A model generated the notes under the pieces. The model was not told where the DNA came from, searched no databases, and saw only the letters and a list, made by a program, of their open reading frames with translations. A DNA stretch of 64,000 nt. Origin: Caballeronia sp. TF1N1 (GTDB taxonomy: Bacteria > Pseudomonadota > Gammaproteobacteria > Burkholderiales > Burkholderiaceae). The stretch is from positions 1,364,001 through 1,428,000 of the forward strand of contig NZ_CP084627.1 in NCBI RefSeq assembly GCF_022878925.1, given 5' to 3'. The translations under genes and the position numbers were made by a program. Shown here in pieces: positions 1 to 64,000 of this stretch; position 1 is the first letter of the stretch; the number at the start of each line of letters is the position of its first letter.

Positions 1-17
1 CATCCGGCGATAAACCT

Positions 18-1145
18 TCAGGCCTTCTTGTCGCGACGATAAAACGCCAGCTTTTCCTCGTCGATTTGCAGCCCCAGCCCCGGACCTGCCGGCATATGCA
101 GATCGAAGTCGCGATACTGCGGACGAGCGGTCACTATGTCGTCCTTGAGCAATAACGGCCCAAAGAGCTCCGTACCCCAAGCGAGTTGCGGAAGCGCGCT
201 AAAGCCATGTGCGGAAGCAACGGAACCGATACTCCCTTCTAGCATCGTCCCGCCGTAAAGCAGCACGCCCGCTGCATCGGCAATCGCAGCCGTGCGCATC
301 ATGCCGAAGATGCCGCCGGACTTCGCGATCTTCAGCGCGAATACATCGGCGCATGCGTCGCGCACGAGTTCGAGGGCATCTTCGGGACCGGTCACGCTTT
401 CATCGGCCATGATGGGCACGTTGAATCGCGCGGCGAGCCGGGCAAGCGCGCCGCGATGCTCACGCGGCGTCGGTTGCTCGACGAGATCGACGCCCGCCGA
501 TTCCAGCGCTGCAATGCCGAGCGTGGCATCGACTTCGCTCCATGCCTGATTGACGTCTACCGTTACCTTGGCCCGGTCACCCAAAGCCGACTTTATCTTC
601 GAGACATGGGCGACGTCATCGCGCACGCCGCGGCGGCCGATCTTCAGCTTGAACACATTGTGGCGGCGTTCGGCGAGCAGCATCTCGGCTTCTTCGATAT
701 CGCGATTCGTGTCGCCGCTGGCAAGCGTCCACAGCACCGGTAGCGTCTTGCGAACCGCGCCACCGAGCAACGTGGACACCGGCACGCCAAGGCGTTTGCC
801 TTGCGCATCCAGCAGCGCCGTCTCGATCCCGGACTTGGCGAAGCGATTGCCACGCGCGACCTTGTTCAGCTTGAGCATGACCGCGTTGATATTGTTCGCG
901 TCCTGTCCGACGAGCGCCGGAGCCAGGTAAATATCGATGGTCAGCTTGATACCCTCGGGACTTTCCTCGCCGTAAGACAAGCCACCGATAGTCGTGGCTT
1001 CGCCGATGCCCTCGATGCCATCGCTCGAACGCAGGCGGATGATCACCATGGTTTGTTGCTGCATCGTCGCCATGGAAAGCTGATGCGCGCGAATGGTCGG
1101 TAAATCGACCAGAATCGCCTCGACGGATTCGATGTGAGGGTTCAT
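18..1145 (-). CDS. catB: muconate cycloisomerase CatB
   Basis: Converts cis,cis-muconate to muconolactone, the step after catechol ring cleavage. The 375-residue protein has the enolase-superfamily signature: F-K-L-K-I-G with the catalytic lysine, the metal-ligand motifs V-D-V-N, V-E-Q-P and A-D-E-S, and a second lysine in A-L-K-I-A-K. I start it at the ATG at 1145 (M-N-P-H-I-E) because this gives the usual family length; a longer frame reaches 1208 but adds an atypical leader. It lies downstream of catR on the same strand. A CAT at positions 1-3 could be the start of the next leftward gene (catC would be expected), but nothing of it is visible. Confidence 0.95.
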   Translation of the reverse strand: MNPHIESVEAILVDLPTIRAHQLSMATMQQQTMVIIRLRSSDGIEGIGEATTIGGLSYGEESPEGIKLTIDIYLAPALVGQDANNINAVMLKLNKVARGNRFAKSGIETALLDAQGKRLGVPVSTLLGGAVRKTLPVLWTLASGDTNRDIEEAEMLLAERRHNVFKLKIGRRGVRDDVAHVSKIKSALGDRAKVTVDVNQAWSEVDATLGIAALESAGVDLVEQPTPREHRGALARLAARFNVPIMADESVTGPEDALELVRDACADVFALKIAKSGGIFGMMRTAAIADAAGVLLYGGTMLEGSIGSVASAHGFSALPQLAWGTELFGPLLLKDDIVTARPQYRDFDLHMPAGPGLGLQIDEEKLAFYRRDKKA

Positions 1146-1249
1146 ACCTGGATTGGCGAAGTGGATGGGTTGAACGAAGTATCGAACGGCGAATAACACC
1201 TTGTCCAAGACCTTCGACGTCTAATGCCATACTCGCCAGGTATCGAAAC

Positions 1250-2173
1250 TTAGCGCCCCCGGTCGGTGCGGGGCGCGTAAGGCACGTGTTCCTCATCGTA
1301 GAGCCGATAAATCAATTCGAGCATCTCGCGAATGTCGCGCGATTCGTCGAGCGCTCGCATGCTCATGATGATGGGCGATACCAGCGTGGGGTCGTCCAGG
1401 TCCTTGTAACTCACATCATCACGCTTGAGGCCATACACACTGCTCGGCACGATCGAGATGCCTTCACCCGCCGCCACGAGACCAAGCGCTATCTGCAGCT
1501 CGCGCACTTCGTAAATTCGCCGGGGTTCGAGCGCTCGGTCCTTGAAAGCGGCAAGCACCTGGTCCGCGTAACTCGGGCGAGGCGCCTTCGGATAGACGAT
1601 CAACGTCTCGTTGAGCAAGTCACGCAGCGCGAGCACCGGCTTGAGAACCGAGAGCGCATGCCCCTGCGGAAGCGCCACGATCATCTTTTCTTCCCGCAGA
1701 ATGACCCGGCGAATATTCGCGTCTTCATTGCGGATTCGACCGAACCCCACGTCGATATGACCGTCCTTGAGCGCGCGAAGCTGGTCCATCGTCGACATCT
1801 CATGCAGGCTCAACTCGACGGTAGGATTTTCGTCGCGAAAGCGGCGGATGATCTTGGGCAGCATGCCGTATAGCGTCGAGCCTACGAAACCAACGGACAA
1901 GCTGCGTTCGATATTGCCAACGCGCCTTGTCATCGATTCGAGTTCGGACGTCTGCGCAATCAGCTGCGCGGCATGCGAATAAAAGAACTTGCCCGTCTCT
2001 GTCAGCTTGAGCGGCCGCGAGTTGCGTTCGAGCAGTTGAACGCCCAGCGTCTCTTCGAGCTGCTGAATCTGACGGCTCAGTGGCGGCTGCGCGATGTTGA
2101 GCCGCTGCGCGGCGCGCGTGAAGTTCCGCTCTTCCGCCACGGCCACGAAATAGCGCAGGTGTCGCAATTCCAT
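1250..2173 (-). CDS. catR: LysR-type regulator of catechol/benzoate genes (CatR/BenM-like)
   Basis: A 307-residue LysR regulator with the N-terminal winged helix (M-E-L-R-H-L-R-Y-F-V, then A-A-Q-R-L-N-I-A-Q-P-P-L-S-R-Q-I) and a substrate-binding domain. It sits between catB and the divergent catA. Together with an ATAC-N7-GTAT operator next to its start, this supports a muconate-responsive activator of the CatR/BenM/CatM group. Binding there would also allow autorepression. CatR and BenM cannot be told apart from sequence alone, and one protein may serve both the cat and ben genes here. Confidence 0.88.
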   Translation of the reverse strand: MELRHLRYFVAVAEERNFTRAAQRLNIAQPPLSRQIQQLEETLGVQLLERNSRPLKLTETGKFFYSHAAQLIAQTSELESMTRRVGNIERSLSVGFVGSTLYGMLPKIIRRFRDENPTVELSLHEMSTMDQLRALKDGHIDVGFGRIRNEDANIRRVILREEKMIVALPQGHALSVLKPVLALRDLLNETLIVYPKAPRPSYADQVLAAFKDRALEPRRIYEVRELQIALGLVAAGEGISIVPSSVYGLKRDDVSYKDLDDPTLVSPIIMSMRALDESRDIREMLELIYRLYDEEHVPYAPRTDRGR

Positions 2174-2348
2174 TTCTATACCTCCTTGGTATAGCCCGAT
2201 ACCAAATCAGTGTTGGACGGCGGTCTGGCGGCTCATTATTCTGCAATCACACTCTGTTTTCGCCGCCGATCATACCTTCCAAACATTATACGGACTGCGG
2301 AAAAACGAGGGTTAACCCCCACCGAACAAGAGATTCAGGAGCAGACAA
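2174..2348. promoter_or_regulatory. catR/catA divergent promoter with ATAC-N7-GTAT operator
   Basis: The 175-bp divergent region carries ATACCTCCTTGGTAT at 2178-2192, an exact match to the ATAC-N7-GTAT dyad recognised by BenM and CatM. It lies only 5 bp upstream of the catR start codon. A weaker copy, ATAC-N7-ACAT, lies at 2272-2286, nearer catA. A strong site plus a degenerate site fits the usual LysR recognition/activation arrangement. The assignment is by motif only. Confidence 0.7.
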
Positions 2349-3284
2349 ATGAGCGTCAAAGTGTTCGATTCGAAGGAAGCGCAGGACCTCTTGAAGGCCG
2401 CTGCGAATCTCGGAAGCAAGGACGGTAACGCACGCGCCAAGCAGATCACTCATCGCTTGCTGGGTGACCTCTTCAAGGCCATCGACGACCTCGATATGAC
2501 ACCCGACGAGATCTGGGCCGGCGTGACCTACTTCAACAAGCTCGGACAAGATGGCGAGGCTGCACTCTTGGCCGCTGGTCTCGGTATCGAGAAGTATCTC
2601 GACATCCGCATGGATGCGGAAGACCGTGAAGCAGATATCCACGGCGGCACGCCGCGCACCATTGAAGGTCCGTTGTACGTTGCCGGCGCTCCGGTGCGTG
2701 ATGGTGTCTCCAGAATCGACATCAACGCGGACGAAGACGCGGGTCCGCTCATCATCCGCGGCACGGTGACGAGCCCGGATGGCAAGCCCGTACCGAATGC
2801 GGTCGTGGAATGCTGGCACGCAAACTCGAAGGGCTTCTATTCGCACTTCGACCCGACGGGGGCGCAAGACGCCTTCAATCTTCGGGGCGCGGTAAAGACG
2901 GGTGCCGATGGCAAGTACGAATTCCGCACGCTCATGCCCGTGGGTTACGGCTGCCCGCCGCACGGCGCGACTCAGCAACTGCTCGACCTCATCGCGCGCC
3001 ATGGCAATCGTCCGGCCCACGTGCATTTCTTCGTGACTAGCGACAAGACTCGCAAGCTCACGACGCAAATCAACATCGAAGGCGACCCGCTCATCTGGGA
3101 TGATTTTGCCTATGCGACTCGAGAAGAACTCGTGCCGCGCGTGATCGGGAAGACGGGCGGTGCTGCGCTGGGACTCAAGTCCGACGCGTACAAGGAAATC
3201 GAATTCAACATCGAGTTGACTCCGCTGGTTCAGGGTAAGGACAACCAGCTGGTCAATCGCCCTCGCGTATCTGTCGCGGCTTAA
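2349..3284 (+). CDS. catA: catechol 1,2-dioxygenase
   Basis: Intradiol ring cleavage of catechol to cis,cis-muconate. The 311-residue protein has the helical N-terminal dimerisation region, followed by the beta-sandwich with the non-haem Fe(III) ligands: a Tyr in G-P-L-Y-V-A-G-A-P, a Tyr in P-V-G-Y-G-C-P, and the His pair in R-P-A-H-V-H-F-F. The start is the ATG at 2349, preceded by AGGAG. It is the first gene of the rightward catA-benABCD run, 100 bp ahead of benA, so benzoate oxidation and catechol cleavage are probably co-expressed. Confidence 0.97.
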   Translation: MSVKVFDSKEAQDLLKAAANLGSKDGNARAKQITHRLLGDLFKAIDDLDMTPDEIWAGVTYFNKLGQDGEAALLAAGLGIEKYLDIRMDAEDREADIHGGTPRTIEGPLYVAGAPVRDGVSRIDINADEDAGPLIIRGTVTSPDGKPVPNAVVECWHANSKGFYSHFDPTGAQDAFNLRGAVKTGADGKYEFRTLMPVGYGCPPHGATQQLLDLIARHGNRPAHVHFFVTSDKTRKLTTQINIEGDPLIWDDFAYATREELVPRVIGKTGGAALGLKSDAYKEIEFNIELTPLVQGKDNQLVNRPRVSVAA

Positions 3285-3384
3285 CCGCCCGCGCGGCCGC
3301 CGCTGTTACGCGGCCAAACCTCTTTCACAAATTCTTTGAACCGATGCAAGCGCTTCGCACGAAGCCTGCATAGGGAGACGAGTC

Positions 3385-4743
3385 ATGCCCGCAACCATCG
3401 ATAAAGCGCGACAACTGGACGACTTGCTGAACAACGCCGTTCAGGATGACAAGGAAAGCGGTGTGTTCCGCTGCCGCCGCGATATTTTCACGAACGCCGA
3501 TTTGTATGAACTCGAAATGAAGCACATCTTCGAGAGTAATTGGGTGTATCTCGCGCACGAGAGCCAGATTCCGGACAACAACGACTACTACACCACGTGG
3601 ATCGGCCGTCAGCCGATCGTCATCACGCGTGACAAGGTCGGCGAATTGCACGCCGTCATCAATGCCTGCGCACACAAGGGTGCGATGCTCTGCCGTCGCA
3701 AGCACGGCAACAAGGGCAGCTTCACGTGCCCGTTCCACGGCTGGACGTTTTCCAACGCAGGCAAGCTATTGAAGGTCAAGGACGAGAAGACGACCGAGTA
3801 CCCGGTGCAGTTCAATAAGCAAGGCTCGCACGACTTGAAGAAGGTTGCGCGCTTTCAGAACTACCGTGGCTTCCTTTTCGGCAGCCTGAGCGAAGACGTC
3901 ATGCCGCTCGAAGACTATCTCGGCGAGACCAAGGTCATCATCGATCAGATCGTCTCGCAGGCGCCTGAAGGTCTCGAAGTGTTGCGCGGCAATTCCTCGT
4001 ACATCTACGACGGCAACTGGAAGATGCAGATGGAAAATGGCTGCGACGGCTATCACGTCAGCACCGTGCACTGGAACTACGCTGCAACCATGGGCCGTCG
4101 CAAGGTCGAAGGCACGAAGGCCGTCGATGCCAACGGCTGGAGCAAGTCCGTCGCTGGCGTATATGGCTTCGAGCATGGACATATCCTGCTTTGGACCAAC
4201 ACGATGAATCCGGAAGTGCGTCCGGTGTATCAACATCGCGATGAGATCGCAGCACGCGTGGGCGACGAAAAGGCGAAGTACATCGTCAATCAGACGCGCA
4301 ATCTTTGTGTGTATCCGAACGTGTTCTTGATGGACCAGTTCAGCACGCAGATTCGCGTGATCCGCCCGATCAGCGTCGACAAGACCGAAGTGAACATCTT
4401 CTGCTTCGCACCCAAAGGCGAGAGCGCGGAAAGCCGTGCCATCCGCATTCGTCAATACGAAGATTTTTTCAACGTCTCGGGCATGGGCACGAGCGACGAC
4501 CTCGAAGAATTTCGCGCGTGTCAGGCGGGCTATGCGAGCACGACATCGATGTGGAATGACATGTCGCGCGGCGCGCCGCTATGGGTGCACGGACCCGATG
4601 CGAACGCAAAAGGCATGGGACTGAAGCCGCTTGTCTCGGGCGAGCGCAGCGAAGACGAAGGGCTCTTCGTGGTGCAACACGAGTACTGGATGCACATCAT
4701 GCGCGAAGCTCTACGCAAGGAACAGACGGAGGCGACGGTATGA
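3385..4743 (+). CDS. benA: benzoate 1,2-dioxygenase, large (alpha) subunit
   Basis: Catalytic subunit of the ring-hydroxylating dioxygenase that turns benzoate into its cis-diol. The Rieske [2Fe-2S] ligands are C95, H97, C115 and H118 (C-A-H ... C-P-F-H). The mononuclear iron motif is D221-x-x-H224-x4-H229 in the stretch E-N-G-C-D-G-Y-H. The 452-residue length is normal for BenA. A GGGAGA ribosome-binding site precedes the ATG. The stop overlaps the benB start as ATGA, indicating translational coupling. Confidence 0.97.
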
Positions 4744-5228
4744 GCATCGACTATCAAAAGGTCTGTGCCGCGCTCTATCAAGAGGCGCGCTTTCTGGATG
4801 ACCGTCAGTGGGACGAGTGGCTCGCTTGCTACACCGAAGACGTCGAGTACTGGATGCCCGCCTGGGACGACGATGACAAGCTCACCGACGACCCGCACAG
4901 TCAAATCTCCTTGATGTACTACGCCGACCGTGGCGGCCTGGAAGATCGAGTGTTCCGCATCAAGACCGAGCGCAGCGGTGCGTCGATGCCGGAACCGCGC
5001 ACCAGCCACAACGTGACGAACGTCGAGCTGCTGGCCGAACGCGCGAACGAAGTGGACGTGCGCTACAACTTCACTACGCAGAGCCATCGCTACAAGATGA
5101 CCGACTATTTCTTCGGCACCATTTTCGTTACCTTCCGCAAGGTGGATGACCGTCTCTTGATTGCCAGCAAGAAGATTGCGTTGAAGAACGACTATATCCG
5201 CCAGGTACTCGACGTCTATCACGTCTGA
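4740..5228 (+). CDS. benB: benzoate 1,2-dioxygenase, small (beta) subunit
   Basis: Structural beta subunit that pairs with BenA. It is 162 residues with the SnoaL-like fold features of this family (early W-D-E-W-L-A-C-Y and D-V-E-Y-W-M-P). The start at 4740 was chosen because it overlaps the benA stop as ATGA and gives the standard length; the open frame reaches further upstream but that part is benA in another frame. It carries no cofactor motif, as expected. Confidence 0.96.
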
Positions 5229-5266
5229 AGTGCTTGATGGGAACGAGACACGAAGCAGGAGACAAC

Positions 5267-6289
5267 ATGTCTAGCTACAACATCGCATTGAACTTCGAAG
5301 ACGGCGTGACTCGCTTTGTCGAATGCAAGGCGGGCGAGAAGGTCCTCGATGCCGCATTTCGAGCCCGGATCAACTTGCCGATGGATTGCTCCGACGGCGT
5401 ATGCGGCACCTGCAAATGCCGCGCGGAAAGCGGCGCGTACGACCTCGGCGACGACTATATCGAAGACGCGCTAAGCGACGACGAAAAGGAAACCGGCCTT
5501 GTCCTCACGTGCCAGATGGTGCCGCAAAGCGACTGCGTGATTGCAGTGCCGGCATCGTCAGTAGTGTGCAAGACCGAGCAAAGCAAATTTGCCGCGACCG
5601 TCGCGAAGGTCGAACCGCATAACGACGCAGCCGTCGTGCTCGAATTCGATGTCGAAGCTGCCGCGCCTGTGTTCCTCGCCGGTCAATACGTCAATATCGA
5701 TGTGCCGGGCAGCGGGCAGCATCGCTCCTATTCGTTCTCTTCCGCGCCTGGTGAAAGCAAGGTCAGCTTCCTGATCAAAAAGATTCCGGGCGGCGTAATG
5801 AGTACCTGGCTCGAATCCGCGCAGCCGGGCGACAAGACCCAATTGACCGGGCCGCTGGGTAGCTTCTATCTGCGCCCCGTCGAGCGGCCGTTGCTCTTTC
5901 TTGCGGGTGGCACTGGTTTAGCGCCCTTCTTGTCGATGCTGGAAGTCTTATACCGGACAAGCGCGCAGCAGAGGGTTCATCTCATCTACGGTGTGACGCG
6001 AGACCTCGACCTCGTGCAAACCGATGCAATAGCTGCGTATGCCATGAAGCTCCCGCACTTCACTTACAGCACCGTCGTGGCCGATGCCGAATCGGATCAT
6101 CCACGCAAAGGCTGGGTCACGCAGCACATGTCGGCAGAGTCATTGAATGACGGTGACGTCGATGTCTATCTCTGCGGTCCTCCTCCAATGGTCGATGCCG
6201 TGCGCAAGTACTTCGACGATACCGGCGTGAAGCCGAATAGCTTTCACTACGAGAAGTTCACCCCTAACGCCGCGCCGGAGACCGCATGA
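5267..6289 (+). CDS. benC: benzoate 1,2-dioxygenase electron-transfer component
   Basis: NADH:acceptor reductase that feeds electrons to BenAB. Plant-type [2Fe-2S] ferredoxin cysteines stand near the N-terminus (C-S-D-G-V-C-G-T-C, with a later C in L-T-C-Q). These are followed by an FAD-binding domain (R-S-Y-S-F-S-S) and an NAD-binding domain (G-G-T-G-L-A-P-F, then Y-L-C-G-P-P-P-M). The ATG at 5267 with CAGGAG in front gives 340 residues. It overlaps benD as ATGA. Confidence 0.96.
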   Translation: MSSYNIALNFEDGVTRFVECKAGEKVLDAAFRARINLPMDCSDGVCGTCKCRAESGAYDLGDDYIEDALSDDEKETGLVLTCQMVPQSDCVIAVPASSVVCKTEQSKFAATVAKVEPHNDAAVVLEFDVEAAAPVFLAGQYVNIDVPGSGQHRSYSFSSAPGESKVSFLIKKIPGGVMSTWLESAQPGDKTQLTGPLGSFYLRPVERPLLFLAGGTGLAPFLSMLEVLYRTSAQQRVHLIYGVTRDLDLVQTDAIAAYAMKLPHFTYSTVVADAESDHPRKGWVTQHMSAESLNDGDVDVYLCGPPPMVDAVRKYFDDTGVKPNSFHYEKFTPNAAPETA

Positions 6290-7062
6290 ACACCAACCGA
6301 TTCGCCGGCAAAGTCATGGTGGTCACAGGCGCGGCGCAAGGGATCGGGCGGGGCGTTGCGCTTCGTGCGATCGCGGAAGGAGCGAAGGTTCTATTCGTCG
6401 ATCGAGCGGACTTCGTGACGGAAGTCGCCGCTGAAGCACAAAGCCATGATGCGGTTGCGTTTATCGCCGATCTCGAAACCTACGACGGTGCGGCATCGAC
6501 AATGGCTTTTGCAAAGAACAGGTTCGGTCGGATCGACATTCTCATCAACGGCGTGGGCGGCGCCATTCGCATGCGCCCTTTCGCGGAGTTCGAGCCCGCG
6601 CATATCGATGCGGAGATCCGGCGTTCGCTTATGCCAACGCTTTACGCGTGTCATGCCGTGCTTCCGTACATGCTCGCGCAGGGTTGCGGCACCATCGTCA
6701 ACATTTCATCGAATGCGACTCGCGGGATTCGGCGCGTACCGTACTCCGCGGCGAAGGGCGGCGTAAACGCGATGACTCAATCGCTTGCGATGGAGTACGG
6801 CGCGTACAACATCCGCGTCGTTGCGGCTGCGCCCGGCGGGACAGAGGCACCTCCGCGACGAGTGCCTCGTAACGCCTCAGGCGATAGCGAGCAAGAGAAA
6901 GCATGGATGGGCGAGGCGGTCAAGCAGGTCACCGAGTCGACCTTCCTCAAGCGTTACGGCACGCTCGACGAGCAGATAGCGCCGATTCTCTTTCTTGCCT
7001 CGGATGAGGCGGCGTATATCACGGGTGCGGTGCTGGCCGTGGCGGGTGGGGATAATGGGTGA
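6286..7062 (+). CDS. benD: 1,6-dihydroxycyclohexa-2,4-diene-1-carboxylate dehydrogenase
   Basis: Short-chain dehydrogenase that oxidises and decarboxylates the benzoate cis-diol to catechol, linking the ben genes to catA. The 258-residue protein shows the NAD motif G-A-A-Q-G-I-G, the N-I-S-S catalytic serine and Y-S-A-A-K. The ATG overlaps the benC stop. It is the last gene of the run; no benzoate transporter gene follows in this window. Confidence 0.95.
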   Translation: MNTNRFAGKVMVVTGAAQGIGRGVALRAIAEGAKVLFVDRADFVTEVAAEAQSHDAVAFIADLETYDGAASTMAFAKNRFGRIDILINGVGGAIRMRPFAEFEPAHIDAEIRRSLMPTLYACHAVLPYMLAQGCGTIVNISSNATRGIRRVPYSAAKGGVNAMTQSLAMEYGAYNIRVVAAAPGGTEAPPRRVPRNASGDSEQEKAWMGEAVKQVTESTFLKRYGTLDEQIAPILFLASDEAAYITGAVLAVAGGDNG

Positions 7063-7103
7063 GACCAAGGAACACGCTGCTGCTCAGTGTTCGCAATGGC
7101 CCC

Positions 7104-7163
7104 TCACTCCACCGTGACCGACTCAGCCAGAGTCCGCGGCTTATCCACATCCGTGCAGCCCTT
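7104..7163 (-). pseudogene. 3' remnant of a glmS-like gene
   Basis: Read leftward, this stretch encodes K-G-C-T-D-V-D-K-P-R-T-L-A-E-S-V-T-V-E and a stop. That is very close to the conserved C-terminus of glutamine:fructose-6-phosphate aminotransferase (T-D-V-D-x-P-R-N-L-A-K-S-V-T-V-E). Two codons upstream the frame hits a stop, so only the tail survives. The rest of the 7063-7255 gap shows nothing I recognise. It lies at the distal end of the Pel locus, where an amino-sugar synthesis gene would fit. Confidence 0.6.
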
Positions 7164-7255
7164 CGATCAATACGGGAACGATATTGCGTTGGGTATGGCG
7201 CCGACGATGCCATACATGGCTTTGCTCTCTCAGATGATGTTGTTCTTCGTTGCGT

Positions 7256-8116
7256 TCAATTCGCTAGTGGCGCTCCTGTGCCTACCGTAGCGAGCGCGCC
7301 ATCGGTGACATAGGGCACGATGCCGTCGGCCGCGATGCGTGCGGCCGTCGCGACCTTGCAATCGGCATCGGCGGGTGCGCAATAGTCGATCGAAAGGACC
7401 GGCAGATGGTATCGATCGCGTATGGTCGTGGCCTGCATCAGCAGCCAGTCGCGGTCGGCCTGCGGTACTTCCGTATAGCGTTGCTTGCCTGCATCCCAGC
7501 CGCGATACAGCGATTCTAACGCGACCATCCAGGCTGATTCATGCACTTGAGGCAGCACTTCAAAGCCGCGATTGAAGATCAGCTTCGCTTCCGGATAACG
7601 CGCCTTGATGGCGCGAATGACGCGCACGAGTCCCGCTTCCTGTGCCGCACGCGCGGCATCGGTCGTGGCGATCAGCTGATACGAATCGAGCGTATCGAGA
7701 AAGAAGCCGCGATAACCCTTCTTCCACAACGGCGCGATAACCTTGTTTACGACGAACGCCGGCCATTGCGCCGCCGTTTGATCCACCACGTGCGACGCCC
7801 ACGCCTGATTCACGCCAGGCATCCACGCAGACGGAATCGCCTTGAAGTAAGCGCGATGCGGATTCACTTCGCCGATGCTCACGTAAGCAAACCACGCCGT
7901 GTGCGTATCCGCATGAGCTTGCGGATCGAAATGTGCATCGGGCTCGACTACGACGACATCGAAACCGGTGAGTTCCTCGACAGGCGGATTTGCGCCGTAA
8001 TACAGCGCGACCGATGTCGTTTGCGCGTGCGCGGCAGTCACCATCGCCCCGAAGGCGGCGATTCTCGCGAAATGCAGCAATGCGCGCAGGCCAGATCGTC
8101 GGACGAATTTGTTCAT
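7256..8116 (-). CDS. secreted GH114-family hydrolase (stand-alone PelA-type hydrolase domain)
   Basis: A 286-residue protein with a signal peptide ending near A-A-H-A-Q and a GH114 (endo-alpha-1,4-polygalactosaminidase type) TIM barrel. Motifs visible are L-Y-Y-G-A-N-P-P-V-E-E-L, Y-V-S-I-G-E-V, G-Y-R-G-F-F-L-D-T-L-D-S, F-N-R-G-F-E and A-L-E-S-L-Y-R-G. The same domain opens PelA, but here it is complete. It starts 13 bp after the pelG stop on the same strand, so it is probably the last gene of the pel operon. Likely role: periplasmic or extracellular cleavage of the partly deacetylated GalNAc polymer. Confidence 0.85.
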   Translation of the reverse strand: MNKFVRRSGLRALLHFARIAAFGAMVTAAHAQTTSVALYYGANPPVEELTGFDVVVVEPDAHFDPQAHADTHTAWFAYVSIGEVNPHRAYFKAIPSAWMPGVNQAWASHVVDQTAAQWPAFVVNKVIAPLWKKGYRGFFLDTLDSYQLIATTDAARAAQEAGLVRVIRAIKARYPEAKLIFNRGFEVLPQVHESAWMVALESLYRGWDAGKQRYTEVPQADRDWLLMQATTIRDRYHLPVLSIDYCAPADADCKVATAARIAADGIVPYVTDGALATVGTGAPLAN

Positions 8117-8129
8117 GTCGTTAAGCCAC

Positions 8130-9503
8130 TCAGCCGCGCAGCATGTAAGTCTCGTATTCGAGAGACAGGAACTTGCGGTCGAGCACCTTCACGGCGGCCA
8201 CCACGACGACGAGCAACGCCAGTGCGAACCCATAGCCGTAGAAATCCGGTCCGAGCCGCAACGTAATGCCCGTAAAAAGGCCATTCAACAGAACGAACGC
8301 GCCGGTGAGCTTCATGACGGTGCGTCGTCCATCGAGATAGAAGAAGACGTTGAGCAGGCCGAGCAGCAGCACTTGCAGACTCGCGGACACAACATCGACG
8401 ACCAAAAGCGGCATATACAAGGGCGAGATGCCGAGCAAGCCCAGCACGCGCTCACCGAACGCGACGATCAGCAGCAGCACCACCGTCTGCACCTTGATGA
8501 TTTCATAGAGTCCGGCACGCACGCTGCCCACCATCATGTCGCGCATCTCGCTGATATGGCGCAGCGTCGCGCCGCTGCGCACGGCGTCGTAGAACGCGTC
8601 GTAGTATTCGACGAAGTCCGCTTCGATACGCACGAGGAACGTCGCCATGCCCGGCATCACGCATACGTAAGCGATAAAAATGGGGATGTCGTAGATCACC
8701 GATGCATTCAGCGGCCCAATGACTCGCGTACCCGTGCCCGGCGCATACCAGAACATGAACTTGTCGAGCCACACGCCGATATTGAACAGCAAGCCGACGA
8801 GCGCGAGACTAGGATAGGCATAACGTCCTTCGAACACTTCGAACGACACGAAGCGCTCGCTGCGATAGTTCCGGTAGATCAAGCCCGACAAACCCGCCAG
8901 CAAGACGATATGGCCGGCCACGAAACCGCCCAGCAAACCGATGAGTCCATAGCCGTTCAATGCGAGCGCAAGACAAACGACGCACGCATAACCCACGGCA
9001 AACACGTAAAGAATCTGCCGATACTGCTTCACGCTCGACAGAAAGATCACCGCGATCCAGATATTGCTGACCACGACGAAGCCGGTAATCATCAACAGGC
9101 GATAGACGATCGGCTCTTCACGAAAGCCCAGCAACATCGCAACGACCGCAACCACGCTCGAAAGAGCCGAAGACACGAGCACGACGCCGTTGTAATTGGA
9201 CAGCACGAGGTCATCGCGCTTCTCGAACAAGCGGTCGGAAATGTAGCGCGTGAACGAGAGTTGCAACGGTCCTGTCAATATCAGACTAAGCGCGATCAAA
9301 TATGTCACCGACACCTGAAACTGCACGATCGCAAACTTCGGTATGACTGAAGCCAGGCTGATGAGCCCGATGATCAAAATGCCGAAGATCGACAGAATGA
9401 GCGGACCTGAACTGATCAACCCTGCATAGGCATACGCGCGCGCCACGCCCGCGAGCGTGTCGCGGCGCATGATCTTGCGCAATTCGAAACCAATGCCGGC
9501 CAT
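8130..9503 (-). CDS. pelG: Pel polysaccharide inner-membrane flippase/transport protein PelG
   Basis: Polytopic inner-membrane protein of the Pel synthase complex, with about 12 predicted membrane helices and Wzx-like character. It begins M-A-G-I-G-F-E-L-R-K, the usual PelG start. The ATG at 9503 overlaps the pelF stop as TGATG, so I do not use the longer frame reaching 9572. The 457-residue length matches the family. It is thought to move the growing chain across the membrane with PelD, PelE and PelF. Confidence 0.94.
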   Translation of the reverse strand: MAGIGFELRKIMRRDTLAGVARAYAYAGLISSGPLILSIFGILIIGLISLASVIPKFAIVQFQVSVTYLIALSLILTGPLQLSFTRYISDRLFEKRDDLVLSNYNGVVLVSSALSSVVAVVAMLLGFREEPIVYRLLMITGFVVVSNIWIAVIFLSSVKQYRQILYVFAVGYACVVCLALALNGYGLIGLLGGFVAGHIVLLAGLSGLIYRNYRSERFVSFEVFEGRYAYPSLALVGLLFNIGVWLDKFMFWYAPGTGTRVIGPLNASVIYDIPIFIAYVCVMPGMATFLVRIEADFVEYYDAFYDAVRSGATLRHISEMRDMMVGSVRAGLYEIIKVQTVVLLLIVAFGERVLGLLGISPLYMPLLVVDVVSASLQVLLLGLLNVFFYLDGRRTVMKLTGAFVLLNGLFTGITLRLGPDFYGYGFALALLVVVVAAVKVLDRKFLSLEYETYMLRG

Positions 9504-11140
9504 CAGCGTGACTCCTGCGATGCAAGCGGCTCTTTCGCGGCGCCTGCCGGTTTGTGATGATGCATCGGGCATTGCGCGGCGCTGGCCGACATGCCGCTGC
9601 GCGCTCGATCCGGCAGTGCCGACAGACGGTCATACAGCGCGCGATAACGGTCGATCATCTGCTTCTTCGTGTAATAGCGGCGCACGCGTGCGAGACCGGC
9701 TTGTTGTGCGGCTTGCCAGCGCGTTTCATCCGCGAGCAAGGACAGCACGGCCTGCGCGAACGCGGCCGGGTCCGCAAGCTGCACGACGCCGCCCGCCGAT
9801 CCGAGCGCGCGATCTTCCTCATCCACGCCTTCGATCAATTGGCGGCACGACCCGACATCCGTCGTGATGGCCGGCACGCCCGCTGCGAAACCTTCGAGCA
9901 CCACGAGCGGCAGCGCTTCGCTGATCGAGGTCAGTGCGATGACATCGACTTGCGGCAGCATGTCGTCAATACGCTGAAAGCCGAGAAACTTGAGATTGCG
10001 GCTCAAGCCGAGACTCTCCACCAATGCGCGGCATTCGAGCGCATAGGCGGGATCTTCTTCTTCCGGTCCGATGATCCAGCCTTCCAGGTCCGGCATGCTG
10101 CGCGACGCGATGAAGATCGCGCGAATGAAAGTCTTGATGTCCTTGATCGGCACCACACGTCCGATCAGCGCAACCACGCGATTCGAACGCGGCTTGCGTT
10201 GCGCGACGAGCGGCCCGAGCGCATCGACGTCGATACCGTTGGGGATACACTGCGTGCGCTCGGCACGCGCACCGTCCGTCACCTGACGCTGGCGATTCGC
10301 TTCGTAGAGCGCGACGATATCGTCGGCGGCGTCGTAGGCAAGCTTGCCGATCGCTTCGAAGAAACGCACCCACAGTTCGCGGAAGTAACTCACGCGCGAG
10401 ATGTCGCGTTCGAACACACCGCGGTTGTCGCGAATCCACTGGCTTTGCAGCAAGTCGATCTTGCGTTCCTTCGTATAGATGCCATGCTCGGAGATCAGCA
10501 AGGGCCTTCCGGTACGGTAGTGCATCAACGCGCCGAGAAAGCCGCTATATCCCGTCGATACCGTGTGATAAACCTTGGCCGGCAACAACTGCTCCGCCAC
10601 GCGCGCAAGCTGCCACAGCGGCTTGTGCATGATACGCACGGTCCAGAAGTAATCGGTGAAGGACGGGTCCGTGCAGAACTGCTCGTATTGATCGACGATG
10701 GTATGCCACGCCGCGCGACTCGTGAGGAACTGCTCTTCGTTGAGCGCGCCGCTCGTGCCGATCATCGGGATCATGTCGGCGAGCAACGCGCCAGCATCGC
10801 GGCCGTTACGCGGGTCGCGCAAGGTGTCGTGCAGCTGCTGCGAGCGCACGAATGCGGCGCTGTCGCCAGCGGCCGCGCGCGGCGTAAAATCCGCCGTGGT
10901 CGGCTCGTACAGGTAATGCGTTTCGATATGCACGACGTTGTCGGGCAATGCATAAGCGACGCCCGCATAGTCCGACTTCTGGCTGCCTATGAAGACGATC
11001 GCGAAGCGTGTGTCGGGGTAAGAGCGGATCATCTCGTTGACCCAGCTCGATACCCCGCCGCGCACGAACGGGAACGTGCCTTCGAGGAGAAGGCAGACAT
11101 CGGCATCGGCGGCGCGGCGGATCGGGAGTTCTTTCATCAT
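9503..11140 (-). CDS. pelF: Pel polysaccharide glycosyltransferase PelF
   Basis: Cytoplasmic GT4-family glycosyltransferase that polymerises UDP-GalNAc into the Pel backbone. Features include L-L-L-E-G-T-F-P-F-V-R-G-G-V-S-S-W-V at the N-terminus, I-P-N-G-I-D-V, L-I-G-R-V-V-P-I-K-D, and the E-x7-E type motif S-E-A-L-P-L-V-V-L-E-G-F. At 545 residues it is slightly longer than the roughly 507-residue P. aeruginosa protein because of its C-terminal tail. Its start overlaps the pelE stop. Confidence 0.95.
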   Translation of the reverse strand: MMKELPIRRAADADVCLLLEGTFPFVRGGVSSWVNEMIRSYPDTRFAIVFIGSQKSDYAGVAYALPDNVVHIETHYLYEPTTADFTPRAAAGDSAAFVRSQQLHDTLRDPRNGRDAGALLADMIPMIGTSGALNEEQFLTSRAAWHTIVDQYEQFCTDPSFTDYFWTVRIMHKPLWQLARVAEQLLPAKVYHTVSTGYSGFLGALMHYRTGRPLLISEHGIYTKERKIDLLQSQWIRDNRGVFERDISRVSYFRELWVRFFEAIGKLAYDAADDIVALYEANRQRQVTDGARAERTQCIPNGIDVDALGPLVAQRKPRSNRVVALIGRVVPIKDIKTFIRAIFIASRSMPDLEGWIIGPEEEDPAYALECRALVESLGLSRNLKFLGFQRIDDMLPQVDVIALTSISEALPLVVLEGFAAGVPAITTDVGSCRQLIEGVDEEDRALGSAGGVVQLADPAAFAQAVLSLLADETRWQAAQQAGLARVRRYYTKKQMIDRYRALYDRLSALPDRARSGMSASAAQCPMHHHKPAGAAKEPLASQESR

Positions 11141-12147
11141 GACCAGTACTTCACAACCGGTTTGAGCGTGGGCAACGAAGCGGCATTGCCGAGCGTCGCC
11201 AGAAGGTTCGCCACGCGTGAATATTCGCCGCGCAGAAAGTCCGCTTCGGCAAGCCAGGGAACGAGACGTTCGCGCGGAAAGCCGAGCTCGAGCGCGCGGC
11301 CAATGTGTTCATGCGCTTCATCGGGCAAGCCGCTTGCAAGCGCCAGACGTCCGCGAATGAGCCACAGTGCGGCATCCGATGAATCGATTTCGAGCGCGGC
11401 TTGCGCGTAGCGGTCGGCTTGCTGCAGCGTGTGCTTATAGACCGCGCCTTGCACGAGATTCTGGTACACGAGCTCGAAGTAGAGTTCGGCAAGCAGTCGA
11501 TTCAGCGCGTGACGCTCGGCGGGCTTCTCGGTTGCTTCGAGCGTTTTGCTCGTTCTGAAGATTTTCTGCATGATCTCGTTCTCGGCATGGTCCAACGTGC
11601 CGTATGCAATCAGGCGAATGTCTTCCAGGGGATCGGCGAGCAAGTCGCGCAGCAAGGTGCCGGTGGTGCGGGTCGGCATGCTCTGAATGGCAACCAACGC
11701 GGACAGTCGATCCGTCGATGCCACCTGCGTGTTCGCAAGACGTGCCTGCAAGCGCGCGCCGCCGCCATGCTGAACGCGCGATACCAGATACGTGACGAAC
11801 TTGGGACGCGCGACATCGTCGAGTTCGCCGCTTTCCTTAAGCGCGGGGAAGAGCGCTGCCCAGATACAGCTCACGAGCACCACGACGCCACCCAAGAGCG
11901 GTACGAACGTGCACGCAAGCCACAACGAGAGCAACGACCACGCAAGCGGCTTGCGATAGTTCCGCGGCAACCAGGCGCGAAACGCAACGGCTTCGGCCAG
12001 ACCCGCTGCGGCCTGCCAAGCCAGGAAGCGCATGAGCGGATCGAACGCGCCCGGCGCCTGCATCAGGCTCGCAATCGCAAGGTATTGCACCGTTCCCGCG
12101 ACGATAGCCGCGAGCGCGCCGACGAGGAATGAGGACCCTTTAGACAT
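11137..12147 (-). CDS. pelE: Pel inner-membrane TPR protein PelE
   Basis: Two N-terminal membrane segments (about residues 8-28 and 70-100) are followed by a helical TPR-like cytoplasmic region with A-L-E-I-D-S-S-D-A-A-L-W-L-I-R-G. At 336 residues it matches PelE length. The ATG at 12147 was chosen as the start; it overlaps the pelD stop by 8 bp, and a longer frame to 12225 is shadow. PelE is part of the PelDEFG membrane complex. Confidence 0.88.
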   Translation of the reverse strand: MSKGSSFLVGALAAIVAGTVQYLAIASLMQAPGAFDPLMRFLAWQAAAGLAEAVAFRAWLPRNYRKPLAWSLLSLWLACTFVPLLGGVVVLVSCIWAALFPALKESGELDDVARPKFVTYLVSRVQHGGGARLQARLANTQVASTDRLSALVAIQSMPTRTTGTLLRDLLADPLEDIRLIAYGTLDHAENEIMQKIFRTSKTLEATEKPAERHALNRLLAELYFELVYQNLVQGAVYKHTLQQADRYAQAALEIDSSDAALWLIRGRLALASGLPDEAHEHIGRALELGFPRERLVPWLAEADFLRGEYSRVANLLATLGNAASLPTLKPVVKYWS

Positions 12148-13534
12148 CGAGGCCACTTCGCTTGAGAAGACGCTTGAGCGCCGCACCCGGTTCCTCGCCT
12201 TCGAGATGCAGCGTATGCACGCCAACGCGCGCGCCTTCGAGGTCGGTATTGAACTGCGCTTTCAGACTTGCTTCGATACGCGCGAGATAGCCGTCGATGC
12301 CGGTCGTATCCGTTGCGGGCATGAGATTGAGCAGCACGGATTGCCGCGGCGTCTGCACGGGCCACATGACGTCGAGCGAACGGCGGCGGCGTATGACGTG
12401 TTCGAAGAGTTCATCGCCTTCTTCATCGCGCGGAAACACGAGCGCGACCAGCGAGGAAGCCACGCCCGCCTTCTTCTGCAGACGCGTCAGACGGCCGAGA
12501 TCGAGCGCGAATTCATGCGGGCAATCGGGTACCTGATCGACGATGCGCTGCACGAAGGACGCGTGCGCCACGCCATCGGCGTAGTAACCCAACAGCACCA
12601 GCAGGAGTTGCAGATTGTCGAAGTTGAGCGACAGGAACGGCATGCGCTTGATGACGAGCAACGCACGCAATTCGCCATCGGCGGAAACCAGCGGCGCGCA
12701 GACGAGATACTCGCTGACCGGCACGGTCGAATCGACGTTCTTCAGATGCGCGACGTTTTGCGTGGCGAGCGCATGCATGACGAGTTCATCGTCGAGCTTG
12801 AGCGTGAAGGCATCGCCGAGTTGGGCGATCGGCTCCATGCCCAGTTTGCCCCGATGCACCGGAAAAAGCGCGGCCACTTCAATTTGACATGCTTGCGCGA
12901 TGAACTCGAGCAGGCCATCCGCGCCGCGCATCGATGAATCGTTCTTCGCCGTGTCGCCGGCGACGGAAAGCCGCCGCAACTCGGTGATCGAATCGCGCAA
13001 CGTCGTCGGACGCGACAGCAGATCCTTCTCAAGCCGCTCATGCGAAAGACGCAGCAAGTAGTGACTGTTGGTCAACGCAACGAGGCGGTCGTTCAGATAG
13101 TCGTTCAGCGACGATGCACGTTCCGCGCGGCTGCCCCACGTATCGCCGAAATGACCGGCAAGGATCGTCTGACAAAGACCGCCCGCGAAATACAACGCGG
13201 GAAACGTGCCGCCCGGCGGATAGAACAACTCCCACACACCGAACATGATGGAGCTGGACAGCAAGCCAAGCAGCGTACCGTAGCGCAACGCGACGAGCAG
13301 CGGCACCATCCATAGCCACGGAAAGCCGCCGCGCACGAGTAAGGGATCGTCATGCTGAAGCCAGCGCGCGACAGACAGCATGATGAGCATCAGCGCGACG
13401 CTTTCGACGATAGCGAAGGGCCGCGCCACCGCGGGCGCGAGAAAGCGGCGCACGCGGCCCAAATTGCCGAACGGATGCGCGTGGCGCTTGGCGGCGCCCG
13501 GGTTGGTTTCGACGGCTGCGGTATTCACGGCCAT
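12140..13534 (-). CDS. pelD: c-di-GMP receptor PelD
   Basis: Inner-membrane regulator of Pel synthesis. It has up to four N-terminal membrane segments (residues about 35-130), a coiled-coil stretch, a GAF domain, and a degenerate GGDEF domain. The c-di-GMP inhibitory-site-type motif R385-S-L-D388 is present (RxxD), so ligand binding is expected while cyclase activity is not. Length is 464 residues, versus 455 in P. aeruginosa. The downstream effect, activation of PelF, is inferred from the family. Confidence 0.93.
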   Translation of the reverse strand: MAVNTAAVETNPGAAKRHAHPFGNLGRVRRFLAPAVARPFAIVESVALMLIMLSVARWLQHDDPLLVRGGFPWLWMVPLLVALRYGTLLGLLSSSIMFGVWELFYPPGGTFPALYFAGGLCQTILAGHFGDTWGSRAERASSLNDYLNDRLVALTNSHYLLRLSHERLEKDLLSRPTTLRDSITELRRLSVAGDTAKNDSSMRGADGLLEFIAQACQIEVAALFPVHRGKLGMEPIAQLGDAFTLKLDDELVMHALATQNVAHLKNVDSTVPVSEYLVCAPLVSADGELRALLVIKRMPFLSLNFDNLQLLLVLLGYYADGVAHASFVQRIVDQVPDCPHEFALDLGRLTRLQKKAGVASSLVALVFPRDEEGDELFEHVIRRRRSLDVMWPVQTPRQSVLLNLMPATDTTGIDGYLARIEASLKAQFNTDLEGARVGVHTLHLEGEEPGAALKRLLKRSGLDV

Positions 13535-13615
13535 TTCCTTTTCTTGTCTCGTGCTTATTTCGTATCGGCCTGCATTCTGTATGTCGGCGGCAGGCGGGCA
13601 AGCTTGATCGGCGAC

Positions 13616-14167
13616 TTACTGGCGCGCTTGCAACGGCGACAGCACATTGCCGATCAAAGTGGTCGCCACACTCGACAATGCCGAGCGGCTCCAGCCCGTA
13701 CGCGTTCCCGTTGCGCTCCAGACGACCGAGCCGTTCGCGACATCGATCAGTTCGAAGGTCACGCCCACTACCGGTTCGCCATCTACGCCGGTCTTGTAGC
13801 GCCATTCCTCGACCGCGCCCGTCAGCACATAGCGCGCGTTTTGCGAGCGTGCCCATTCGAGCGACTTGTCGCCATCGCCGCGTTGCGCGTTATCGAAGAG
13901 CGCGTTGCGGTTGGTATCGGCGGGAGCGATACATACATCACCGATACCGCCTGCGCGCAGCGTATTCGCCGCGATGGATTCGGCGCTCTTGCCCGCATCC
14001 GGCGTTTCCGTGTAGTTGGCGATGGACACGACAGCCACCTTGTCGCCATGCGTGAGCGTCGGGCCGGCCGTCTGACGCACCGTTCCGCATGCGCTCATTG
14101 CAAGCGCGAGCGCGGTTGCCGCCACACACCATGCGCCTGAACGCGCGAGTCGTTTGATACCGTGCAT
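13616..14167 (-). CDS. pelC: outer-membrane lipoprotein PelC
   Basis: Periplasmic-facing lipoprotein that forms a ring under the PelB pore in the family. The signal peptide ends in L-A-L-A-M-S-A-C; the -3 position is Met, so the lipobox is slightly off consensus. It is 183 residues. The start at 14167 has a strong GGAAGGGG ribosome-binding site 6 bp upstream, which decides against the frame extending to 14203. An 81-bp gap separates it from pelD, the largest inside the operon. Confidence 0.9.
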   Translation of the reverse strand: MHGIKRLARSGAWCVAATALALAMSACGTVRQTAGPTLTHGDKVAVVSIANYTETPDAGKSAESIAANTLRAGGIGDVCIAPADTNRNALFDNAQRGDGDKSLEWARSQNARYVLTGAVEEWRYKTGVDGEPVVGVTFELIDVANGSVVWSATGTRTGWSRSALSSVATTLIGNVLSPLQARQ

Positions 14168-14199
14168 GTTGCTTCCCCTTCCGTGGATCCAGAATCGTT

Positions 14200-17100
14200 T
14201 CAATAAAACCAGCTATAGCGCGCACCGATTTGCGTGACCGGCGTACCGAGACGCGACACACGCTGATGCGAGAAGTAAAGCGCCGCATGATCGCCGCCGA
14301 ACACAGTGCCCGCGAGGCCAAGACTGATGGACGGTCCCCAGCCCTGATTCGAGTCGTGCAGCACGCCTGCATCGAAGAATGGCCGCCATGCGCGCGTGTA
14401 TTGATCGAGCAGATCGTTGCCGAAACCGAAGAACAGGCCGTATTGCGAGTAGCTTTGCGGAATGAAGCTCGCCGCACTCACCGGACCGGCGGTCACCGGA
14501 ATGAGGCGCGAGATCAGGCCATCGGCGGCGCCACTTGCGCCGTATCCGCCATGCGCGCCCATCAGGCGCAGCGTGTAGTCCGGATAATTCGTGCGAATGC
14601 GATAACCGATCTCGCCCGTCGACAGCACGCCGCTACCGAGATAGTTACGCGCTTGGCTATAGAAGCGATCGGCTTCGACCGTGCCCGTGGCATAGAGGCT
14701 TTCCGTCGCGCGATACGTCACGGTGCCTGCGACGTTGTCCTTCACACCGCCCACTTGCAACACTTGCGACTCGCGTGCGGTCTGGTTGTAGCCCGCCTTC
14801 ACGGCGAGCGACAACGCGGAATTTCGGCCCCATTCCGCACCCGCCGATACGCTGTAAAAACTGTCGAGCGCTTCGCGGCGGCCCACGGTGACCATGAACG
14901 CCGTGTCGTAAGTCTGGCGGCGCGCGAAGACTTCCAACGAGCGATCCACCGAAGGGACATCGGTGAGTTGCGATGAATCCGTCGAATGCTGGAAGCGTTG
15001 AACGCCCTTCACGCCGATCATGTATTTGTCCGCGATCTTGAGGCTGCCGCCAAGCGTCTGCTCGATGTAATCGAGCGGATGTTCGACATAACTCGTGACG
15101 CTTGCATCGAGCGATTGCGGCCACGTCAGTGAGGTCTGCACGAGGCGGCCATGCAGTTCATCGTCATAGGGCGCATCTTCGAGGCCTTGAAACGCGAGCT
15201 TTTGTGCATCGCCCGGACGATCCACCGCGATCGATGCATCGATACGGTCATAGATCGGCAGGCGCGCCTTCTGATCATCGAGAAGACGTTCCATCGCGGG
15301 CTTGTCGTTGTCGGCAAGCGCAATGGCGATCAACTGCTCCGAAGGCTGAACCAGCACGTCGGCGTATTGACGCGCGAGCCAGCGCTTCGCCAACGGATTC
15401 GCTTCGTGCGACATGGCCCAGGCAAGCGCGACATCGCGTGCAACGGACGACGTCAGTTGTGACTCTTTCGCAGATGCACTTGCGTTCGATGCCTTCAATT
15501 GCGCAGCAGGCAGACCGGCCGTATCGCCCAGCAAGGTGCGGCGTGCGGCGGTGTCGTCGTTGCGCCCGGCATCGGTTGCGAGCAGGTCGATCAGCAATGC
15601 CTTCGATACATCCGCGTTCTCGAATATCGATGCCAGCGTCACGCGCCGGCCTTGCAGTTGTTCACGCACTTCACTGCCTTGCGATTGGCGCGTCTGCACG
15701 ATGTTCCTTCCCACCGCCGTGTTCGCGCGAACGGCCGCTTCCTCGTCCTGCATCTGGCGCCAGACATTGCGGCGAATGGACCATGCGAGCTCGCTGCGTC
15801 CGGCCATCTCTTGCGCCTCGGCATAGCTCAACTGCCACAGCGGATCACGCGATGCGGACGCCGCTTGCAGACGCAAGTACTTGAGCGCGGCTTCAGGCTT
15901 GTTCAAGCGCATATAGGCAGCAGCGAGCGGGCCCCACAACGCGGGCTCTTGCGCAGGCGTATCGCGCCATGGCTTGAGCGCGTCGTGCAATTGCGCATCC
16001 GTGCCGTAGTCGACGAGCGTCCAGAGCAATGCCGCGCGCAAGTCGAGCGCGGCACCCGGCAGCGTGACGGCATGTTGAAGATCGGCGAGCGCATCGAGCG
16101 GACGGTTCGTCTGTCGATAGTATTCGGCGCGAATGCGCAGGAACGACGGCGACTCCGACGCAACGGCGAGTTGCTCCGGGCTCAGGCTCTTGAGCAATGC
16201 ATCGGCGCGATCGTATTGCTCGGCATCGGTGTAATAGTGGACTGCGCTTTCCAGTGAGCGCGGCGAACGATCGCGGCGATACTGCAACTCCGAGGTACGA
16301 GCGGCATCGACTGGATAAGCGTCGTAGAAGTACGTCATCGCGCTCAAGTCTTCGGGCGTGGCCTCGCCGCTTGCAAGCAGATGCTTGTACGCGTCGTTGG
16401 CGATGTCATCGCGTTGCAGAAGACGCGCGAGTTGCGCCGCGTTGCGCCAGAACAGAATGTCATCGTTCCTGGCGCCTTGGCGTGCAGCGAGCAAGGCATC
16501 GAGCGCACCCTTGTAGTCGCCATGACGATACAAAAGGCTCGCGGTGCGCAATGCGTATTGCGTGTTCGCCGGATTGCGCTTGTTCAACGCGCGATAAGCG
16601 GCGAGCGCTTCGTCGTCGTGGCCCGAGCGTTCCGCGAGTTGGCCAAGCCGCAAAACGATGGCCTCGTTCGATATCGTGCGCTGACGGGTGCGCAGGAACG
16701 CCAGTGCATCGTCCGGACGGCCGAGACGTTCGTATGCCGCGACGACCGAGTCGAGCAGCTTGAGATCGGCGGGTGCGGCATTCGATGCCTGGATCAACGC
16801 GGCGAGATACGCGTTGTCGTCGTTGAGCATCGGAGCCAGACGCATGACGTTTTTCCAGCCTTCCGGGTCGTGCGTGGCTTGCGCGTAAGCGAGCCACATC
16901 TTGAGCGCGAGCGGCGACGCGTGATTCCATTCGGATACTTGAGCGAGCCGCTTCGTCCACACCGTCGAGCCGGGATTCTTCTCGACCTGTTCGCTCGCGA
17001 CGCGCTGTGCGTTCTGCAAGTCGTTCGATTCGAGGAACGATTGATACAGGAGACCCGGGACATCGTCCGTGGCGCTCGGAGCCGATGCAGGCGTAGCAAC

Positions 17101-18078
17101 ACGAACGACATGCACATCGTGACGGTGCGTATGCATCGGCTGCGAACCATCCATATACGCATATTCTTTCTGTGATGCGCGCTCGCGAAGATACGCGACC
17201 AGCCGTAGCGCGCCGTCTTCATCCGTTGGCTGCGCTTGCGCATAACCCGCGAGCGCCTTTGCATAACGATCCACGAGGTCCGGCCGATGCGCCGCGCGGG
17301 CCAGATTCAGCAGCACGACAAGCGTCGCGTGATCGTGCGCGAACGCCGCGCCATGTTCCTTCGCGGCGCCAAGCGCTTCATCGAGCAGATTGCCCGACTG
17401 CAGCGCGCGAATGCCGTTGATGAAGCAATCACGCTTCGCATCGAACGTGGGTGCCTTCGCTTGCAAACGGAACCAGCCTTCCGCCGCGCCGCGATAGTCG
17501 CCGCCATACATGGCAAAGCGCACCACTTCGCGATTCCAGCGCGTCTGTTGTGCCGGGTCCTGCACGGCAAGCCGCGCATAGAGCTGCCCCGCAAGCTGTT
17601 GCGCATTTGCGGATGCAGCCGCTTCGGCCAGGATTTGCAAGTCCGCATTCGACCACGACAGCGCCGCCGCGTTGGTCAGTTGCGTGCGCAGGCGAACCAG
17701 CGCGGCCTCGCGGCCCGGATCGTTCGCGGGCAATGCGAAGGTCTCGCGCGTATCCACGGTCAGGCGCAGCAACTGTGCGGCGCGATGAAGCTCGTCACCA
17801 GGCGCGGCGGCCATGCGGTCAGCAATGCGGCGCGCATCTTCATCGCGCCCGAGACGCACGTATTGCGTGCCGAGCACCGAGAGAATCTCCGTGTTGCCGG
17901 GCTGCACGCGCAGCCACGCTTCGAGATAAGCGATGCTGAGATCGCTCGGTGCATCGGTGGATGTCAAGCGGTTGCGCAATCCGCCACGCGGATGCATGAA
18001 CCATAGCGTGATCAACACGACGCCCGCGAGCAACATCACGAGCCACGTTGGCGCAATACGAGGGCGATTAACGAGCAC
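14200..18078 (-). CDS. pelB: outer-membrane Pel export porin with TPR scaffold, PelB
   Basis: A 1,292-residue protein, about 100 longer than P. aeruginosa PelB. It has an N-terminal membrane anchor (W-L-V-M-L-L-A-G-V-V-L), a long TPR array through most of the protein, and a C-terminal beta-barrel ending A-R-Y-S-W-F-Y, with the terminal aromatic typical of outer-membrane proteins. It guides the polymer through the periplasm and out. The start is a GTG overlapping the end of pelA by 11 bp, implying coupled translation. Confidence 0.93.
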   Translation of the reverse strand: MLVNRPRIAPTWLVMLLAGVVLITLWFMHPRGGLRNRLTSTDAPSDLSIAYLEAWLRVQPGNTEILSVLGTQYVRLGRDEDARRIADRMAAAPGDELHRAAQLLRLTVDTRETFALPANDPGREAALVRLRTQLTNAAALSWSNADLQILAEAAASANAQQLAGQLYARLAVQDPAQQTRWNREVVRFAMYGGDYRGAAEGWFRLQAKAPTFDAKRDCFINGIRALQSGNLLDEALGAAKEHGAAFAHDHATLVVLLNLARAAHRPDLVDRYAKALAGYAQAQPTDEDGALRLVAYLRERASQKEYAYMDGSQPMHTHRHDVHVVRVATPASAPSATDDVPGLLYQSFLESNDLQNAQRVASEQVEKNPGSTVWTKRLAQVSEWNHASPLALKMWLAYAQATHDPEGWKNVMRLAPMLNDDNAYLAALIQASNAAPADLKLLDSVVAAYERLGRPDDALAFLRTRQRTISNEAIVLRLGQLAERSGHDDEALAAYRALNKRNPANTQYALRTASLLYRHGDYKGALDALLAARQGARNDDILFWRNAAQLARLLQRDDIANDAYKHLLASGEATPEDLSAMTYFYDAYPVDAARTSELQYRRDRSPRSLESAVHYYTDAEQYDRADALLKSLSPEQLAVASESPSFLRIRAEYYRQTNRPLDALADLQHAVTLPGAALDLRAALLWTLVDYGTDAQLHDALKPWRDTPAQEPALWGPLAAAYMRLNKPEAALKYLRLQAASASRDPLWQLSYAEAQEMAGRSELAWSIRRNVWRQMQDEEAAVRANTAVGRNIVQTRQSQGSEVREQLQGRRVTLASIFENADVSKALLIDLLATDAGRNDDTAARRTLLGDTAGLPAAQLKASNASASAKESQLTSSVARDVALAWAMSHEANPLAKRWLARQYADVLVQPSEQLIAIALADNDKPAMERLLDDQKARLPIYDRIDASIAVDRPGDAQKLAFQGLEDAPYDDELHGRLVQTSLTWPQSLDASVTSYVEHPLDYIEQTLGGSLKIADKYMIGVKGVQRFQHSTDSSQLTDVPSVDRSLEVFARRQTYDTAFMVTVGRREALDSFYSVSAGAEWGRNSALSLAVKAGYNQTARESQVLQVGGVKDNVAGTVTYRATESLYATGTVEADRFYSQARNYLGSGVLSTGEIGYRIRTNYPDYTLRLMGAHGGYGASGAADGLISRLIPVTAGPVSAASFIPQSYSQYGLFFGFGNDLLDQYTRAWRPFFDAGVLHDSNQGWGPSISLGLAGTVFGGDHAALYFSHQRVSRLGTPVTQIGARYSWFY

Positions 18079-20815
18079 AGGCGACCTCGACCAGCTTGTA
18101 GTTCAAGATAGATCCGACATCGGCCGATGTGTCGAAGCGCAGGAGATCGCCATCGCGTCGGGCAGCAACGCTCTGACCGTTGACGCGGACCTTGCACTGC
18201 TGCGCGTTCGCTACCCTGACGAACGGCTGATAGTGGCCGGCAAATTCGAACTGCATGCCTTGCGGCGTGCGGCTAAAGTTGCGCACGAAACCATTTGCCT
18301 CTTCGATATACGGCGCGGTCGTTGTACCGCCCATGGCAAAACGCGCACTGCCGTTATCGATATGGATGTAAGTACCGTCAGGCCCCGGCGCGAAACCCGT
18401 GATGCCCGAAGCATCATCGACCGATGGCTTTGCCGCTTGCGGCCAGTGCAATTCGCGCACTTCGCCATTGCCGCGCACGAGCCATTGACCGGACTTCGAA
18501 TCGATGTCTTTTGCCACCGCGAAGGTATGCCAGTCGAGCACCTTGCGGATGTACTCGCTCACATAGACCGGCATCACCGGCTGCTTGAGTGTCGTCGAAA
18601 AGATCTGATCCAACGCGCGCAGCGACGCCACCTTGGTGCCGCTATACATGTGGTAATAGATGTCGATCGGCTTGAAGCGCTGCGGACGCTCGGTCATCGC
18701 GAACGTTTCCAGCACGCGCGTGAAGCCATAGAACGGACCTTGCCAGTCGTTCGTATAGACGTTCTCGTCTTGATTCGGCGCATAGACCTGATACGCGCGG
18801 GGTCCCTTGTCCACACCGACAGGCGCGATATTGGTCCAGCTATTGGCCGACTTCGTGATGACGGTATCGCCGCCATTGAAGTTGTAGACGCCCGCCTCGG
18901 CCACCTTGCGCACGACGAAGCCAGGCGGACGGCAGTCGCCGGACCATTGCAGGAGCACGGTCTTCTTGCCGGCAGGTGCAAGACGCGAGTTGATATAGTC
19001 GATCGAGCCCGTGATCTCACGATCGATATTGAAGCGATATCCCGGGATATTCAACGAGAACGCCGCGTCGCCACCGCCGCGATCCATCTGTGCGCCCTTG
19101 CTGTCGACCTGTTCCCATTGAAACGGATGCGAGTACGTATGCGTGCCGATCTCGACGTGCGGCAGCGCGAACATCTTGCGCGCGATGGCTTCCAGACGGG
19201 GCGAGATATCCGGATGCAGACCGGCAGGACCGACTTCGCCTTCAATGACGGAGAGCGTCATCGGCACTTGATAGCGCGTGAAAATCTGCTGATACAACGC
19301 TTCGCCCGAGTAGTCGGGACCGGGGAATTCCGCGCGTGAGGCGAAGCCATCGCCATCCACGTGCGACATGAAAAGGCGTCGGCCGTTTTCCGTCGTCACG
19401 CTCGGCGCGGGCATGTCTTGCAGATGCAGCGCCGCCTTCATGAAAGCCATCGGTTGAATGGCCCAGCGTTCCTGTTCGATGCTGTCCAACGATACGACTG
19501 TGTAAGGACTCAGCGCGTACCCGCCCCACGGCGTGAGCGCGACTTGGTCCACCTCTGCTCCGCTTGCCGAGACGCGCAACAAAGCTTGACTGCGCGGACC
19601 CACGCGCACGCCTTGCAGATCGCGCGGTTCCGGTTTCGGGCTGATCTCGAAGCCGATCATCGGATCGCTCTTGACGACCGTGACGGGCGCCGCGAACGTT
19701 CCGCCGACCGGTTGCAGATCGAGCGCGGCGCCAGCGGAACCGGCTGCATCGAAACCGAACTGACCGAGAAACGCGACAGGAATGTGATCCGCCATGCGCG
19801 CGGCAACCCATCGTTGCCAGACTTGTGCATCGGGCACCGCGCCGCGCTGAATCCATGCGACCACGCCTGCGTAGCGGTCGGGTGTGATGTTATCCGGCAA
19901 GCGCGACGAAAAGTCGGCGTACTCGACGTCGTAGCCCATGTAATTGAGCGGCGTGGCGAGGTCACGCACACCCGCGCTTAAATCGAGCGGGTCCTTGGTA
20001 TCGCGGTCCTGCACGACGAGAATCTTGCGCGGCAGCACTTCTATCTTGCCGATGCCGACCACATCGCGCGCCTTGCTCGTCACGTAAGGCAGCATGCCTG
20101 CGGACACGACGCGGCTCGCCGTTTCGCGCGCGCACTGCCGGTCGTTGCGATTGCAATACTCGATCGACACGACCGGCACGCCGCTCTGCTGCGTGAATTC
20201 GCGCGCCGCCGCCATGCGCCGTGCGCGCAACGCTTCAGGAACTTCCGTGAACTGACCACTTTCGTCTATACCGCGAATCAGCGAATCGCCGACAACCGCG
20301 TATAGCGCGCTTGCATAGGGCAACGCGCTTTGCGCAATGTTCTCGCCACCCGCGATAAGACGCGCGTCCGGATGCGCCGCATGAATTCGAAGGGCTGCGG
20401 CAAGAGCGATTGGCGTATCGAGGAAAAATCCGCGATAACCACGCTGCCACAGCGCTTCGATTTCAGCGGCATTTCCGCTTTGACTACGCGCGATCCATGT
20501 CGTATGCGCGAGCGGATGCATGGACGGATCGAAGCCCGCTACCGGGTCGATGACCACTGCGTCGAATGCCTGCAATTGATCGACAGGCGGATTCGCCGCG
20601 TAATAGAAAGCGATATTGGGTTGAGATGCAGCGGACTGTGAAGCGCGCGGCGCATTGGACTGCAGCGCCGCCGCTTGCGCATAAGCGATGAACGGATCAA
20701 GGCCCGCCGTGCTCAACAGAACGGCTGCCATTACGCGCATCACGAAACGTTCAGGCGCACGTTCCGCACGCGCGCAAGAGAACATACCGGCGCGTGCCCG
20801 GGTCCACTTCTCCAT
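18068..20815 (-). CDS. pelA: Pel deacetylase/hydrolase PelA, with altered hydrolase domain
   Basis: Periplasmic modifying enzyme of 915 residues from the ATG at 20815 (a TTG at 20821 is also possible). A signal-like hydrophobic stretch ends near I-A-Y-A-Q-A. Then come a GH114-like domain, a flavodoxin-like middle region, and a polysaccharide deacetylase domain (S-H-V-D-G-D-G-F; H-T-Y-S-H-P-F) with a C-terminal beta region. The GH114 part lacks roughly 45 residues that the separate hydrolase at 7256-8116 retains, has L-D-T-P-I where that has L-D-T-L-D, and has V-G-D-S-L where that has A-L-E-S-L. It is the first gene of the operon. Confidence 0.93.
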   Translation of the reverse strand: MEKWTRARAGMFSCARAERAPERFVMRVMAAVLLSTAGLDPFIAYAQAAALQSNAPRASQSAASQPNIAFYYAANPPVDQLQAFDAVVIDPVAGFDPSMHPLAHTTWIARSQSGNAAEIEALWQRGYRGFFLDTPIALAAALRIHAAHPDARLIAGGENIAQSALPYASALYAVVGDSLIRGIDESGQFTEVPEALRARRMAAAREFTQQSGVPVVSIEYCNRNDRQCARETASRVVSAGMLPYVTSKARDVVGIGKIEVLPRKILVVQDRDTKDPLDLSAGVRDLATPLNYMGYDVEYADFSSRLPDNITPDRYAGVVAWIQRGAVPDAQVWQRWVAARMADHIPVAFLGQFGFDAAGSAGAALDLQPVGGTFAAPVTVVKSDPMIGFEISPKPEPRDLQGVRVGPRSQALLRVSASGAEVDQVALTPWGGYALSPYTVVSLDSIEQERWAIQPMAFMKAALHLQDMPAPSVTTENGRRLFMSHVDGDGFASRAEFPGPDYSGEALYQQIFTRYQVPMTLSVIEGEVGPAGLHPDISPRLEAIARKMFALPHVEIGTHTYSHPFQWEQVDSKGAQMDRGGGDAAFSLNIPGYRFNIDREITGSIDYINSRLAPAGKKTVLLQWSGDCRPPGFVVRKVAEAGVYNFNGGDTVITKSANSWTNIAPVGVDKGPRAYQVYAPNQDENVYTNDWQGPFYGFTRVLETFAMTERPQRFKPIDIYYHMYSGTKVASLRALDQIFSTTLKQPVMPVYVSEYIRKVLDWHTFAVAKDIDSKSGQWLVRGNGEVRELHWPQAAKPSVDDASGITGFAPGPDGTYIHIDNGSARFAMGGTTTAPYIEEANGFVRNFSRTPQGMQFEFAGHYQPFVRVANAQQCKVRVNGQSVAARRDGDLLRFDTSADVGSILNYKLVEVACAR

Positions 20816-21190
20816 CGGCAAGATCTTTTCCCCGTTTGATTTTTATACGAGTGCAGCGCGCTTTTCTCAAGGACATCGCCTTGAGGAAATCGTCACCGCA
20901 AGCTCATTCGGCTAGCCGCAATCGCGCTACGCAAAGCCCGCGTTGCGCGGGTCGCGAAGCAATATTCTTTTGCTCAAATGCCAAGGGCGCGCACGATAGC
21001 ACATGACCTTTAGCCGCTCAAGACCGCTTATGCATTGAACAAACCAGTGCACGTTGCTAGGCATTAACGACCATGTTCAATAGAACTTTAAGGCAAACGT
21101 TTGGCAACGCACTGAGAGATAACGAGTCGTCCAAGCGTCATCAAGCGATGCCAAAGATTTCTTTTTAATACGCTAAAGAAATCTTAAAGC
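20816..21190. promoter_or_regulatory. pelA / spherulin-4 divergent regulatory region with 11-bp inverted repeat
   Basis: A 375-bp AT-rich stretch with no gene. It should hold the leftward pel promoter and the rightward promoter of the riboswitch RNA. A perfect 11-bp inverted repeat, AAGATTTCTTT at 21154-21164 and AAAGAAATCTT at 21175-21185 with a 10-bp spacer, ends just before the riboswitch. It could be an operator or a stem-loop. I could not fix -10 or -35 boxes with confidence. Confidence 0.5.
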
Positions 21191-21194
21191 CTGC

Positions 21195-21296
21195 CGTTAG
21201 GGGAGAGGGGCAAAACCGGAGTGATCCGGCGACGCAAAACTAAAGGGACTTTCTTAACGAGAGTTTGCCAGTTGCCCGCCGTCTGTGCGGCGGGCC
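21195..21296 (+). ncRNA. class-I cyclic-di-GMP riboswitch (GEMM-I)
   Basis: The leader has the GEMM-I core in order: GGGGCAAAACC; a 5-bp stem CCGGA/TCCGG closed by the GNRA tetraloop GTGA (21216-21229); the invariant GACGCAAA (21231-21238); AAAGGG; a second stem ACTTTC/GAGAGT (21248-21253 with 21259-21264); and GCCAGTTGCC (21267-21276), the place of the tetraloop receptor. A GC-rich hairpin with arms 21274-21280 and 21289-21295 overlaps the aptamer 3' end, so the two folds compete; it has no U-run. An AGGAGG and the ATG of the spherulin-4 gene follow. Whether ligand turns expression on or off cannot be read here. Confidence 0.85.
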
Positions 21297-21334
21297 AAAA
21301 GACAGCGGCTCGAATGACCGCGTCAGGAGGCTAA

Positions 21335-22138
21335 ATGCTGAACGCAGCTTTGAAATGCTTGAACTGTCTGAAGTGGGCAATGCCTCTCGCCGCCTTGTTG
21401 GGCACCGCTAGCACAGCCTTCGCGGCCACAACGGTCAACACGGCCACCAGCGTCGTCATCCCCTCGTATTTCAATGCCACGAGCAGCGTCTCGAACTGGA
21501 ACAGCTTGACCGCCACCGCGCGCAAGGTTCCGACTACGGCCATTCTGAATCCGAACAGCGGTCCCGGTATCAAGGAAGACGTCGCCTATGCCGCCGCCGT
21601 AACACGACTTCATGCGGCGGGCGGTAAGGTGATTGGCTATGTATCGACGTCGTATGCAAAGCGCTCTCTGTCGGCGGTCGTGGCGGACATCAACGCGTAC
21701 GTGACGCTTTATAAGGTCGATGGCTTTTTCATCGACGAGATGACGGCCGATAGCCAGATGTCGCACGTCCAGTTCTATCAGTCCATCTACAACTACATCA
21801 AGGGATTGAAGTCGACATACTCGGTCATGGGTAACCCGGGAACGAACGTTCCCGAGCTTTATGCGAGCCTGCCGACCGCCGATCAGTTCGTGGTCTTCGA
21901 AAACACGGTCAAGAGTTACGCGCGCTATCAACCGATGAGCTGGCAAGCCGCATATCCGAAGAACCGCTTCGTGCATATGGTGTATGGCGCAACGGCCGCG
22001 CAGTTGCCGGGCGTCGTTCAGTATGCGAAGACACATGGCGCGGGCGGCGTGTATGTCACGTCGCTTGCCGGTTCGAATCCTTACAAGGCGCTGCCGCCGT
22101 ATTGGGATCAGGAAACGGCGGACGCCATCGCGCCTTGA
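21335..22138 (+). CDS. secreted spherulin-4 (GH135-like) glycoside hydrolase
   Basis: A 267-residue secreted protein with a signal peptide ending near A-F-A-A and one spherulin-4 TIM-barrel domain (V-V-I-P-S-Y-F, I-L-N-P-N-S-G-P-G, G-Y-V-S-T-S-Y, D-G-F-F-I-D-E-M). The acidic residues D134-E135 and E189 (V-F-E-N-T) occupy the catalytic positions of fungal Sph3 (GH135), an endo-galactosaminidase acting on galactosaminogalactan. It has AGGAGG 5 bp upstream of the ATG and the c-di-GMP riboswitch ahead of that. Placed head-to-head with pelA, it probably trims or releases Pel; the substrate is inferred. Confidence 0.85.
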   Translation: MLNAALKCLNCLKWAMPLAALLGTASTAFAATTVNTATSVVIPSYFNATSSVSNWNSLTATARKVPTTAILNPNSGPGIKEDVAYAAAVTRLHAAGGKVIGYVSTSYAKRSLSAVVADINAYVTLYKVDGFFIDEMTADSQMSHVQFYQSIYNYIKGLKSTYSVMGNPGTNVPELYASLPTADQFVVFENTVKSYARYQPMSWQAAYPKNRFVHMVYGATAAQLPGVVQYAKTHGAGGVYVTSLAGSNPYKALPPYWDQETADAIAP

Positions 22139-22181
22139 GATCACGGCCACACGATGCGACGCCGGACGCAGGGCATCGCAT

Positions 22182-22889
22182 TCAAAGCGCCCGAACGATT
22201 CCCCCATCGACGCGGATGTTCTGTCCGGTGATATAGCCCGCGCCGTCCGACAATAGAAACGCCACGGTCTTCGCAATCTCTTCGGTCTTACCGAAGCGCC
22301 CTGCCGGAATGCGTGCGACGATCTCCGGCGTTTCCGGCCAGCTATCGATAAACCCCGGCAGCACGGAATTGATGCGAATGTTTTCCGCCGCGTGCCGCTC
22401 CGCATAGAGGCGCGTGAATGCGCTCAACGCCGCACGCAACGCCGATGAAACCGGCATCACCGGCTCCGGCGCCACCGCTGCGAAGCTCGAAATATTGACG
22501 ACGGCGCCGCCGCCTTGTTTCTGAAACACCGGCGTTACGCGGCGCAGCACACGCACCACGTTGAGGATGATGAGGTCGAGGCCTTCGTGCCATTTGGCGT
22601 CGTCGAGTGCGAGGAGATCGCCTTTGGGCGGATGCCCCGTGTTGTTCACCACGGCATCGATGCGGCCGTATTTTTCGAGCGTACCTTGCACGAACTTTTC
22701 GATATCCGCGTCCTGCGCCACCGAACCCGTCATGCCGAAGCCGTTCAACTGCTCCGCGAGCGTAACGGCGCTGCCCGAAGGCGACATCAGCGCGACTTTG
22801 TAGCCGTTGGCCGCGAGTTCCTTCGCGATGGCCGCGCCCATGCCCTTGCCCGCCGCCGTGATCAGTGCAACCTTGTCCGTGGTCGTCAT
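22182..22889 (-). CDS. atypical short-chain dehydrogenase/reductase-like protein
   Basis: A 235-residue SDR fold with a recognisable nucleotide motif (A-A-G-K-G-M-G) and V-N-N-T-G plus N-I-S-S. The catalytic Y-x3-K position reads S-S-A-L-R (Ser for Tyr, Arg for Lys). Classical reductase chemistry is therefore doubtful. The start at 22889 has an AGGAG ribosome-binding site; an alternative ATG lies five codons upstream. It ends the leftward group with the XRE regulator and AhpD-like gene. Substrate unknown. Confidence 0.85.
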   Translation of the reverse strand: MTTTDKVALITAAGKGMGAAIAKELAANGYKVALMSPSGSAVTLAEQLNGFGMTGSVAQDADIEKFVQGTLEKYGRIDAVVNNTGHPPKGDLLALDDAKWHEGLDLIILNVVRVLRRVTPVFQKQGGGAVVNISSFAAVAPEPVMPVSSALRAALSAFTRLYAERHAAENIRINSVLPGFIDSWPETPEIVARIPAGRFGKTEEIAKTVAFLLSDGAGYITGQNIRVDGGIVRAL

Positions 22890-22939
22890 ACGTTTCTCCT
22901 TCATAGAGTCGAATGAAGCACTCTATGCGCTGCAAGCGC

Positions 22940-23773
22940 CTATGTCGAGAACGTCGCCAAATGCCGCGCTTCCGTTGCATCGTCGGCGGGAAAGAGACAC
23001 TCGATGCGCAACTCCTGCGCGGCGATGGTTCGCGGCGTGCCGACCGTCGTCACCATCGAGAAGTAGTCGAGCACCGTACCTTCGAAAACGAAGCCGAGCG
23101 GCACGACCGGCAACGCGGAAGCGCCGCGCGATACTTCCCGCGAGCGCCAGTCGCGCGGCACATCGGGATAAGCGAGCAAGGCATCGAAGAGATTACGCGT
23201 GCCTTCATCGACAAACTGCCCTACTGCTTCGCGATGCACGCGTTGCAAGAGACTGCGCGCGACGTTACCCCAGTCCGCGATGAACGGGCGCATGCCCAGC
23301 GGATCGAACACCAGATGCAGCATGTTGCGCGGCCCCGTGCGCGCGGACATATCGATGAAACGATTGAAGAAGCGCGGCGCGGCAGCGTTGGTCATCAGCA
23401 CGTTCCAATGCCGGTCCATGACGATGGCGGGATAAGGCTCGTGCTGACGCAACACGCGTTCGAGCGCGCGCACGACGCCCTGCATCTCTTCGGCGTTCCA
23501 CGGCGCATCGGAATAGAGCGGCGCATAGCCTGCTGCAAGCAACAGCGCATTGCGCTCGCGCAGCGGCACGTCGAGCGTCTCGGCAAGATCGAGTACGGTC
23601 TGCCGGCCCGGCACGCTGCGGCCGCTTTCGATGAAGCTAATCTGCCGCTGCGATACGCCCGCGTCCAGCGACAAGCCGAGCTGACTCACGCCGCGCACAT
23701 TGCGCCAGTAACGCAGCAGGTCGCCGATAGCGTTCGACGTTCGACTTTTCTCGGCGTGAGCGGCTGTCGTCAT
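22940..23773 (-). CDS. XRE-family regulator with MmyB-like ligand domain
   Basis: 277 residues: an N-terminal helix-turn-helix of XRE type (L-R-Y-W-R-N-V-R-G-V-S-Q-L ... V-S-Q-R-Q-I-S-F-I-E-S-G) followed by a PAS-like MmyB ligand-binding domain (N-A-E-E-M-Q-G-V, D-R-H-W-N-V-L-M-T-N). Such regulators often sit beside SDR genes they control, and it lies directly upstream of the SDR gene here, 50 bp away. The ligand is not known. Confidence 0.9.
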   Translation of the reverse strand: MTTAAHAEKSRTSNAIGDLLRYWRNVRGVSQLGLSLDAGVSQRQISFIESGRSVPGRQTVLDLAETLDVPLRERNALLLAAGYAPLYSDAPWNAEEMQGVVRALERVLRQHEPYPAIVMDRHWNVLMTNAAAPRFFNRFIDMSARTGPRNMLHLVFDPLGMRPFIADWGNVARSLLQRVHREAVGQFVDEGTRNLFDALLAYPDVPRDWRSREVSRGASALPVVPLGFVFEGTVLDYFSMVTTVGTPRTIAAQELRIECLFPADDATEARHLATFST

Positions 23774-23782
23774 GTGCTTTCC

Positions 23783-24340
23783 TCAACGTGTCGGCGCTTG
23801 CCACGCATACTCGGCGAACTGCGCTTCGAGCGGCGGTTGCGTGACGCTACCGGTGTAGTTCGTGATGGTCGATGCCGCCACGACCGCGATTACATCGAGT
23901 ATCTGCGCGGCGCCGAAGCCGGCATCGATGAAACGCTTCTCGTCGGCGCAATCGATCCGGCCGCGCCTGTCGATGAGCGTGCGCGCCAGCGCCGAGAGCG
24001 CGGCGAGGTTTCCATCGGCGGGCAAGCGTGCTTCGCGGATGGCATCGACATCGGCGCGGCTCACGCCCTGTTGCAACGCGAGCGCCGTATGAAACGCGGC
24101 GGCCCATTCGCTGCGGTTCGTCACCGCGTTGGTGAGCAGCAGCGTCTGAATCTGCGGCTCGCTGAGCCTGCTCGCGTGCACGCGCTCGAATAAGCCGATG
24201 AAGCCATTGATCAGCGTGGGCGATGCAGCCATCGCGCCCGCGATGTTCGGCACGAGGCCGAAGGTTCGTTGCAGGCGTTCGAGCACAGGCTTCGATTGCT
24301 CGGGGGCGGTTTGAATCGTATGAACGGTATGGTTCGACAT
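23783..24340 (-). CDS. carboxymuconolactone decarboxylase/AhpD-like protein
   Basis: A 185-residue AhpD-fold protein (F-G-L-V-P-N-I-A-G-A-M-A, S-E-P-Q-I-Q-T-L-L-L-T-N-A-V, E-W-A-A-A-F-H-T). The C-x-x-C pair of peroxidase-type AhpD proteins is absent, so peroxidase activity is unlikely. The start at 24340 is set by a good ribosome-binding site (GGAGCC); a longer frame to 24478 would swallow the promoter. It heads the leftward AhpD-XRE-SDR group, with only 9 bp before the XRE gene. Confidence 0.88.
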   Translation of the reverse strand: MSNHTVHTIQTAPEQSKPVLERLQRTFGLVPNIAGAMAASPTLINGFIGLFERVHASRLSEPQIQTLLLTNAVTNRSEWAAAFHTALALQQGVSRADVDAIREARLPADGNLAALSALARTLIDRRGRIDCADEKRFIDAGFGAAQILDVIAVVAASTITNYTGSVTQPPLEAQFAEYAWQAPTR

Positions 24341-24423
24341 GAGAGGCTCCTTGTTCTCGAACGCTGCGGCCAACATGGCTGCATCGCGATGATGAGAGAG
24401 TAGGAGCGCGCGTGAGGCTCGCC

Positions 24424-24442
24424 AATTACATGGCATGTAATT
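24424..24442. promoter_or_regulatory. palindromic operator candidate, copy 1
   Basis: AATTACATGGCATGTAATT, a perfect 9+1+9 dyad, lies 83 bp upstream of the AhpD-like gene. A sister dyad occurs at 39763-39781 beyond the prophage with a different but still complementary outer base pair. The conserved symmetry suggests a protein-binding site. The regulator is unknown; the XRE/MmyB protein is one candidate. Confidence 0.55.
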
Positions 24443-24557
24443 AGGCGTTTTCGCGCTTTTCTCTTTCCTGTCATCCACTTAGGTTCGTTTTCCGCACGAA
24501 ATCGCAAGCCCTGAAATGCACAACACGGCACTACTAGAATCAAAGACATACAGCGGC

Positions 24558-24568
24558 ATTCTAGACGG
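24558..24568. repeat. candidate attL core (ATTCTAGACGG)
   Basis: Eleven-base direct repeat shared with 39718-39728. It lies 2 bp outside the Rz1-like stop and is the leftmost sequence shared between the two element edges apart from the palindromes. No tRNA overlaps it; insertion appears intergenic. Confidence 0.5.
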
Positions 24569-24570
24569 CG

Positions 24571-24843
24571 TTACTTTCGGTCGCCTAACTTCCAGCCGCA
24601 GTGCGCGATGCCCATTTTGAGGTTCGCCGTTACCTGGTCAAGGAACGGTCGAGACATCGCGCGCACGTCGGCATCAGTCGGCGTCTCGGGCTTGAAATAC
24701 AGACACGAGTTATCGACGACCCGGGTCGGTCCCGGCACTTCCTTGACCAGTTCCGGGGTTGTCTGTACCGGAGCCGTGAAGCAGCCCGAGAAGCTCGTCG
24801 CGAGCAGCGTCATCATCGAGACGCGCCTGAGTGTTTTCAACAT
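24571..24843 (-). CDS. Rz1-like outer-membrane spanin lipoprotein
   Basis: A 90-residue lipoprotein with a signal sequence and lipobox ending L-A-T-S-F-S-G-C. It begins inside the Rz-like gene in another frame and runs beyond its end, the classic partly nested Rz/Rz1 layout. With the i-spanin it would fuse inner and outer membranes in the last step of phage lysis. The C-terminal part (P-E-T-P-T-D-A-D-V-R) is longer than in lambda Rz1. Confidence 0.82.
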   Translation of the reverse strand: MLKTLRRVSMMTLLATSFSGCFTAPVQTTPELVKEVPGPTRVVDNSCLYFKPETPTDADVRAMSRPFLDQVTANLKMGIAHCGWKLGDRK

Positions 24844-25093
24844 CGGTTCTCTCCTGCGCGGCCACGGCCGCAGTCTTTGCCGCATCGGCGTCAGCTTGGA
24901 CGTCCGCCGTTTTGCGAGCGTTGAGGTTGTCTTCCGCGACCTTCTGCTTCGTCTGGGCTGCCTCGACATCGGTCTGCGCCTTCTGCTTGGCGTCAGCCAC
25001 CTTCGCCTTGGCGCTGAGATGCGTGAAGATTGCCCATGCACCCAGGAGGCCAGTCAGGATCCACGGGCCGATACTGCTTAGAAGCTGAATCAT
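24710..25093 (-). CDS. Rz-like inner-membrane spanin
   Basis: A 127-residue protein with one N-terminal membrane helix (I-L-T-G-L-L-G-A-W-A-I-F) and a long Ala/Lys/Gln-rich coiled coil, as in phage i-spanins. The start at 25093 (M-I-Q-L-L-S-S-I) overlaps the lysozyme stop by 4 bp. The Rz1-like gene is embedded in another frame. Confidence 0.8.
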   Translation of the reverse strand: MIQLLSSIGPWILTGLLGAWAIFTHLSAKAKVADAKQKAQTDVEAAQTKQKVAEDNLNARKTADVQADADAAKTAAVAAQERTDVENTQARLDDDAARDELLGLLHGSGTDNPGTGQGSAGTDPGRR

Positions 25094-25533
25094 TTGCCGT
25101 CCCTCATCATGTTGGCGAGACGCAGCGCGCGGCCTGGCTTCGCGGCCGTACCGATGCCGACGTCTTCGCGCGCCCACTTCGAATCGAGCATCTCGGCCGC
25201 GGCCGTCGAATATTTCGCTGCGCGCGCCGCCGCGAGCATCTTCGTGAAGCCGAGCAGACGTCCAATGCCCATGTTGAAACACATGTTCGCGATGACCCGC
25301 TGCCGAACATCGTCGAGCGCACGCCACCACGACAGGTTGCGATCGAGATCGACGTACACGTCGTCGAGGTCGTCCTCGAGCAGCTGATCGACCTGACTAT
25401 CTGACAGCGGATAGGTCCATCCGGCCGGCAGCGGCTTCGCTAGCAGGTTGTGCCCCACGCCGGTTGTCGGAATCCCTTTCGAGTCGAGGTAGCGGGTGTA
25501 TTTCACCCCCTCGTCGCGCCGCAGCTTTGCCAA
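25090..25533 (-). CDS. T4-type phage lysozyme (endolysin), 5' end disturbed
   Basis: A peptidoglycan muramidase of the T4 lysozyme family: L-R-R-D-E-G (catalytic Glu), Y-L-D-S-K-G-I-P-T-T-G-V-G-H, then V-R-Q-R-V-I-A-N-M-C-F-N-M-G. The only usable start is a TTG at 25533, without a clear ribosome-binding site, lying inside the portal fragment; five codons further upstream the frame is closed by TGA. The true N-terminus was probably lost at a deletion junction. Enzyme domain otherwise complete; whether it is translated is open. Confidence 0.72.
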   Translation of the reverse strand: MAKLRRDEGVKYTRYLDSKGIPTTGVGHNLLAKPLPAGWTYPLSDSQVDQLLEDDLDDVYVDLDRNLSWWRALDDVRQRVIANMCFNMGIGRLLGFTKMLAAARAAKYSTAAAEMLDSKWAREDVGIGTAAKPGRALRLANMMRDGK

Positions 25534-26245
25534 GCTGATCCAGCGGAATCATGTTCGACTGGACCGTGAAGACATCGCCGCCCTGGAAGGGCGGCAAGTT
25601 TTCTTTCTTCCGGACGTCATTACGGTTTTGCCAACCGTTTTGAAGCGCCGATGTGTAGTACTGCGCGCGGGCAGCGCTGTCGGCACGCAGCAAGCCTTCG
25701 ACGTTGAACTCCGCGTAAAACTTGTCGCGCTCAAGAGCCGTCAGCAGGGCGCCGCCGATCTCCTGCTCGATGTTTTCGAGCCAGAAGCGCAGCGTGTACG
25801 TCAGAAACTCTGCGATATGCGCGAGCATTGCCACTTGGCTAGACGGCGATGGGTTCAGCAAACGCTTGTAGCATTCGAGAATAGCCAGTTCGCCAACCAG
25901 CTTTGACGCCGATGCGACGCTATAAACCGGCTGTTCTTTTGCACGCTTCTCGCACTCGATGAAGTACCGGCGCGCCTCTTTGCCTTTCTCCGTGCGCTCG
26001 ACCATCGACAGTTCTTTGGCCATGTCGAGCGTCACCGCGTATTCGATCGTCGGCCGACCTTTTCCCCCGTTTTGGTGAAAAGTCACGTAGTCGATGTTCG
26101 CTATGAAACCGAATTGCTCAATGCGATTGGTGATCCACGAAGAGAAATCTTTTCCGACTTCAAGAAAGGCGTGCAGCTCGCGTGCGTTCGCAGTCTGAAT
26201 AGGCTGATCACCGATGGGGCGCGAATGGATGGCGATGAGATTCAT
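25397..26245 (-). pseudogene. in-frame fusion of AntA-type antirepressor to portal-protein C-terminus
   Basis: The 282-residue reading frame begins as a phage antirepressor with an AntA domain (N-A-R-E-L-H-A-F-L-E-V-G-K-D-F) and its middle region, up to M-L-A-H-I-A. Without a break it then continues as the C-terminal third of an HK97-type portal protein (Y-T-L-R-F-W-L, E-R-D-K-F-Y-A-E-F-N-V, R-K-K-E-N-L-P-P). After L-D-Q-L-G-K it runs out of frame into lysozyme sequence. Portal and antirepressor are normally far apart, so a deletion has joined them. The start is the ATG at 26245. Confidence 0.8.
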
Positions 26246-26253
26246 GGATGACC

Positions 26254-26448
26254 TCACAGGTCGTTGTCGTGACCGCACGGCAAAGAGCCGTCGGCGTTTT
26301 GCTTCGCACCGCACGCGATGCAGATCTTCTTCGGCTGCTGCGCGCGCTCGCGCTCTTGCCATTCGGCGGTGAGCGGACCATCGAACATGCGGCCGGTCGT
26401 GATGAAGTCGGGGAACGCAGTAGGGATGAAGTCAGGACTCGCGCTCAT
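26254..26448 (-). CDS. small phage protein with Cys-rich tail
   Basis: 64 residues, with I-C-I-A-C-G-A-K and a later C-G-H, which could bind a metal. The ATG overlaps the stop of the CP76-like gene (ATGA) and the stop is 8 bp from the antirepressor start, so it is part of the leftward early operon. Function unknown. Confidence 0.65.
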   Translation of the reverse strand: MSASPDFIPTAFPDFITTGRMFDGPLTAEWQERERAQQPKKICIACGAKQNADGSLPCGHDNDL

Positions 26449-26981
26449 CACGAAGCCTTCTTCACGAGCGACGCGGCAGCCGATTGCGGCTCGCGACGGT
26501 AGATGCGTTTCGTCAGCATGTTGATTTCCTCGACGGCGCGGTGAATCAAACCGCCGATGCGTTCAAGGTCTGCCATCTCTTGATCGTCGACTTCGCCATC
26601 AGCGGTGGCTTCGCGGAAGCGCTTGGCGAGCTGGCCGTAATGCACGGTCAGACTCATGAACTTGTCGACGATCTCTTCGTTGTCGGGCTCTTCGCAAGCG
26701 TCCGGAAGCTTGACCATGACGGCGTTGCGCTGAGCAAGCCAGGCTTCGAGGATTCGCTCGTCGTCCGTCAGGTCGGTCATGCGGACAGCGTCGGCCAAGT
26801 TCAGCACGTTGCGGTTCTCAGGCGTTCGGTTCGTGTTGACCTTGTTGCGCAAGAGAGCGCCAGACATGCCGAGGCGCGGCGCGAGCGCTTCGCATCCGCC
26901 TGGATATTCATGTGCTACTGCGTATGCTGCGTCGGCTGTGTTCACGGCAACTCCAAACGAATGTTTCTTCTGAGGGTTCAC
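26448..26981 (-). CDS. phage regulatory protein, CP76/CII-like family
   Basis: 177 residues resembling the CP76/CII-like family (H-E-Y-P-G-G-C-E-A-L-A, R-L-G-M-S-G-A-L-L-R-N-K-V-N, L-T-D-D-E-R-I-L-E-A). The first part is helix-turn-helix-like, the rest helical. Its place in the leftward operon after cro matches a CII-like switch to lysogeny. The start is a GTG at 26981 without a strong ribosome-binding site; no ATG fits better. Confidence 0.8.
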   Translation of the reverse strand: MNPQKKHSFGVAVNTADAAYAVAHEYPGGCEALAPRLGMSGALLRNKVNTNRTPENRNVLNLADAVRMTDLTDDERILEAWLAQRNAVMVKLPDACEEPDNEEIVDKFMSLTVHYGQLAKRFREATADGEVDDQEMADLERIGGLIHRAVEEINMLTKRIYRREPQSAAASLVKKAS

Positions 26982-27130
26982 CCGTATAAAGTGGCGTCAT
27001 AAGAAAAAACGACACGTTTGACGGGGTAAAACAAAAATGACAACAAGCGCGAGTGACCAAAGCGCCGTTAGTACTGCGAATCACAGACCGGTGAGCCATC
27101 CACTCAAACCGGCAGCAGACTCGGCGCCGC

Positions 27131-27304
27131 TTACTTCGTTACTTTTGCTGGTCCTGCTGAGTCCGTTTGCAGTTTGCGGGCTTGCAGGACCGCTTCTTTA
27201 CGCGCCTCGTCGAGTTGGTTACCTCGAATCCCCGCCGCGATAAGACCGAATAGCATCGTTCGAATCTCTTTCTGGACAGCCGCGCTGATTGGCGTCTCGG
27301 TCAT
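27131..27304 (-). CDS. small phage protein after cro
   Basis: A 57-residue protein, M-T-E-T-P-I-S-A-A-V-Q-K ... A-K-V-T-K, mostly helical and charged (D-E-A-R-K-E-A-V-L-Q-A-R-K). Its ATG overlaps the stop of the cro-like gene as ATGA, which is the main reason to call it. No family recognised. The 149 bp between it and the CP76-like gene hold nothing I can name. Confidence 0.6.
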   Translation of the reverse strand: MTETPISAAVQKEIRTMLFGLIAAGIRGNQLDEARKEAVLQARKLQTDSAGPAKVTK

Positions 27305-27504
27305 GCAGCCGCCCGCTGAGACACCACCTGCTCGTACAGCCGGACAATCGCCTGCAGCGTTGTGCCCTTGCAGTCAGGCTGACCATTGAGGATGCGGTTG
27401 ACGGTCGGCTGCGAGGTGCCCAATTTCTCGGCGAGCGCGATCTCACCAAGCCCCAAAGCGGACTTGATCTCTTTCAGCATTTGGCGGGCAGTTGGCGTGT
27501 TCAT
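27301..27504 (-). CDS. Cro-like repressor
   Basis: A 67-residue single-domain helix-turn-helix protein (L-G-E-I-A-L-A-E-K-L-G-T-S-Q-P-T-V-N-R-I-L-N-G). It is the first gene leftward from the cI/cro control region and divergent from the CI-like gene. The start at 27504 fits HTH proteins of this size better than the frame extended to 27540, which would run through the promoter. Confidence 0.82.
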   Translation of the reverse strand: MNTPTARQMLKEIKSALGLGEIALAEKLGTSQPTVNRILNGQPDCKGTTLQAIVRLYEQVVSQRAAA

Positions 27505-27595
27505 AAAAATCATTCTATACGCAGATGGATAGACGGTCAATACATCAATGGATACTTGTTTGTCTAGTTCTTATACGCCCGCGTATATTCACGGG
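27505..27595. promoter_or_regulatory. cI/cro control region (pR, operators)
   Basis: Leftward promoter pR: -35 TTGACC (complement of 27535-27540) and -10 TATAGA or TAGAAT (27512-27519), with the half-site ATGGATAGAC at 27525-27534 lying between them. A related ATGGATACTT is at 27548-27557, and the dyad TATACGC-CC-GCGTATA at 27572-27587 lies 8 bp upstream of the cI start. The ATGRATA half-site recurs at the second early promoter near 30690-30720. Confidence 0.6.
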
Positions 27596-28522
27596 ATGAA
27601 CATCTCAGACCGTCTCGATTTGCTGATGAAACTTCGCAACATCGGCAGCCAAAGCGCGCTCGCGCGCAGCTCAGGAGTTCCTCAGCCGACTATCAACCGT
27701 ATCCTGAAAGGCACGACCGCCAGTCCGGACGTTCCGACGCTTCAGAAGCTCGCGACTGCGCTCGAGAGCAATGTGAACTGGCTCGCCGAGGGCCTCGGTC
27801 CAGGGCCTGATAGCCCCGATCACCGGCCAAAAGACCCCGTTATTCACGGGATTGGGGACGGCGGCCTCGCCGCTAGAATTAAGTCTTTGCTGGAGGACTT
27901 AGGCGGGAACGAGACCCGCCTAGCAGCGGGCGCGAAGACAGATCTCGCGACGGTGCTCGACCTTCTCAGCGGCAAGATTCAGCGTCTGGACGTCGATTTG
28001 GCGGTTGCGATGCAGGAGGCCTTCGGTGTCAACTCAGTCTGGTTGATGCTCGGGAAGGGTCCGCGGAAGACAGCTATCCGGCACAACGACCCGTATGAAC
28101 CAATCCCTGTCACAGGCTGGCGGGGTGTACCGGTAGTGGGAATGGCCCAGTTAGGAGACAACGGTTTTTGGGCTGACGTGGAGTACCCCGTCGGCCAAGG
28201 CGATGGCTTCGTAGATGTGCCGACGAAGGACAAGGACGCGTACGCCATTCGTTGCAGCGGGGATTCCATGCGCCCGCGGATTAAGGATCGTGAGTTCGTT
28301 GTGATCGAGCCGAACCATCCGATCGAGCCAGGCGACGAAGTGCTCGTGAAGTCGAAGGACGGCCGGGTGATGGTAAAGGAGTTCCTGTACAAGCGATCTG
28401 GGCGCGTGCATTTGATCTCAACGAACGAGCAGCACGGCACCATCTCGTTTGCGGATGAAGAAATCGAGAAGATGCACTACGTAGGATGGATCGCCAAGCC
28501 TTCTGCATGGCGCCCTGATTAA
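27596..28522 (+). CDS. CI-like repressor with two HTH regions and S24 peptidase domain
   Basis: A 308-residue prophage repressor. An N-terminal HTH (residues about 1-60: Q-S-A-L-A-R-S-S-G-V-P-Q-P-T-I-N-R-I-L) is followed by a second HTH-like segment (about 90-150), then a LexA/S24 domain with catalytic Ser224 (C-S-G-D-S-M) and Lys261. The usual Ala-Gly cleavage pair is not obvious (V-V-G-M-A-Q-L-G), so induction might depend on an antirepressor rather than self-cleavage. The ATG at 27596 is the first downstream of the operators. Confidence 0.88.
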   Translation: MNISDRLDLLMKLRNIGSQSALARSSGVPQPTINRILKGTTASPDVPTLQKLATALESNVNWLAEGLGPGPDSPDHRPKDPVIHGIGDGGLAARIKSLLEDLGGNETRLAAGAKTDLATVLDLLSGKIQRLDVDLAVAMQEAFGVNSVWLMLGKGPRKTAIRHNDPYEPIPVTGWRGVPVVGMAQLGDNGFWADVEYPVGQGDGFVDVPTKDKDAYAIRCSGDSMRPRIKDREFVVIEPNHPIEPGDEVLVKSKDGRVMVKEFLYKRSGRVHLISTNEQHGTISFADEEIEKMHYVGWIAKPSAWRPD

Positions 28523-28537
28523 AACAACAAGGAAAAT

Positions 28538-28957
28538 ATGAACACCACGAGAGAGCCGGCATGGCAGGAAGAAACGACGGCAGCGTCATCGAGGACTGAG
28601 CGGGTATTCATGGACGAGGGGCCTATTCGCGTGACGAGCGCGCGGTTCCTGGTTCCGGGGAACACCTTCGCAATGAGCGGCGTCACTTCGGTGAGACATA
28701 TCGAGAAAGATCCGGCGCTCGTCTTTGGCTACCTTCTGATCATCGGCGGTGTCTTCTTGTGTCTAAGCCCAAGCTTGATCGCGATGGGCGTCATTTTCGT
28801 CTTGGGCGGTGCCATCTATCTGTGGAAAGGAAAAGGGAGATACGACGTCCGACTGCAAACCGCGTCTGGCGAAATCAAAGCTTTGACCTCCCGCGACAAG
28901 GATTTCGTCCGGCGCGTGGTATATGCCTTGAACGAAGCAATTGTCTACAGAGGCTGA
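28538..28957 (+). CDS. DUF6232-like small membrane protein
   Basis: 139 residues with two adjacent membrane helices (about 62-105, G-Y-L-L-I-I-G-G-V-F-L and M-G-V-I-F-V-L-G-G-A-I-Y-L-W) flanked by V-T-S-V-R-H and a charged C-terminal beta region. The arrangement resembles DUF6232 proteins. It follows cI by 15 bp and is probably expressed in the lysogen. Function unknown. Confidence 0.75.
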   Translation: MNTTREPAWQEETTAASSRTERVFMDEGPIRVTSARFLVPGNTFAMSGVTSVRHIEKDPALVFGYLLIIGGVFLCLSPSLIAMGVIFVLGGAIYLWKGKGRYDVRLQTASGEIKALTSRDKDFVRRVVYALNEAIVYRG

Positions 28958-28961
28958 ACGC

Positions 28962-29300
28962 ATGCGCAGATACGTTTTCGCCTTAGTGCTTAGCGCCTCG
29001 ATCGTAGGCTGCGCATCGAGCGGCGACATGCGCGAGCGCGCGCCTGTATTTTCTGGAAAGACCTCCCGGCCGGCAGTCGAATATGCCGGCTGCGTGCAAC
29101 AGGGTTGGATCGACGCCGGTTACCTTGGCGTCAATTTCGTCCCTACGCCCGGCGGCGTTACGTTGAGCACCACTGGTGTCTCGGGAACATATCTCCTGCT
29201 CGACGTTGTGGCGGATAGCGATACGCGGCGAGTGACGTTCTACAGCCGCGCCGTCTTCGGCGAGCAGAAGTACATCGATGTGGCGCGGAAGTGTTTGTGA
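28962..29300 (+). CDS. small lipoprotein, probable lysogenic-conversion gene
   Basis: 112 residues with signal peptide and lipobox (S-A-S-I-V-G-C-A). The C-terminal part is F-G-E-Q-K-Y-I-D-V-A-R-K-C-L. A second, broken copy of this C-terminus lies downstream at 29580-29624. It follows the DUF6232-like gene by 4 bp. No known function. Confidence 0.7.
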   Translation: MRRYVFALVLSASIVGCASSGDMRERAPVFSGKTSRPAVEYAGCVQQGWIDAGYLGVNFVPTPGGVTLSTTGVSGTYLLLDVVADSDTRRVTFYSRAVFGEQKYIDVARKCL

Positions 29301-29331
29301 CGCCCATGTCTTTCCACAAGATGGCGGACCT

Positions 29332-29547
29332 ATGAATGAAAAAGATGTCGCCTGGACGAAAATTCAGATGTTCAAAGCCATCCGGGCCTACCAAACCGGG
29401 TTAGCAGAGATCTCCGCTCGGGCAGACGATTTCTCTGGGCAGCTGAAAGGGGCTGCGCTTACTCAAGAGGTGCGCACGTTTCTCGACCAAATCGCCGGCC
29501 TAGTTGTCAGTACCACAGTCGACGTAGCTGAGCTGCTCGACAAATAA
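29332..29547 (+). CDS. hypothetical small helical protein
   Basis: 71 residues from the ATG at 29332 (M-N-E-K-D-V-A-W-T-K), predicted all-helical with no cysteine. It lies 31 bp after the lipoprotein gene. Not recognised. A GC-rich hairpin (GGCCCGG/CCGGGCC, 29548-29577) follows the stop. Confidence 0.55.
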   Translation: MNEKDVAWTKIQMFKAIRAYQTGLAEISARADDFSGQLKGAALTQEVRTFLDQIAGLVVSTTVDVAELLDK

Positions 29548-29579
29548 GGCCCGGTGAAGCTACGCATCGCCGGGCCGCC

Positions 29580-29624
29580 TTCGGCGAGCAGAGGTACGTT
29601 GATGTGGTGAGGAAGTGTTTGTGA
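29580..29624 (+). pseudogene. duplicated 3' end of the 28962 lipoprotein gene
   Basis: Encodes F-G-E-Q-R-Y-V-D-V-V-R-K-C-L and a stop, matching the last 14 codons at 29256-29300 with three changes. Nothing upstream continues the frame as a gene. It marks an old tandem duplication followed by deletion. Confidence 0.7.
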
Positions 29625-29664
29625 TGGCGATGAACACCACACCCACGCAACGAAATAGGGGCGA

Positions 29665-29778
29665 TGTTCAGTTTTGTTCAGGCTTCGTGTGTTCAGGGGT
29701 GTTCAGGCTTGAAATCTGCTTAACAATGACCACATATGTTAGGCCAAGAGTCCAACGGTAGACTGTTAAGGTGTTCAG
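29665..29778. repeat. five TGTTCAG direct repeats upstream of the Doc module
   Basis: TGTTCAG begins at 29665, 29675, 29690, 29700 and 29772, giving spacings of 10, 15 and 10 bp among the first four. The region from 29625 to 29893 holds no gene and is AT-richer than its surroundings. Placement suggests an operator array for the antitoxin. Confidence 0.6.
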
Positions 29779-29893
29779 TTTCAATAGACGTGTACGATGA
29801 CACGCTTTAAAAGTGTTTCAGTTGTGCACTGCCATACAGTTTCGCCGTAGAATGCCGTCAATAGGAAAGTTCAACACCCGAAGGAGAGCCCAA

Positions 29894-30076
29894 ATGATTC
29901 GCCAAGGAAAGACCGGGACCATCCACGGTATCGAAGTCAAAGCTCGGTCCCATCAACAACAACCTACCGTCGACATCAATATTCGCACGACCGAAGGGCG
30001 CCGAAAGGTTGTTGCAGCGGCGAAACTTGTGCTCGAACAACATCATGATGTTATCCGAGCGCTAGCGTTCCGATGA
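29894..30076 (+). CDS. putative antitoxin of the Doc module
   Basis: A 60-residue protein (M-I-R-Q-G-K-T-G-T-I-H-G), basic, with a helical C-terminus (R-K-V-V-A-A-A-K-L-V-L-E-Q-H-H-D-V-I-R). It has an AAGGAGA ribosome-binding site, and its stop overlaps the doc start as ATGA. It does not look like Phd, the usual Doc partner. The antitoxin role comes only from gene order, size and coupling. Confidence 0.65.
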   Translation: MIRQGKTGTIHGIEVKARSHQQQPTVDINIRTTEGRRKVVAAAKLVLEQHHDVIRALAFR

Positions 30077-30471
30077 TTCTCGACTGTGACCTGGTTATCG
30101 TCATTCATGACGTGGTGTTGAGCGAGGAACCGGGTGTACAAGGTATCAATAGAAGCGCGCTCGAGGGCGCGCTTTCTCGTATTGAAGCAAAACGATATTA
30201 CGAGCAGCTAGAGGATGTCTTCGAGATAGCTGGCATGTACGCTGAAGCTATCGCTAGAGGGCATGCATTCACCGACGCAAACAAGCGTACGGCATTGATG
30301 GCTGCCCTTGTCTATCTCGCTTTGAATTTCTTCTTAGTGCAACGTACACCGGCCCTAGAAGAGATAATGGTTGATGTGGCCAAGGGGATTCTTGGTTACG
30401 CAGACCTTGCCAACATTTTCTCCACTTTGGCAGAGCCTCTTGAGCGTGACCCACCATCAGACCCTGCCTAG
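30073..30471 (+). CDS. doc: death-on-curing (Doc) toxin, Fic superfamily
   Basis: 132 residues with the canonical Doc motif H64-A-F-T-D68-A-N70-K71-R72-T-A-L. In P1 Doc this motif phosphorylates and inactivates EF-Tu. The length equals that of P1 Doc (126), and every residue of the motif is intact, so the toxin is probably active. A terminator follows 24 bp after the stop. Confidence 0.9.
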   Translation: MILDCDLVIVIHDVVLSEEPGVQGINRSALEGALSRIEAKRYYEQLEDVFEIAGMYAEAIARGHAFTDANKRTALMAALVYLALNFFLVQRTPALEEIMVDVAKGILGYADLANIFSTLAEPLERDPPSDPA

Positions 30472-30494
30472 GGAAATTTCGGTCTGCGCGCATC

Positions 30495-30517
30495 AACCCG
30501 CTTCGGCGGGTTTTTTG
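30495..30517 (+). terminator. rho-independent terminator of the Doc module
   Basis: Stem AACCCGC/GCGGGTT with a TTCG loop, followed by a run of T residues. Confidence 0.9.
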
Positions 30518-30529
30518 TTGGCCGCACGT

Positions 30530-30557
30530 TTGCCTTCGTTGATGCGTCTCCTATACT
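30530..30557 (+). promoter_or_regulatory. sigma-70-like promoter for a candidate small RNA
   Basis: TTGCCT at 30530-30535 and TATACT at 30552-30557, spacer 16 bp. It stands between two terminators with no reading frame behind it. Confidence 0.5.
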
Positions 30558-30563
30558 CGAATC

Positions 30564-30641
30564 GGCCATAGCTCAACTTCAGTCGTCCACGCGACTTGAG
30601 GCCAATCCCGCACCAATCTCCCCGGTGCGGGATTTTTTTTG
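30564..30641 (+). ncRNA. candidate prophage small RNA
   Basis: About 77 nt between a good promoter (30530-30557) and a strong terminator (30605-30640, stem ATCCCGCACC/GGTGCGGGAT plus eight T). It contains a small internal AGTCG/CGACT hairpin. No coding frame is apparent. Its closeness to the toxin gene makes an antitoxin-type or regulatory RNA possible, but nothing in the sequence proves it. Confidence 0.45.
30605..30641 (+). terminator. rho-independent terminator
   Basis: Ten-base stem ATCCCGCACC/GGTGCGGGAT followed by T8. Confidence 0.9.
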
Positions 30642-30676
30642 CCTACACGCAGCACCTTCCCCGCATGTTACAAATT

Positions 30677-30731
30677 TATCCATCGATCTATTCATTTGCG
30701 TATTGACTATGTCTATTCATCGACGTATAGT
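30677..30731 (+). promoter_or_regulatory. second early prophage promoter (pL-like) with repressor half-sites
   Basis: TTGACT (30703-30708), a 17-bp spacer and TATAGT (30726-30731). Repressor-type half-sites ATGGATA (complement of 30677-30683), ATGAATAGA (complement of 30687-30695) and ATGAATAGA (complement of 30712-30720) overlap it. The spacer sequence GTCTATTCAT closely matches GTCTATCCAT in the pR spacer. Confidence 0.7.
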
Positions 30732-30770
30732 AACTCCCGTGCACTCACCCACGGATCTCGGGAGACGAAC

Positions 30771-30854
30771 ATGGGAAAGCTCGCAGCAATAAGCGTAGGT
30801 CTCTTCGTTGGCATCCTCGCGACGGCGGGTGGTCTTTGGCTCTTGACCATCTAA
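30771..30854 (+). CDS. 27-residue single-pass membrane peptide
   Basis: M-G-K-L-A-A-I-S-V-G ending L-L-T-I, almost entirely one membrane helix. A GGGAGA ribosome-binding site stands 5 bp ahead and the pL-like promoter lies 40 bp upstream, so it should be the first product of the early rightward operon. Function unknown. Confidence 0.6.
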   Translation: MGKLAAISVGLFVGILATAGGLWLLTI

Positions 30855-30867
30855 CCGGGGATAGACG

Positions 30868-30993
30868 ATGGACCGCGTTATCAACGACACCGACCTCAAG
30901 ACCGTGAATGTCTTCACGGCAGCGTTTGGCGTTATCTGCCTCGTAGGCGCTACTGCCACGGTTATCTGCGCCCACCTGCAAGGGCTTCTGTGA
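30868..30993 (+). CDS. 41-residue membrane peptide
   Basis: M-D-R-V-I-N-D-T-D-L-K ... A-H-L-Q-G-L-L, with one membrane helix (F-G-V-I-C-L-V-G-A-T-A-T-V-I-C). The stop overlaps the next start as TGATG. It fits the run of tightly packed early genes. Not recognised. Confidence 0.6.
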   Translation: MDRVINDTDLKTVNVFTAAFGVICLVGATATVICAHLQGLL

Positions 30994-31193
30994 TGAAGAC
31001 GCCCGCCCGCAATACCGACCTGCGCCACCTCGATACGAGCAGCGCACTCACGATCGAAGAGCGCCGCGCGATCCTGCGTAAGCGTCAGCGCGAAGCACTC
31101 GGATTGACCGAGCCGCGTGTGCAGATTGGCAAGTTCCACGTTCCGGCGAAGGTTGCGCGTCAGTTCGCGTACATCGACGTCAGCCCTCGCTAA
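30993..31193 (+). CDS. small basic phage protein
   Basis: 66 residues, M-K-T-P-A-R-N-T-D with a helical charged centre (E-E-R-R-A-I-L-R-K-R-Q-R-E-A-L) and a beta tail. Starts by TGATG coupling from the gene before. Function unknown. Confidence 0.65.
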   Translation: MKTPARNTDLRHLDTSSALTIEERRAILRKRQREALGLTEPRVQIGKFHVPAKVARQFAYIDVSPR

Positions 31194-31219
31194 CCGCATC
31201 CCGATAAAGCTCACCGATC

Positions 31220-31330
31220 ATGACACCTTGGCTCGTAGCACTCCTCATCATCTGGCTTGTAACTGGATACGGCGCTTATCTGATCGTCCGAAACACCGAC
31301 GAACGGCGCGATACCCGCGAGGTTCACTGA
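31220..31330 (+). CDS. 36-residue single-pass membrane peptide
   Basis: M-T-P-W-L-V-A-L-L-I-I-W-L-V-T-G then a charged tail (R-N-T-D-E-R-R-D-T-R-E-V-H). One membrane helix. Called from composition, start codon and position in the gene run; no clear family. Confidence 0.5.
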   Translation: MTPWLVALLIIWLVTGYGAYLIVRNTDERRDTREVH

Positions 31331-31682
31331 ATTTCAACCCACCGCGTGCCGGCGCGTAATCCGGCTTGTTGAAGGGTGGCGAATGCGCAGGCTGATGCGC
31401 GGCGAGTGGAGTCAACCGGGCGGGCAGACATCCTAGGTCGGGATGCATCCGACTGCTATGAAAACATGCGCGCCGCTCTGTGCTGGAAATCAGTACCAGC
31501 CGCCACCCTTGAACAGGACGCTGAGCACCTACGCGGAAGCCGCAGGCGTAGGCCGTAGCTGGGGACGGGCACCTCAGCCACCCGCCGGAGATGGTGAATA
31601 TTCCCGGCGCCGGACGAAGGGTAACCGGCACATATAAACCGGCCGCACGTCCGCCACGTGCATTACACGAGGAGCACCAGAA
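31331..31682 (+). other. 352-bp leader without a clear gene, strongly structured
   Basis: Possible RNA stems: GCCGG/CCGGC (31348-31352 with 31361-31365), a long-range 9-bp pair AGGGTGGCG/CGCCACCCT (31373-31381 with 31501-31509), and CCTACGC/GCGTAGG (31528-31534 with 31546-31552). A frame from 31458 to 31637 could encode 59 residues ending R-R-R-T-K-G-N-R-H-I; I cannot decide between peptide and RNA. It precedes the exported-protein genes. Confidence 0.4.
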
Positions 31683-32168
31683 ATGAAGAAGCAAATCGCA
31701 TTGGCAGTCGTCGCAGCAGCATTCGCATCGTTGTTCAATGTCGCTCACGCAACGGGTATCGAAGGCGGGATCGTCGTCGGCGCCGGAGCATCGGCATTCG
31801 GCGGCAGCGTGTCGGGCTCGGCTGCCAGCATCAGCAACGGCAATGCAGTGACGGCCGCGCAGGTCGGCGCCACGGGCGCTTCGTATCAGAACGCGTTCAA
31901 CAACACGGGCGGCACGGCAACGATTGGCGGTGGCGTGAATAGCGTCGGCGCGACGGTCGTCACCAACACGACGCAGTTTTCGAACTCAGGTGTGACGGGT
32001 TCGGCGGTCGGCAATGCCCCGACGAACGTCGGCAACAGCATCGCAAATGGCGGCGCGGCATACGGCAATACGACGACGGCAGCACAGGGCAGCGCGCAGT
32101 TCGCAACCGGCGCTATCGGTGCGGTCGGTGCAATTGGCGGTATCGCAGGTATCTCGTTCATCCACTAA
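31683..32168 (+). CDS. exported Gly/Ser/Asn/Ala-rich protein
   Basis: 161 residues with a clear signal peptide (ending N-V-A-H-A) and a mature part made almost wholly of G, S, N, A, T and V in short repeats such as G-N-A-V-T and N-T-G-G-T-A-T-I-G-G-G. The composition suggests an extended or beta-rich secreted or surface protein. CGAGGAG lies before the ATG. Probably a lysogenic-conversion cargo gene. Confidence 0.75.
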   Translation: MKKQIALAVVAAAFASLFNVAHATGIEGGIVVGAGASAFGGSVSGSAASISNGNAVTAAQVGATGASYQNAFNNTGGTATIGGGVNSVGATVVTNTTQFSNSGVTGSAVGNAPTNVGNSIANGGAAYGNTTTAAQGSAQFATGAIGAVGAIGGIAGISFIH

Positions 32169-32231
32169 GCGCAGCGCTTCCCATAACCGGTAGCGGGGTC
32201 GAGCGACCGACCCCGCGCCCAGGAGCCTCAC

Positions 32232-32795
32232 ATGAAAACGACTTTCATCGCCCTCATAGCGCTCTTCGCGGTTGCACCCGCGATGGCTCAAGTGTCGGGC
32301 AACGCAGAGAACACGTCAACCACGTCTTCCGTGGCAGGCGCGACGAATCAAGGCAACGCTCAACAGATCACCTTCAACAGCCCCAACAAGGTCGAGTACA
32401 GCGGCAGCTACACGGCGCGCACGACCGGCAATGCGGTCCTCCCTGGCTTCGCAGGCTCGTTCTCTGGTGACTATTGCGGCGGAACGGCTGGCCTTGCCGC
32501 TGGCGGACCGGGTTTCGCGGTAAGCGTTGGCGCGCCAAAGATCGACGAGGCGTGCGTGATGCTCCGCACCTTCGAACGCGTGCAGCAAGCCGCGGTATCT
32601 GATCCCGAAAACGCAAAAGAACTCCGATCGGCAGCGTTGGACATCCTCGCTTCCATCGACCCGAAAGTCCGTTCGATCTTCTTGAAGCACAAGCTGCTCA
32701 AGGGCGAGACGGAAACGACGACGACGAACGCTGATGGCAAGCAAGTCTATGCGGTAGCGCAGCCCGAGTCGACGCGCGTTTCATCCGGTAACTGA
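32232..32795 (+). CDS. exported protein, companion of the Gly-rich protein
   Basis: 187 residues with a signal peptide ending A-P-A-M-A. The front half shares the N/T/S/G style of its neighbour (G-N-A-E-N-T-S-T-T-S-S). The C-terminal half is helical (E-L-R-S-A-A-L-D-I-L-A-S-I-D-P-K-V-R-S-I-F) with two or three cysteines. It has AGGAG upstream. Function unknown; likely works with the preceding protein. Confidence 0.72.
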   Translation: MKTTFIALIALFAVAPAMAQVSGNAENTSTTSSVAGATNQGNAQQITFNSPNKVEYSGSYTARTTGNAVLPGFAGSFSGDYCGGTAGLAAGGPGFAVSVGAPKIDEACVMLRTFERVQQAAVSDPENAKELRSAALDILASIDPKVRSIFLKHKLLKGETETTTTNADGKQVYAVAQPESTRVSSGN

Positions 32796-32820
32796 CGGAG
32801 TTATTGCTTTGACACAAAAT

Positions 32821-33459
32821 CTAAAGCTTCATTGCAACGACGTGTTCGATTTTCTTGCTCCATCGAGCATGGCCTTTTTCTATTTCGACGCACTCGTTCA
32901 CCAGCTCGTTGAAGCTTTGTATCAAAGCATCACGCGCATCAACGATGGCTCTCTCTACCTCGTCCGAAACGAAAAACGTAGAGATGCTTTCGTCCTTGGC
33001 TTTTCTCATAGCACGGCGCAACGACTCGGTGGCATGCCTGCCCTCTACCATGGCTTTCACCGCACCAGGGGTGGGAAGAGTGTGAATTTCAACTTGCAAG
33101 GTAAGGTCAGCCAACTCCTCGAAACGGGTTTCCACGAACCTAACGCTTTCGAACTTGGGGCCTGCAAAGGCACGCGCGATTTTGTCCACAGCATCACTCG
33201 CCGCAAGCATCGTCAATCTAACGATTTCTGCAGTCGCGCGGAGGGAAGCCGCAGCGGCGTTACGCGATTCTCGCCTTGCTTCAAACTTCTGATAAGCCGG
33301 CACGGCGATGGCGATGCCTATACCTACGATCGCTCCAATCGCTTGCATCCAAGACGCCCAGTCCGAACTTTGCGTCGGCGGCCAATGAATGAACGCGACT
33401 ATCAACATTCCTGCAAGGAAACCCAACGCGAGCAAGCAAATACTTTTGAGCTTTTCCAT
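32821..33459 (-). CDS. membrane protein on the opposite strand within the prophage
   Basis: 212 residues. Two N-terminal membrane helices (L-L-A-L-G-F-L-A-G-M-L-I-V and A-I-G-A-I-V-G-I-G-I-A-I-A-V) precede a long helical cytoplasmic part. It is the only leftward gene in the 27.6-39.7 kb block. Its ATG at 33459 overlaps the ATG of the divergent ASCH-like gene, and its ribosome-binding site (GGGAG) lies inside that gene. Possibly a separately expressed cargo gene. Confidence 0.72.
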   Translation of the reverse strand: MEKLKSICLLALGFLAGMLIVAFIHWPPTQSSDWASWMQAIGAIVGIGIAIAVPAYQKFEARRESRNAAAASLRATAEIVRLTMLAASDAVDKIARAFAGPKFESVRFVETRFEELADLTLQVEIHTLPTPGAVKAMVEGRHATESLRRAMRKAKDESISTFFVSDEVERAIVDARDALIQSFNELVNECVEIEKGHARWSKKIEHVVAMKL

Positions 33460-34168
33460 GCGTGAACTCCCGATTTTATTTTCCGGGCCGATGGTACGAG
33501 CCATTCTCGAAGGACGCAAGACGCAGACGCGGCGCGTCGTGAAGAACCAGCCACCCGAAGACGTTTCGCCGATCGTCGTCGATCGCTATCACCCTACCGT
33601 GATTCTGCGCAACGGCGAGGAAGCGCCCGGCGAAGAGATTTTCGGCGCGTACAGCGATGACGGCGATTGGGGTTCGAAGTGCCCGTACGGCGCGCCCGGT
33701 GATCGCCTGTGGGTGCGCGAGACGCATGACGTCAATCGCCTCGGTGTCGAGACCTTTCCGGATGGCTGCGAGCGCTTCTATGCGGGTATCGCCTACAAAG
33801 CAGACGACGGGCGGCACGAGGCAGACATTACCGAGCGGCTTTATCGAACTCTCGACGAAACGGAAAGCCGCGGTTGGACGGCTTCCATCCACATGCCGCG
33901 CTGGGCGTCGCGCATCACGCTCGAAATCACCGGCGTGCGCGTCGAGCGCTTGAACGACATCAGCGAGGCCGATGCGGCGAACGAAGGACTGTACCGTCTG
34001 CCCGCTTTAGGCAGATACGTCGTTCAGAAAGGCGAGCAGTACTTCGGCGGTGCGGATCGCGATGCGCGCGTCGTCTTCGCTGATCTTTGGGACCGAATCA
34101 ATGGTGGCGGCGCATGGGATGCGAATCCATGGGTCTGGGTCGTCGAATTTAAAAGGATTGAAGCATGA
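33458..34168 (+). CDS. ASCH/PUA-like phage protein
   Basis: 236 residues from M-R-E-L-P-I-L-F-S-G-P-M-V-R-A-I-L-E-G-R-K, the usual start of phage ASCH-type proteins with K-T-Q-T-R-R. Later W-V-R-E-T-H and the C-terminal D-R-I-N-G-G-G-A-W-D-A-N-P-W-V-W-V-V are also characteristic. These domains are thought to bind RNA or modified nucleotides. The upstream ribosome-binding site is weak. The next gene overlaps as ATGA. Confidence 0.8.
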   Translation: MRELPILFSGPMVRAILEGRKTQTRRVVKNQPPEDVSPIVVDRYHPTVILRNGEEAPGEEIFGAYSDDGDWGSKCPYGAPGDRLWVRETHDVNRLGVETFPDGCERFYAGIAYKADDGRHEADITERLYRTLDETESRGWTASIHMPRWASRITLEITGVRVERLNDISEADAANEGLYRLPALGRYVVQKGEQYFGGADRDARVVFADLWDRINGGGAWDANPWVWVVEFKRIEA

Positions 34169-34485
34169 GCACGAAGCACACTCGCGGCCCGTGGATGGTG
34201 CTGCCGGATGAAGATGACAAGCCGTACGTGAGGATCCGCGGCTCACTCGCCGGAACACGTTTCAAAATCGCCAACGTTCTGAAGCCGATCTATAAAGATC
34301 CGCCCGAATGGGAAGCGGAAGAAACGCTCGCAAACGTCCGCCTGATCGAAACCGCTCCCGATCTACTCGCAGTCGCGCGCGAAGCTCTCCACGTCATCCG
34401 CGTCATCAAGCCGCCTCGGAACGGCAACGGAACCATCGTCCGACTTGAAGAGGCGATTTTCAAGGCAACCGGAGAGAAAGCGTGA
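34165..34485 (+). CDS. conserved phage hypothetical protein
   Basis: 106 residues with H-T-R-G-P-W and the common phage motif A-N-V-R-L-I-E-T-A-P-D-L-L-A-V-A. Overlaps genes on both sides by 4 bp. Function unknown; such proteins are common in early regions of siphophages. Confidence 0.78.
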   Translation: MSTKHTRGPWMVLPDEDDKPYVRIRGSLAGTRFKIANVLKPIYKDPPEWEAEETLANVRLIETAPDLLAVAREALHVIRVIKPPRNGNGTIVRLEEAIFKATGEKA

Positions 34486-35000
34486 GCGCAGTATTCAGCT
34501 CCTGCGGCGCATATCGTTTCAGGCTTGAGCGCGACGTTCAAATGGACGGCCTGACGTTCGCCTACTTCGGGGTGAATCCATCGACAGCGGATGCGCGGCT
34601 GGATGACGCGACGGTGCGTAAATGGATTGGATTCACGAAGGTCAACGGTGGCCGCCGCTTCATTGTCGGGAATGTCTCGGCTGTTCGCGCTACGGATGTG
34701 CGCGAACTCAGTCGGCTACTTCTATCGCCGGAGCAGTATCGCGAGAACCTTCAGCATCTGCTGCAGATCATCGCCGATGCGGACGTGCTAATCCCATGCT
34801 GGGGGTGCCGTTCTAAGGTGCCGCGCCACATGCACAACGATTTCGACACCGTGCTCGCGATGCTTCTCACGAGCGGAAAGCCGGTACGGCACTTTGGTTT
34901 GACCAAAGGCGGCGATCCGAAGCACCCGCTAATGCTCGGCTATAACACGCCGATGGTCGATTGGAAGCCCACCGGGCGCGTATCGCACCCGCGCCCATAA
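34482..35000 (+). CDS. DUF1643-family protein
   Basis: 172 residues. Contains Y-F-G-V-N-P-S-T-A-D, D-D-A-T-V-R-K-W and L-T-K-G-G-D-P-K-H-P-L, hallmark blocks of DUF1643. The GTG start overlaps the previous stop. No biochemical role established. Confidence 0.88.
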   Translation: MSAVFSSCGAYRFRLERDVQMDGLTFAYFGVNPSTADARLDDATVRKWIGFTKVNGGRRFIVGNVSAVRATDVRELSRLLLSPEQYRENLQHLLQIIADADVLIPCWGCRSKVPRHMHNDFDTVLAMLLTSGKPVRHFGLTKGGDPKHPLMLGYNTPMVDWKPTGRVSHPRP

Positions 35001-35011
35001 AGGAGAAGAAC

Positions 35012-36283
35012 GTGAGATTCGGAAGCGTATGCAGCGGTATCGAAGCGGCGAGTTGTGCGTGGCATCCGCTCGGGTGGAAAGCGCAGTTCGTCAGCGAGAT
35101 CGAGCCGTTCCCGTCTGCCGTTCTCGCTCATCACTACCCGACCGTGGACAACCGCGGCGATATGACCAAGTTCAAGGATTGGCCCGATGCAACTCTCGAT
35201 CTTCTCGTCGGCGGAACTCCCTGCCAAAGCTTCAGCGTCGCCGGACTCAGAAAGGGACTGGCTGATCCACGTGGCAACCTCATGCTCACCTATCTTGCCA
35301 TTGCTGCACGATGGGCTCCCCGCTGGCTGGTCTGGGAAAACGTCCCCGGTGTTTTGTCACCAAACGGAGGACGGGATTTTGGCACCCTCCTCGGAGGGCT
35401 GGCAGAACTCGGGTATGGGTTCGCCTACCGCATTCTTGACGCTCAGTACTTCGGAGTGGCCCAGCGACGCCGCCGTGTGTTCCTTGTTGGACATCTTGGA
35501 GACTGGCGACGTGCCGCAGCGGTACTTTTTGAGCGCGAAAGCATGCTCGGGCATCCTGCGCCGCGCCGGGAATCGGGGCAAAGAATTGCCGGCACCCTTG
35601 CATCGGGCGCTCACCCAGGTGGCCACAACGGACAGGACGATGACGGCAAGTTCCTAGTCGCTCATTCGCTGCGCGGCGAGGGATTCGACGCGAGCGAAGA
35701 CGGCACCGGGCGCGGCACGCCGCTCGTGCCGTGTCAACCATACACGCTCGCGATTCGAGGCCGTGACGATGGGCACGCGCTCGAGTATCGACAGGACGGG
35801 ACTGCGAACGCGATCCTGACGCCGAACGGCGGTCGTGGCGTCATTGGCGTTGGCGCTGTTGCATTCGACCTTCAGCAGATCACCAGCGCTGAGAACCGGT
35901 CGCGCGTTGTACCCGGACCAGCGCCGACGTTGACAAAAGGAAGCGTGCTGCACGCGATCGCATTCGACTGCAAGGCTTCAGGGCAAACAGGCTTTGGCGT
36001 TGGTGACATCGCTTCGACGATGCGAAGCATGGGCCATTCGGACTCGCATCAGAACGGCGGTGGCCATCAGGCGGTGTTGCACGGCAGCGCAGTTCGTCGC
36101 CTCACGCCCCGAGAGTGCGAGCGCCTGCAAGGATTTCCCGACGATTACACGCTAATCAACGTACGCGGTAAACCAGCGGCTGATGGCCCTCGATACAAGG
36201 CGCTCGGCAACAGCATGGCCGTGCCTGTGATGCGATGGATCGGCGAGCGAATTCAAGCTGTCGACAAGGTACACGGCGCCTGA
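35012..36283 (+). CDS. orphan DNA (cytosine-5) methyltransferase
   Basis: 423 residues. Motif I F-G-S-V-C-S-G-I-E-A-A, motif IV G-G-T-P-C71-Q-S-F-S with the catalytic Cys, motif VI W-E-N-V, motif VIII Q-R-R-R-R-V-F, and motif X A-L-G-N-S-M-A-V-P. The GTG at 35012 follows AAGGAG; a longer frame from 34961 overlaps DUF1643. No restriction endonuclease gene is adjacent, so it is probably an anti-restriction or regulatory methylase. Target unknown. Confidence 0.93.
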   Translation: MRFGSVCSGIEAASCAWHPLGWKAQFVSEIEPFPSAVLAHHYPTVDNRGDMTKFKDWPDATLDLLVGGTPCQSFSVAGLRKGLADPRGNLMLTYLAIAARWAPRWLVWENVPGVLSPNGGRDFGTLLGGLAELGYGFAYRILDAQYFGVAQRRRRVFLVGHLGDWRRAAAVLFERESMLGHPAPRRESGQRIAGTLASGAHPGGHNGQDDDGKFLVAHSLRGEGFDASEDGTGRGTPLVPCQPYTLAIRGRDDGHALEYRQDGTANAILTPNGGRGVIGVGAVAFDLQQITSAENRSRVVPGPAPTLTKGSVLHAIAFDCKASGQTGFGVGDIASTMRSMGHSDSHQNGGGHQAVLHGSAVRRLTPRECERLQGFPDDYTLINVRGKPAADGPRYKALGNSMAVPVMRWIGERIQAVDKVHGA

Positions 36284-36311
36284 TACGCGCAATCATTGCG
36301 GAGATGAATAA

Positions 36312-37088
36312 ATGACTGATGAACGCTCAAACGAAGAACTTATTGCGATATTAGAAATCTCGCATCACGCAGTTTTTGTTGGCGCTGCGATGGAACTTGC
36401 GGATCGGTTGAGAGATGGCCGTGCAGTGTTAGCAGAGAGCGACAAGCAAGAGGCAAACAGACGCGACGCAATCTATCGCAAAGCGCTTGCTATGGGCGAT
36501 GCGCCGGATACGATCGGCCCCGATACGCATGAGCACCATTTCGAAGTCGATCCGGCATCAGGAATCGAACTGTGCACGTATTGCCGTAAGAGTCGTGTTG
36601 CAACTAAGAGCGACAAGCAAGAGGCGAAGAGTTGCCGCACAGGCTATTACGATATTTGTCATGCCGCGAAATTCGATGGTGTCGTGTGTCCAGAAGACGA
36701 ATGCGACATTGATGATGGCGTTCGGGTTGTTGCAAAGAGCGACAAGCAAGAGGCGGTGGCACTCGATCAGCAAACGAAAGCTCAAATCGAATCACTTGCC
36801 CGCCATTCATACGGCGGCAGATTCGCGGTGTATATGTCCGGCGATGATGCGCGAGCGCTTCTCGCCCACCCCATCGCATCCGCAGATGTGCGCGATGCGG
36901 AGCTACTCGACTGGCTCGACGCGGCCAATAAACCGTTCAAGATGGGATGGTGTGTAAGTGTCGCGCCAGCAGGAAATGTATCAGTTAGAAGCGTCATTCA
37001 ACTCGATGGCGAGATAACCACGATTCGAGCAGCCATCGTCGCCGCCATCGCAGCTAACCGCGCATCCGAGGAAGGGGGTTCGAAGTGA
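36312..37088 (+). CDS. phage protein with three SDKQEA repeats
   Basis: 258 residues. Three identical 19-base units encode S-D-K-Q-E-A at 36436, 36607 and 36736 and separate short modules, two containing Cys pairs (C-T-Y-C; C-P-E-D-E-C). The C-terminal module has M-S-G-D-D-A-R-A-L-L. It looks like a patchwork assembled around the repeat. Function unknown. Confidence 0.72.
   Translation: MTDERSNEELIAILEISHHAVFVGAAMELADRLRDGRAVLAESDKQEANRRDAIYRKALAMGDAPDTIGPDTHEHHFEVDPASGIELCTYCRKSRVATKSDKQEAKSCRTGYYDICHAAKFDGVVCPEDECDIDDGVRVVAKSDKQEAVALDQQTKAQIESLARHSYGGRFAVYMSGDDARALLAHPIASADVRDAELLDWLDAANKPFKMGWCVSVAPAGNVSVRSVIQLDGEITTIRAAIVAAIAANRASEEGGSK
36436..36754 (+). repeat. three copies of a 19-bp coding direct repeat
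   Basis: AGAGCGACAAGCAAGAGGC at 36436-36454, 36607-36625 and 36736-36754. Spacings are 171 and 129 bp, both multiples of three, so the frame is kept. Confidence 0.9.
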
Positions 37089-37243
37089 AATACGAAGTCA
37101 AGGTCTGCCGAGACTGCCTCGGTCGCGGCGCGTATGACGATCCGCCGTGGGGAATCGTGCATTGCGCGAAATGTAATGGCATGGGCTTCCTGCGATTTAT
37201 TGTGCCCGAGAGCGCATCCACCGACACGAAGGAGAAGACGTGA
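37085..37243 (+). CDS. small zinc-ribbon-like protein
   Basis: 52 residues: C-R-D-C-L-G-R-G and C-A-K-C-N-G-M-G, two C-x-x-C-x-G-x-G units like half of a DnaJ zinc finger. GTG start and stop both overlap the neighbours by 4 bp (GTGA). Probably a small phage metal-binding protein. Confidence 0.75.
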   Translation: MKYEVKVCRDCLGRGAYDDPPWGIVHCAKCNGMGFLRFIVPESASTDTKEKT

Positions 37244-37428
37244 GCGATGTTCGAAAACTACCAACGCAGAGCACCACGGAGCGACCCGCACCAAAGCGAA
37301 TCATGCGCCCGTGCGAATGGGGTCTGCTCGGAACAGTGCGCGATCTTGAAACGCAGAAGGGAAGCAATATCCCGCTAAGCCGCACACGTGGCGTGCGAAG
37401 AGACGCCGCCATCACGAAGGATCTATGA
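37240..37428 (+). CDS. small basic phage protein
   Basis: 62 residues, Arg/Lys/Pro-rich (M-S-D-V-R-K-L-P-T-Q). GTG start overlapping the preceding stop, and its own stop overlaps the next ATG. No recognised domain. Confidence 0.65.
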   Translation: MSDVRKLPTQSTTERPAPKRIMRPCEWGLLGTVRDLETQKGSNIPLSRTRGVRRDAAITKDL

Positions 37429-37697
37429 AAATGAACGACAGCCAAGAGCGGTTCGAAAAAGAGTTTGGCGTGATCGAGGCACACCCGATCGCATGGGCAG
37501 CGTGGATCATCGCTGAAAAGCAGGCACTTGAGCGTGCGGCGCAGATGTGCGACGACAATGCAGCCGCGCTCGAAAGCGTTCCATCGACTGCAACCGCTGC
37601 GTTAGCGCTCGTCTGTACTGCGCGAGATATTCGCGAGTTGGTATTGGATGACGCGCATACCGGACAGGAGAAAAGCGATGAAGATTCCAGGAGTTGA
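37425..37697 (+). CDS. hypothetical phage protein
   Basis: 90 residues, helical, with F-E-K-E-F-G-V-I-E-A and a single Cys pair region (M-C-D-D-N). ATG overlaps the preceding gene and its end overlaps the next by 20 bp. Function unknown. Confidence 0.68.
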   Translation: MKMNDSQERFEKEFGVIEAHPIAWAAWIIAEKQALERAAQMCDDNAAALESVPSTATAALALVCTARDIRELVLDDAHTGQEKSDEDSRS

Positions 37698-37923
37698 ATC
37701 AAAGACGCTCAATCCTCAATGGCCTATGCGGGTTCGACCTTGGCTAGACATCAAAACTCTCGAGCCTGTGTATTCCGTGGAAACGCGTCATCCTGAGTTC
37801 AAGGTGTGGCTAGCGATATACACGAAGAGCCGCGGCCTCAAGCGGTTCAAGTCACGCGAAGCCGCACAGGCATTCATCAACGAAGCCAAGAACAAGCCAT
37901 GTGCGCCCACTGCGGAAGCATGA
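37678..37923 (+). CDS. hypothetical phage protein
   Basis: 81 residues from M-K-I-P-G-V-E-S, rich in basic and aromatic residues (W-P-M-R-V-R-P-W, K-R-F-K-S-R-E-A-A-Q-A-F-I). A CAGGAG lies upstream of this ATG, which decides against the frame start at 37648. Confidence 0.65.
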   Translation: MKIPGVESKTLNPQWPMRVRPWLDIKTLEPVYSVETRHPEFKVWLAIYTKSRGLKRFKSREAAQAFINEAKNKPCAPTAEA

Positions 37924-37942
37924 ATATCACGGAAGGAGAAGC

Positions 37943-38314
37943 ATGATGGGCTGGAGCATCGGATACGACGAACACTGGAAGCGCGATGTCGGCTATGGCG
38001 TACCGACGTACTGCGATCATCCGGAATGCAATGAGGTGATTGACCGCGGATTGTCGTATGTGTGTGGCGGCGACATATTCGGCGGAGAGCGAGGCTGCGG
38101 TCTTTACTTCTGTGCCCGCCACATGTACCTGCCGATGCGTCGTCCTCAGATGTGCGAGCGATGCGAGAAGCGCCGAAAGCCCTTCAATGCGAAGCCTGAT
38201 CATCCAGATTGGATCACCTGGAAGCTGACGGATGCAAGCTGGCAGCAATGGCGCGACGAGAACCCTGAGTTGGTCGCCGCGCTGCGCGCCATTATCGAAT
38301 CGGAACTGAAGTGA
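37943..38314 (+). CDS. cysteine-rich phage protein
   Basis: 123 residues beginning M-M-G-W-S-I-G-Y-D. Cysteines in Y-C-D-H-P-E-C, Y-V-C-G-G-D, G-C-G-L-Y-F-C-A-R-H and M-C-E-R-C-E suggest one or two zinc sites. A strong GGAAGGAG site precedes the start. A widespread type of phage hypothetical protein. Confidence 0.8.
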   Translation: MMGWSIGYDEHWKRDVGYGVPTYCDHPECNEVIDRGLSYVCGGDIFGGERGCGLYFCARHMYLPMRRPQMCERCEKRRKPFNAKPDHPDWITWKLTDASWQQWRDENPELVAALRAIIESELK

Positions 38315-38382
38315 CCTGCAACATCGAAGAATTCATGCGCGTGACGCGCGCGTATCTCGGAGTCGAGAAATGGCGAAGCTAG
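38311..38382 (+). CDS. 23-residue peptide bridging to excisionase
   Basis: M-T-C-N-I-E-E-F-M-R-V-T-R-A-Y-L then W-R-S. GTG start overlapping the previous stop as GTGA; it ends 12 bp inside the excisionase gene. It may exist only to carry ribosomes to xis. Confidence 0.4.
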   Translation: MTCNIEEFMRVTRAYLGVEKWRS

Positions 38383-38585
38383 TCTCCCTTGAGCAGTGGG
38401 CTGAACTGCTGTTCGGAAAAGAGAAGCCGCATCGAAACACGCTGCGCAACTGGCGTAAAAATGGCCGTATCGTGCCGCAGCCCATCAAATGCGGCGCCAA
38501 GTATTTTGTCGAACCGACCGCCGTTTACTACGACGATGCAGGCGAGATGCAACGGAGATTTGGGAATGGCCGCAAGGCGTCGTGA
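38370..38585 (+). CDS. xis: phage excisionase
   Basis: 71 residues resembling lambda-type excisionases: L-V-S-L-E-Q-W-A-E-L-L-F, H-R-N-T-L-R-N-W-R-K-N-G-R-I, and A-K-Y-F-V-E-P-T-A-V-Y-Y. Directs excision with the integrase, whose gene overlaps its 3' end by 20 bp. Confidence 0.88.
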   Translation: MAKLVSLEQWAELLFGKEKPHRNTLRNWRKNGRIVPQPIKCGAKYFVEPTAVYYDDAGEMQRRFGNGRKAS

Positions 38586-39693
38586 AGCAAAGCGCCGGCA
38601 CTGGCCCGCGAACCTGTATCAGAACAGCACGGGCTATTTCTACTGGCGCAATCCTGACACCAAGAAGGATTACGGTATTGGCCGCGATCAGGCGAAGGCG
38701 TTTGGCGAAGCGCGCGCCGCCAACGCAGAGCTCGAACAGAGTCGAGGCCATCGATCGATCGTGCAGCGCATGACTGCACCGGATGACAGGACGCTGCGCG
38801 CCTGGTCGGCAGAGTACGCTGTGATCTATGCGGAGACTCGCAATCCGACACCGAGCACGATGAAGACTGTTCGCGCCGGCATCCGAGCCGTTTGCACCGC
38901 GCCGTTCGTCGACAGGCTCCTGAGAGAGGTGAAAACAAGCGAGGTCGCCGACTTTATTCTGACCGCTACCACGGCACGCGGCGCGCCTATGGCCGCTCTG
39001 ATACGCAAGACCATGCACGACATGTTTCGCGAGGCTGAGACGAAAGGCTTGATCGAAGGAGGGAAGAATCCTGTTTCCGTCACGCGGCGGCCCGACATTG
39101 AAGTCGTGAGATCGCGGCTCACCCTGGAGAACTTCCTCGCCATCTATAAGCAAGCGCAGAAGTCGCCTGATCCGTGGATCGCGCGAAGCATGGAGTTGGC
39201 ACTCATCACTGCGCAGCGCCGGGAGGATGTCTCGAAGATGCAGTTTGTCGAGGCGAAAGATGGATTCTTAGCGGTCGTTCAGACCAAAGGGCGAGGATCT
39301 GTGCGGCTGCGCATTCCGCTGTCGCTTCGACTAGGGGCGATCAAACTGTCGCTTGACGACGTGGTGAAGCGGTGCAGAGACGACGCCGTATCCGCGTACA
39401 TGCTGCATTACACCGAGACGCGCGGCGGTCAGAGAAGAAGCGCCCGCGTAACAGCTGAAAAACTCACACGAGCATTTGCAGACACCCGCAACTCGACACC
39501 GGGTTTAACGTGGGAGGATGGTCGCACACCGGCTTCGTTCCACGAGATTCGGAGTCTTGCGGCACGTCTCTATACCGAGCAGTACGATGCGAAATTCGCT
39601 CAGGCGCTCCTCGGTCACAAGTCGGCGGAGATGACGTCTTTGTACCGCGACGTGCGCGGCGCGGAATGGACGGAATTGAAAATTGCCATATAA
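38566..39693 (+). CDS. int: tyrosine recombinase (phage integrase)
   Basis: 375 residues from M-A-A-R-R-R-E-A-K. An N-terminal arm-binding region and core-binding domain are followed by the catalytic set Arg (T-A-Q-R-R-E-D-V), H-x-x-R (F-H-E-I-R-S-L), His (L-L-G-H-K-S) and Tyr (S-L-Y-R-D-V). Complete. The stop is 25 bp from the right-hand direct repeat, the normal int-attP layout. Confidence 0.93.
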   Translation: MAARRREAKRRHWPANLYQNSTGYFYWRNPDTKKDYGIGRDQAKAFGEARAANAELEQSRGHRSIVQRMTAPDDRTLRAWSAEYAVIYAETRNPTPSTMKTVRAGIRAVCTAPFVDRLLREVKTSEVADFILTATTARGAPMAALIRKTMHDMFREAETKGLIEGGKNPVSVTRRPDIEVVRSRLTLENFLAIYKQAQKSPDPWIARSMELALITAQRREDVSKMQFVEAKDGFLAVVQTKGRGSVRLRIPLSLRLGAIKLSLDDVVKRCRDDAVSAYMLHYTETRGGQRRSARVTAEKLTRAFADTRNSTPGLTWEDGRTPASFHEIRSLAARLYTEQYDAKFAQALLGHKSAEMTSLYRDVRGAEWTELKIAI

Positions 39694-39717
39694 ATCGTTT
39701 CAGACGAATAGTAGACG

Positions 39718-39728
39718 ATTCTAGACGG
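39718..39728. repeat. candidate attR core (ATTCTAGACGG)
   Basis: Direct repeat of 24558-24568, just beyond the integrase stop. Preceded by a partial copy (TAGACG at 39712), so the exact crossover point is uncertain. Confidence 0.5.
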
Positions 39729-39729
39729 T

Positions 39730-39756
39730 GGCCCGCCAGCAAAGGCTTAGCGGGCC
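39730..39756. terminator. GC-rich stem-loop at the prophage edge
   Basis: GGCCCGC/GCGGGCC with a 13-base loop. There is no T-run, so terminator function is uncertain. Confidence 0.35.
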
Positions 39757-39762
39757 GCAACG

Positions 39763-39781
39763 ATTACATGGCATGTAATCA
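39763..39781. promoter_or_regulatory. palindromic operator candidate, copy 2
   Basis: GATTACATGGCATGTAATC, a perfect 9+1+9 dyad. It abuts the stop of the ester-cyclase-like gene. Before prophage insertion it stood about 190 bp from copy 1, within the same intergenic stretch. Confidence 0.55.
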
Positions 39782-39782
39782 T

Positions 39783-40160
39783 TCACAAGACTTGCGCTTC
39801 AATCGCCGCCTTATCGATGACCGACCACACCCGCTCGATACGCTCATCGCGAAACCGATAAAACACGTTCTCGCGAAAGCACACGCGCCGGCCGTTCACG
39901 GGCACGCCGAGGAACGTCCCTTTCGGCGAGCAATCGAACAGCAGGCGCGCCGCCACCGTCTGCGCGTCCTCAACGAGCAGTTCGATATTGAAATGCAGAT
40001 CGGGAATCTGCTCGTAATCTCGCTCCAGCATGCCGATATAGCCCGCCAGCGTGCCTGGCACGTCGTTATACGACACCTCGTCGTGAACGAACTGCCCGAG
40101 CTTCGTCCAGTCCTTGTCGTTCAGGCAGGCAATGTAGTCGCGGTAAATGAGTGAGAGCAT
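39783..40160 (-). CDS. SnoaL-like ester cyclase family protein
   Basis: 125 residues, one NTF2/SnoaL-fold domain (D-Y-I-A-C-L-N-D-K-D-W-T-K-L-G, D-L-H-F-N-I-E-L-L, V-F-Y-R-F-R-D-E-R-I). Such proteins cyclise or isomerise small substrates or have no known reaction. Before insertion of the prophage it lay directly upstream of the AhpD-like gene on the same strand. Confidence 0.82.
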   Translation of the reverse strand: MLSLIYRDYIACLNDKDWTKLGQFVHDEVSYNDVPGTLAGYIGMLERDYEQIPDLHFNIELLVEDAQTVAARLLFDCSPKGTFLGVPVNGRRVCFRENVFYRFRDERIERVWSVIDKAAIEAQVL

Positions 40161-40314
40161 GGGTCGGGCTCCTTGGGCTTGCTGGCAAAGATAACATCGG
40201 CTCCTTGCGGCCGTGTTTCGATGCGCGGTGTTTTACGCACTAGGCAAACTTAGCGACGTTTTGTAAAGTCAGCCGAACGCGCATCTCCCTTCAAACTCAT
40301 CGAGAAATCCGTCC

Positions 40315-41106
40315 ATGACTCAACTCGCATCGAAATCGCTCGCCGGCAAGACCGCGCTCGTCACCGGCTCGACGAGCGGCATCGGCTTAGGCATTGCCAC
40401 GGCGCTTGCGCAAGCCGGCGCGAATCTCGTGCTGAACGGCTTCGGCGATGTGAACGGCGCCCTCGCGCAGATCGAAGCCATCGGCGTGAAAGCGGTGCAT
40501 CACGACGCCGATATGACCAAGCCCGGCGAAATCGAAGCCATGCTCGCCTTCGCCAACGAAACCTTCGGCGCGGTCGATATTCTCGTGAACAACGCAGGCA
40601 TCCAGCATGTCGCGACCATCGACCAGTTCCCGGTGGAACGCTGGGACGCGATCATCGCCATCAATCTCAGCTCGGCGTTTCACACCATGCGCGTCGCGCT
40701 GCCCGGCATGCGCGAGCGCGGCTGGGGACGCGTCATCAACATCGCTTCGGTGCACGGACTCGTCGGGTCGGTCGGCAAGTCCGCTTATGTGGCGGCCAAG
40801 CACGGCATCCTCGGACTCACGAAGGTCGCCGCGCTCGAGAACGCGCGCAGCGGCGTGACGGTCAACGCCATCTGCCCCGGCTTCGTGCATACGCCGCTCG
40901 TGCAGAAGCAGATCGACGATCTCGCCGCACGCGAATCGCTCTCGCCCGACGACGCCCGCGCGAAGTTGCTCGGCGAGAAGCAGCCGTCGGCGCAATTCGT
41001 GACGACGGAGCAGATCGGCGATCTCGCCGTGTTCCTCTGCTCCGACGCCGCGAGCGAAATGCGCGGTTCGGAGTTGAAGATCGACGGCGGCTGGAGCGCG
41101 CAATAA
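40315..41106 (+). CDS. D-3-hydroxybutyrate dehydrogenase
   Basis: 263-residue SDR interconverting 3-hydroxybutyrate and acetoacetate in polyhydroxybutyrate turnover. T-G-S-T-S-G-I-G-L-G-I-A, N-N-A-G-I-Q-H-V, the Y-V-A-A-K catalytic motif, and Q-K-Q-I-D-D-L-A near the substrate lid are typical of BdhA. Divergent from the ester-cyclase-like gene, with a 154-bp region between. Confidence 0.92.
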   Translation: MTQLASKSLAGKTALVTGSTSGIGLGIATALAQAGANLVLNGFGDVNGALAQIEAIGVKAVHHDADMTKPGEIEAMLAFANETFGAVDILVNNAGIQHVATIDQFPVERWDAIIAINLSSAFHTMRVALPGMRERGWGRVINIASVHGLVGSVGKSAYVAAKHGILGLTKVAALENARSGVTVNAICPGFVHTPLVQKQIDDLAARESLSPDDARAKLLGEKQPSAQFVTTEQIGDLAVFLCSDAASEMRGSELKIDGGWSAQ

Positions 41107-41204
41107 AGCGCCCAGCGAAGCGGCACCGATATCGGCACGAAACGCACGCCTCGTCACGCGCACGACGCGCCAGATGCGTGCTATCGACGAAGCAGTGAAC
41201 CGCG

Positions 41205-41422
41205 TATGACGATCATCATGGAAGTGGCGAAAGCCAGCAGCGAGCAGGCGGATGGATCGCGCAAGTGAATCAGGCAGTCTCGCATCTCGACGATTCGACC
41301 CAGCAGAACGCGGCGCTGGTCGAACAGGCGGCGGTGACGGCCAAGCGCCTGGCGAAGTGGCGGCGGTGCTGGAGGAAGCGGTAAGATTGTTCACGGTCGC
41401 CGGCCCAAAAGCGACGGCTTGA
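41205..41422 (+). pseudogene. 3' fragment of a methyl-accepting chemotaxis protein gene
   Basis: In shifting frames it encodes A-S-S-E-Q-A-D-G, then V-N-Q-A-V-S-H-L-D-D-S-T-Q-Q-N-A-A-L-V-E-Q-A-A, then V-A-A-V-L-E-E-A-V-R-L-F-T-V. This is the conserved C-terminal signalling helix of chemoreceptors. At least two frameshifts (near 41254 and 41355) and absence of the 5' part show that the gene is dead. Confidence 0.85.
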
Positions 41423-41490
41423 GTCGGAGTTGGACCGCGAAGGCTTCCGCGCTTGATAATATCGGGCATTGCCAACAAGGAGTGCCCCAC

Positions 41491-41724
41491 ATGACCGCAG
41501 AAGCCAACCGGCAAGAAGAAGCGCGCGCGATGGAACGCATCGTCAACGCGACGCGCCAGGTTCAATCCGCCTTTCTTGCCTTGCAGAAGCAGTTCGCGCC
41601 CGAGGGCGACGGCCGCCCGACGCAACTCGCGCTGACGGCCTTCGACGCCGCCCTGCAAGAGCTCGAAGAGGCGCAAGCCGCATTCGACACCATGCTCAAC
41701 GACTTGTTCGACGGCAACCGCTAA
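41491..41724 (+). CDS. small helical hypothetical protein
   Basis: 77 residues (M-T-A-E-A-N-R-Q), coiled-coil-like and rich in Glu, Gln and Ala (L-Q-E-L-E-E-A-Q-A-A-F). AAGGAG precedes the ATG at 41491. No membrane segment or known domain recognised. Confidence 0.68.
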   Translation: MTAEANRQEEARAMERIVNATRQVQSAFLALQKQFAPEGDGRPTQLALTAFDAALQELEEAQAAFDTMLNDLFDGNR

Positions 41725-41738
41725 GGCGGCCGCGGGCT

Positions 41739-43754
41739 TCAGCCGTTGCGCAACGCCGGCGCGTCCTCTTCGGGCGCGGACGGTCCTTCGAGCGCGGCTT
41801 CGCCATCCGAGGGATCGAGTCCGGTCCATGAGACGCCATCGGTCGATTGACGGCGCGCCGCCGCCACGCATGCCTCGACCAGTTCCTTAAACGACACCGC
41901 CGCCGAACTCGTGCGCACCAGCGCTTCGCCCTGCAGCGGACTTTCGGGGAACACGAGCCCCACGATCAGCTCGGCTGCCGGCGCACGCTGATGCAGGCGG
42001 CGCAAGAGATTGCGCAGATATGGCGGCGACTCGGCGGCATCGAACGAGACCACGCAGATGATCGACACGCCGTGCAGGTTCACTTCGCCGAAGCGTCCGC
42101 GCGAGAAGCGTTCGTAGCCCGCCAGATCGGCGCCCAGCCCGTGCTTCCTAAAGAGTTGCACCGCGATCGTCGCGGCCAGATCGTCCAGTTCGCTGCGCCC
42201 TGCAATGCACAACACCGACGCCGTGTGACCTTCCGCTTGCGCATCGAAATGCGGCGGCGGCGCTTCGTAGGCGAGCGGCACCGCTTCGTCCGGCGACTCC
42301 AGACTCGCGGGCGGATCTTCGCGATGAGGCGGCGGCAGCACGGCGGTATCGTCGGTTTCCTCCAGCCCTTCGATGATGTCGAGCGCCGACTCGTTGATGC
42401 GCCGCAACTGATCCACCGTCACCACGCCGCGCAGCACGTCGTTGTGCGCGAGCCGCAAGCCTTCGAGCGCGACTTCGTCGTAGTACGCGATCAGCGAGCG
42501 TTCCGTCAGCAGCGATTCCGCTTGCGCCAGCGCTTCGTCGGGATCGTTGGCAAGCAGGCGCTGATAGAAGTTTTCCGCAGGGGTGAGCGCTGGCCGGTCG
42601 CCGAACAGCACATCGAGAAATTCGAGGCGATCCACATGGCGCCCGAGAATCACGAGGCACAGCGTGAGCGGCGTCGACAGCACGAGACCGATTGGCCCCC
42701 AGATCCAGCTCCAGAAGATTGCCGCGACGATCACCGCGAACGGCGAAAGCCCCGTGCTGTGACCGTACAGGAGCGGCTCGACGATCTGTCCCGCGACGAT
42801 GTCGGTCACGCCGAACAACACGATGGTCCAGATCAGCATGGTCCAGCCGGGGCCAACCGCCGCCGCGAACACCACTGCGACGAGCGCGGCGATCCACGTC
42901 CCGACGTACGGCACGAAGCGCAGAAGCGCCGTCATCACGCCGAACAGCAATGCGCCCGGCACGCCGATAACCGCGAGCCCAATCGAAATGATGATGCCCA
43001 CGCTCACGTTGATGCCGAGTTGCGCCAGAAAATAGCGCGAAAGACGGCGCGCGGCTTCGTCCATCGCGGTGGTTGCCCGATGCAGATCGCGCGAGCCGAA
43101 TAGACGGATCAGCCGGTCGCGTAGATCTTCACGCTGCAACAGGATGAACACGGCGACCACCAGCACGATGCCCGTCGTTTCAAGCGGACTGATGACCGGC
43201 GAGAGAAAGCGCTGCGCCAGTTCCAGCGGCGACGGCGATGGTTCGTGCACTTCCACCGGCATCGGCTGATCGATCGGCGAGGCGGCGGGATTGTTCTCGG
43301 CGGTGCGCTGCTCCTGCTCGCGCGCGGGCGAAATGCGTTTGAGCGCACGCGATGCGCGCCCGAGAAATTCATCGGCGCGACCGACTGTCAGGCGCTGCAC
43401 GGAGTCGATCTTGCGTTCTACCGCGACCTGATACTTCGGCAGATCGCCCGCAAGTTGCGCGACCTGCGCGCCGATCAGCGCGCCGACAGCCGTCAGCACC
43501 GACAACGCCAGCAACACCGCGACGATCACTGATGGCACTTGCCCGAAGCGAATGCGCCGCAACATATCGACGAAAGGCGCGAGCAGAAAGCTCAGCAGAA
43601 TCGCGAGGATGATCGGAATAAGTACCGCGCGCCCGAAGTACAAAGCGCATATTACGATGACACCAGTCACCAGCGACGCCAGCGCGCGCAGGCCGGGCGC
43701 GTCGGGCGGCAGAATCTTAGCGGGTGGACGGCGCGAGCCGGGTGCGGGAGGCAT
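41739..43754 (-). CDS. AI-2E-family membrane permease with C-terminal extension
   Basis: 671 residues. The N-terminal half has about eight membrane helices of the AI-2E/YhhT family (V-L-I-P-I-I-L-A-I-L-L-S-F-L-L-A-P, G-A-L-L-F-G-V-M-T-A-L-L-R-F-V-P-Y-V-G). About 250 extra cytoplasmic residues follow, ending in a Rossmann-like region (A-S-V-L-C-I-A-G-R-S-E-L-D-D-L-A-A-T). Usual members are 350-400 residues. Substrate unknown. Confidence 0.88.
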   Translation of the reverse strand: MPPAPGSRRPPAKILPPDAPGLRALASLVTGVIVICALYFGRAVLIPIILAILLSFLLAPFVDMLRRIRFGQVPSVIVAVLLALSVLTAVGALIGAQVAQLAGDLPKYQVAVERKIDSVQRLTVGRADEFLGRASRALKRISPAREQEQRTAENNPAASPIDQPMPVEVHEPSPSPLELAQRFLSPVISPLETTGIVLVVAVFILLQREDLRDRLIRLFGSRDLHRATTAMDEAARRLSRYFLAQLGINVSVGIIISIGLAVIGVPGALLFGVMTALLRFVPYVGTWIAALVAVVFAAAVGPGWTMLIWTIVLFGVTDIVAGQIVEPLLYGHSTGLSPFAVIVAAIFWSWIWGPIGLVLSTPLTLCLVILGRHVDRLEFLDVLFGDRPALTPAENFYQRLLANDPDEALAQAESLLTERSLIAYYDEVALEGLRLAHNDVLRGVVTVDQLRRINESALDIIEGLEETDDTAVLPPPHREDPPASLESPDEAVPLAYEAPPPHFDAQAEGHTASVLCIAGRSELDDLAATIAVQLFRKHGLGADLAGYERFSRGRFGEVNLHGVSIICVVSFDAAESPPYLRNLLRRLHQRAPAAELIVGLVFPESPLQGEALVRTSSAAVSFKELVEACVAAARRQSTDGVSWTGLDPSDGEAALEGPSAPEEDAPALRNG

Positions 43755-43992
43755 TTGAATTATTCGCTCGCTCGTGAGGAGGGAAAAGCGTCATCGGCGC
43801 AACGGACGTGTCACGCATTTGTCCGCATGAAGCAAGCGTCATGCCGCAATTCGGGTCAAAGGTGAGGGTTTGCGGGGCACCGCTAGGCGGCGCTATGAGG
43901 ATCATCGAAACAATCAGTTGGCGACGCGGGCACGCAGCGTGCGAAATTGTTGGCCCACTGTCACGCCCATGCGGCACTTTCACGGATAAATC

Positions 43993-44175
43993 ATGGGAGT
44001 CGATTCGCCCTGCATCAGCATCTGCAAGTTCGATGAAAAGACGGGCTTCTGCATTGGTTGCCTGCGCACGAAGGAAGAATGCAAGGAATGGAAGAAGATG
44101 AAGGACAAGCATCGCGTGCGGATAATCGATGAGCGCGGCAAGCGCAAAGCCAAACTCAAGAAACACAAGAAATAG
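43993..44175 (+). CDS. DUF1289-family protein
   Basis: 60 residues: S-P-C-I-S-I-C-K-F, G-F-C-I-G-C-L-R-T-K-E-E and W-K-K-M, the four-cysteine DUF1289 pattern, then a very basic tail. Probably a small metal-binding protein; no reaction known. Confidence 0.9.
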   Translation: MGVDSPCISICKFDEKTGFCIGCLRTKEECKEWKKMKDKHRVRIIDERGKRKAKLKKHKK

Positions 44176-44295
44176 CGCGCGCTTGAGACAAACGCTGGAC
44201 TGGTCGACGGTAGGGAGATCAGCGTTCGTCGCACGGCGCGGGTCTAGACTCAAGCAATGCGGACCGCTTCGCGCCGCCACCTCGGGAGTTTTGTC

Positions 44296-44598
44296 ATGAA
44301 CGTTCGCCTTTGTGTTCTTACGGGCTTGTTGGTCGCGGCGTCGAGCGCGTTTGCGCAGTTGCATCCGCCGAGTGCGGAAACGGATATGAGCGCGCCTCAG
44401 AACAACCCCAAGCTCATGCCGGACGCGCCGCTTGGAAGCCAGTACCCGACGCACGGGAATGCGCAGGCGGGAGAGTTGAATTTGAATCCGAGCGATCCGC
44501 GAGCGCAACTAGTCAATGGACTGCCTAACAACGCGAATAGTGGCGGGTATGGGTCGCCGCTGGCGGGGAACAAGGCGAATGTGCCGCCCCAGAATTAA
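44296..44598 (+). CDS. secreted Pro/Asn-rich small protein
   Basis: 100 residues with a signal peptide ending S-S-A-F-A and a Pro/Asn/Gly-rich mature part without cysteines. The inner ATG at 44296 starts the signal peptide directly, so the upstream ATG at 44257 was not used. Function unknown. Confidence 0.72.
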   Translation: MNVRLCVLTGLLVAASSAFAQLHPPSAETDMSAPQNNPKLMPDAPLGSQYPTHGNAQAGELNLNPSDPRAQLVNGLPNNANSGGYGSPLAGNKANVPPQN

Positions 44599-44808
44599 GG
44601 TGCGCGTGGCCCGCGGCGTCTGGTGCGCGTAGCAGTCTCGTCAACAATGAGCGCGCTTGCCCGGTAACTATTCCAAATCGCGGCTGATACGACCGTTCGC
44701 TTCGTTGGCTCGGCCACACGGCGCAAGGCGCTGTGTTTATCGCGGGCTGATGGCACTGTCCTTGCATAGGAAGCTAGCAACTCAACCAACGCGCGAACGG
44801 GGCGACTT

Positions 44809-45174
44809 ATGCAAATTCTGGTGTTGGACGACGATCGCGATTTCGCGGCAGGCATTGCTTCGCTGATCGGCAAACTGGGGCATCAGGTTCAGCTTGCTCA
44901 CGATTGCGGCGTCGCACGCGAACTTGCGCATGCACATACCTTCGATGTGATCCTTGCGGATGTCGAGCTACCCGATGGCGACGGCCGTGAAATGTGTGAG
45001 GGCTTGCGGGCCGAAGGCGCTTCTCACGATGCATACATGATCGCGATGACAGGGCGCACGGAATTGGGCGACAACGACTTTCCGTCGTTCGACGGGTATA
45101 TGCATAAGCCGGTGACGTTTAGTGGTCTCGAACGAGCGCTGGAGGAATGGCAGGCTGCGGCGGGACTAGATTGA
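44809..45174 (+). CDS. single-domain response regulator
   Basis: 121-residue receiver domain: acidic D7-D8-D9, phospho-acceptor D51 (I-L-A-D-V-E-L-P-D), M-T81 and K100-P. No output domain follows. No kinase gene is adjacent, so the partner is unknown. Confidence 0.9.
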   Translation: MQILVLDDDRDFAAGIASLIGKLGHQVQLAHDCGVARELAHAHTFDVILADVELPDGDGREMCEGLRAEGASHDAYMIAMTGRTELGDNDFPSFDGYMHKPVTFSGLERALEEWQAAAGLD

Positions 45175-45318
45175 TAGCGTAGGCGCGGCGGCGCGTCGTT
45201 GAACCGAACGCGCACTGGCCATAAACGAATATCTATCCGACAGTTCCGGCATAGTCGCGAAGACGTTGCTATCGGTCGTGCAGCGGCATCGATCGACTTG
45301 CGCTTCACGCGCTCGTTA

Positions 45319-46605
45319 TTAGCTCAGGGCTCGGCTCATTTCGCTCAGCGGCATATGTTGGATGCTGTCCAGGAGCCGAATTTCACCGGCGCTAGGCTGA
45401 GCAACGATGTTGACCTCTGCGCGCGTTCGTCCAATGGCGCCGGGCAGTTCAGCGAGCATCTTTTCCAAGTCCTTCTCCGCGCCCGACGCACGCATTCCGA
45501 GTTCTTCAGCAAACGCCAGCACATTTGCACGCGATATCTCGGTAAAGCGCCTTGCGTTGCCGATGGGCATGGAGAGCTCCACATGAGGCCAGCGCTCGCC
45601 GTGTTCATGGTACGAGGGCGTGTTATAGACGACTGTACTAACGAGATCATAGAAGGGTGCAAGTGCGTAGCCGGAAGAACGCGAGAAAAACGAAACGTTC
45701 TTCAGATGTGCATCCGCGTTGCCCACGAGGACGTTGAACACAGTCCATCTAAAAAGTGCGAGTCGGGCGAATGCTTTCGTTCCGAGCAGGGACACACACT
45801 CTCCAAGCGCTTTGGCGCTGGCGTTGTTGTATTTGAACGCTTTATCCTTGTTAAGCAGTTGGGTCGCATCGAGCATGTGAATTCGCGACATTGGTGCGCT
45901 CGCGACGTCACGATCAAAGCGGTCGATGACGTAACACGCCGAAGGCACGCGCAGAAAATGGGTATTGGGTATGGGCAAGCTCAACTGGCGCGCCAGCCGC
46001 GCGCAAAAGAACTCGTTGATGGCCGAATGAGGATAGCCGGCCATCCGCATATCCGGCTTGAGTAGATGCATGGATGGCTCGGCGCCCACTGGCTCGAACA
46101 ACTCATGTTTAGGGTGCTCTCCCGTCAGAATGATGAGCAGCTTTTGCTGAGCACCTGCCGCCGACATTCGCTTCGGCGAAGTCGCAGTCAGCGCGTGTGT
46201 CGGCATTGCCTGAATGCGCCTCTCGAGTTCTTCCAGCGCCAGCGGGGCCCGGTCAGCTCTAGGCTCGGTTTCACCCTCGGCCATTAGCGAAAGCGCACCG
46301 GCGGTTTCGCGACCGTAATAAGCGAGTAATCCCCATGCGTCGCTGGCATCCATCGACGCTTCCTTTGCGAGCGCCTCGCGCATGGCTTCTTCTGGAAGCA
46401 GGTTGTCGAAGAACCATTGCACAGGGCGCTTTGACGAGCCATCGACGACGCGGTCGCTGCTTAAAGGTAAAGCCGGCGATAGGGGAAAGGCATCCTTCGC
46501 TGCGACCCAGTGAGGATCATAGCCAAAGCTCCAGACACCGTTTTCATCGATTAGCGTACCAACGCGTCGCCCGTTGGCATAGGCAATCAAAGTTCGAGAC
46601 GTCAC
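45319..46605 (-). CDS. hipA: HipA-family serine/threonine kinase toxin
   Basis: 428 residues, close to E. coli HipA (440). Motifs: S-A-A-G-A-Q-Q-K-L-L-I (phosphate loop region), Y-V-I-D-R-F-D-R, N-V-L-V-G-N-A-D-A-H-L-K-N (catalytic loop) and A-P-F-Y-D-L-V (metal loop). HipA phosphorylates glutamyl-tRNA synthetase in E. coli; the target here is inferred. It starts 2 bp after the hipB stop. Confidence 0.93.
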   Translation of the reverse strand: MTSRTLIAYANGRRVGTLIDENGVWSFGYDPHWVAAKDAFPLSPALPLSSDRVVDGSSKRPVQWFFDNLLPEEAMREALAKEASMDASDAWGLLAYYGRETAGALSLMAEGETEPRADRAPLALEELERRIQAMPTHALTATSPKRMSAAGAQQKLLIILTGEHPKHELFEPVGAEPSMHLLKPDMRMAGYPHSAINEFFCARLARQLSLPIPNTHFLRVPSACYVIDRFDRDVASAPMSRIHMLDATQLLNKDKAFKYNNASAKALGECVSLLGTKAFARLALFRWTVFNVLVGNADAHLKNVSFFSRSSGYALAPFYDLVSTVVYNTPSYHEHGERWPHVELSMPIGNARRFTEISRANVLAFAEELGMRASGAEKDLEKMLAELPGAIGRTRAEVNIVAQPSAGEIRLLDSIQHMPLSEMSRALS

Positions 46606-46607
46606 GA

Positions 46608-46913
46608 TCAGGTTGCCTCAGGTGGAGTGTTTCGGCGCGACCGGCGTCGCTTCAATGCGGATTCGAGGCTTTCTTTTGTAAATGTCGTGCCGGGCGTTTC
46701 CAGGTAGAGATGCATGCCGAGTTCACTCAGCAACTGAAGCACCTTCCCGACCTGAGCCGTTTCCTTGCCCAACTCAATTTGAGTGATGAATTTAGGCGAT
46801 AGGCCAGTCGCCGTTGCCAACTCGTCGCGCTTGAAACCTTGCGCGATGCGTACGGCACGCACTAGCGCACCTAATGCGACAACATCTGTTATCTGGTTGC
46901 GTTGTTCAGTCAT
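46608..46913 (-). CDS. hipB: HipB-family antitoxin/repressor
   Basis: 101 residues with an XRE helix-turn-helix (F-K-R-D-E-L-A-T-A-T-G-L-S-P-K-F-I-T-Q-I-E-L-G-K). The start at 46913 is preferred because a longer frame to 46943 would read through the first operator. It neutralises HipA and represses the operon from the dyads upstream. Confidence 0.92.
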   Translation of the reverse strand: MTEQRNQITDVVALGALVRAVRIAQGFKRDELATATGLSPKFITQIELGKETAQVGKVLQLLSELGMHLYLETPGTTFTKESLESALKRRRSRRNTPPEAT

Positions 46914-46925
46914 GGCTGACCCCTC

Positions 46926-47041
46926 GTTCCCGCTCGGGAACATTATGCCACGCTGGCCTCAAATAGGCTGCCTTGGTATCCGCTCGGGAACGAAGGCCCT
47001 CAACAACTTGTAAAAATCGCATCTCGTACCCGCTCGGGAAC
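46926..47041. promoter_or_regulatory. three HipB operator dyads at 50-bp intervals
   Basis: GTTCCCGCTCGGGAAC at 46926-46941 (perfect dyad), GTATCCGCTCGGGAAC at 46976-46991 and GTACCCGCTCGGGAAC at 47026-47041. The start-to-start distance is exactly 50 bp twice, so all sites face nearly the same side of the helix. The remaining 47042-47306 shows nothing further. Confidence 0.85.
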
Positions 47042-47306
47042 GCAGGTCTCGGCGATGCATGCATTCCCGATATAGCCGCAGGATCTTGCAAATAGGAAAC
47101 AGCTTGCTCAAGCGGGAATTCCAGCCTCCCAAATACCTCACCGTTCTCCAAACAAGAACAGTGATTTGAATCCATCTGGTATTCAACTCAGCAGGACAAG
47201 TCCCCATACTTGGTTCGTACACGGAGAGACCCTCCGTAAAGGTCTGCAAAACGCGCCTCCGCGTCAGAAGACTGCCAACAACCAGCCATAAGGACTCAGG
47301 CCCGCC

Positions 47307-47927
47307 ATGAAGCTCTATCACCATCCCCTCTCCGGCCACTCCCACCGGGCGCGGCTTTTCTTGCACCTTCTTGCCCTGGATCAGGAAGAAGAAGTCGTCG
47401 ACCTCGCCGCCAACGCGCACAAGTCGCCTGAATTCCTGCGCCTGAATCGCTTCGGCCAAATCCCGGTGCTTACCGACGGCGATCACGTCATCGCCGATTC
47501 GAACGCCATCCTCGTCTACCTCGCGAAGAAAAGCGGCGATGCCCGCTGGCTCCCCGAAACGCCCCTCGAAGCGGCCCAGGTGCAACGCTGGCTCTCCGTT
47601 GCCGCAGGCCAGATCGCCTACGGCGCATGCGCGGCGCGTCTCGTCACCGTGTTCGGCCGGAAGTTCGATACCGAAGAAGTCATCGGCCGGGCGCACGCTT
47701 CGCTCGAAGTCATCGACGAAGAATTGCAGTCGCGCGACTGGATCGCCGATATCGGCAGCTCGCATCCGACCATCGCGGATGTCGCGCTCTACAGCTACAT
47801 CTCCAGCGCGCCCGAAGGCAACGTCGATTTGTCCGGTTATCGCCATGTGAACGCGTGGCTGGCGCGCGTGGAAGCGCTGCCCGGATTCATCGAGTTCCAA
47901 AAGACGGCGGCCGGGCTGCGGGCCTGA
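47307..47927 (+). CDS. glutathione S-transferase
   Basis: 206 residues. Thioredoxin-like N-terminal domain ([21 protein letters not shown]) and helical C-terminal domain ([10 protein letters not shown]). Lies 7 bp before the three-domain oxidoreductase, so probably co-transcribed; substrate unknown. Confidence 0.92.
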
Positions 47928-47934
47928 GACGATC

Positions 47935-50001
47935 ATGTCCTTCTCCAGTCCCGTCACGATGGACGCGCCGTGGCATCGCGGCGAAATCACGCTGCAGAAA
48001 ACCGCGGGCGTCTACGAGCGCATGCAGGAACAAGGGCGGCGCGTGGTGCGCAGCTTCATGCCGGAGCAGCATCGGCAATTCTTCGCGCAGCTGCCGTTCA
48101 TCGTCACGGGCGCGGTCGATCGAAACGGCGACGCCTGGGCCACGCTCCTCGCGGGCCGTCCCGGTTTTCTGCAAACGCCTGACGCGACGACTCTCGCCGT
48201 CAGGCATCCGCGCGACAAGAACGATCCCGCCGATGCCGGCATGAGCGATGGCGCATCGGTCGGCATGCTCGGCATCGAACTGCATACGCGGCGGCGTAAT
48301 CGCATGAACGGCGTGATTCATCGCCATGGCGACCGCGCGTTCGAAGTGGCCGTCGAGCAGAGCTTCGGCAATTGCCCGCAATACATTCAACTGCGCGATT
48401 TCGAATTCGTGCGCGAGCCTTCCGAGCCTTCGAACTCGAAGCCGATCGAAGAAGATCCGCACTCGCCACGCGCAAGGGCGATGATCGAACGCGCCGACAC
48501 CTTCTTCGTGGCATCGTATTTCGACCGCGAAGACGGGCATCGTCAAGTGGATGTGTCGCATCGCGGCGGCAAGGCGGGTTTCGTGCGCATCTCCGACGAT
48601 GGCGTGCTCACCATTCCCGACTTCGCGGGCAATCTCTTCTTCAACACGCTCGGCAATATTCTTGTGAACGGACGCGCCGGTCTGCTCTTCACGGACTTCG
48701 AAAGCGGCACGCTGCTGCAACTTACGGGCGACGCCGAAGTGCTCACCGATTCACCCGAAATCGCCGCGTTTCAAGGCGCGGAAAGGCTGTGGCGCTTCAC
48801 GCCGCGTCGTGTCGTGCTGTGCGAGAATGCGCTGCCCTTGCGCTGGGCGCTGCGCCGCGAAGGCTTTTCGCCCAATGCGCTGATGACGGGCGACTGGGCG
48901 GAGGCATCCGAACGCATGAAGGCGGCCGCGCTCGCCAACGCGTGGCGGCCGTTCAGGGTGAGCCGTATCGTCGATGAAAGCGATGTCATCCGCTCTTTCC
49001 ATCTGCAACCGGCGGATGGCGCGGGCATCGTGGCGCACGCGGCCGGCCAGCATTTGCCGATTCGCGCGCATCTTCCCGGCGAAGCGAAGCCGCTGATCCG
49101 CACGTACACGCTGTCGGTGGCGCCATCGGACGGGATGTATCGCATCAGCGTGAAGCGCGAAGGACGCGTGTCCGCGCATCTGCACGACACATTGAAAGTG
49201 GGCGATGTCGTCGAGGCGCGCGCGCCGGGGGGCGACTTCACCATCGACGCGCTGGAGCGACGCCCGGCCGTGCTGATCGCGGCGGGCGTCGGCATAACGC
49301 CGATGATTGCGATGCTGCGGCACGTCGTCTACGAAGGCCTGCGCAAGCGCCGCATCCGCCCGACGTGGCTGATCGTATCGGCGCGAACGCTCGCCAATCG
49401 CGCGTTCGCCGCCGAGATCGATGCACTCGTGCAAAGCGCGGGCGGCGCGGTGCGCGTGATTCGCGTGCTGAGCGACCCGCAAGGCGCGACCTTCAAGGAA
49501 GATTACGAGGTGTCGGGGCGGATCGATATCGACTTGTTGACGAGCTTTCTGCCGTTCAACGACTACGACTTCTATCTGTGCGGACCGGGCGCGTTCATGC
49601 AATCGCTCTACGATGGCTTGCGCGCGCTCAACGTGGCCGACACGCGCGTCCATGCCGAAGCCTTCGGTCCCGCATCGCTGCGACGCACGGCCGATCGCGG
49701 TATCGAGACGAAGCCGATGCCGCCAGCGGCCACGCAAGCCGTATCGGTGAGTTTCCTCAAGTCGGACAAGCGCGTGCAATGGTCGCCCGAAAGCGGCTCG
49801 TTGCTCGATCTGGCCGAAGCAAACGGCATCGACGCGGAGTTCAACTGTCGCGGCGGAACATGCGGCACGTGCAGGACGCGCATCAGGGAAGGCGCTGTGA
49901 CCTATGCAAGCGAGCCCGCGTTTCATGTCGGCGACGACGAAGCCTTGATCTGCTGCGCGCTTCCCGCGGAACAAAGCGCGCCGCTGCTACTCGATCTCTA
50001 G
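47935..50001 (+). CDS. three-domain oxidoreductase (PNPOx-like + FAD/NAD reductase + 2Fe-2S ferredoxin)
   Basis: 688 residues. The N-terminal pyridoxamine-phosphate-oxidase-like FMN domain (about 1-320) is followed by a ferredoxin-reductase module (R-T-Y-T-L-S-V, G-V-G-I-T-P-M-I-A-M-L, Y-L-C-G-P-G-A-F-M). A C-terminal plant-type ferredoxin closes it (C-R-G-G-T-C-G-T-C, later C-C-A-L-P). It looks like a self-contained NAD(P)H-to-substrate electron chain. Substrate unknown. Confidence 0.9.
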   Translation: MSFSSPVTMDAPWHRGEITLQKTAGVYERMQEQGRRVVRSFMPEQHRQFFAQLPFIVTGAVDRNGDAWATLLAGRPGFLQTPDATTLAVRHPRDKNDPADAGMSDGASVGMLGIELHTRRRNRMNGVIHRHGDRAFEVAVEQSFGNCPQYIQLRDFEFVREPSEPSNSKPIEEDPHSPRARAMIERADTFFVASYFDREDGHRQVDVSHRGGKAGFVRISDDGVLTIPDFAGNLFFNTLGNILVNGRAGLLFTDFESGTLLQLTGDAEVLTDSPEIAAFQGAERLWRFTPRRVVLCENALPLRWALRREGFSPNALMTGDWAEASERMKAAALANAWRPFRVSRIVDESDVIRSFHLQPADGAGIVAHAAGQHLPIRAHLPGEAKPLIRTYTLSVAPSDGMYRISVKREGRVSAHLHDTLKVGDVVEARAPGGDFTIDALERRPAVLIAAGVGITPMIAMLRHVVYEGLRKRRIRPTWLIVSARTLANRAFAAEIDALVQSAGGAVRVIRVLSDPQGATFKEDYEVSGRIDIDLLTSFLPFNDYDFYLCGPGAFMQSLYDGLRALNVADTRVHAEAFGPASLRRTADRGIETKPMPPAATQAVSVSFLKSDKRVQWSPESGSLLDLAEANGIDAEFNCRGGTCGTCRTRIREGAVTYASEPAFHVGDDEALICCALPAEQSAPLLLDL

Positions 50002-50070
50002 ATTGCGCGGCACGCCAGCATGCCCGAGAATGCACGGCAACTTCCCAGCCCGCAGGCCGTGCGCCCCAAC

Positions 50071-50976
50071 ATGGATCGTTTCCAGGCAATGTCGACCTTC
50101 GTCACCGTGGTCGAAACCGGAGGCTTCGCGTCCGCCGCGCGCAAGCTCGAAGTGTCGCCATCGGTGGTGAGCCGCGTCGTCACGGAACTCGAAGAACGGC
50201 TTGGCGTGCGGCTGCTCACGCGCACAACACGCGTCGTGCGTCTCACCGACGCAGGCCGTGGCTACTTCGAGGACTGCCGCCGCATTCTCGGCGAACTCGA
50301 CAGCGCCGACCTCGCCGCGACCGGCACTCATTCGTCGCCGCGTGGCGTCCTCGCCATCACCGCGCCAGTCATGTTCGGCCGACTGCATGTCATGCCGGTG
50401 ATGCTCGACTACCTTTCGCGCTATCGGGAAGCGGACGCCAGTTGCTGGTTTGTCGATCGCGTGGTGAATCTCGTCGACGAAGGTATCGACGTGGCGGTGC
50501 GGATCGCGGAACTGCCGGACTCGTCGCTGCAGGCGATTACCGTGGGCCACGTGCGGCGGGTGCTGTGCGCGTCGCCCGAATATCTCGATGAACACGGCAC
50601 GCCGCGACATCCCGCCGACCTCGATGACCATACGATCATCACGTCCACCGGCTCCTCGACGCCGCCCGAATGGCGTCTTTACGAGGGCGAGCGGCATATC
50701 GTCGTGCGCGCGCGGCCGCGCCTTTCCACCACGACCAACGACTCGGCGATGGAAGCCGCGCTCGCGGGCTTCGGCATTGCGCGGCTGCTTTCTTATCAGA
50801 TCGCGTCGCATCTGAACGAAGGCGCGCTCGTCACCCTTCTCGCCGATTTCGAACCGCCGCCGCTGCCGGTGCATCTCGTGCATCGCGAGGGGCGCCATGT
50901 CGCGCAGAAGGTGCGCGCGTTTCTCGATCTCGCCGTGCCTGCGTTGCGCGCGAATCCATCGCTGAACTGGCGTTAG
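50071..50976 (+). CDS. LysR-family transcriptional regulator
   Basis: 301 residues from M-D-R-F-Q-A-M-S-T-F, a standard start for this LysR subgroup. HTH A-A-R-K-L-E-V-S-P-S-V-V-S-R-V-V, then a substrate-binding domain with D-E-G-I-D-V-A-V-R-I. An ATG at 50020 would add 17 residues. It follows the oxidoreductase gene and may regulate it. Confidence 0.9.
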   Translation: MDRFQAMSTFVTVVETGGFASAARKLEVSPSVVSRVVTELEERLGVRLLTRTTRVVRLTDAGRGYFEDCRRILGELDSADLAATGTHSSPRGVLAITAPVMFGRLHVMPVMLDYLSRYREADASCWFVDRVVNLVDEGIDVAVRIAELPDSSLQAITVGHVRRVLCASPEYLDEHGTPRHPADLDDHTIITSTGSSTPPEWRLYEGERHIVVRARPRLSTTTNDSAMEAALAGFGIARLLSYQIASHLNEGALVTLLADFEPPPLPVHLVHREGRHVAQKVRAFLDLAVPALRANPSLNWR

Positions 50977-51154
50977 TTTTTGGTTGCGCGCGGCGGGCAA
51001 GATACGCGCGCTTCGAAGCTCGTCCGCTCGAATCGAACGGCCGTTAGCGCGCGCCCCGTGCAAAATGCCGGCAAACCATGCAACATAGCTCTCTCGACCG
51101 GATGTCACGGTCGCCGCGCTTCGGCTTTCCTGAACCTTCAACGGCTCACGCACC

Positions 51155-52630
51155 ATGACGAATCAAACATCTTCCTCGAATGAACGCCCGCTCGACATGA
51201 TCATCTTCGGCGGCGGCGGCGACCTTGCCGCACGCAAGCTGCTGCCCGCGCTCTACATGGCTCATTCGCATTGCAATCTGCCGCCCGACACGCGCATTCT
51301 CGCGATCGGCCGCAAGGACTGGACGCGCGAAGACTATCTGAAGAATTTCATGGAGAAGCAGTCGCGTCCGTTCATCGACGAAAAAGGCTTCGATGCGCAG
51401 TCGTGGGACAAATTCCTCGCGCTGTTCGACTACGTGCGCGTGGATGTCGAAAACCCGGACGACTTCCGCCGTCTCGCCGAAGCATCGCGCGAGAACGCGC
51501 AGCGCGTGTTCTATCTCTCGACCTCGCCGGAACTTTTCACCACCATCTGTGACAATCTCGCGGCAGCGGGTCTCGTGGACGAGCAGTCGCGCGTCGTGCT
51601 GGAAAAGCCGCTCGGTCACGATCTCGCCTCGGCGGTCGAGATCAACAACGCCGTCGGCAAGCGCTTCAAGGAAGAGCAGATTTATCGCATCGACCATTAT
51701 CTCGGCAAGGAGACGGTCCAGAACCTGATGGTGCTGCGCTTTGGCAACGCCATCTTCGGTCCGCTGTGGCAAGCGCCTTATATCAAGAGCGTGCAGATCA
51801 CGGTGTCGGAAACGGTGGGCGTGGGCAGCCGCGCGGGCTTTTACGATCACACCGGCGCGCTGCGCGACATGGTGCAGAACCACTTGCTGCAACTGCTGTG
51901 CATCGTGGCAATGGAACCGCCCGTCTCGCTCGATCCCGACGCCGTGCGCGACGAAAAGCTCAAGGTGCTGAAGTCGCTGCGGCCCATGTCGGTCGCGGAT
52001 ATCGCCCGCGACACCGTGCGCGGTCAGTATGCGGCGGGCGCGGTCGGCGGCGAGGCGGTGAAAGGCTATCTGCAGGAAGACAACGTGCCCGCCGAAAGCC
52101 GCGCCGAGACCTTCGTCGCATTGCGCGCGCATATCAACAACTGGCGCTGGGCCAACGTCCCGTTCTTCCTGCGCACCGGCAAGCGCATGCAGAACCGGCG
52201 CTCGGAGATCGTCATCGACTTTGCCGACTTGCCGTTCTCGATCATTCCGGCGGGTCCGCGTCATTACGGCAACCGGCTCACCATCACGTTGCAGCCGGAA
52301 GAATCAATCCAGTTGCAGATGATGGCGAAGGAACCCGGCAGCGGCATGCAAATGCTGCCCGTCAATCTGAACCTCGATCTGCAGCAGGCGTTCACCGAGC
52401 GCCGCGCGGAAGCGTATGAGCGTTTGCTGATCGACGTGATTCGCGGCCGTCTCACGCACTTCATGCGCCGCGACGAACTCGAAGCGGCTTGGGCGTGGGT
52501 CGAGCCCATTCTCAACGGCTGGAAGGAACTCGGCGACAAGCCGCGCGGTTATACGGCGGGAACGTTCGGCCCGGCGGCTTCATCGGCACTGATGGCGCGC
52601 GAGAATCTCGCGTGGGCCGAGGAAGCGTGA
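51155..52630 (+). CDS. zwf: glucose-6-phosphate 1-dehydrogenase
   Basis: 491 residues. NADP motif F-G-G-G-G-D-L-A-A-R-K-L, active-site R-I-D-H-Y-L-G-K-E, and a full C-terminal domain. First step of the oxidative pentose phosphate and Entner-Doudoroff routes. The usual partners (pgl, edd) are not adjacent, so this may be a second copy. Confidence 0.96.
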   Translation: MTNQTSSSNERPLDMIIFGGGGDLAARKLLPALYMAHSHCNLPPDTRILAIGRKDWTREDYLKNFMEKQSRPFIDEKGFDAQSWDKFLALFDYVRVDVENPDDFRRLAEASRENAQRVFYLSTSPELFTTICDNLAAAGLVDEQSRVVLEKPLGHDLASAVEINNAVGKRFKEEQIYRIDHYLGKETVQNLMVLRFGNAIFGPLWQAPYIKSVQITVSETVGVGSRAGFYDHTGALRDMVQNHLLQLLCIVAMEPPVSLDPDAVRDEKLKVLKSLRPMSVADIARDTVRGQYAAGAVGGEAVKGYLQEDNVPAESRAETFVALRAHINNWRWANVPFFLRTGKRMQNRRSEIVIDFADLPFSIIPAGPRHYGNRLTITLQPEESIQLQMMAKEPGSGMQMLPVNLNLDLQQAFTERRAEAYERLLIDVIRGRLTHFMRRDELEAAWAWVEPILNGWKELGDKPRGYTAGTFGPAASSALMARENLAWAEEA

Positions 52631-52665
52631 TGCGTTGACTTCACGATGACTTCGCGGCGGGCGCT

Positions 52666-53958
52666 TTATCGCATCATCGAGCGAGCGCCCTGCCGCGCGG
52701 ACCACGCCGTGCCGACCGCCATCACCCACGCGAGCACGACGATCCCGCACAGAATGCCGGACAGCCGCAGCACGGCGGGCATCGGGTCCGACGACCAATG
52801 GTGGTCCTGCACGAAGACCATGATGAACGCGATGCTGAACTGCCGCCCGACATAGCTCGCGCCCTGCGAGCCCGTCTGCACGTGACAGCCAAGCCACACG
52901 CCCGCGCACAGCGCGAGCATGCAGGCGAACGCGTTGTCGCCCAGCAGCGGCAAGAGCGCGAGGCTCACCGCTCCCGCCAGCAGACAGCCGACGAGCCGCT
53001 GCACCATGCGCTGCGTGACGGGTTTTTTCGTCGGCTTGTCCAGTGCGGATGCGGGCAAGATCAGCACGGCAACGGCCGTTACCATCGCCTGCGCGAAGCC
53101 GGGCAAATTCCACGCATACGCGAGCGCCGCGAGAATCATGATCGACCACGCGGACTGCCATGCCAGGCGCTTGCGCATGACGTCGGCAACGTGCTGCGCG
53201 TGCGCGGCTTCGAGCGCTTGCACGGCTTGCGCGGCATCGGAGGGAACGAGCGTGATGGCATGCGTGACGGCGAGGCTGTTGGCATTCACCCTGTCGGCCG
53301 TGGACGACGCCTGCGCGCCCGGCACGAGCGCCGCGCCACGCTTTTTCCGATAATGCTGCACGCCCGCGTGAAAGAGCGCCGACACGGCCACGCACGCCAC
53401 GGTGCCGACGATCACCTCGACCACGCGCAGCACCGCGAACGAAGCCGTCGCCGATGCCGAATCGAGCCGATGCGCCTCGAACGTCACCATCAGCGCGGTC
53501 ACCGCGCCGAGCACCCAGGCGTAGCCGGCATCCGAAACGAGCGCGCGAAACACCGAGAAGCCTGCGATCAACCCGAGCAGCGGCACGAAGAGCCACGGCA
53601 CATCGCCGATGAGCGGCCCGGCCACCGCCCCGAGCAACGCGCCCGCCACCGTGCCGAGCACGCGATGCACGCCGCGTTGCGCGCACGCGGAGAACTTGGT
53701 CTGCATGACGGCGAAGCCGCTGATGGCGGCCCACCAGATGTGCGTCAAGTGAAACGCGTAGGCCAGCGCGACCGCGAGCGCCACCGAGAACATCGCCTGC
53801 GTGGCGAAGTGCGCGCGCTCGGGCGTCGGTTTGATCGCGATGAGTTCGCGGCCCAGCGAGACGAAGGCATCGCGCAGAACGGGCGCGAGCGCGTCCACGC
53901 CGCTCAGGGCGTCACGTTCGAGCGGCGGGGCGGCACGGGTCGAGTTTTCGTTGGGCAT
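52666..53958 (-). CDS. FUSC-family membrane exporter
   Basis: 430 residues with two blocks of about five membrane helices each separated by a cytoplasmic loop. A-F-H-L-T-H-I-W-W-A-A-I-S-G-F and the R-x-x-G-T-x-x-G-A motif (R-V-L-G-T-V-A-G-A) are typical of the fusaric acid resistance/aromatic acid exporter group. Shorter than AaeB-type members. Substrate not evident. Confidence 0.88.
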   Translation of the reverse strand: MPNENSTRAAPPLERDALSGVDALAPVLRDAFVSLGRELIAIKPTPERAHFATQAMFSVALAVALAYAFHLTHIWWAAISGFAVMQTKFSACAQRGVHRVLGTVAGALLGAVAGPLIGDVPWLFVPLLGLIAGFSVFRALVSDAGYAWVLGAVTALMVTFEAHRLDSASATASFAVLRVVEVIVGTVACVAVSALFHAGVQHYRKKRGAALVPGAQASSTADRVNANSLAVTHAITLVPSDAAQAVQALEAAHAQHVADVMRKRLAWQSAWSIMILAALAYAWNLPGFAQAMVTAVAVLILPASALDKPTKKPVTQRMVQRLVGCLLAGAVSLALLPLLGDNAFACMLALCAGVWLGCHVQTGSQGASYVGRQFSIAFIMVFVQDHHWSSDPMPAVLRLSGILCGIVVLAWVMAVGTAWSARQGARSMMR

Positions 53959-54045
53959 TGTCGGGGCGTCTTCGAGGATGCACTTTGCAGCGTAGTCGCG
54001 AAGCGGCCCGAGCGCAAAGGCAAGACAAAAAGACGGCGGATTGCG

Positions 54046-54687
54046 TCAGACCCGCGAAGTCAGCAGTCGAATGCCTGCAACTGCGAAGACGAGCGCGAGC
54101 GCGGCGTCGAGACCGCGCTGGATGCGCGTGTAGATGCGGCGCGCCGATGCCATCGAAAAAAGCGCGGCATAGCCGCCGAACACGCATACGCCGATACACA
54201 GACAGCCCGCGACGACCGCGAGCATGTGCGCGGTGCCCTCGCCCGCCGATGAGCCGAGCGCTGCCACCGACATCCATACGAGAATGGCCTTCGGATTGGT
54301 CAGATGTAGCAGCGCGCCGCGTGCATAGAGCTTGCGCGTGTCTGGTTGCTCAGTCGTTTCCACCGACGATGCACGGCGCGCCGGCCGCCACGCCGAGCGG
54401 CCCGACTTGAACGCGAGCCACAAGAGATACACGCCGCCACACAGCTTGACCGCGACGAGAAAGCCCGTGTATGCCGTCAACACGGCGGAAAGGCCGAGCG
54501 CGGCGAGCATCGCCCAGAAGAAGGAGCCGGAGATCACGCCCGCCGCGAAAGCAAACGCGGCGCGCCGGCCGGAAGTGCTCGCAATCGACATGATCGCGAG
54601 ATTGCTCGGGCCGGGGCTTGCCGTGCCGACGAAATAAGCGGAATAGGCCAGCAGAAGGTTGGCGCTGACAAATGCGTGAGCAGACAT
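54046..54687 (-). CDS. LysE/RhtB-family amino acid exporter
   Basis: 213 residues, six membrane helices, with the S-P-G-P-S-N-L motif near the N-terminus and L-T-N-P-K-A in the fourth region. ATG at 54687 with a GGAG site; the longer frame to 54789 lacks family support. Exported compound unknown. Confidence 0.9.
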   Translation of the reverse strand: MSAHAFVSANLLLAYSAYFVGTASPGPSNLAIMSIASTSGRRAAFAFAAGVISGSFFWAMLAALGLSAVLTAYTGFLVAVKLCGGVYLLWLAFKSGRSAWRPARRASSVETTEQPDTRKLYARGALLHLTNPKAILVWMSVAALGSSAGEGTAHMLAVVAGCLCIGVCVFGGYAALFSMASARRIYTRIQRGLDAALALVFAVAGIRLLTSRV

Positions 54688-54813
54688 GGAGTGGCTCCGG
54701 CGAGTCGAGTATTTGCCGATGAGCGCGAGCTTTCGCGCCCGCCGATATTCTCGCCGACCGAAGCACCCCCGCACATGCACGATTCCCACGTGAACCGGCA
54801 GGCCAGTGCGTGA

Positions 54814-55707
54814 TCAGTCCGCATAGCGCTCGATGCCATCCGCCAGCGCGTCGAACACGGCGCGGCAGCGCGGACTGCCGCGCAGATCTTCGTGCATCGT
54901 TACCCAGGTTTCGAGCTGAAACGTGAATACTTTCGGCAGCACGCGCACGAGTGACTCGTTGCGCCGGGCAAGCGCTACCTGACACATGCCGAGGCCCGCG
55001 CCCGCGCGGATCAGCGCAAGTTGCGCGAGGTCGCTGTCCGAGCGCAGGGCGAACGTATCGCGCGAAAATTCCGGCAGCGACTTGCTCGCTTCGCGTACGA
55101 AGGCGTTCGGCTGATCGAAACCGATGATCGCATGCCGATCCAGCGCCGCCACGTTGCGCGGCGTGCCATGCTTCGCGAGATAGTCGCGATGCGCGTGCAA
55201 GCCCACTTCGATCCGCCCGACGCGCCGCGCGACGAGTTGCGTCTGCTTCGGCCGCACCATGCGCACGGCGATGTCGGCTTCGCGTCTGAGCAGGTCCTGC
55301 ACGCGATTGCTGAGGACGAGTTCGATCACGAGACGCGGATGCCGCTCGCGCAACGCCGCGAGAATGGGCGGCAACACTTCGACGCCCACGACTTCGCTCG
55401 CCGAGATCCGCACGGCGCCCTGCACGCTCGCGCCATCCGCATGACCCGTCGCGGCGCGTTCGAGCGATGCGGCCGTGCTGTGCATCGCCTCGGCATGCGC
55501 GCGCAGGTCGAGCGCGACATCGGTCGGTTGCAGGCCGGTTTGCGAGCGCGTGAACAAGCTTACGCCGAGTGCCTTTTCGAGCGCCTCGACATGCCGTCCC
55601 GCAGTGGGCTGCGTGATGCCGAGCGAACGCGCCGCGCCCGAAAGCGAACCTTCCTGCAAGACCGCCAAAAAAGTGCGGTACAGCTCCCAGCCAATATTGT
55701 CTGCCAT
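54814..55707 (-). CDS. LysR-family transcriptional regulator
   Basis: 297 residues, with HTH A-A-R-S-L-G-I-T-Q-P-T-A-G-R-H-V and a periplasmic-binding-like effector domain. It faces the NAD-dependent epimerase gene across a 94-bp promoter and precedes the LysE-type exporter on its own strand, so either may be its target. Confidence 0.9.
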   Translation of the reverse strand: MADNIGWELYRTFLAVLQEGSLSGAARSLGITQPTAGRHVEALEKALGVSLFTRSQTGLQPTDVALDLRAHAEAMHSTAASLERAATGHADGASVQGAVRISASEVVGVEVLPPILAALRERHPRLVIELVLSNRVQDLLRREADIAVRMVRPKQTQLVARRVGRIEVGLHAHRDYLAKHGTPRNVAALDRHAIIGFDQPNAFVREASKSLPEFSRDTFALRSDSDLAQLALIRAGAGLGMCQVALARRNESLVRVLPKVFTFQLETWVTMHEDLRGSPRCRAVFDALADGIERYAD

Positions 55708-55801
55708 ACGAATTTGTATATCTGCTCAACGAGGTTAGGCAATTTTATTGTATCGTCGCACGGCACAGAATAAGGTCTTCGATCCAAGAGAGGCGCAAGA
55801 C

Positions 55802-56776
55802 ATGACACACGGCGAACAGGCATTGGTGCTCGGGGCGAGCGGCGGAATTGGCAGCGAAGTGGCGCGACAGCTGCGCGACGCGGGCTGGCGCGTGCGCGGT
55901 ATGAAACGGGGCGCACCCGACGCGCGGCCCGACCTGCACGGCATCGAATGGATTCAGGGCGATGCCATGAACCGCGCGGATGTCAAGCGCGCCGCACGGG
56001 GCTGCGCGGTCATCGTGCATGCGGTGAATCCGCCGGGCTACAAGCGCTGGGCCGACTTCGTCTTGCCGATGATCGATCACACCATCGCCGCCGCGAAAGC
56101 CGAGGGCGCGACCATCGTGCTGCCGGGCACGGTGTACAACTTCGGGCCGGACGCGCTGCCCTTCATCGATGAGCGCGCGCCACAGCGTCCGCTCACGGAA
56201 AAAGGCGCGATACGCGTGGAGATGGAAGCGCGACTGGAACGCGCGAGCAAGGACGGCGCGCGCGTGCTGATCGTGCGCGCGGGCGATTTCTTCGGGCCGA
56301 GAGCGGGCAACAACTGGTTTTCGCAGGGACTCGTGACGCCGGGCAAACCGGTCAGGAAAATCAGTTGTCCCGGTGCGCGCGGTGTCGGGCATGAATGGTC
56401 GTATCTACCCGATGTGGCGCGCACGATGATCGAGTTGCTTCGACGCCGCGATACGCTCGAACCCTTCGCGCGCTTTCACATGGGCGGACATTGGGACGAA
56501 GACGGCATGCAGTTCGCTCGTGCTATCCAGCGCGTCGCCGCGCGCAACCGGCCGCGCATCGTCGGGTTTCCGTGGTGGTTGCTCGCGCTGGCATCGCCCT
56601 TCAATACGACGTTTCGAGAGCTGCGCGAGATGCGCTACTTATGGCGCACGCCGGTGCGCATGAACAACGCCTTGCTCGTCCATACGCTCGGCCACGAACC
56701 GCATACGCCGCTCGATGAAGCCGTCGAAGCCACGCTCGTCGGACTCGGCTGTCTCAATCCCGGCGAGCGCGCCTGA
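55802..56776 (+). CDS. NAD-dependent epimerase/dehydratase family protein
   Basis: 324 residues from M-T-H-G-E-Q-A-L-V-L-G-A-S-G-G-I-G, an extended-SDR nucleotide motif; then V-H-A-V-N-P-P-G-Y and P-G-T-V-Y-N-F-G. The usual catalytic Y-x3-K is not clear, as in many atypical NmrA-like members. Divergent from the LysR gene, which probably controls it. Confidence 0.85.
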   Translation: MTHGEQALVLGASGGIGSEVARQLRDAGWRVRGMKRGAPDARPDLHGIEWIQGDAMNRADVKRAARGCAVIVHAVNPPGYKRWADFVLPMIDHTIAAAKAEGATIVLPGTVYNFGPDALPFIDERAPQRPLTEKGAIRVEMEARLERASKDGARVLIVRAGDFFGPRAGNNWFSQGLVTPGKPVRKISCPGARGVGHEWSYLPDVARTMIELLRRRDTLEPFARFHMGGHWDEDGMQFARAIQRVAARNRPRIVGFPWWLLALASPFNTTFRELREMRYLWRTPVRMNNALLVHTLGHEPHTPLDEAVEATLVGLGCLNPGERA

Positions 56777-57049
56777 CCGAAGCGCGGACTACTTCCGGGC
56801 GCAATGAAGCTCGGCTTCGTAAGCAGCCGAATACGACGGCTCCCGAAAGCGCTCACCTTTAGACGCTCGAAAGCCACCAAATCGATGGAAAAGCCCTTTG
56901 TTTTCAAGGCTCCGTGCCAACCGCGAACATGCCTCCCGAATACCCTCACCTTTCGCGCTGATACGCGTCATGCGACTCGCACGCGCTAGCGGCTTTTTGC
57001 CTGCGCTATGCTGCCTTTCCTTCCAACGGCGATTGCAGGAGACAAGTCC

Positions 57050-57589
57050 ATGAGCATTACCGCGCCCGCGCCCAAGCAGCAAAGCGACGCTTTTCCGCCG
57101 CAAGGTCTCACGCCCACGCGCGAGCAGATCATCCGGCATCTGCGGCATTCGAGCGTTATCGCCGAGCGTGCAACGCTGCTCGGTCATCATCCGTTCGGCG
57201 CGATCCTCGTCGGTCCTGACCAGGAAACCGTGTTGATGGAGCAAGGCAATGTCGATACCGTGAATCACGCGGAGTCGGTGCTCGCGCGCGTCGCGGCGCT
57301 CAACTTCACGCCGGAGTACTTGTGGAGCTGCACGCTCTATACGTCCGTCGAGCCGTGCTGCATGTGCGCGGGAACCGCGTATTGGGCGAACATCGGACGC
57401 GTGGTGTATGGACTGACGGAAGCGCGTCTGCTGGACGCCACCGGCAATCACGAAGAGAATCCGACCATGAGCGTCTCGTCACGCTACGTGTTCGATCACT
57501 GCCAGAAGCCCGTCGAACTGATCGGCCCGATTGCCGAAGTAGAAGACGAGGTGCTACGAGTGCAACGCGAGTTCTGGGCCAAACGCTAG
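57050..57589 (+). CDS. nucleoside deaminase (CDA fold)
   Basis: 179 residues with the zinc motifs N-H-A-E and E-P-C-C-M-C. Closest in style to guanine deaminase/tRNA adenosine deaminase-like enzymes acting on small nucleosides. The ATG at 57050 is preceded by CAGGAG. The 273-bp gap before it holds nothing I recognise. Confidence 0.9.
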   Translation: MSITAPAPKQQSDAFPPQGLTPTREQIIRHLRHSSVIAERATLLGHHPFGAILVGPDQETVLMEQGNVDTVNHAESVLARVAALNFTPEYLWSCTLYTSVEPCCMCAGTAYWANIGRVVYGLTEARLLDATGNHEENPTMSVSSRYVFDHCQKPVELIGPIAEVEDEVLRVQREFWAKR

Positions 57590-57755
57590 ACAAGCCTCTT
57601 GCAGTGCAACATGAAGCAAGCAAGATGGATTGGCCGTCATGCGTTGACTGCATGCATGAGCCGGGTTCATGCATGGATGAACATCGATCGTTTGTCATCG
57701 GATCGCGGCGGGGAGACTATAACGATAACGAGGCAACAAACATTGGAGACCCGCC

Positions 57756-58598
57756 ATGAACGAAGTGCTCGAAAAGCCCGCATCGTCGATCGTCAAGGAA
57801 GGCAAGGTATCGATCTATCAGCCGGAGCAGGAAGGGCTGATCTTTCCTGAATTGCCGGAATTCAAGAATGCGGCCGAACATCGGCAGTATTTGAAAGAGC
57901 GGCTAGTGGGTGCATGTCGCGCCTTCGCGCTGCAAGGTTTCGATTACGGTTTCGCCGGGCATCTCACCGTGCGCGATCCAGAAAACCCCGGCCTGTACTG
58001 GACTAATCCGATGGCCATTCACTTTTCGCAAGTGAAGGTGTCGAATCTGATCTGCGCGGATCACAAGGGCACCGTCGTCGAGGGCAATCACGCGATCAAT
58101 CGCGCCGGCTTCGTGTTGCATGCGGCCGTGCATGAGATGCACCAGGATATCGTCGCCATGTGCCACGCGCACACGCTCTACGGCACCGCGTTCGCGTCGC
58201 TCGGCAAAGCGCTCGAACCAATCTCGCAAGACGCCGCTGCTTTCTTCGAAGATCACGTCGTGATCGGCGAGGAAGCGGGCAAGGTTGCGGTGGAAGTGAA
58301 AGGCGGCAACAAGGTCGCGCTCGCCTTCAAGGGCGTGAAAGCCGCGATCCACCAGAACCACGGGCTGCTCACGGCGAGTCGCCACAGTATCGACTCCGCG
58401 GCGTTCTGGTTCATTGCGCTGGAGCGCTGCTGCCATCAGCAACTGATGATCGAGCAAACCGGCATCACGCCTAAGCTCGTCACGCCGGACCGCGCGCGTT
58501 ACAGCCGCGAACACGTGGGCAGCGACTATATCGGCTGGCTGCACTTCCAGACTATCTGGAACGACCTCGTCGCCACGCAGCCGGACATGTTCGACTGA
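57756..58598 (+). CDS. class II aldolase/adducin-family protein
   Basis: 280 residues with G-H-L-T-V-R-D, the zinc-ligand C-H-A-H-T-L-Y-G and a third histidine in H-Q-N-H-G-L-L. The family includes sugar-phosphate aldolases and decarboxylases; true substrate unknown. Converges with the IclR gene, with the two stops adjacent. Confidence 0.9.
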   Translation: MNEVLEKPASSIVKEGKVSIYQPEQEGLIFPELPEFKNAAEHRQYLKERLVGACRAFALQGFDYGFAGHLTVRDPENPGLYWTNPMAIHFSQVKVSNLICADHKGTVVEGNHAINRAGFVLHAAVHEMHQDIVAMCHAHTLYGTAFASLGKALEPISQDAAAFFEDHVVIGEEAGKVAVEVKGGNKVALAFKGVKAAIHQNHGLLTASRHSIDSAAFWFIALERCCHQQLMIEQTGITPKLVTPDRARYSREHVGSDYIGWLHFQTIWNDLVATQPDMFD

Positions 58599-59372
58599 TC
58601 AGATCACGTTGAGCATGTTCAACGCCGTCTCCTGAAGCGGCGGCAAGACCCGAGCGAGCGCAGCCTCGCTCGTTTCTTTTCCGATCGGCATATTCGCCGA
58701 CAAGGCCGCGACCACCTGCCCGTGACGGTTCTTCATCGGCACGGCGATCCCGCGCACGCCCACCTGCAATTGCTGTTCGATTGCAACGTAACCTTCCACG
58801 CGCGCCGCGCGAATCTTTTCGTACAACCTCTCCTTGTTGGTGATGGTGAGCGGCGTGAACGGCTTGAACTCCGTCGCGTCGAGCCACTTGCGCACCGCTT
58901 CCTCGTCCGGCTTGTGCGCGAGCAGAACGATGCCGCCCGACATCAACGCCGCCGGCACGCGCGCGCCGAGCACGAACCCGGTGGTCATGACGCGCGTCGA
59001 GCCGTTTCGCGCGATGATGACGAGATCCCATTCGTCCAGCACACTCACATACACTGACTCGTGGATCAGCGCGCTCAACTGCTGCAGATAAGGCTGCACG
59101 ATACGCGGCAGCCGCGCCGAGTCGAAGTACGACCAGCCCACGCGCAACACGCGCGGCGTCAGGTTGAAGAGCTTGCCATCGGTTTGCACGTAACCGAGAT
59201 GTGCCAGCGTCAGCAAATAGCGGCGCGCGGCCGTGCGCGTCATGCCGGTGCGCACGGCGGCTTGCGTCGGCGTCATGCGAGCGTGCTGGTCGTCAAAGGC
59301 TTCGAGAATGGCTAGACCTTTCTCCAGTCCGGCGATCCAGTCGCGCTTGTCGAGTGTCGATGTTTTCGTCAT
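58599..59372 (-). CDS. IclR-family regulator (PcaR/PobR-like)
   Basis: 257 residues from M-T-K-T-S-T-L-D. N-terminal winged HTH (A-V-R-T-G-M-T-R-T-A-A-R-R-Y-L) and IclR effector domain (G-V-R-G-I-A-V-P). The aromatic-acid subgroup is suggested by Y-V-S-V-L-D-E-W and by the operator sequences upstream. Divergent from an MHS-family transporter. Confidence 0.9.
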   Translation of the reverse strand: MTKTSTLDKRDWIAGLEKGLAILEAFDDQHARMTPTQAAVRTGMTRTAARRYLLTLAHLGYVQTDGKLFNLTPRVLRVGWSYFDSARLPRIVQPYLQQLSALIHESVYVSVLDEWDLVIIARNGSTRVMTTGFVLGARVPAALMSGGIVLLAHKPDEEAVRKWLDATEFKPFTPLTITNKERLYEKIRAARVEGYVAIEQQLQVGVRGIAVPMKNRHGQVVAALSANMPIGKETSEAALARVLPPLQETALNMLNVI

Positions 59373-59441
59373 GTTCGTTGCTCGAATGGGGCAGCCGGCG
59401 TGCGCTGACAAAGCCGAAAGGTCAGTGCTAACCCCCAATTC

Positions 59442-59477
59442 GGTCGATTATCGGACACACGCGTACGATTATCGCGC
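59442..59477. promoter_or_regulatory. two PcaR-like operator boxes
   Basis: CGATTATCG at 59445-59453 and 59466-59474, exactly 21 bp apart. The surrounding 15-mers resemble, in reverse complement, the PcaR box GTTCGATAATCGCAC (the first copy at about 12 of 15 places). Position between iclR and the transporter fits. Confidence 0.6.
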
Positions 59478-59654
59478 AAAATGCGTCATAAGTCGTTGCC
59501 GCGATCAGCCAGCGCTCTTATGCTCGAAACACTTCTGAGCGAGGCGTATTCCGGTGATCCGAATGCCCTGCCGCTCGGCCACGAGCAGCAGGCCAGAAAG
59601 CGGCGGCCTCGGTGGCAAACGGGTTCTACTCATAACCATTGTCGGAGACATTAC

Positions 59655-61061
59655 ATGGCTAGCCTTCAGGACGAAGCACACGGCGGCCGCCAGGCGAAGA
59701 AAGCGACGGCGAGCGGCTGGATCGGCTCGGCGCTCGAGTACTACGACTTCTTCATCTACGCCCAGGCGGCAGCGCTCATCTTCCCGCAGTTGTTCTTTCC
59801 CTCGGGCAATCCGAAGGTGGCTATCGTCGCGTCGCTCGCGACTTACGGCGTGGGTTATGTCGCGCGTCCTATCGGCGCATTCGTGCTCGGCCATCTGGGC
59901 GACACCCACGGCCGCAAGAACGTCCTGCTGGTCTGCATGTTCCTGATGGGCTTTTCCACCATGGCCGTGGGCCTGTTGCCGACATATCACAGCGTCGGCA
60001 TGCTCGCACCGACCTTGCTCGTGATCTTGCGTCTGGTTCAGGGCTTCGCCGTGGCCGGCGAAATCTCCGGCGCAAGCTCGATGATTCTCGAACACGCGCC
60101 TTTCGGACGACGCGGCTTCTTCGCGAGCTTCACGTTGCAAGGCGTGCAGGCGGGCCAGATTCTCGCCGCCGCCGTGTTCCTGCCGCTCGCGTACTTCATG
60201 CCGGAAGACACGTTCAACTCATGGGGCTGGCGCATTCCGTTCCTGCTGTCGGCGGGCGTGCTGGTCGCGGGTTACATCATCCGTCGCGAGGTTCACGAAA
60301 CGCCGGCGTTCACGGCCGAAGGCAAGCATGGCGATCTGCCGAAGTCGCCGATCAAGGAAGCGTTCGCCAACAGCACGCCTGACATGCTGCGCGTGATCTG
60401 CATGGCGCTCATGAACGTCATTCCCGTGGTCGCCACGATCTTCGGCGCGGCTTTCGCGGTGCAGGCTTCCTACGGCATCGGTTTCTCGAAGAGCGTGTAT
60501 CTGTGGATTCCGGTCGCGGGCAACATCCTCGCCGTGCTGGTGATTCCGTTCGTCGGCAATCTGTCGGACAAGATCGGGCGCCGTCCGCCGATCATCGTCG
60601 GCGCTATCCTCTCGGGGCTGCTGTCGTTCGCTTATCTGTGGGCGATCAGCATCCACAATGTGCCGGTTGCCATCGTCATGTCGCTGCTGATGTGGGGTCT
60701 CGTGTATCAGGGCTATAACGCGATTTTCCCGAGCTTCTTCCCGGAACTGTTCCCGACGCGCTCCCGCGTTTCGGCCATGGCGATCGCGCAGAACATCGGC
60801 ACCACCATTACCGCGCTCTTGCCCGCCCTCTTCGCAGCGGTCGCGCCGCCGGGATCGAACAATATTCCGATGACGGTCGGTTGCATCACGCTGGTGGTGA
60901 CGATCATCGCGGCGCTTGCGGCATGGTCGGCTCGCGAGACCTTCCGCGTTCGCCTGAACGATCTGGGCAAGCCGGACGCCGTGCCGATGACCCAGCAGGA
61001 ATACGACCGTCAGCGCGCCGACTCCATGGCCGTGGAAAAAACCGCCAAGGCGCACGCCTGA
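59655..61061 (+). CDS. MHS-family MFS transporter (aromatic/organic acid:proton symporter type)
   Basis: 468 residues, 12 membrane helices. S-G-W-I-G-S-A-L-E-Y-Y-D-F-F and G-H-L-G-D-T-H-G-R-K-N are metabolite:H+ symporter marks (shikimate/KgtP/ProP group). ATG at 59655 has GGAGA 7 bp upstream. Divergent iclR and PcaR-like boxes suggest an aromatic-acid substrate. Confidence 0.92.
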   Translation: MASLQDEAHGGRQAKKATASGWIGSALEYYDFFIYAQAAALIFPQLFFPSGNPKVAIVASLATYGVGYVARPIGAFVLGHLGDTHGRKNVLLVCMFLMGFSTMAVGLLPTYHSVGMLAPTLLVILRLVQGFAVAGEISGASSMILEHAPFGRRGFFASFTLQGVQAGQILAAAVFLPLAYFMPEDTFNSWGWRIPFLLSAGVLVAGYIIRREVHETPAFTAEGKHGDLPKSPIKEAFANSTPDMLRVICMALMNVIPVVATIFGAAFAVQASYGIGFSKSVYLWIPVAGNILAVLVIPFVGNLSDKIGRRPPIIVGAILSGLLSFAYLWAISIHNVPVAIVMSLLMWGLVYQGYNAIFPSFFPELFPTRSRVSAMAIAQNIGTTITALLPALFAAVAPPGSNNIPMTVGCITLVVTIIAALAAWSARETFRVRLNDLGKPDAVPMTQQEYDRQRADSMAVEKTAKAHA

Positions 61062-61091
61062 TCAGAAAGAACACGCGATGTTGGAGTGATT

Positions 61092-61120
61092 GCCGGGCTT
61101 TTCGAAGCCCGGCTTTTTTT
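61092..61120. terminator. rho-independent terminator
   Basis: GCCGGGCTT-TTCG-AAGCCCGGC followed by T7; ends the transporter gene and may also serve the convergent SDR gene. Confidence 0.92.
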
Positions 61121-61134
61121 CGTCCGGCACGAAC

Positions 61135-61908
61135 TCATCTGTCGATACGCACGCCCGACAGACGCTCGCAAATGCCGATCAGGCGGTCCTGCATGGCTTC
61201 GTCGCGCGCGGCCGGATCGCACGAGCGCTCGCGCAGATGGAAGAAGTAGCGGCCCGATACGCGCGCCTTGTCGTCGTCGCTGGCTGCGAGCCACGCTTGC
61301 GTGCGATGCGCCTTGTCCATGTCGTCGGGCGCGGAAGCGCCGCCCATCTTCGTCGGCACCCAGCCGGGTTCTAACGCGTTGGACAGCACATCCGGCCAGT
61401 AGCGCGCCACCGCCAGCGCGAGCAGCACGTCCATGAACTTGCTTTCCGCATACGCGAGCGAGCCGTTCCAGCGGCGTTGCGTCCATTCGATGTCGTCGAG
61501 ATTCGCGGGCGTGCCGTGATGCATGCCGGAACTGAGATACACGAGCCGCGATGGCTTCTCGATCAGCGCCGTCAGCACGTACGGCGCGAGCACGTTGATG
61601 GCGAAGACATGCGGCAGGCCATCGACGGTTTCGATACGGCCCGGCTCGCGATACCCCACGCCCGCGTTATGAATGACGGCATCGAAATGTCCCAGCCGGT
61701 TGACTTGCTTCGCCACGCCGCGCGTGGCTTCCAGACTCGCGAGATCGCCCGTGACGACGCCTTGCGCTTGCGGCAGGACAGTGCGTGCGTCCTCGGCGCG
61801 CGCCGCGTTGCGCGCATGCAGCACCACGGCATGCCCTTGTTCGATCAAAAGACGCGCGGCCATGAGACCGAGCCCGTCGCTCGATCCGGTGATGAAAATT
61901 CGTGACAT
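61135..61908 (-). CDS. SDR-family oxidoreductase
   Basis: 257 residues. T-G-S-S-D-G-L-G cofactor motif, H-N-A-G-V-G, S-S-G catalytic serine region and Y-A-E-S-K catalytic motif, so it looks active. Divergent from the LysR gene at 62009, a likely regulator. Confidence 0.9.
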   Translation of the reverse strand: MSRIFITGSSDGLGLMAARLLIEQGHAVVLHARNAARAEDARTVLPQAQGVVTGDLASLEATRGVAKQVNRLGHFDAVIHNAGVGYREPGRIETVDGLPHVFAINVLAPYVLTALIEKPSRLVYLSSGMHHGTPANLDDIEWTQRRWNGSLAYAESKFMDVLLALAVARYWPDVLSNALEPGWVPTKMGGASAPDDMDKAHRTQAWLAASDDDKARVSGRYFFHLRERSCDPAARDEAMQDRLIGICERLSGVRIDR

Positions 61909-62008
61909 GCAACGCTCCTATGGCGATTGATCCAAAGCCCATTCTGCGCGTGAAGGCGCCGCTTCGCGATAACATGAAAGCCATTTCATCGATGACGCGG
62001 AGGCATGA

Positions 62009-62923
62009 ATGGCGGGCTTCAACGAACGCATCCTGAACGGCATCAGCGTGTTCGCGGCTATCGTCGATGCAGGCACGTTCGCCGCCGCGGGCAACCGTCT
62101 CGGCATGTCGCAGCCCGGCGTGAGCCGCGCCATCGCCCGCCTGGAAGCGCGTTTGAGAGTGCGGCTATTCGATCGCACGACGCGCAGCGTGTCGCTCACC
62201 GACGACGGCCGGCGCTTCTTCGAACAAGTCATGCCGCATCTGAACGGACTGGAAGAAGCGGCGGCCACCGCTTCAGGCGGCGCGACCGCCGTGCGCGGCC
62301 GGTTGCGCGTGAATGTCGATCCCATTTTCTCGCGCCTCGTGCTCGGGCCGAAGCTCTACGCGTTCATGGACACGCACCCGGAGATAGAACTCGAACTGAT
62401 CACGAGCGACCGCCTTGGCGACATGATCGCGGACGGCTTCGATCTGGCGATCCGTTTTGGCGAGCCGCGCGATTCGAGTCTCGTCGCTCGCAAGCTGCTC
62501 GACACGCCGGTGCGCACCGTGGCCGCGCCTTCATACATCGCGCGATGCGGACGGCCCGCGACACCGCAAGCGCTGGAAAGCGACGCGCATACGTGCGTCG
62601 AGTTTCGCGATCCTGAAACAGGGCGTCCGTTCGTGTGGGAGTTTCACCGCAAGAAGAAGCGCATGACCGTCGATACGCGCGGCCGCCTCACGCTCAACGA
62701 TGTCGGCACCATGTTGAGCGCCAGCCTGTCGGGCTATTGCGTCGCGCAGATTCTCGAACTCGGCTCCGAGCATCTGTTCACGGAAGGCAAGTTGATCGAC
62801 CTTTTTCCCGACTGGCCCGACGAGCGCTTCCCGCTGTACGCGTACTATCCGTCGCGGCATCATCCGCCCGCGAAGACGCGGGCGTTTCTCGATCTCGTGA
62901 TTTCGCTTGCGCAGACGAAGTGA
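62009..62923 (+). CDS. LysR-family transcriptional regulator
   Basis: 304 residues with HTH A-A-G-N-R-L-G-M-S-Q-P-G-V-S-R-A-I and F-D-R-T-T-R-S-V-S-L-T-D. Head-to-head with the SDR gene across 100 bp, the common LysR-target arrangement. Confidence 0.92.
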   Translation: MAGFNERILNGISVFAAIVDAGTFAAAGNRLGMSQPGVSRAIARLEARLRVRLFDRTTRSVSLTDDGRRFFEQVMPHLNGLEEAAATASGGATAVRGRLRVNVDPIFSRLVLGPKLYAFMDTHPEIELELITSDRLGDMIADGFDLAIRFGEPRDSSLVARKLLDTPVRTVAAPSYIARCGRPATPQALESDAHTCVEFRDPETGRPFVWEFHRKKKRMTVDTRGRLTLNDVGTMLSASLSGYCVAQILELGSEHLFTEGKLIDLFPDWPDERFPLYAYYPSRHHPPAKTRAFLDLVISLAQTK

Positions 62924-62936
62924 GGCCGTTCGTCAT

Positions 62937-63986
62937 TCAGGCGAGCGTCACGGACTTTCCAGTGCGAGCGCTTTCGATGATAGCGGCCAGCGTCGCCGCG
63001 TTATCGAGACTCGCCTGCGCGTAGAACTCGATGGCCGCCGTATCGTGCGTGGCGACCATGCGCGCGAACGCTTCCGCCGTGAAGAAGAAGCCGCTGCCCG
63101 TGTCCGACTGCACTACTTCGAACGGCACCGAATTGGGAATGCCGCGCCGCACGCGCAACTGGCTCGGCAGATAGCCATACGGATGGCCGTGCGTCAGATC
63201 GCTCGTATGGTTGAGATACTCGGTATCGATCGTGCCTTCGGAACCGATGATCGTCGCATATCGATGATTCGCGCCATCCATTGCGCAGGAGAGTTGCGCG
63301 CGGCGGCCATCGGCATAGATGAGCGTCGCCATGAGGCTGATGTCGACCTTGGTATCGGCCCACGTCGCCACGGCCTGCACGCTTTGCGGTGCGGTTCCGG
63401 TCACGAGGCGAATCAGGCTTAGCGGATAGCTGCCTGCATCGAGCAGCGCGCCGCCGCCGAGTTCCGGCTTCATGCGGATGTTCGCGCCCGGGTTCCCGAC
63501 AGTGAAGCCGAAGTTCGCCTGAATGGCGCGCACCGCGCCGATGGCGCCTTCGCCGATCAGCGACATCATCTGCGCGGTCTGCGGCTGGAAGTACCACGGG
63601 AAGGCTTCGAGCAACAGCACGTCGTTGCGCTCGGCGGCCTCGAACATGCTGGCGGCTTCGTCGCGGGACAACGCGAGCGGCTTCTCGCAGAGGACGTGCT
63701 TGCCGTGGTTTGCTGCCTTGATTGCCCATTCGGCATGCAGGCTGTTGGGCAAGGGAATGTAGATGGCATCGACATCGGGGCTGGCGAGCAGTGCTTCATA
63801 GCTGCCGAACCATGCGCCGATGTCGTTCGCTTCCGCGAATGCTTTTGCGTTGTCGTCGCTGCGGCTCGCCACCGCGACGATGCGCACGTTTTCGCTTGGC
63901 TGCACGTCACGCGCGAATTGCCTGGCGATATTGGCGCCGCCGAGAATACCGAGGCGCAAGGGCGATGAGGCTTGAATCGATGACAA
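62937..63986 (-). CDS. Gfo/Idh/MocA-family oxidoreductase
   Basis: 349 residues. Rossmann motif G-I-L-G-G-A-N-I-A, then the family's G-K-H-V-L-C-E-K-P-L-A motif with catalytic lysine and a C-terminal beta-sheet domain (G-G-G-A-L-L-D-A-G-S-Y-P). Likely an NAD(P)-dependent sugar or cyclitol dehydrogenase. Substrate unknown. Confidence 0.93.
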   Translation of the reverse strand: MSSIQASSPLRLGILGGANIARQFARDVQPSENVRIVAVASRSDDNAKAFAEANDIGAWFGSYEALLASPDVDAIYIPLPNSLHAEWAIKAANHGKHVLCEKPLALSRDEAASMFEAAERNDVLLLEAFPWYFQPQTAQMMSLIGEGAIGAVRAIQANFGFTVGNPGANIRMKPELGGGALLDAGSYPLSLIRLVTGTAPQSVQAVATWADTKVDISLMATLIYADGRRAQLSCAMDGANHRYATIIGSEGTIDTEYLNHTSDLTHGHPYGYLPSQLRVRRGIPNSVPFEVVQSDTGSGFFFTAEAFARMVATHDTAAIEFYAQASLDNAATLAAIIESARTGKSVTLA

Positions 63987-64000
63987 GGCAGCTCCTTACT

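Follow-up and report, generated by a model that had tools for sequence, protein, structure and literature searches.

The c-di-GMP-I riboswitch and its neighbouring genes

The locus lies in a window of 64,000 nucleotides from the genome of Caballeronia sp. TF1N1. The window was searched with cmscan against Rfam 15, and the single match above any gathering score was RF01051, the c-di-GMP-I (GEMM-I) riboswitch, at 21199-21279 on the plus strand. The aptamer scored 49.9 bits against a gathering score of 35 (E 9.2e-07) and covered the full model from position 1 to 87. The covariance-model check that the first-pass annotation had proposed for its riboswitch thus came out in favour of it. The rest of the 7.07 Mb genome gave no further RF01051 match, nor did the 14 control genomes give one. 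The GEMM-I parts that had been named beforehand were all present: the first stem is capped by the GNRA loop GUGA (21221-21224), the segment GACGCAAA lies at 21231-21238 and GCCAGTTGCC at 21267-21276. With the Vc2 numbering, which we take to place G20 at 21210, A47 at 21237 and C92 at 21275, all 38 homologous leaders had the ligand residues G, A and C. The G at position 20 favours c-di-GMP over cGAMP, the ligand of the A20 type, and G20 is described as a selectivity factor, not as a hard filter (PMC9262584). Judged by these residues and the model score, the element is a genuine c-di-GMP-I riboswitch, for which ligand binding itself is predicted.

The gene downstream of the aptamer (21335-22138, plus strand) encodes a Spherulin-4 or GH135-type hydrolase of 267 amino acid residues, as had been annotated. 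It was matched by the Pfam family Spherulin4 (PF12138) with E 1.2e-46 and 159.7 bits against a cut-off of 30.2. Its start is divergent to that of pelA, 513 bp away, and the pel operon follows on the minus strand. PelA (18068-20821) matched the solved PelA 9cgy with E 3.3e-141 over the C-terminal three quarters and has an eroded GH166 hydrolase domain. The pelB gene (14200-18078) was recognised by PF24604 and TPR matches, pelF (9503-11140) by NF038011 with 842.8 bits and pelG (8130-9572) by PF16933 with E 2e-150. The assignments of pelC (13616-14203; an LpoB match just below the cut-off) and pelE (11137-12225; no Pfam match) follow from position only. PelD, encoded at 12140-13534 and matched by PF16963 with E 9.9e-48, had been pointed out as the c-di-GMP receptor of the operon. 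Its RxxD motif, which we take to be the c-di-GMP site, is kept and aligns with the RxxD of the solved PelD (4dmz). Pel synthesis needs c-di-GMP via PelD (PMC7112168; PMC2170427).

At the 3' end of the operon, a stand-alone PelA-type (GH166-like) hydrolase gene was found at 7256-8116 on the minus strand (PF03537, GH114, E 3.5e-20). It bears SIGEV, FFLDTLDSY, NRGFE and ESLYRGW, which are the motifs found in PelA when its hydrolase domain is intact, and most GH166 motifs are lost from the PelA of the window. Neither this gene nor the eroded domain had been part of the first-pass annotation. PelA was detected in 67 of 70 regions, and when the classes were set by eye, 30 of 68 PelA sequences (a set that includes the window and two partial frames) were eroded. 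With the window excluded, 25 of the 28 operons whose PelA is eroded had a homologue of the 7256-8116 gene 3' of pelD, versus none of the 12 whose PelA is intact. Ten ORFs 5' of eroded pelA genes were scanned and contained no hydrolase; they code for transport proteins, regulators and other enzymes, three being without a match. In the six genomes with the back-to-back arrangement PelA was always eroded.

We considered that Spherulin-4 is a mere substitute for the lost PelA hydrolase. This idea was rejected, since genomes with Spherulin-4 often have an intact PelA (6 of 6 operons of g24 and, apart from the window, 8 of 9 operons of the window's genus). It is also countered by the stand-alone GH166-like gene that most of the eroded operons possess.

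The hydrolase resembles fungal Sph3

The N-terminus of the hydrolase looks by eye like a signal peptide. By sequence, its nearest solved relative is Sph3 of Aspergillus clavatus (E 6.9e-11). An AlphaFold2 model of the hydrolase reached a pLDDT of 84 and a pTM of 0.79, and its top match in the PDB was again Sph3 (5c5g; E 9.7e-15, TM 0.74/0.77). In the alignment with the 5c5g chain, D134/E135 fall on D116/E117 and E189 on E172, and these residues of the hydrolase were invariant in 26 homologues. Glu222 of Sph3, named in PMC12054363, fits E172 of 5c5g with an offset of 50; the nucleophile is printed there as Asp196, for which the same offset would give 166. Taken together, fold and residues make the protein a candidate bacterial GH135 enzyme that is predicted to cut Pel or poly-GalNAc; the activity expected of this family is that of an endo-alpha-1,4-N-acetylgalactosaminidase. 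At most two members of each of the CAZy families concerned had been characterised by 2025 (PMC12054363).

The enzyme is the weakest element of the mechanism proposed below. Fungal Sph3 cut re-N-acetylated Pel and not native Pel (PMC9135694), it was reported to be unable to disrupt Pel biofilms of P. aeruginosa, and it disrupted aggregates held together by the GalNAc-rich Pel of Streptococcus (PMC12345266). The inactivity on native Pel and on P. aeruginosa biofilms speaks against a simple dispersal of mature Pel. The hydrolase might serve to clear away acetylated polymer, or the Pel that it meets might be more highly acetylated. The roles of Pel hydrolases in general are under discussion and include dispersal, the formation of cell-free polymer and clean-up (PMC9894940; PMC12345266).

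The riboswitch is tightly linked to the hydrolase gene and not to pel

The distribution of the three components was followed in the window's genus, in the family and in the order. Among 58 genomes of the genus, RF01051 was found in 8, Spherulin-4 in 11 and PelD in 13, and all 8 riboswitches were located 5' of a Spherulin-4 gene. The 398 Burkholderiaceae genomes contained RF01051 in 33 (34 places), Spherulin-4 in 41 (42 places) and PelD in 147. At 32 of the 34 places a Spherulin-4 domain began on the same strand 158-301 bp after the end of the riboswitch; both remaining places were in one genome (G107). Order-wide, in 275 genomes, RF01051 was found in 105 and Spherulin-4 in 10, and among these 10 the two were linked in the genome of the window alone. 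The dedicated pairing is therefore a trait of the family, to which three aptamer-bearing named loci from Oxalobacteraceae or an unplaced Burkholderiales MAG (L067-L069) have to be added. When 36 named loci were inspected, whose hosts are mostly Paraburkholderia, Caballeronia and Ralstonia, 32 had the aptamer (31 by pattern, L050 by Rfam) and four lacked it (L039, L044, L064 and L066).

Most genomes with Spherulin-4 are also pel genomes. PelD was present in 38 of the 41 family genomes with Spherulin-4 versus 109 of the 357 others (Fisher p 4e-15), and within the genus in 10 of 11 versus 3 of 47 (p 6e-8), p-values that overstate independence because genomes and leaders are related. The three exceptions in the family hold only distant domains (82-98 bits), so that PelD accompanies a strong Spherulin-4 in each of the 38 genomes that have one. 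PelD was also found in each of the 19 named genomes searched, drawn from the 36 named loci. Among these 38 genomes, at least six (G000, G043, G239, G270, G383 and G395) have the pel operon itself next to Spherulin-4. The same holds for 7 of the 36 named loci, Paraburkholderia and Caballeronia records in which the genes were divergent in 7 of 7 cases. Since pel is the next neighbour only in a minority, the conserved unit is the riboswitch and the hydrolase gene in a pel-bearing genome. The back-to-back arrangement that had been annotated is correct for the window and is the less common form.

That the hydrolase gene mostly stands apart from pel would suit an enzyme that is directed at a foreign polymer, either fungal galactosaminogalactan (GAG) or the Pel of neighbours, with c-di-GMP merely confining it to the motile phase. 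The genera that prevail among the named hosts, Paraburkholderia, Caballeronia and Ralstonia, are common in soil. GH135 was, moreover, founded on an enzyme for fungal GAG (PMC12054363). The strong co-occurrence with the cell's own pel, which is seen within a single genus too, argues against a foreign target, and we consider it rather unlikely.

Nine genomes with Spherulin-4 had no riboswitch match. Three of these hold the distant domains, two have decayed aptamers and four belong to genus g11.

Two exclusive helices in the leader point to translational control

The region between the aptamer and the start codon was compared in a set of leaders from 53 sources, comprising 31 named loci, the window and 21 hand-picked riboswitch-centred loci. 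Four loci (L098, L103, L106 and L111), in which the patterns missed the aptamer core or the start, were omitted, leaving 49 leaders, of which 38 were distinct. The first-pass annotation had noticed a hairpin competing with the aptamer. Such a hairpin, here called hairpin A (GCCCGCC/GGCGGGC, 21274-21295, plus strand), indeed overlaps the 3' end of the aptamer, takes C92 and C93 from the ligand pocket and is conserved in the 38 leaders. There, 95.5% of its cells were paired and 14 cells were changed on both sides, and none of 500 shuffles reached the pairing percentage or the two-sided cell count. Three pairs had a two-sided change, which was equalled by 136 of 500 shuffles.

A second helix would sequester the ribosome-binding region. 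The Shine-Dalgarno sequence AGGAGGC lies at 21325-21331, with AGGAGG 4 nt ahead of the ATG of the hydrolase gene, and its GGC was invariant in 38 of 38 leaders. The Shine-Dalgarno helix (21294-21331, plus strand) consists of GCC 21294-21296 paired with GGC 21329-21331, followed by GAC 21301-21303 paired with GUC 21322-21324; to these is added GCGG/CCGC at 21305-21308/21318-21321. In the 38 leaders 98.7% of the cells were paired and 11 cells were changed on both sides, which was reached by 0 of 500 shuffles; in two of five measures, the number of pairs with two-sided change and the further pair types, 45 of 500 shuffles did as well. The two-sided changes are found in GAC:GUC, with replacements of the AU type in three leaders from the side of the Oxalobacteraceae. 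The GCC:GGC pairing was kept in all 38 leaders, and being invariant, it provides evidence of conservation and not of covariation. When the partners were shifted by 1-3 columns, at most 53% were paired, and the helix was visible in the consensus fold of the leader alignment itself.

Hairpin A and the Shine-Dalgarno helix share G21294 and C21295 (alignment columns 117-118), and their full formation is mutually exclusive. The partner of C92 in hairpin A is G21294, so that holding C92 by the ligand would set free the bases that close the Shine-Dalgarno helix. This was followed in two-state models in which short RNAs were folded and G91, C92 and C93 were blocked directly. Blocking raised the mean GCC:GGC pairing from 0.23 to 0.69 in the 38 leaders (35 up, 1 down) and lowered the access to GGC by 0.16 on average, compared to a value of -0.05 in shuffled leaders. 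The access decreased by more than 0.1 in 24 of the 38 leaders and increased by more than 0.1 in none. A cruder first model, which included 40 nt of coding sequence and folded the downstream part alone, had given no clear change in the access to the Shine-Dalgarno sequence (means of 0.43 in the free and 0.40 in the bound state, 32 leaders).

An intrinsic terminator was considered as the platform and was rejected. The region 20822-21345 contained no terminator on the plus strand (one weak terminator was found on the minus strand, where 0.6 are expected by chance), and a run of 4 T, or of 5 T in 8, was absent between the aptamer and the Shine-Dalgarno sequence in 38 of 38 leaders. An intrinsic terminator is therefore unlikely. 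The exchange has a close precedent in pilM and Cd1, two other cyclic-dinucleotide riboswitches, which lose binding when the platform captures the ligand-pairing residue (PMC9262584). The leader platform is predicted to work as a translational OFF switch.

In the window itself the switch was modelled weakly. P(GCC:GGC) increased from 0.04 to 0.20, hairpin A reached 0.35 in the free state and the access to GGC decreased by 0.13, a value that 0 of 12 shuffles matched. The riboswitch or the platform of the window might thus be decaying and no longer switch, which would also be in line with the AAAA found in its internal loop where AAUC is usual and with the decayed aptamers of two genus members. 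The ligand residues are, however, all intact in an aptamer of 49.9 bits, the window leader allows full pairing of either helix, and the promoter site is intact. A decay of the window switch is therefore very improbable in our view.

A predicted sigma-28 promoter precedes the aptamer core

The alignment of eight back-to-back intergenic regions revealed a conserved block, TAAAG...GCCGTTA, directly 5' of the aptamer. Genes under the control of sigma-28, the late flagellar sigma factor, are typically expressed in motile cells with low c-di-GMP. For scoring we used TAAA-N15-GCCGATAA, which we take to be the sigma-28 consensus. The window has a predicted sigma-28 (FliA) promoter, TAAA-N15-GCCGTTAG, at 21174-21200 on the plus strand that agrees with this consensus in 10 of 12 positions. 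A site scoring 9-12 of 12 was present in 22 of 22 leaders from the Burkholderia side (Paraburkholderia, Caballeronia, Burkholderia and Robbsia records, the window and four relatives), and four of these scored 12 of 12. The spacing was 15 in 21 leaders and 16 in one, and from the end of the site to the GGCAAA of the aptamer core there were 8-11 nt in 21 leaders and 22 nt in one. Among the other 16 leaders (Ralstonia-type, Oxalobacteraceae, MAGs and two more), none had a site of at least 9, the best scores being 6-7. In shuffled DNA a score of 9 was reached in 107 of 1140 cases and a score of 10 in 10 of 1140, compared to 22 and 17 of the 38 observed leaders, respectively. No sigma-70 promoter was found in 20822-21345.

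The strict pattern was then counted in the whole genome of the window, where it had 15 matches including the window site, and the reversed pattern had 5. Ten of the 14 other strict sites were scanned for the frame that follows. By Pfam, these were motA (1), GGDEF or GGDEF-EAL proteins (3), an MCP (1), a HAMP protein (1), a solute-binding protein (1) and frames with no Pfam match (3); a flagellin gene was not among the ten.

In the Ralstonia-type leaders L055, L057, L060 and L061, the sigma-28-like site is by eye replaced by TTTGCC and CCCGGTAGAGT, which is perhaps a promoter of the sigma-70 type.

Proposed mechanism

We propose that the gene of a GH135-type Pel/poly-GalNAc hydrolase is transcribed from a flagellar (sigma-28) promoter and that the c-di-GMP-I riboswitch in its 5' leader is an OFF switch for translation. 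At low c-di-GMP, the ligand-contacting residues C92 and C93 would be bound up in hairpin A; this would deprive the Shine-Dalgarno helix of two of the three pairs that close it and allow translation of the hydrolase. When c-di-GMP is bound, C92 and C93 would be kept in the aptamer and G21294 and C21295 freed, such that the GCC:GGC helix could form beside the Shine-Dalgarno sequence and translation of the hydrolase would drop. Since sigma-28 genes are on in motile cells, a promoter of this kind together with the OFF platform would be expected to confine the hydrolase to motile cells. Pel synthesis depends on c-di-GMP through PelD and would thus run in the opposite phase to the hydrolase: Pel would be built by sessile cells at high c-di-GMP and cut or cleared by motile cells at low c-di-GMP. 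We assign a probability of roughly 0.6 to this whole scheme of a sigma-28 promoter, a translational OFF leader of the c-di-GMP-I class and a GH135 hydrolase working in anti-phase to Pel.

The first-pass annotation had suggested that making and trimming of the matrix share one signal and had left its sign open. The anatomy of the leader and the presence of the sigma-28-like site argue for making and cutting at opposite times. The reverse polarity would mean that c-di-GMP raises the hydrolase together with PelD activity and that acetylated polymer is trimmed or cleared by the enzyme while it is being synthesised, as was proposed for Sph3 in fungal GAG synthesis. Three facts would fit such an ON switch: each of the 38 genomes with a strong Spherulin-4 has pel, GAG synthesis requires Sph3, which is specific for the acetylated polymer (PMC12054363), and the formation of cell-free Pel requires the hydrolase activity of PelA (PMC12022489). 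It is opposed by the conserved platform, which predicts occlusion of the Shine-Dalgarno sequence in the bound state, and by the sigma-28-like site, which suits cells with low c-di-GMP. We regard an ON switch as unlikely.

With the OFF switch as the preferred reading, the Burkholderiaceae might possess a dedicated circuit for building or leaving, in which c-di-GMP drives Pel via PelD and silences the hydrolase via RNA, sigma-28 ties the hydrolase to the flagellar regulon, and a class-I riboswitch is kept almost solely for this gene even when it is separated from pel. For this wider claim we see an even chance. It bears on whether, and by what switch, bacteria time matrix hydrolases against Pel synthesis. 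One small leader would unite sigma-28, a c-di-GMP-I aptamer and GH135 in a wiring with a predicted sign, and a candidate bacterial GH135 is named whose biology is open to testing. Reporter and deletion experiments should be easy to interpret, as a single gene accounts for nearly all occurrences of the riboswitch in the Burkholderiaceae.

Comparison with known systems

The first-pass annotation knew of no description of a c-di-GMP riboswitch paired with a spherulin-4 gene, and our literature search, which covered mostly open-access papers, met no text that names both and, among the matches listed, no title or opening of an abstract that describes the pairing. The modules are known; their wiring, its sign and the near-exclusive use in the family are new relative to the literature searched. 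The closest wiring met in the search is the merRNA of Bdellovibrio, a c-di-GMP riboswitch RNA of the motile attack phase, in which 92 of 140 mapped promoters were FliA-like (PMC3627812). The merRNA is non-coding and was proposed to store the ligand, whereas the aptamer of the window is followed, after 55 nt, by the start codon of a conserved gene.

Cd1 of Clostridioides difficile has the aptamer and the ligand residues in common with the window leader. It is likewise an OFF switch, one that turns down flagellar genes, and the capture of a ligand-pairing residue by its platform ends binding (PMC9262584). Cd1 is transcriptional, whereas the platform in the window is predicted to be translational, its gene codes for a matrix hydrolase and its predicted promoter is of the sigma-28 type.

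On the side of the enzyme, the GH135 Sph3 of Aspergillus shares the fold and the positions of the catalytic Asp and Glu. Sph3 is described as membrane-bound (PMC12054363), in contrast to the bacterial enzyme of the window, which is apparently secreted, as far as its signal-like start can be judged by eye. The window enzyme also differs in its association with pel and with a c-di-GMP riboswitch, and its substrate is predicted. In Gram-positive bacteria, PelAH is encoded by a separate hydrolase gene that is often divergent beside pel, and its deletion raised biofilm formation in B. cereus (PMC7112168). PelAH resembles the hydrolase domain of PelA, whereas the divergent gene in the window is a GH135 and the GH166-like gene lies at the 3' end of the operon. 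The word "riboswitch" does not appear in the main text of PMC7112168.

Observations at related loci

Decayed aptamers were recognised by eye upstream of Spherulin-4 at L013 (genome G047) and L015 (G013) and represent natural losses of the switch. G047 gave no RF01051 match up to E 10 and G013 gave 24.9 bits; both retain a sigma-28-like site (10 and 9 of 12, respectively) and parts of the platform. The g11 loci L136, L137, L138 and L140 have a strong Spherulin-4 in pel-bearing genomes, with no RF01051 match up to E 10 and no sigma-28-like site of at least 9. A second copy of Spherulin-4 without a riboswitch match occurs alongside the riboswitched copy at L044 (Burkholderia sp. 8Y) and L020 (G048).

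One of the two unlinked riboswitches in G107 (L301 and L302) lies 5' of a 194-aa protein without a Pfam match and the other 5' of an HD-domain protein. At L303 and L305 (G089 and G090), c-di-GMP-I riboswitches of 73.7 and 75.9 bits precede a protein of 652-656 aa; the copy at L303 has matches to PKD and PPC and a weak one to a metallopeptidase. When plasmids were searched with the hydrolase, 12 records were returned, one of them from Caballeronia. Near the locus in the window, two prophage-like ORFs were found at 25397-26362 and 27548-28522, the first of which matches both AntA and Phage_portal, while the second is S24/HTH repressor-like.
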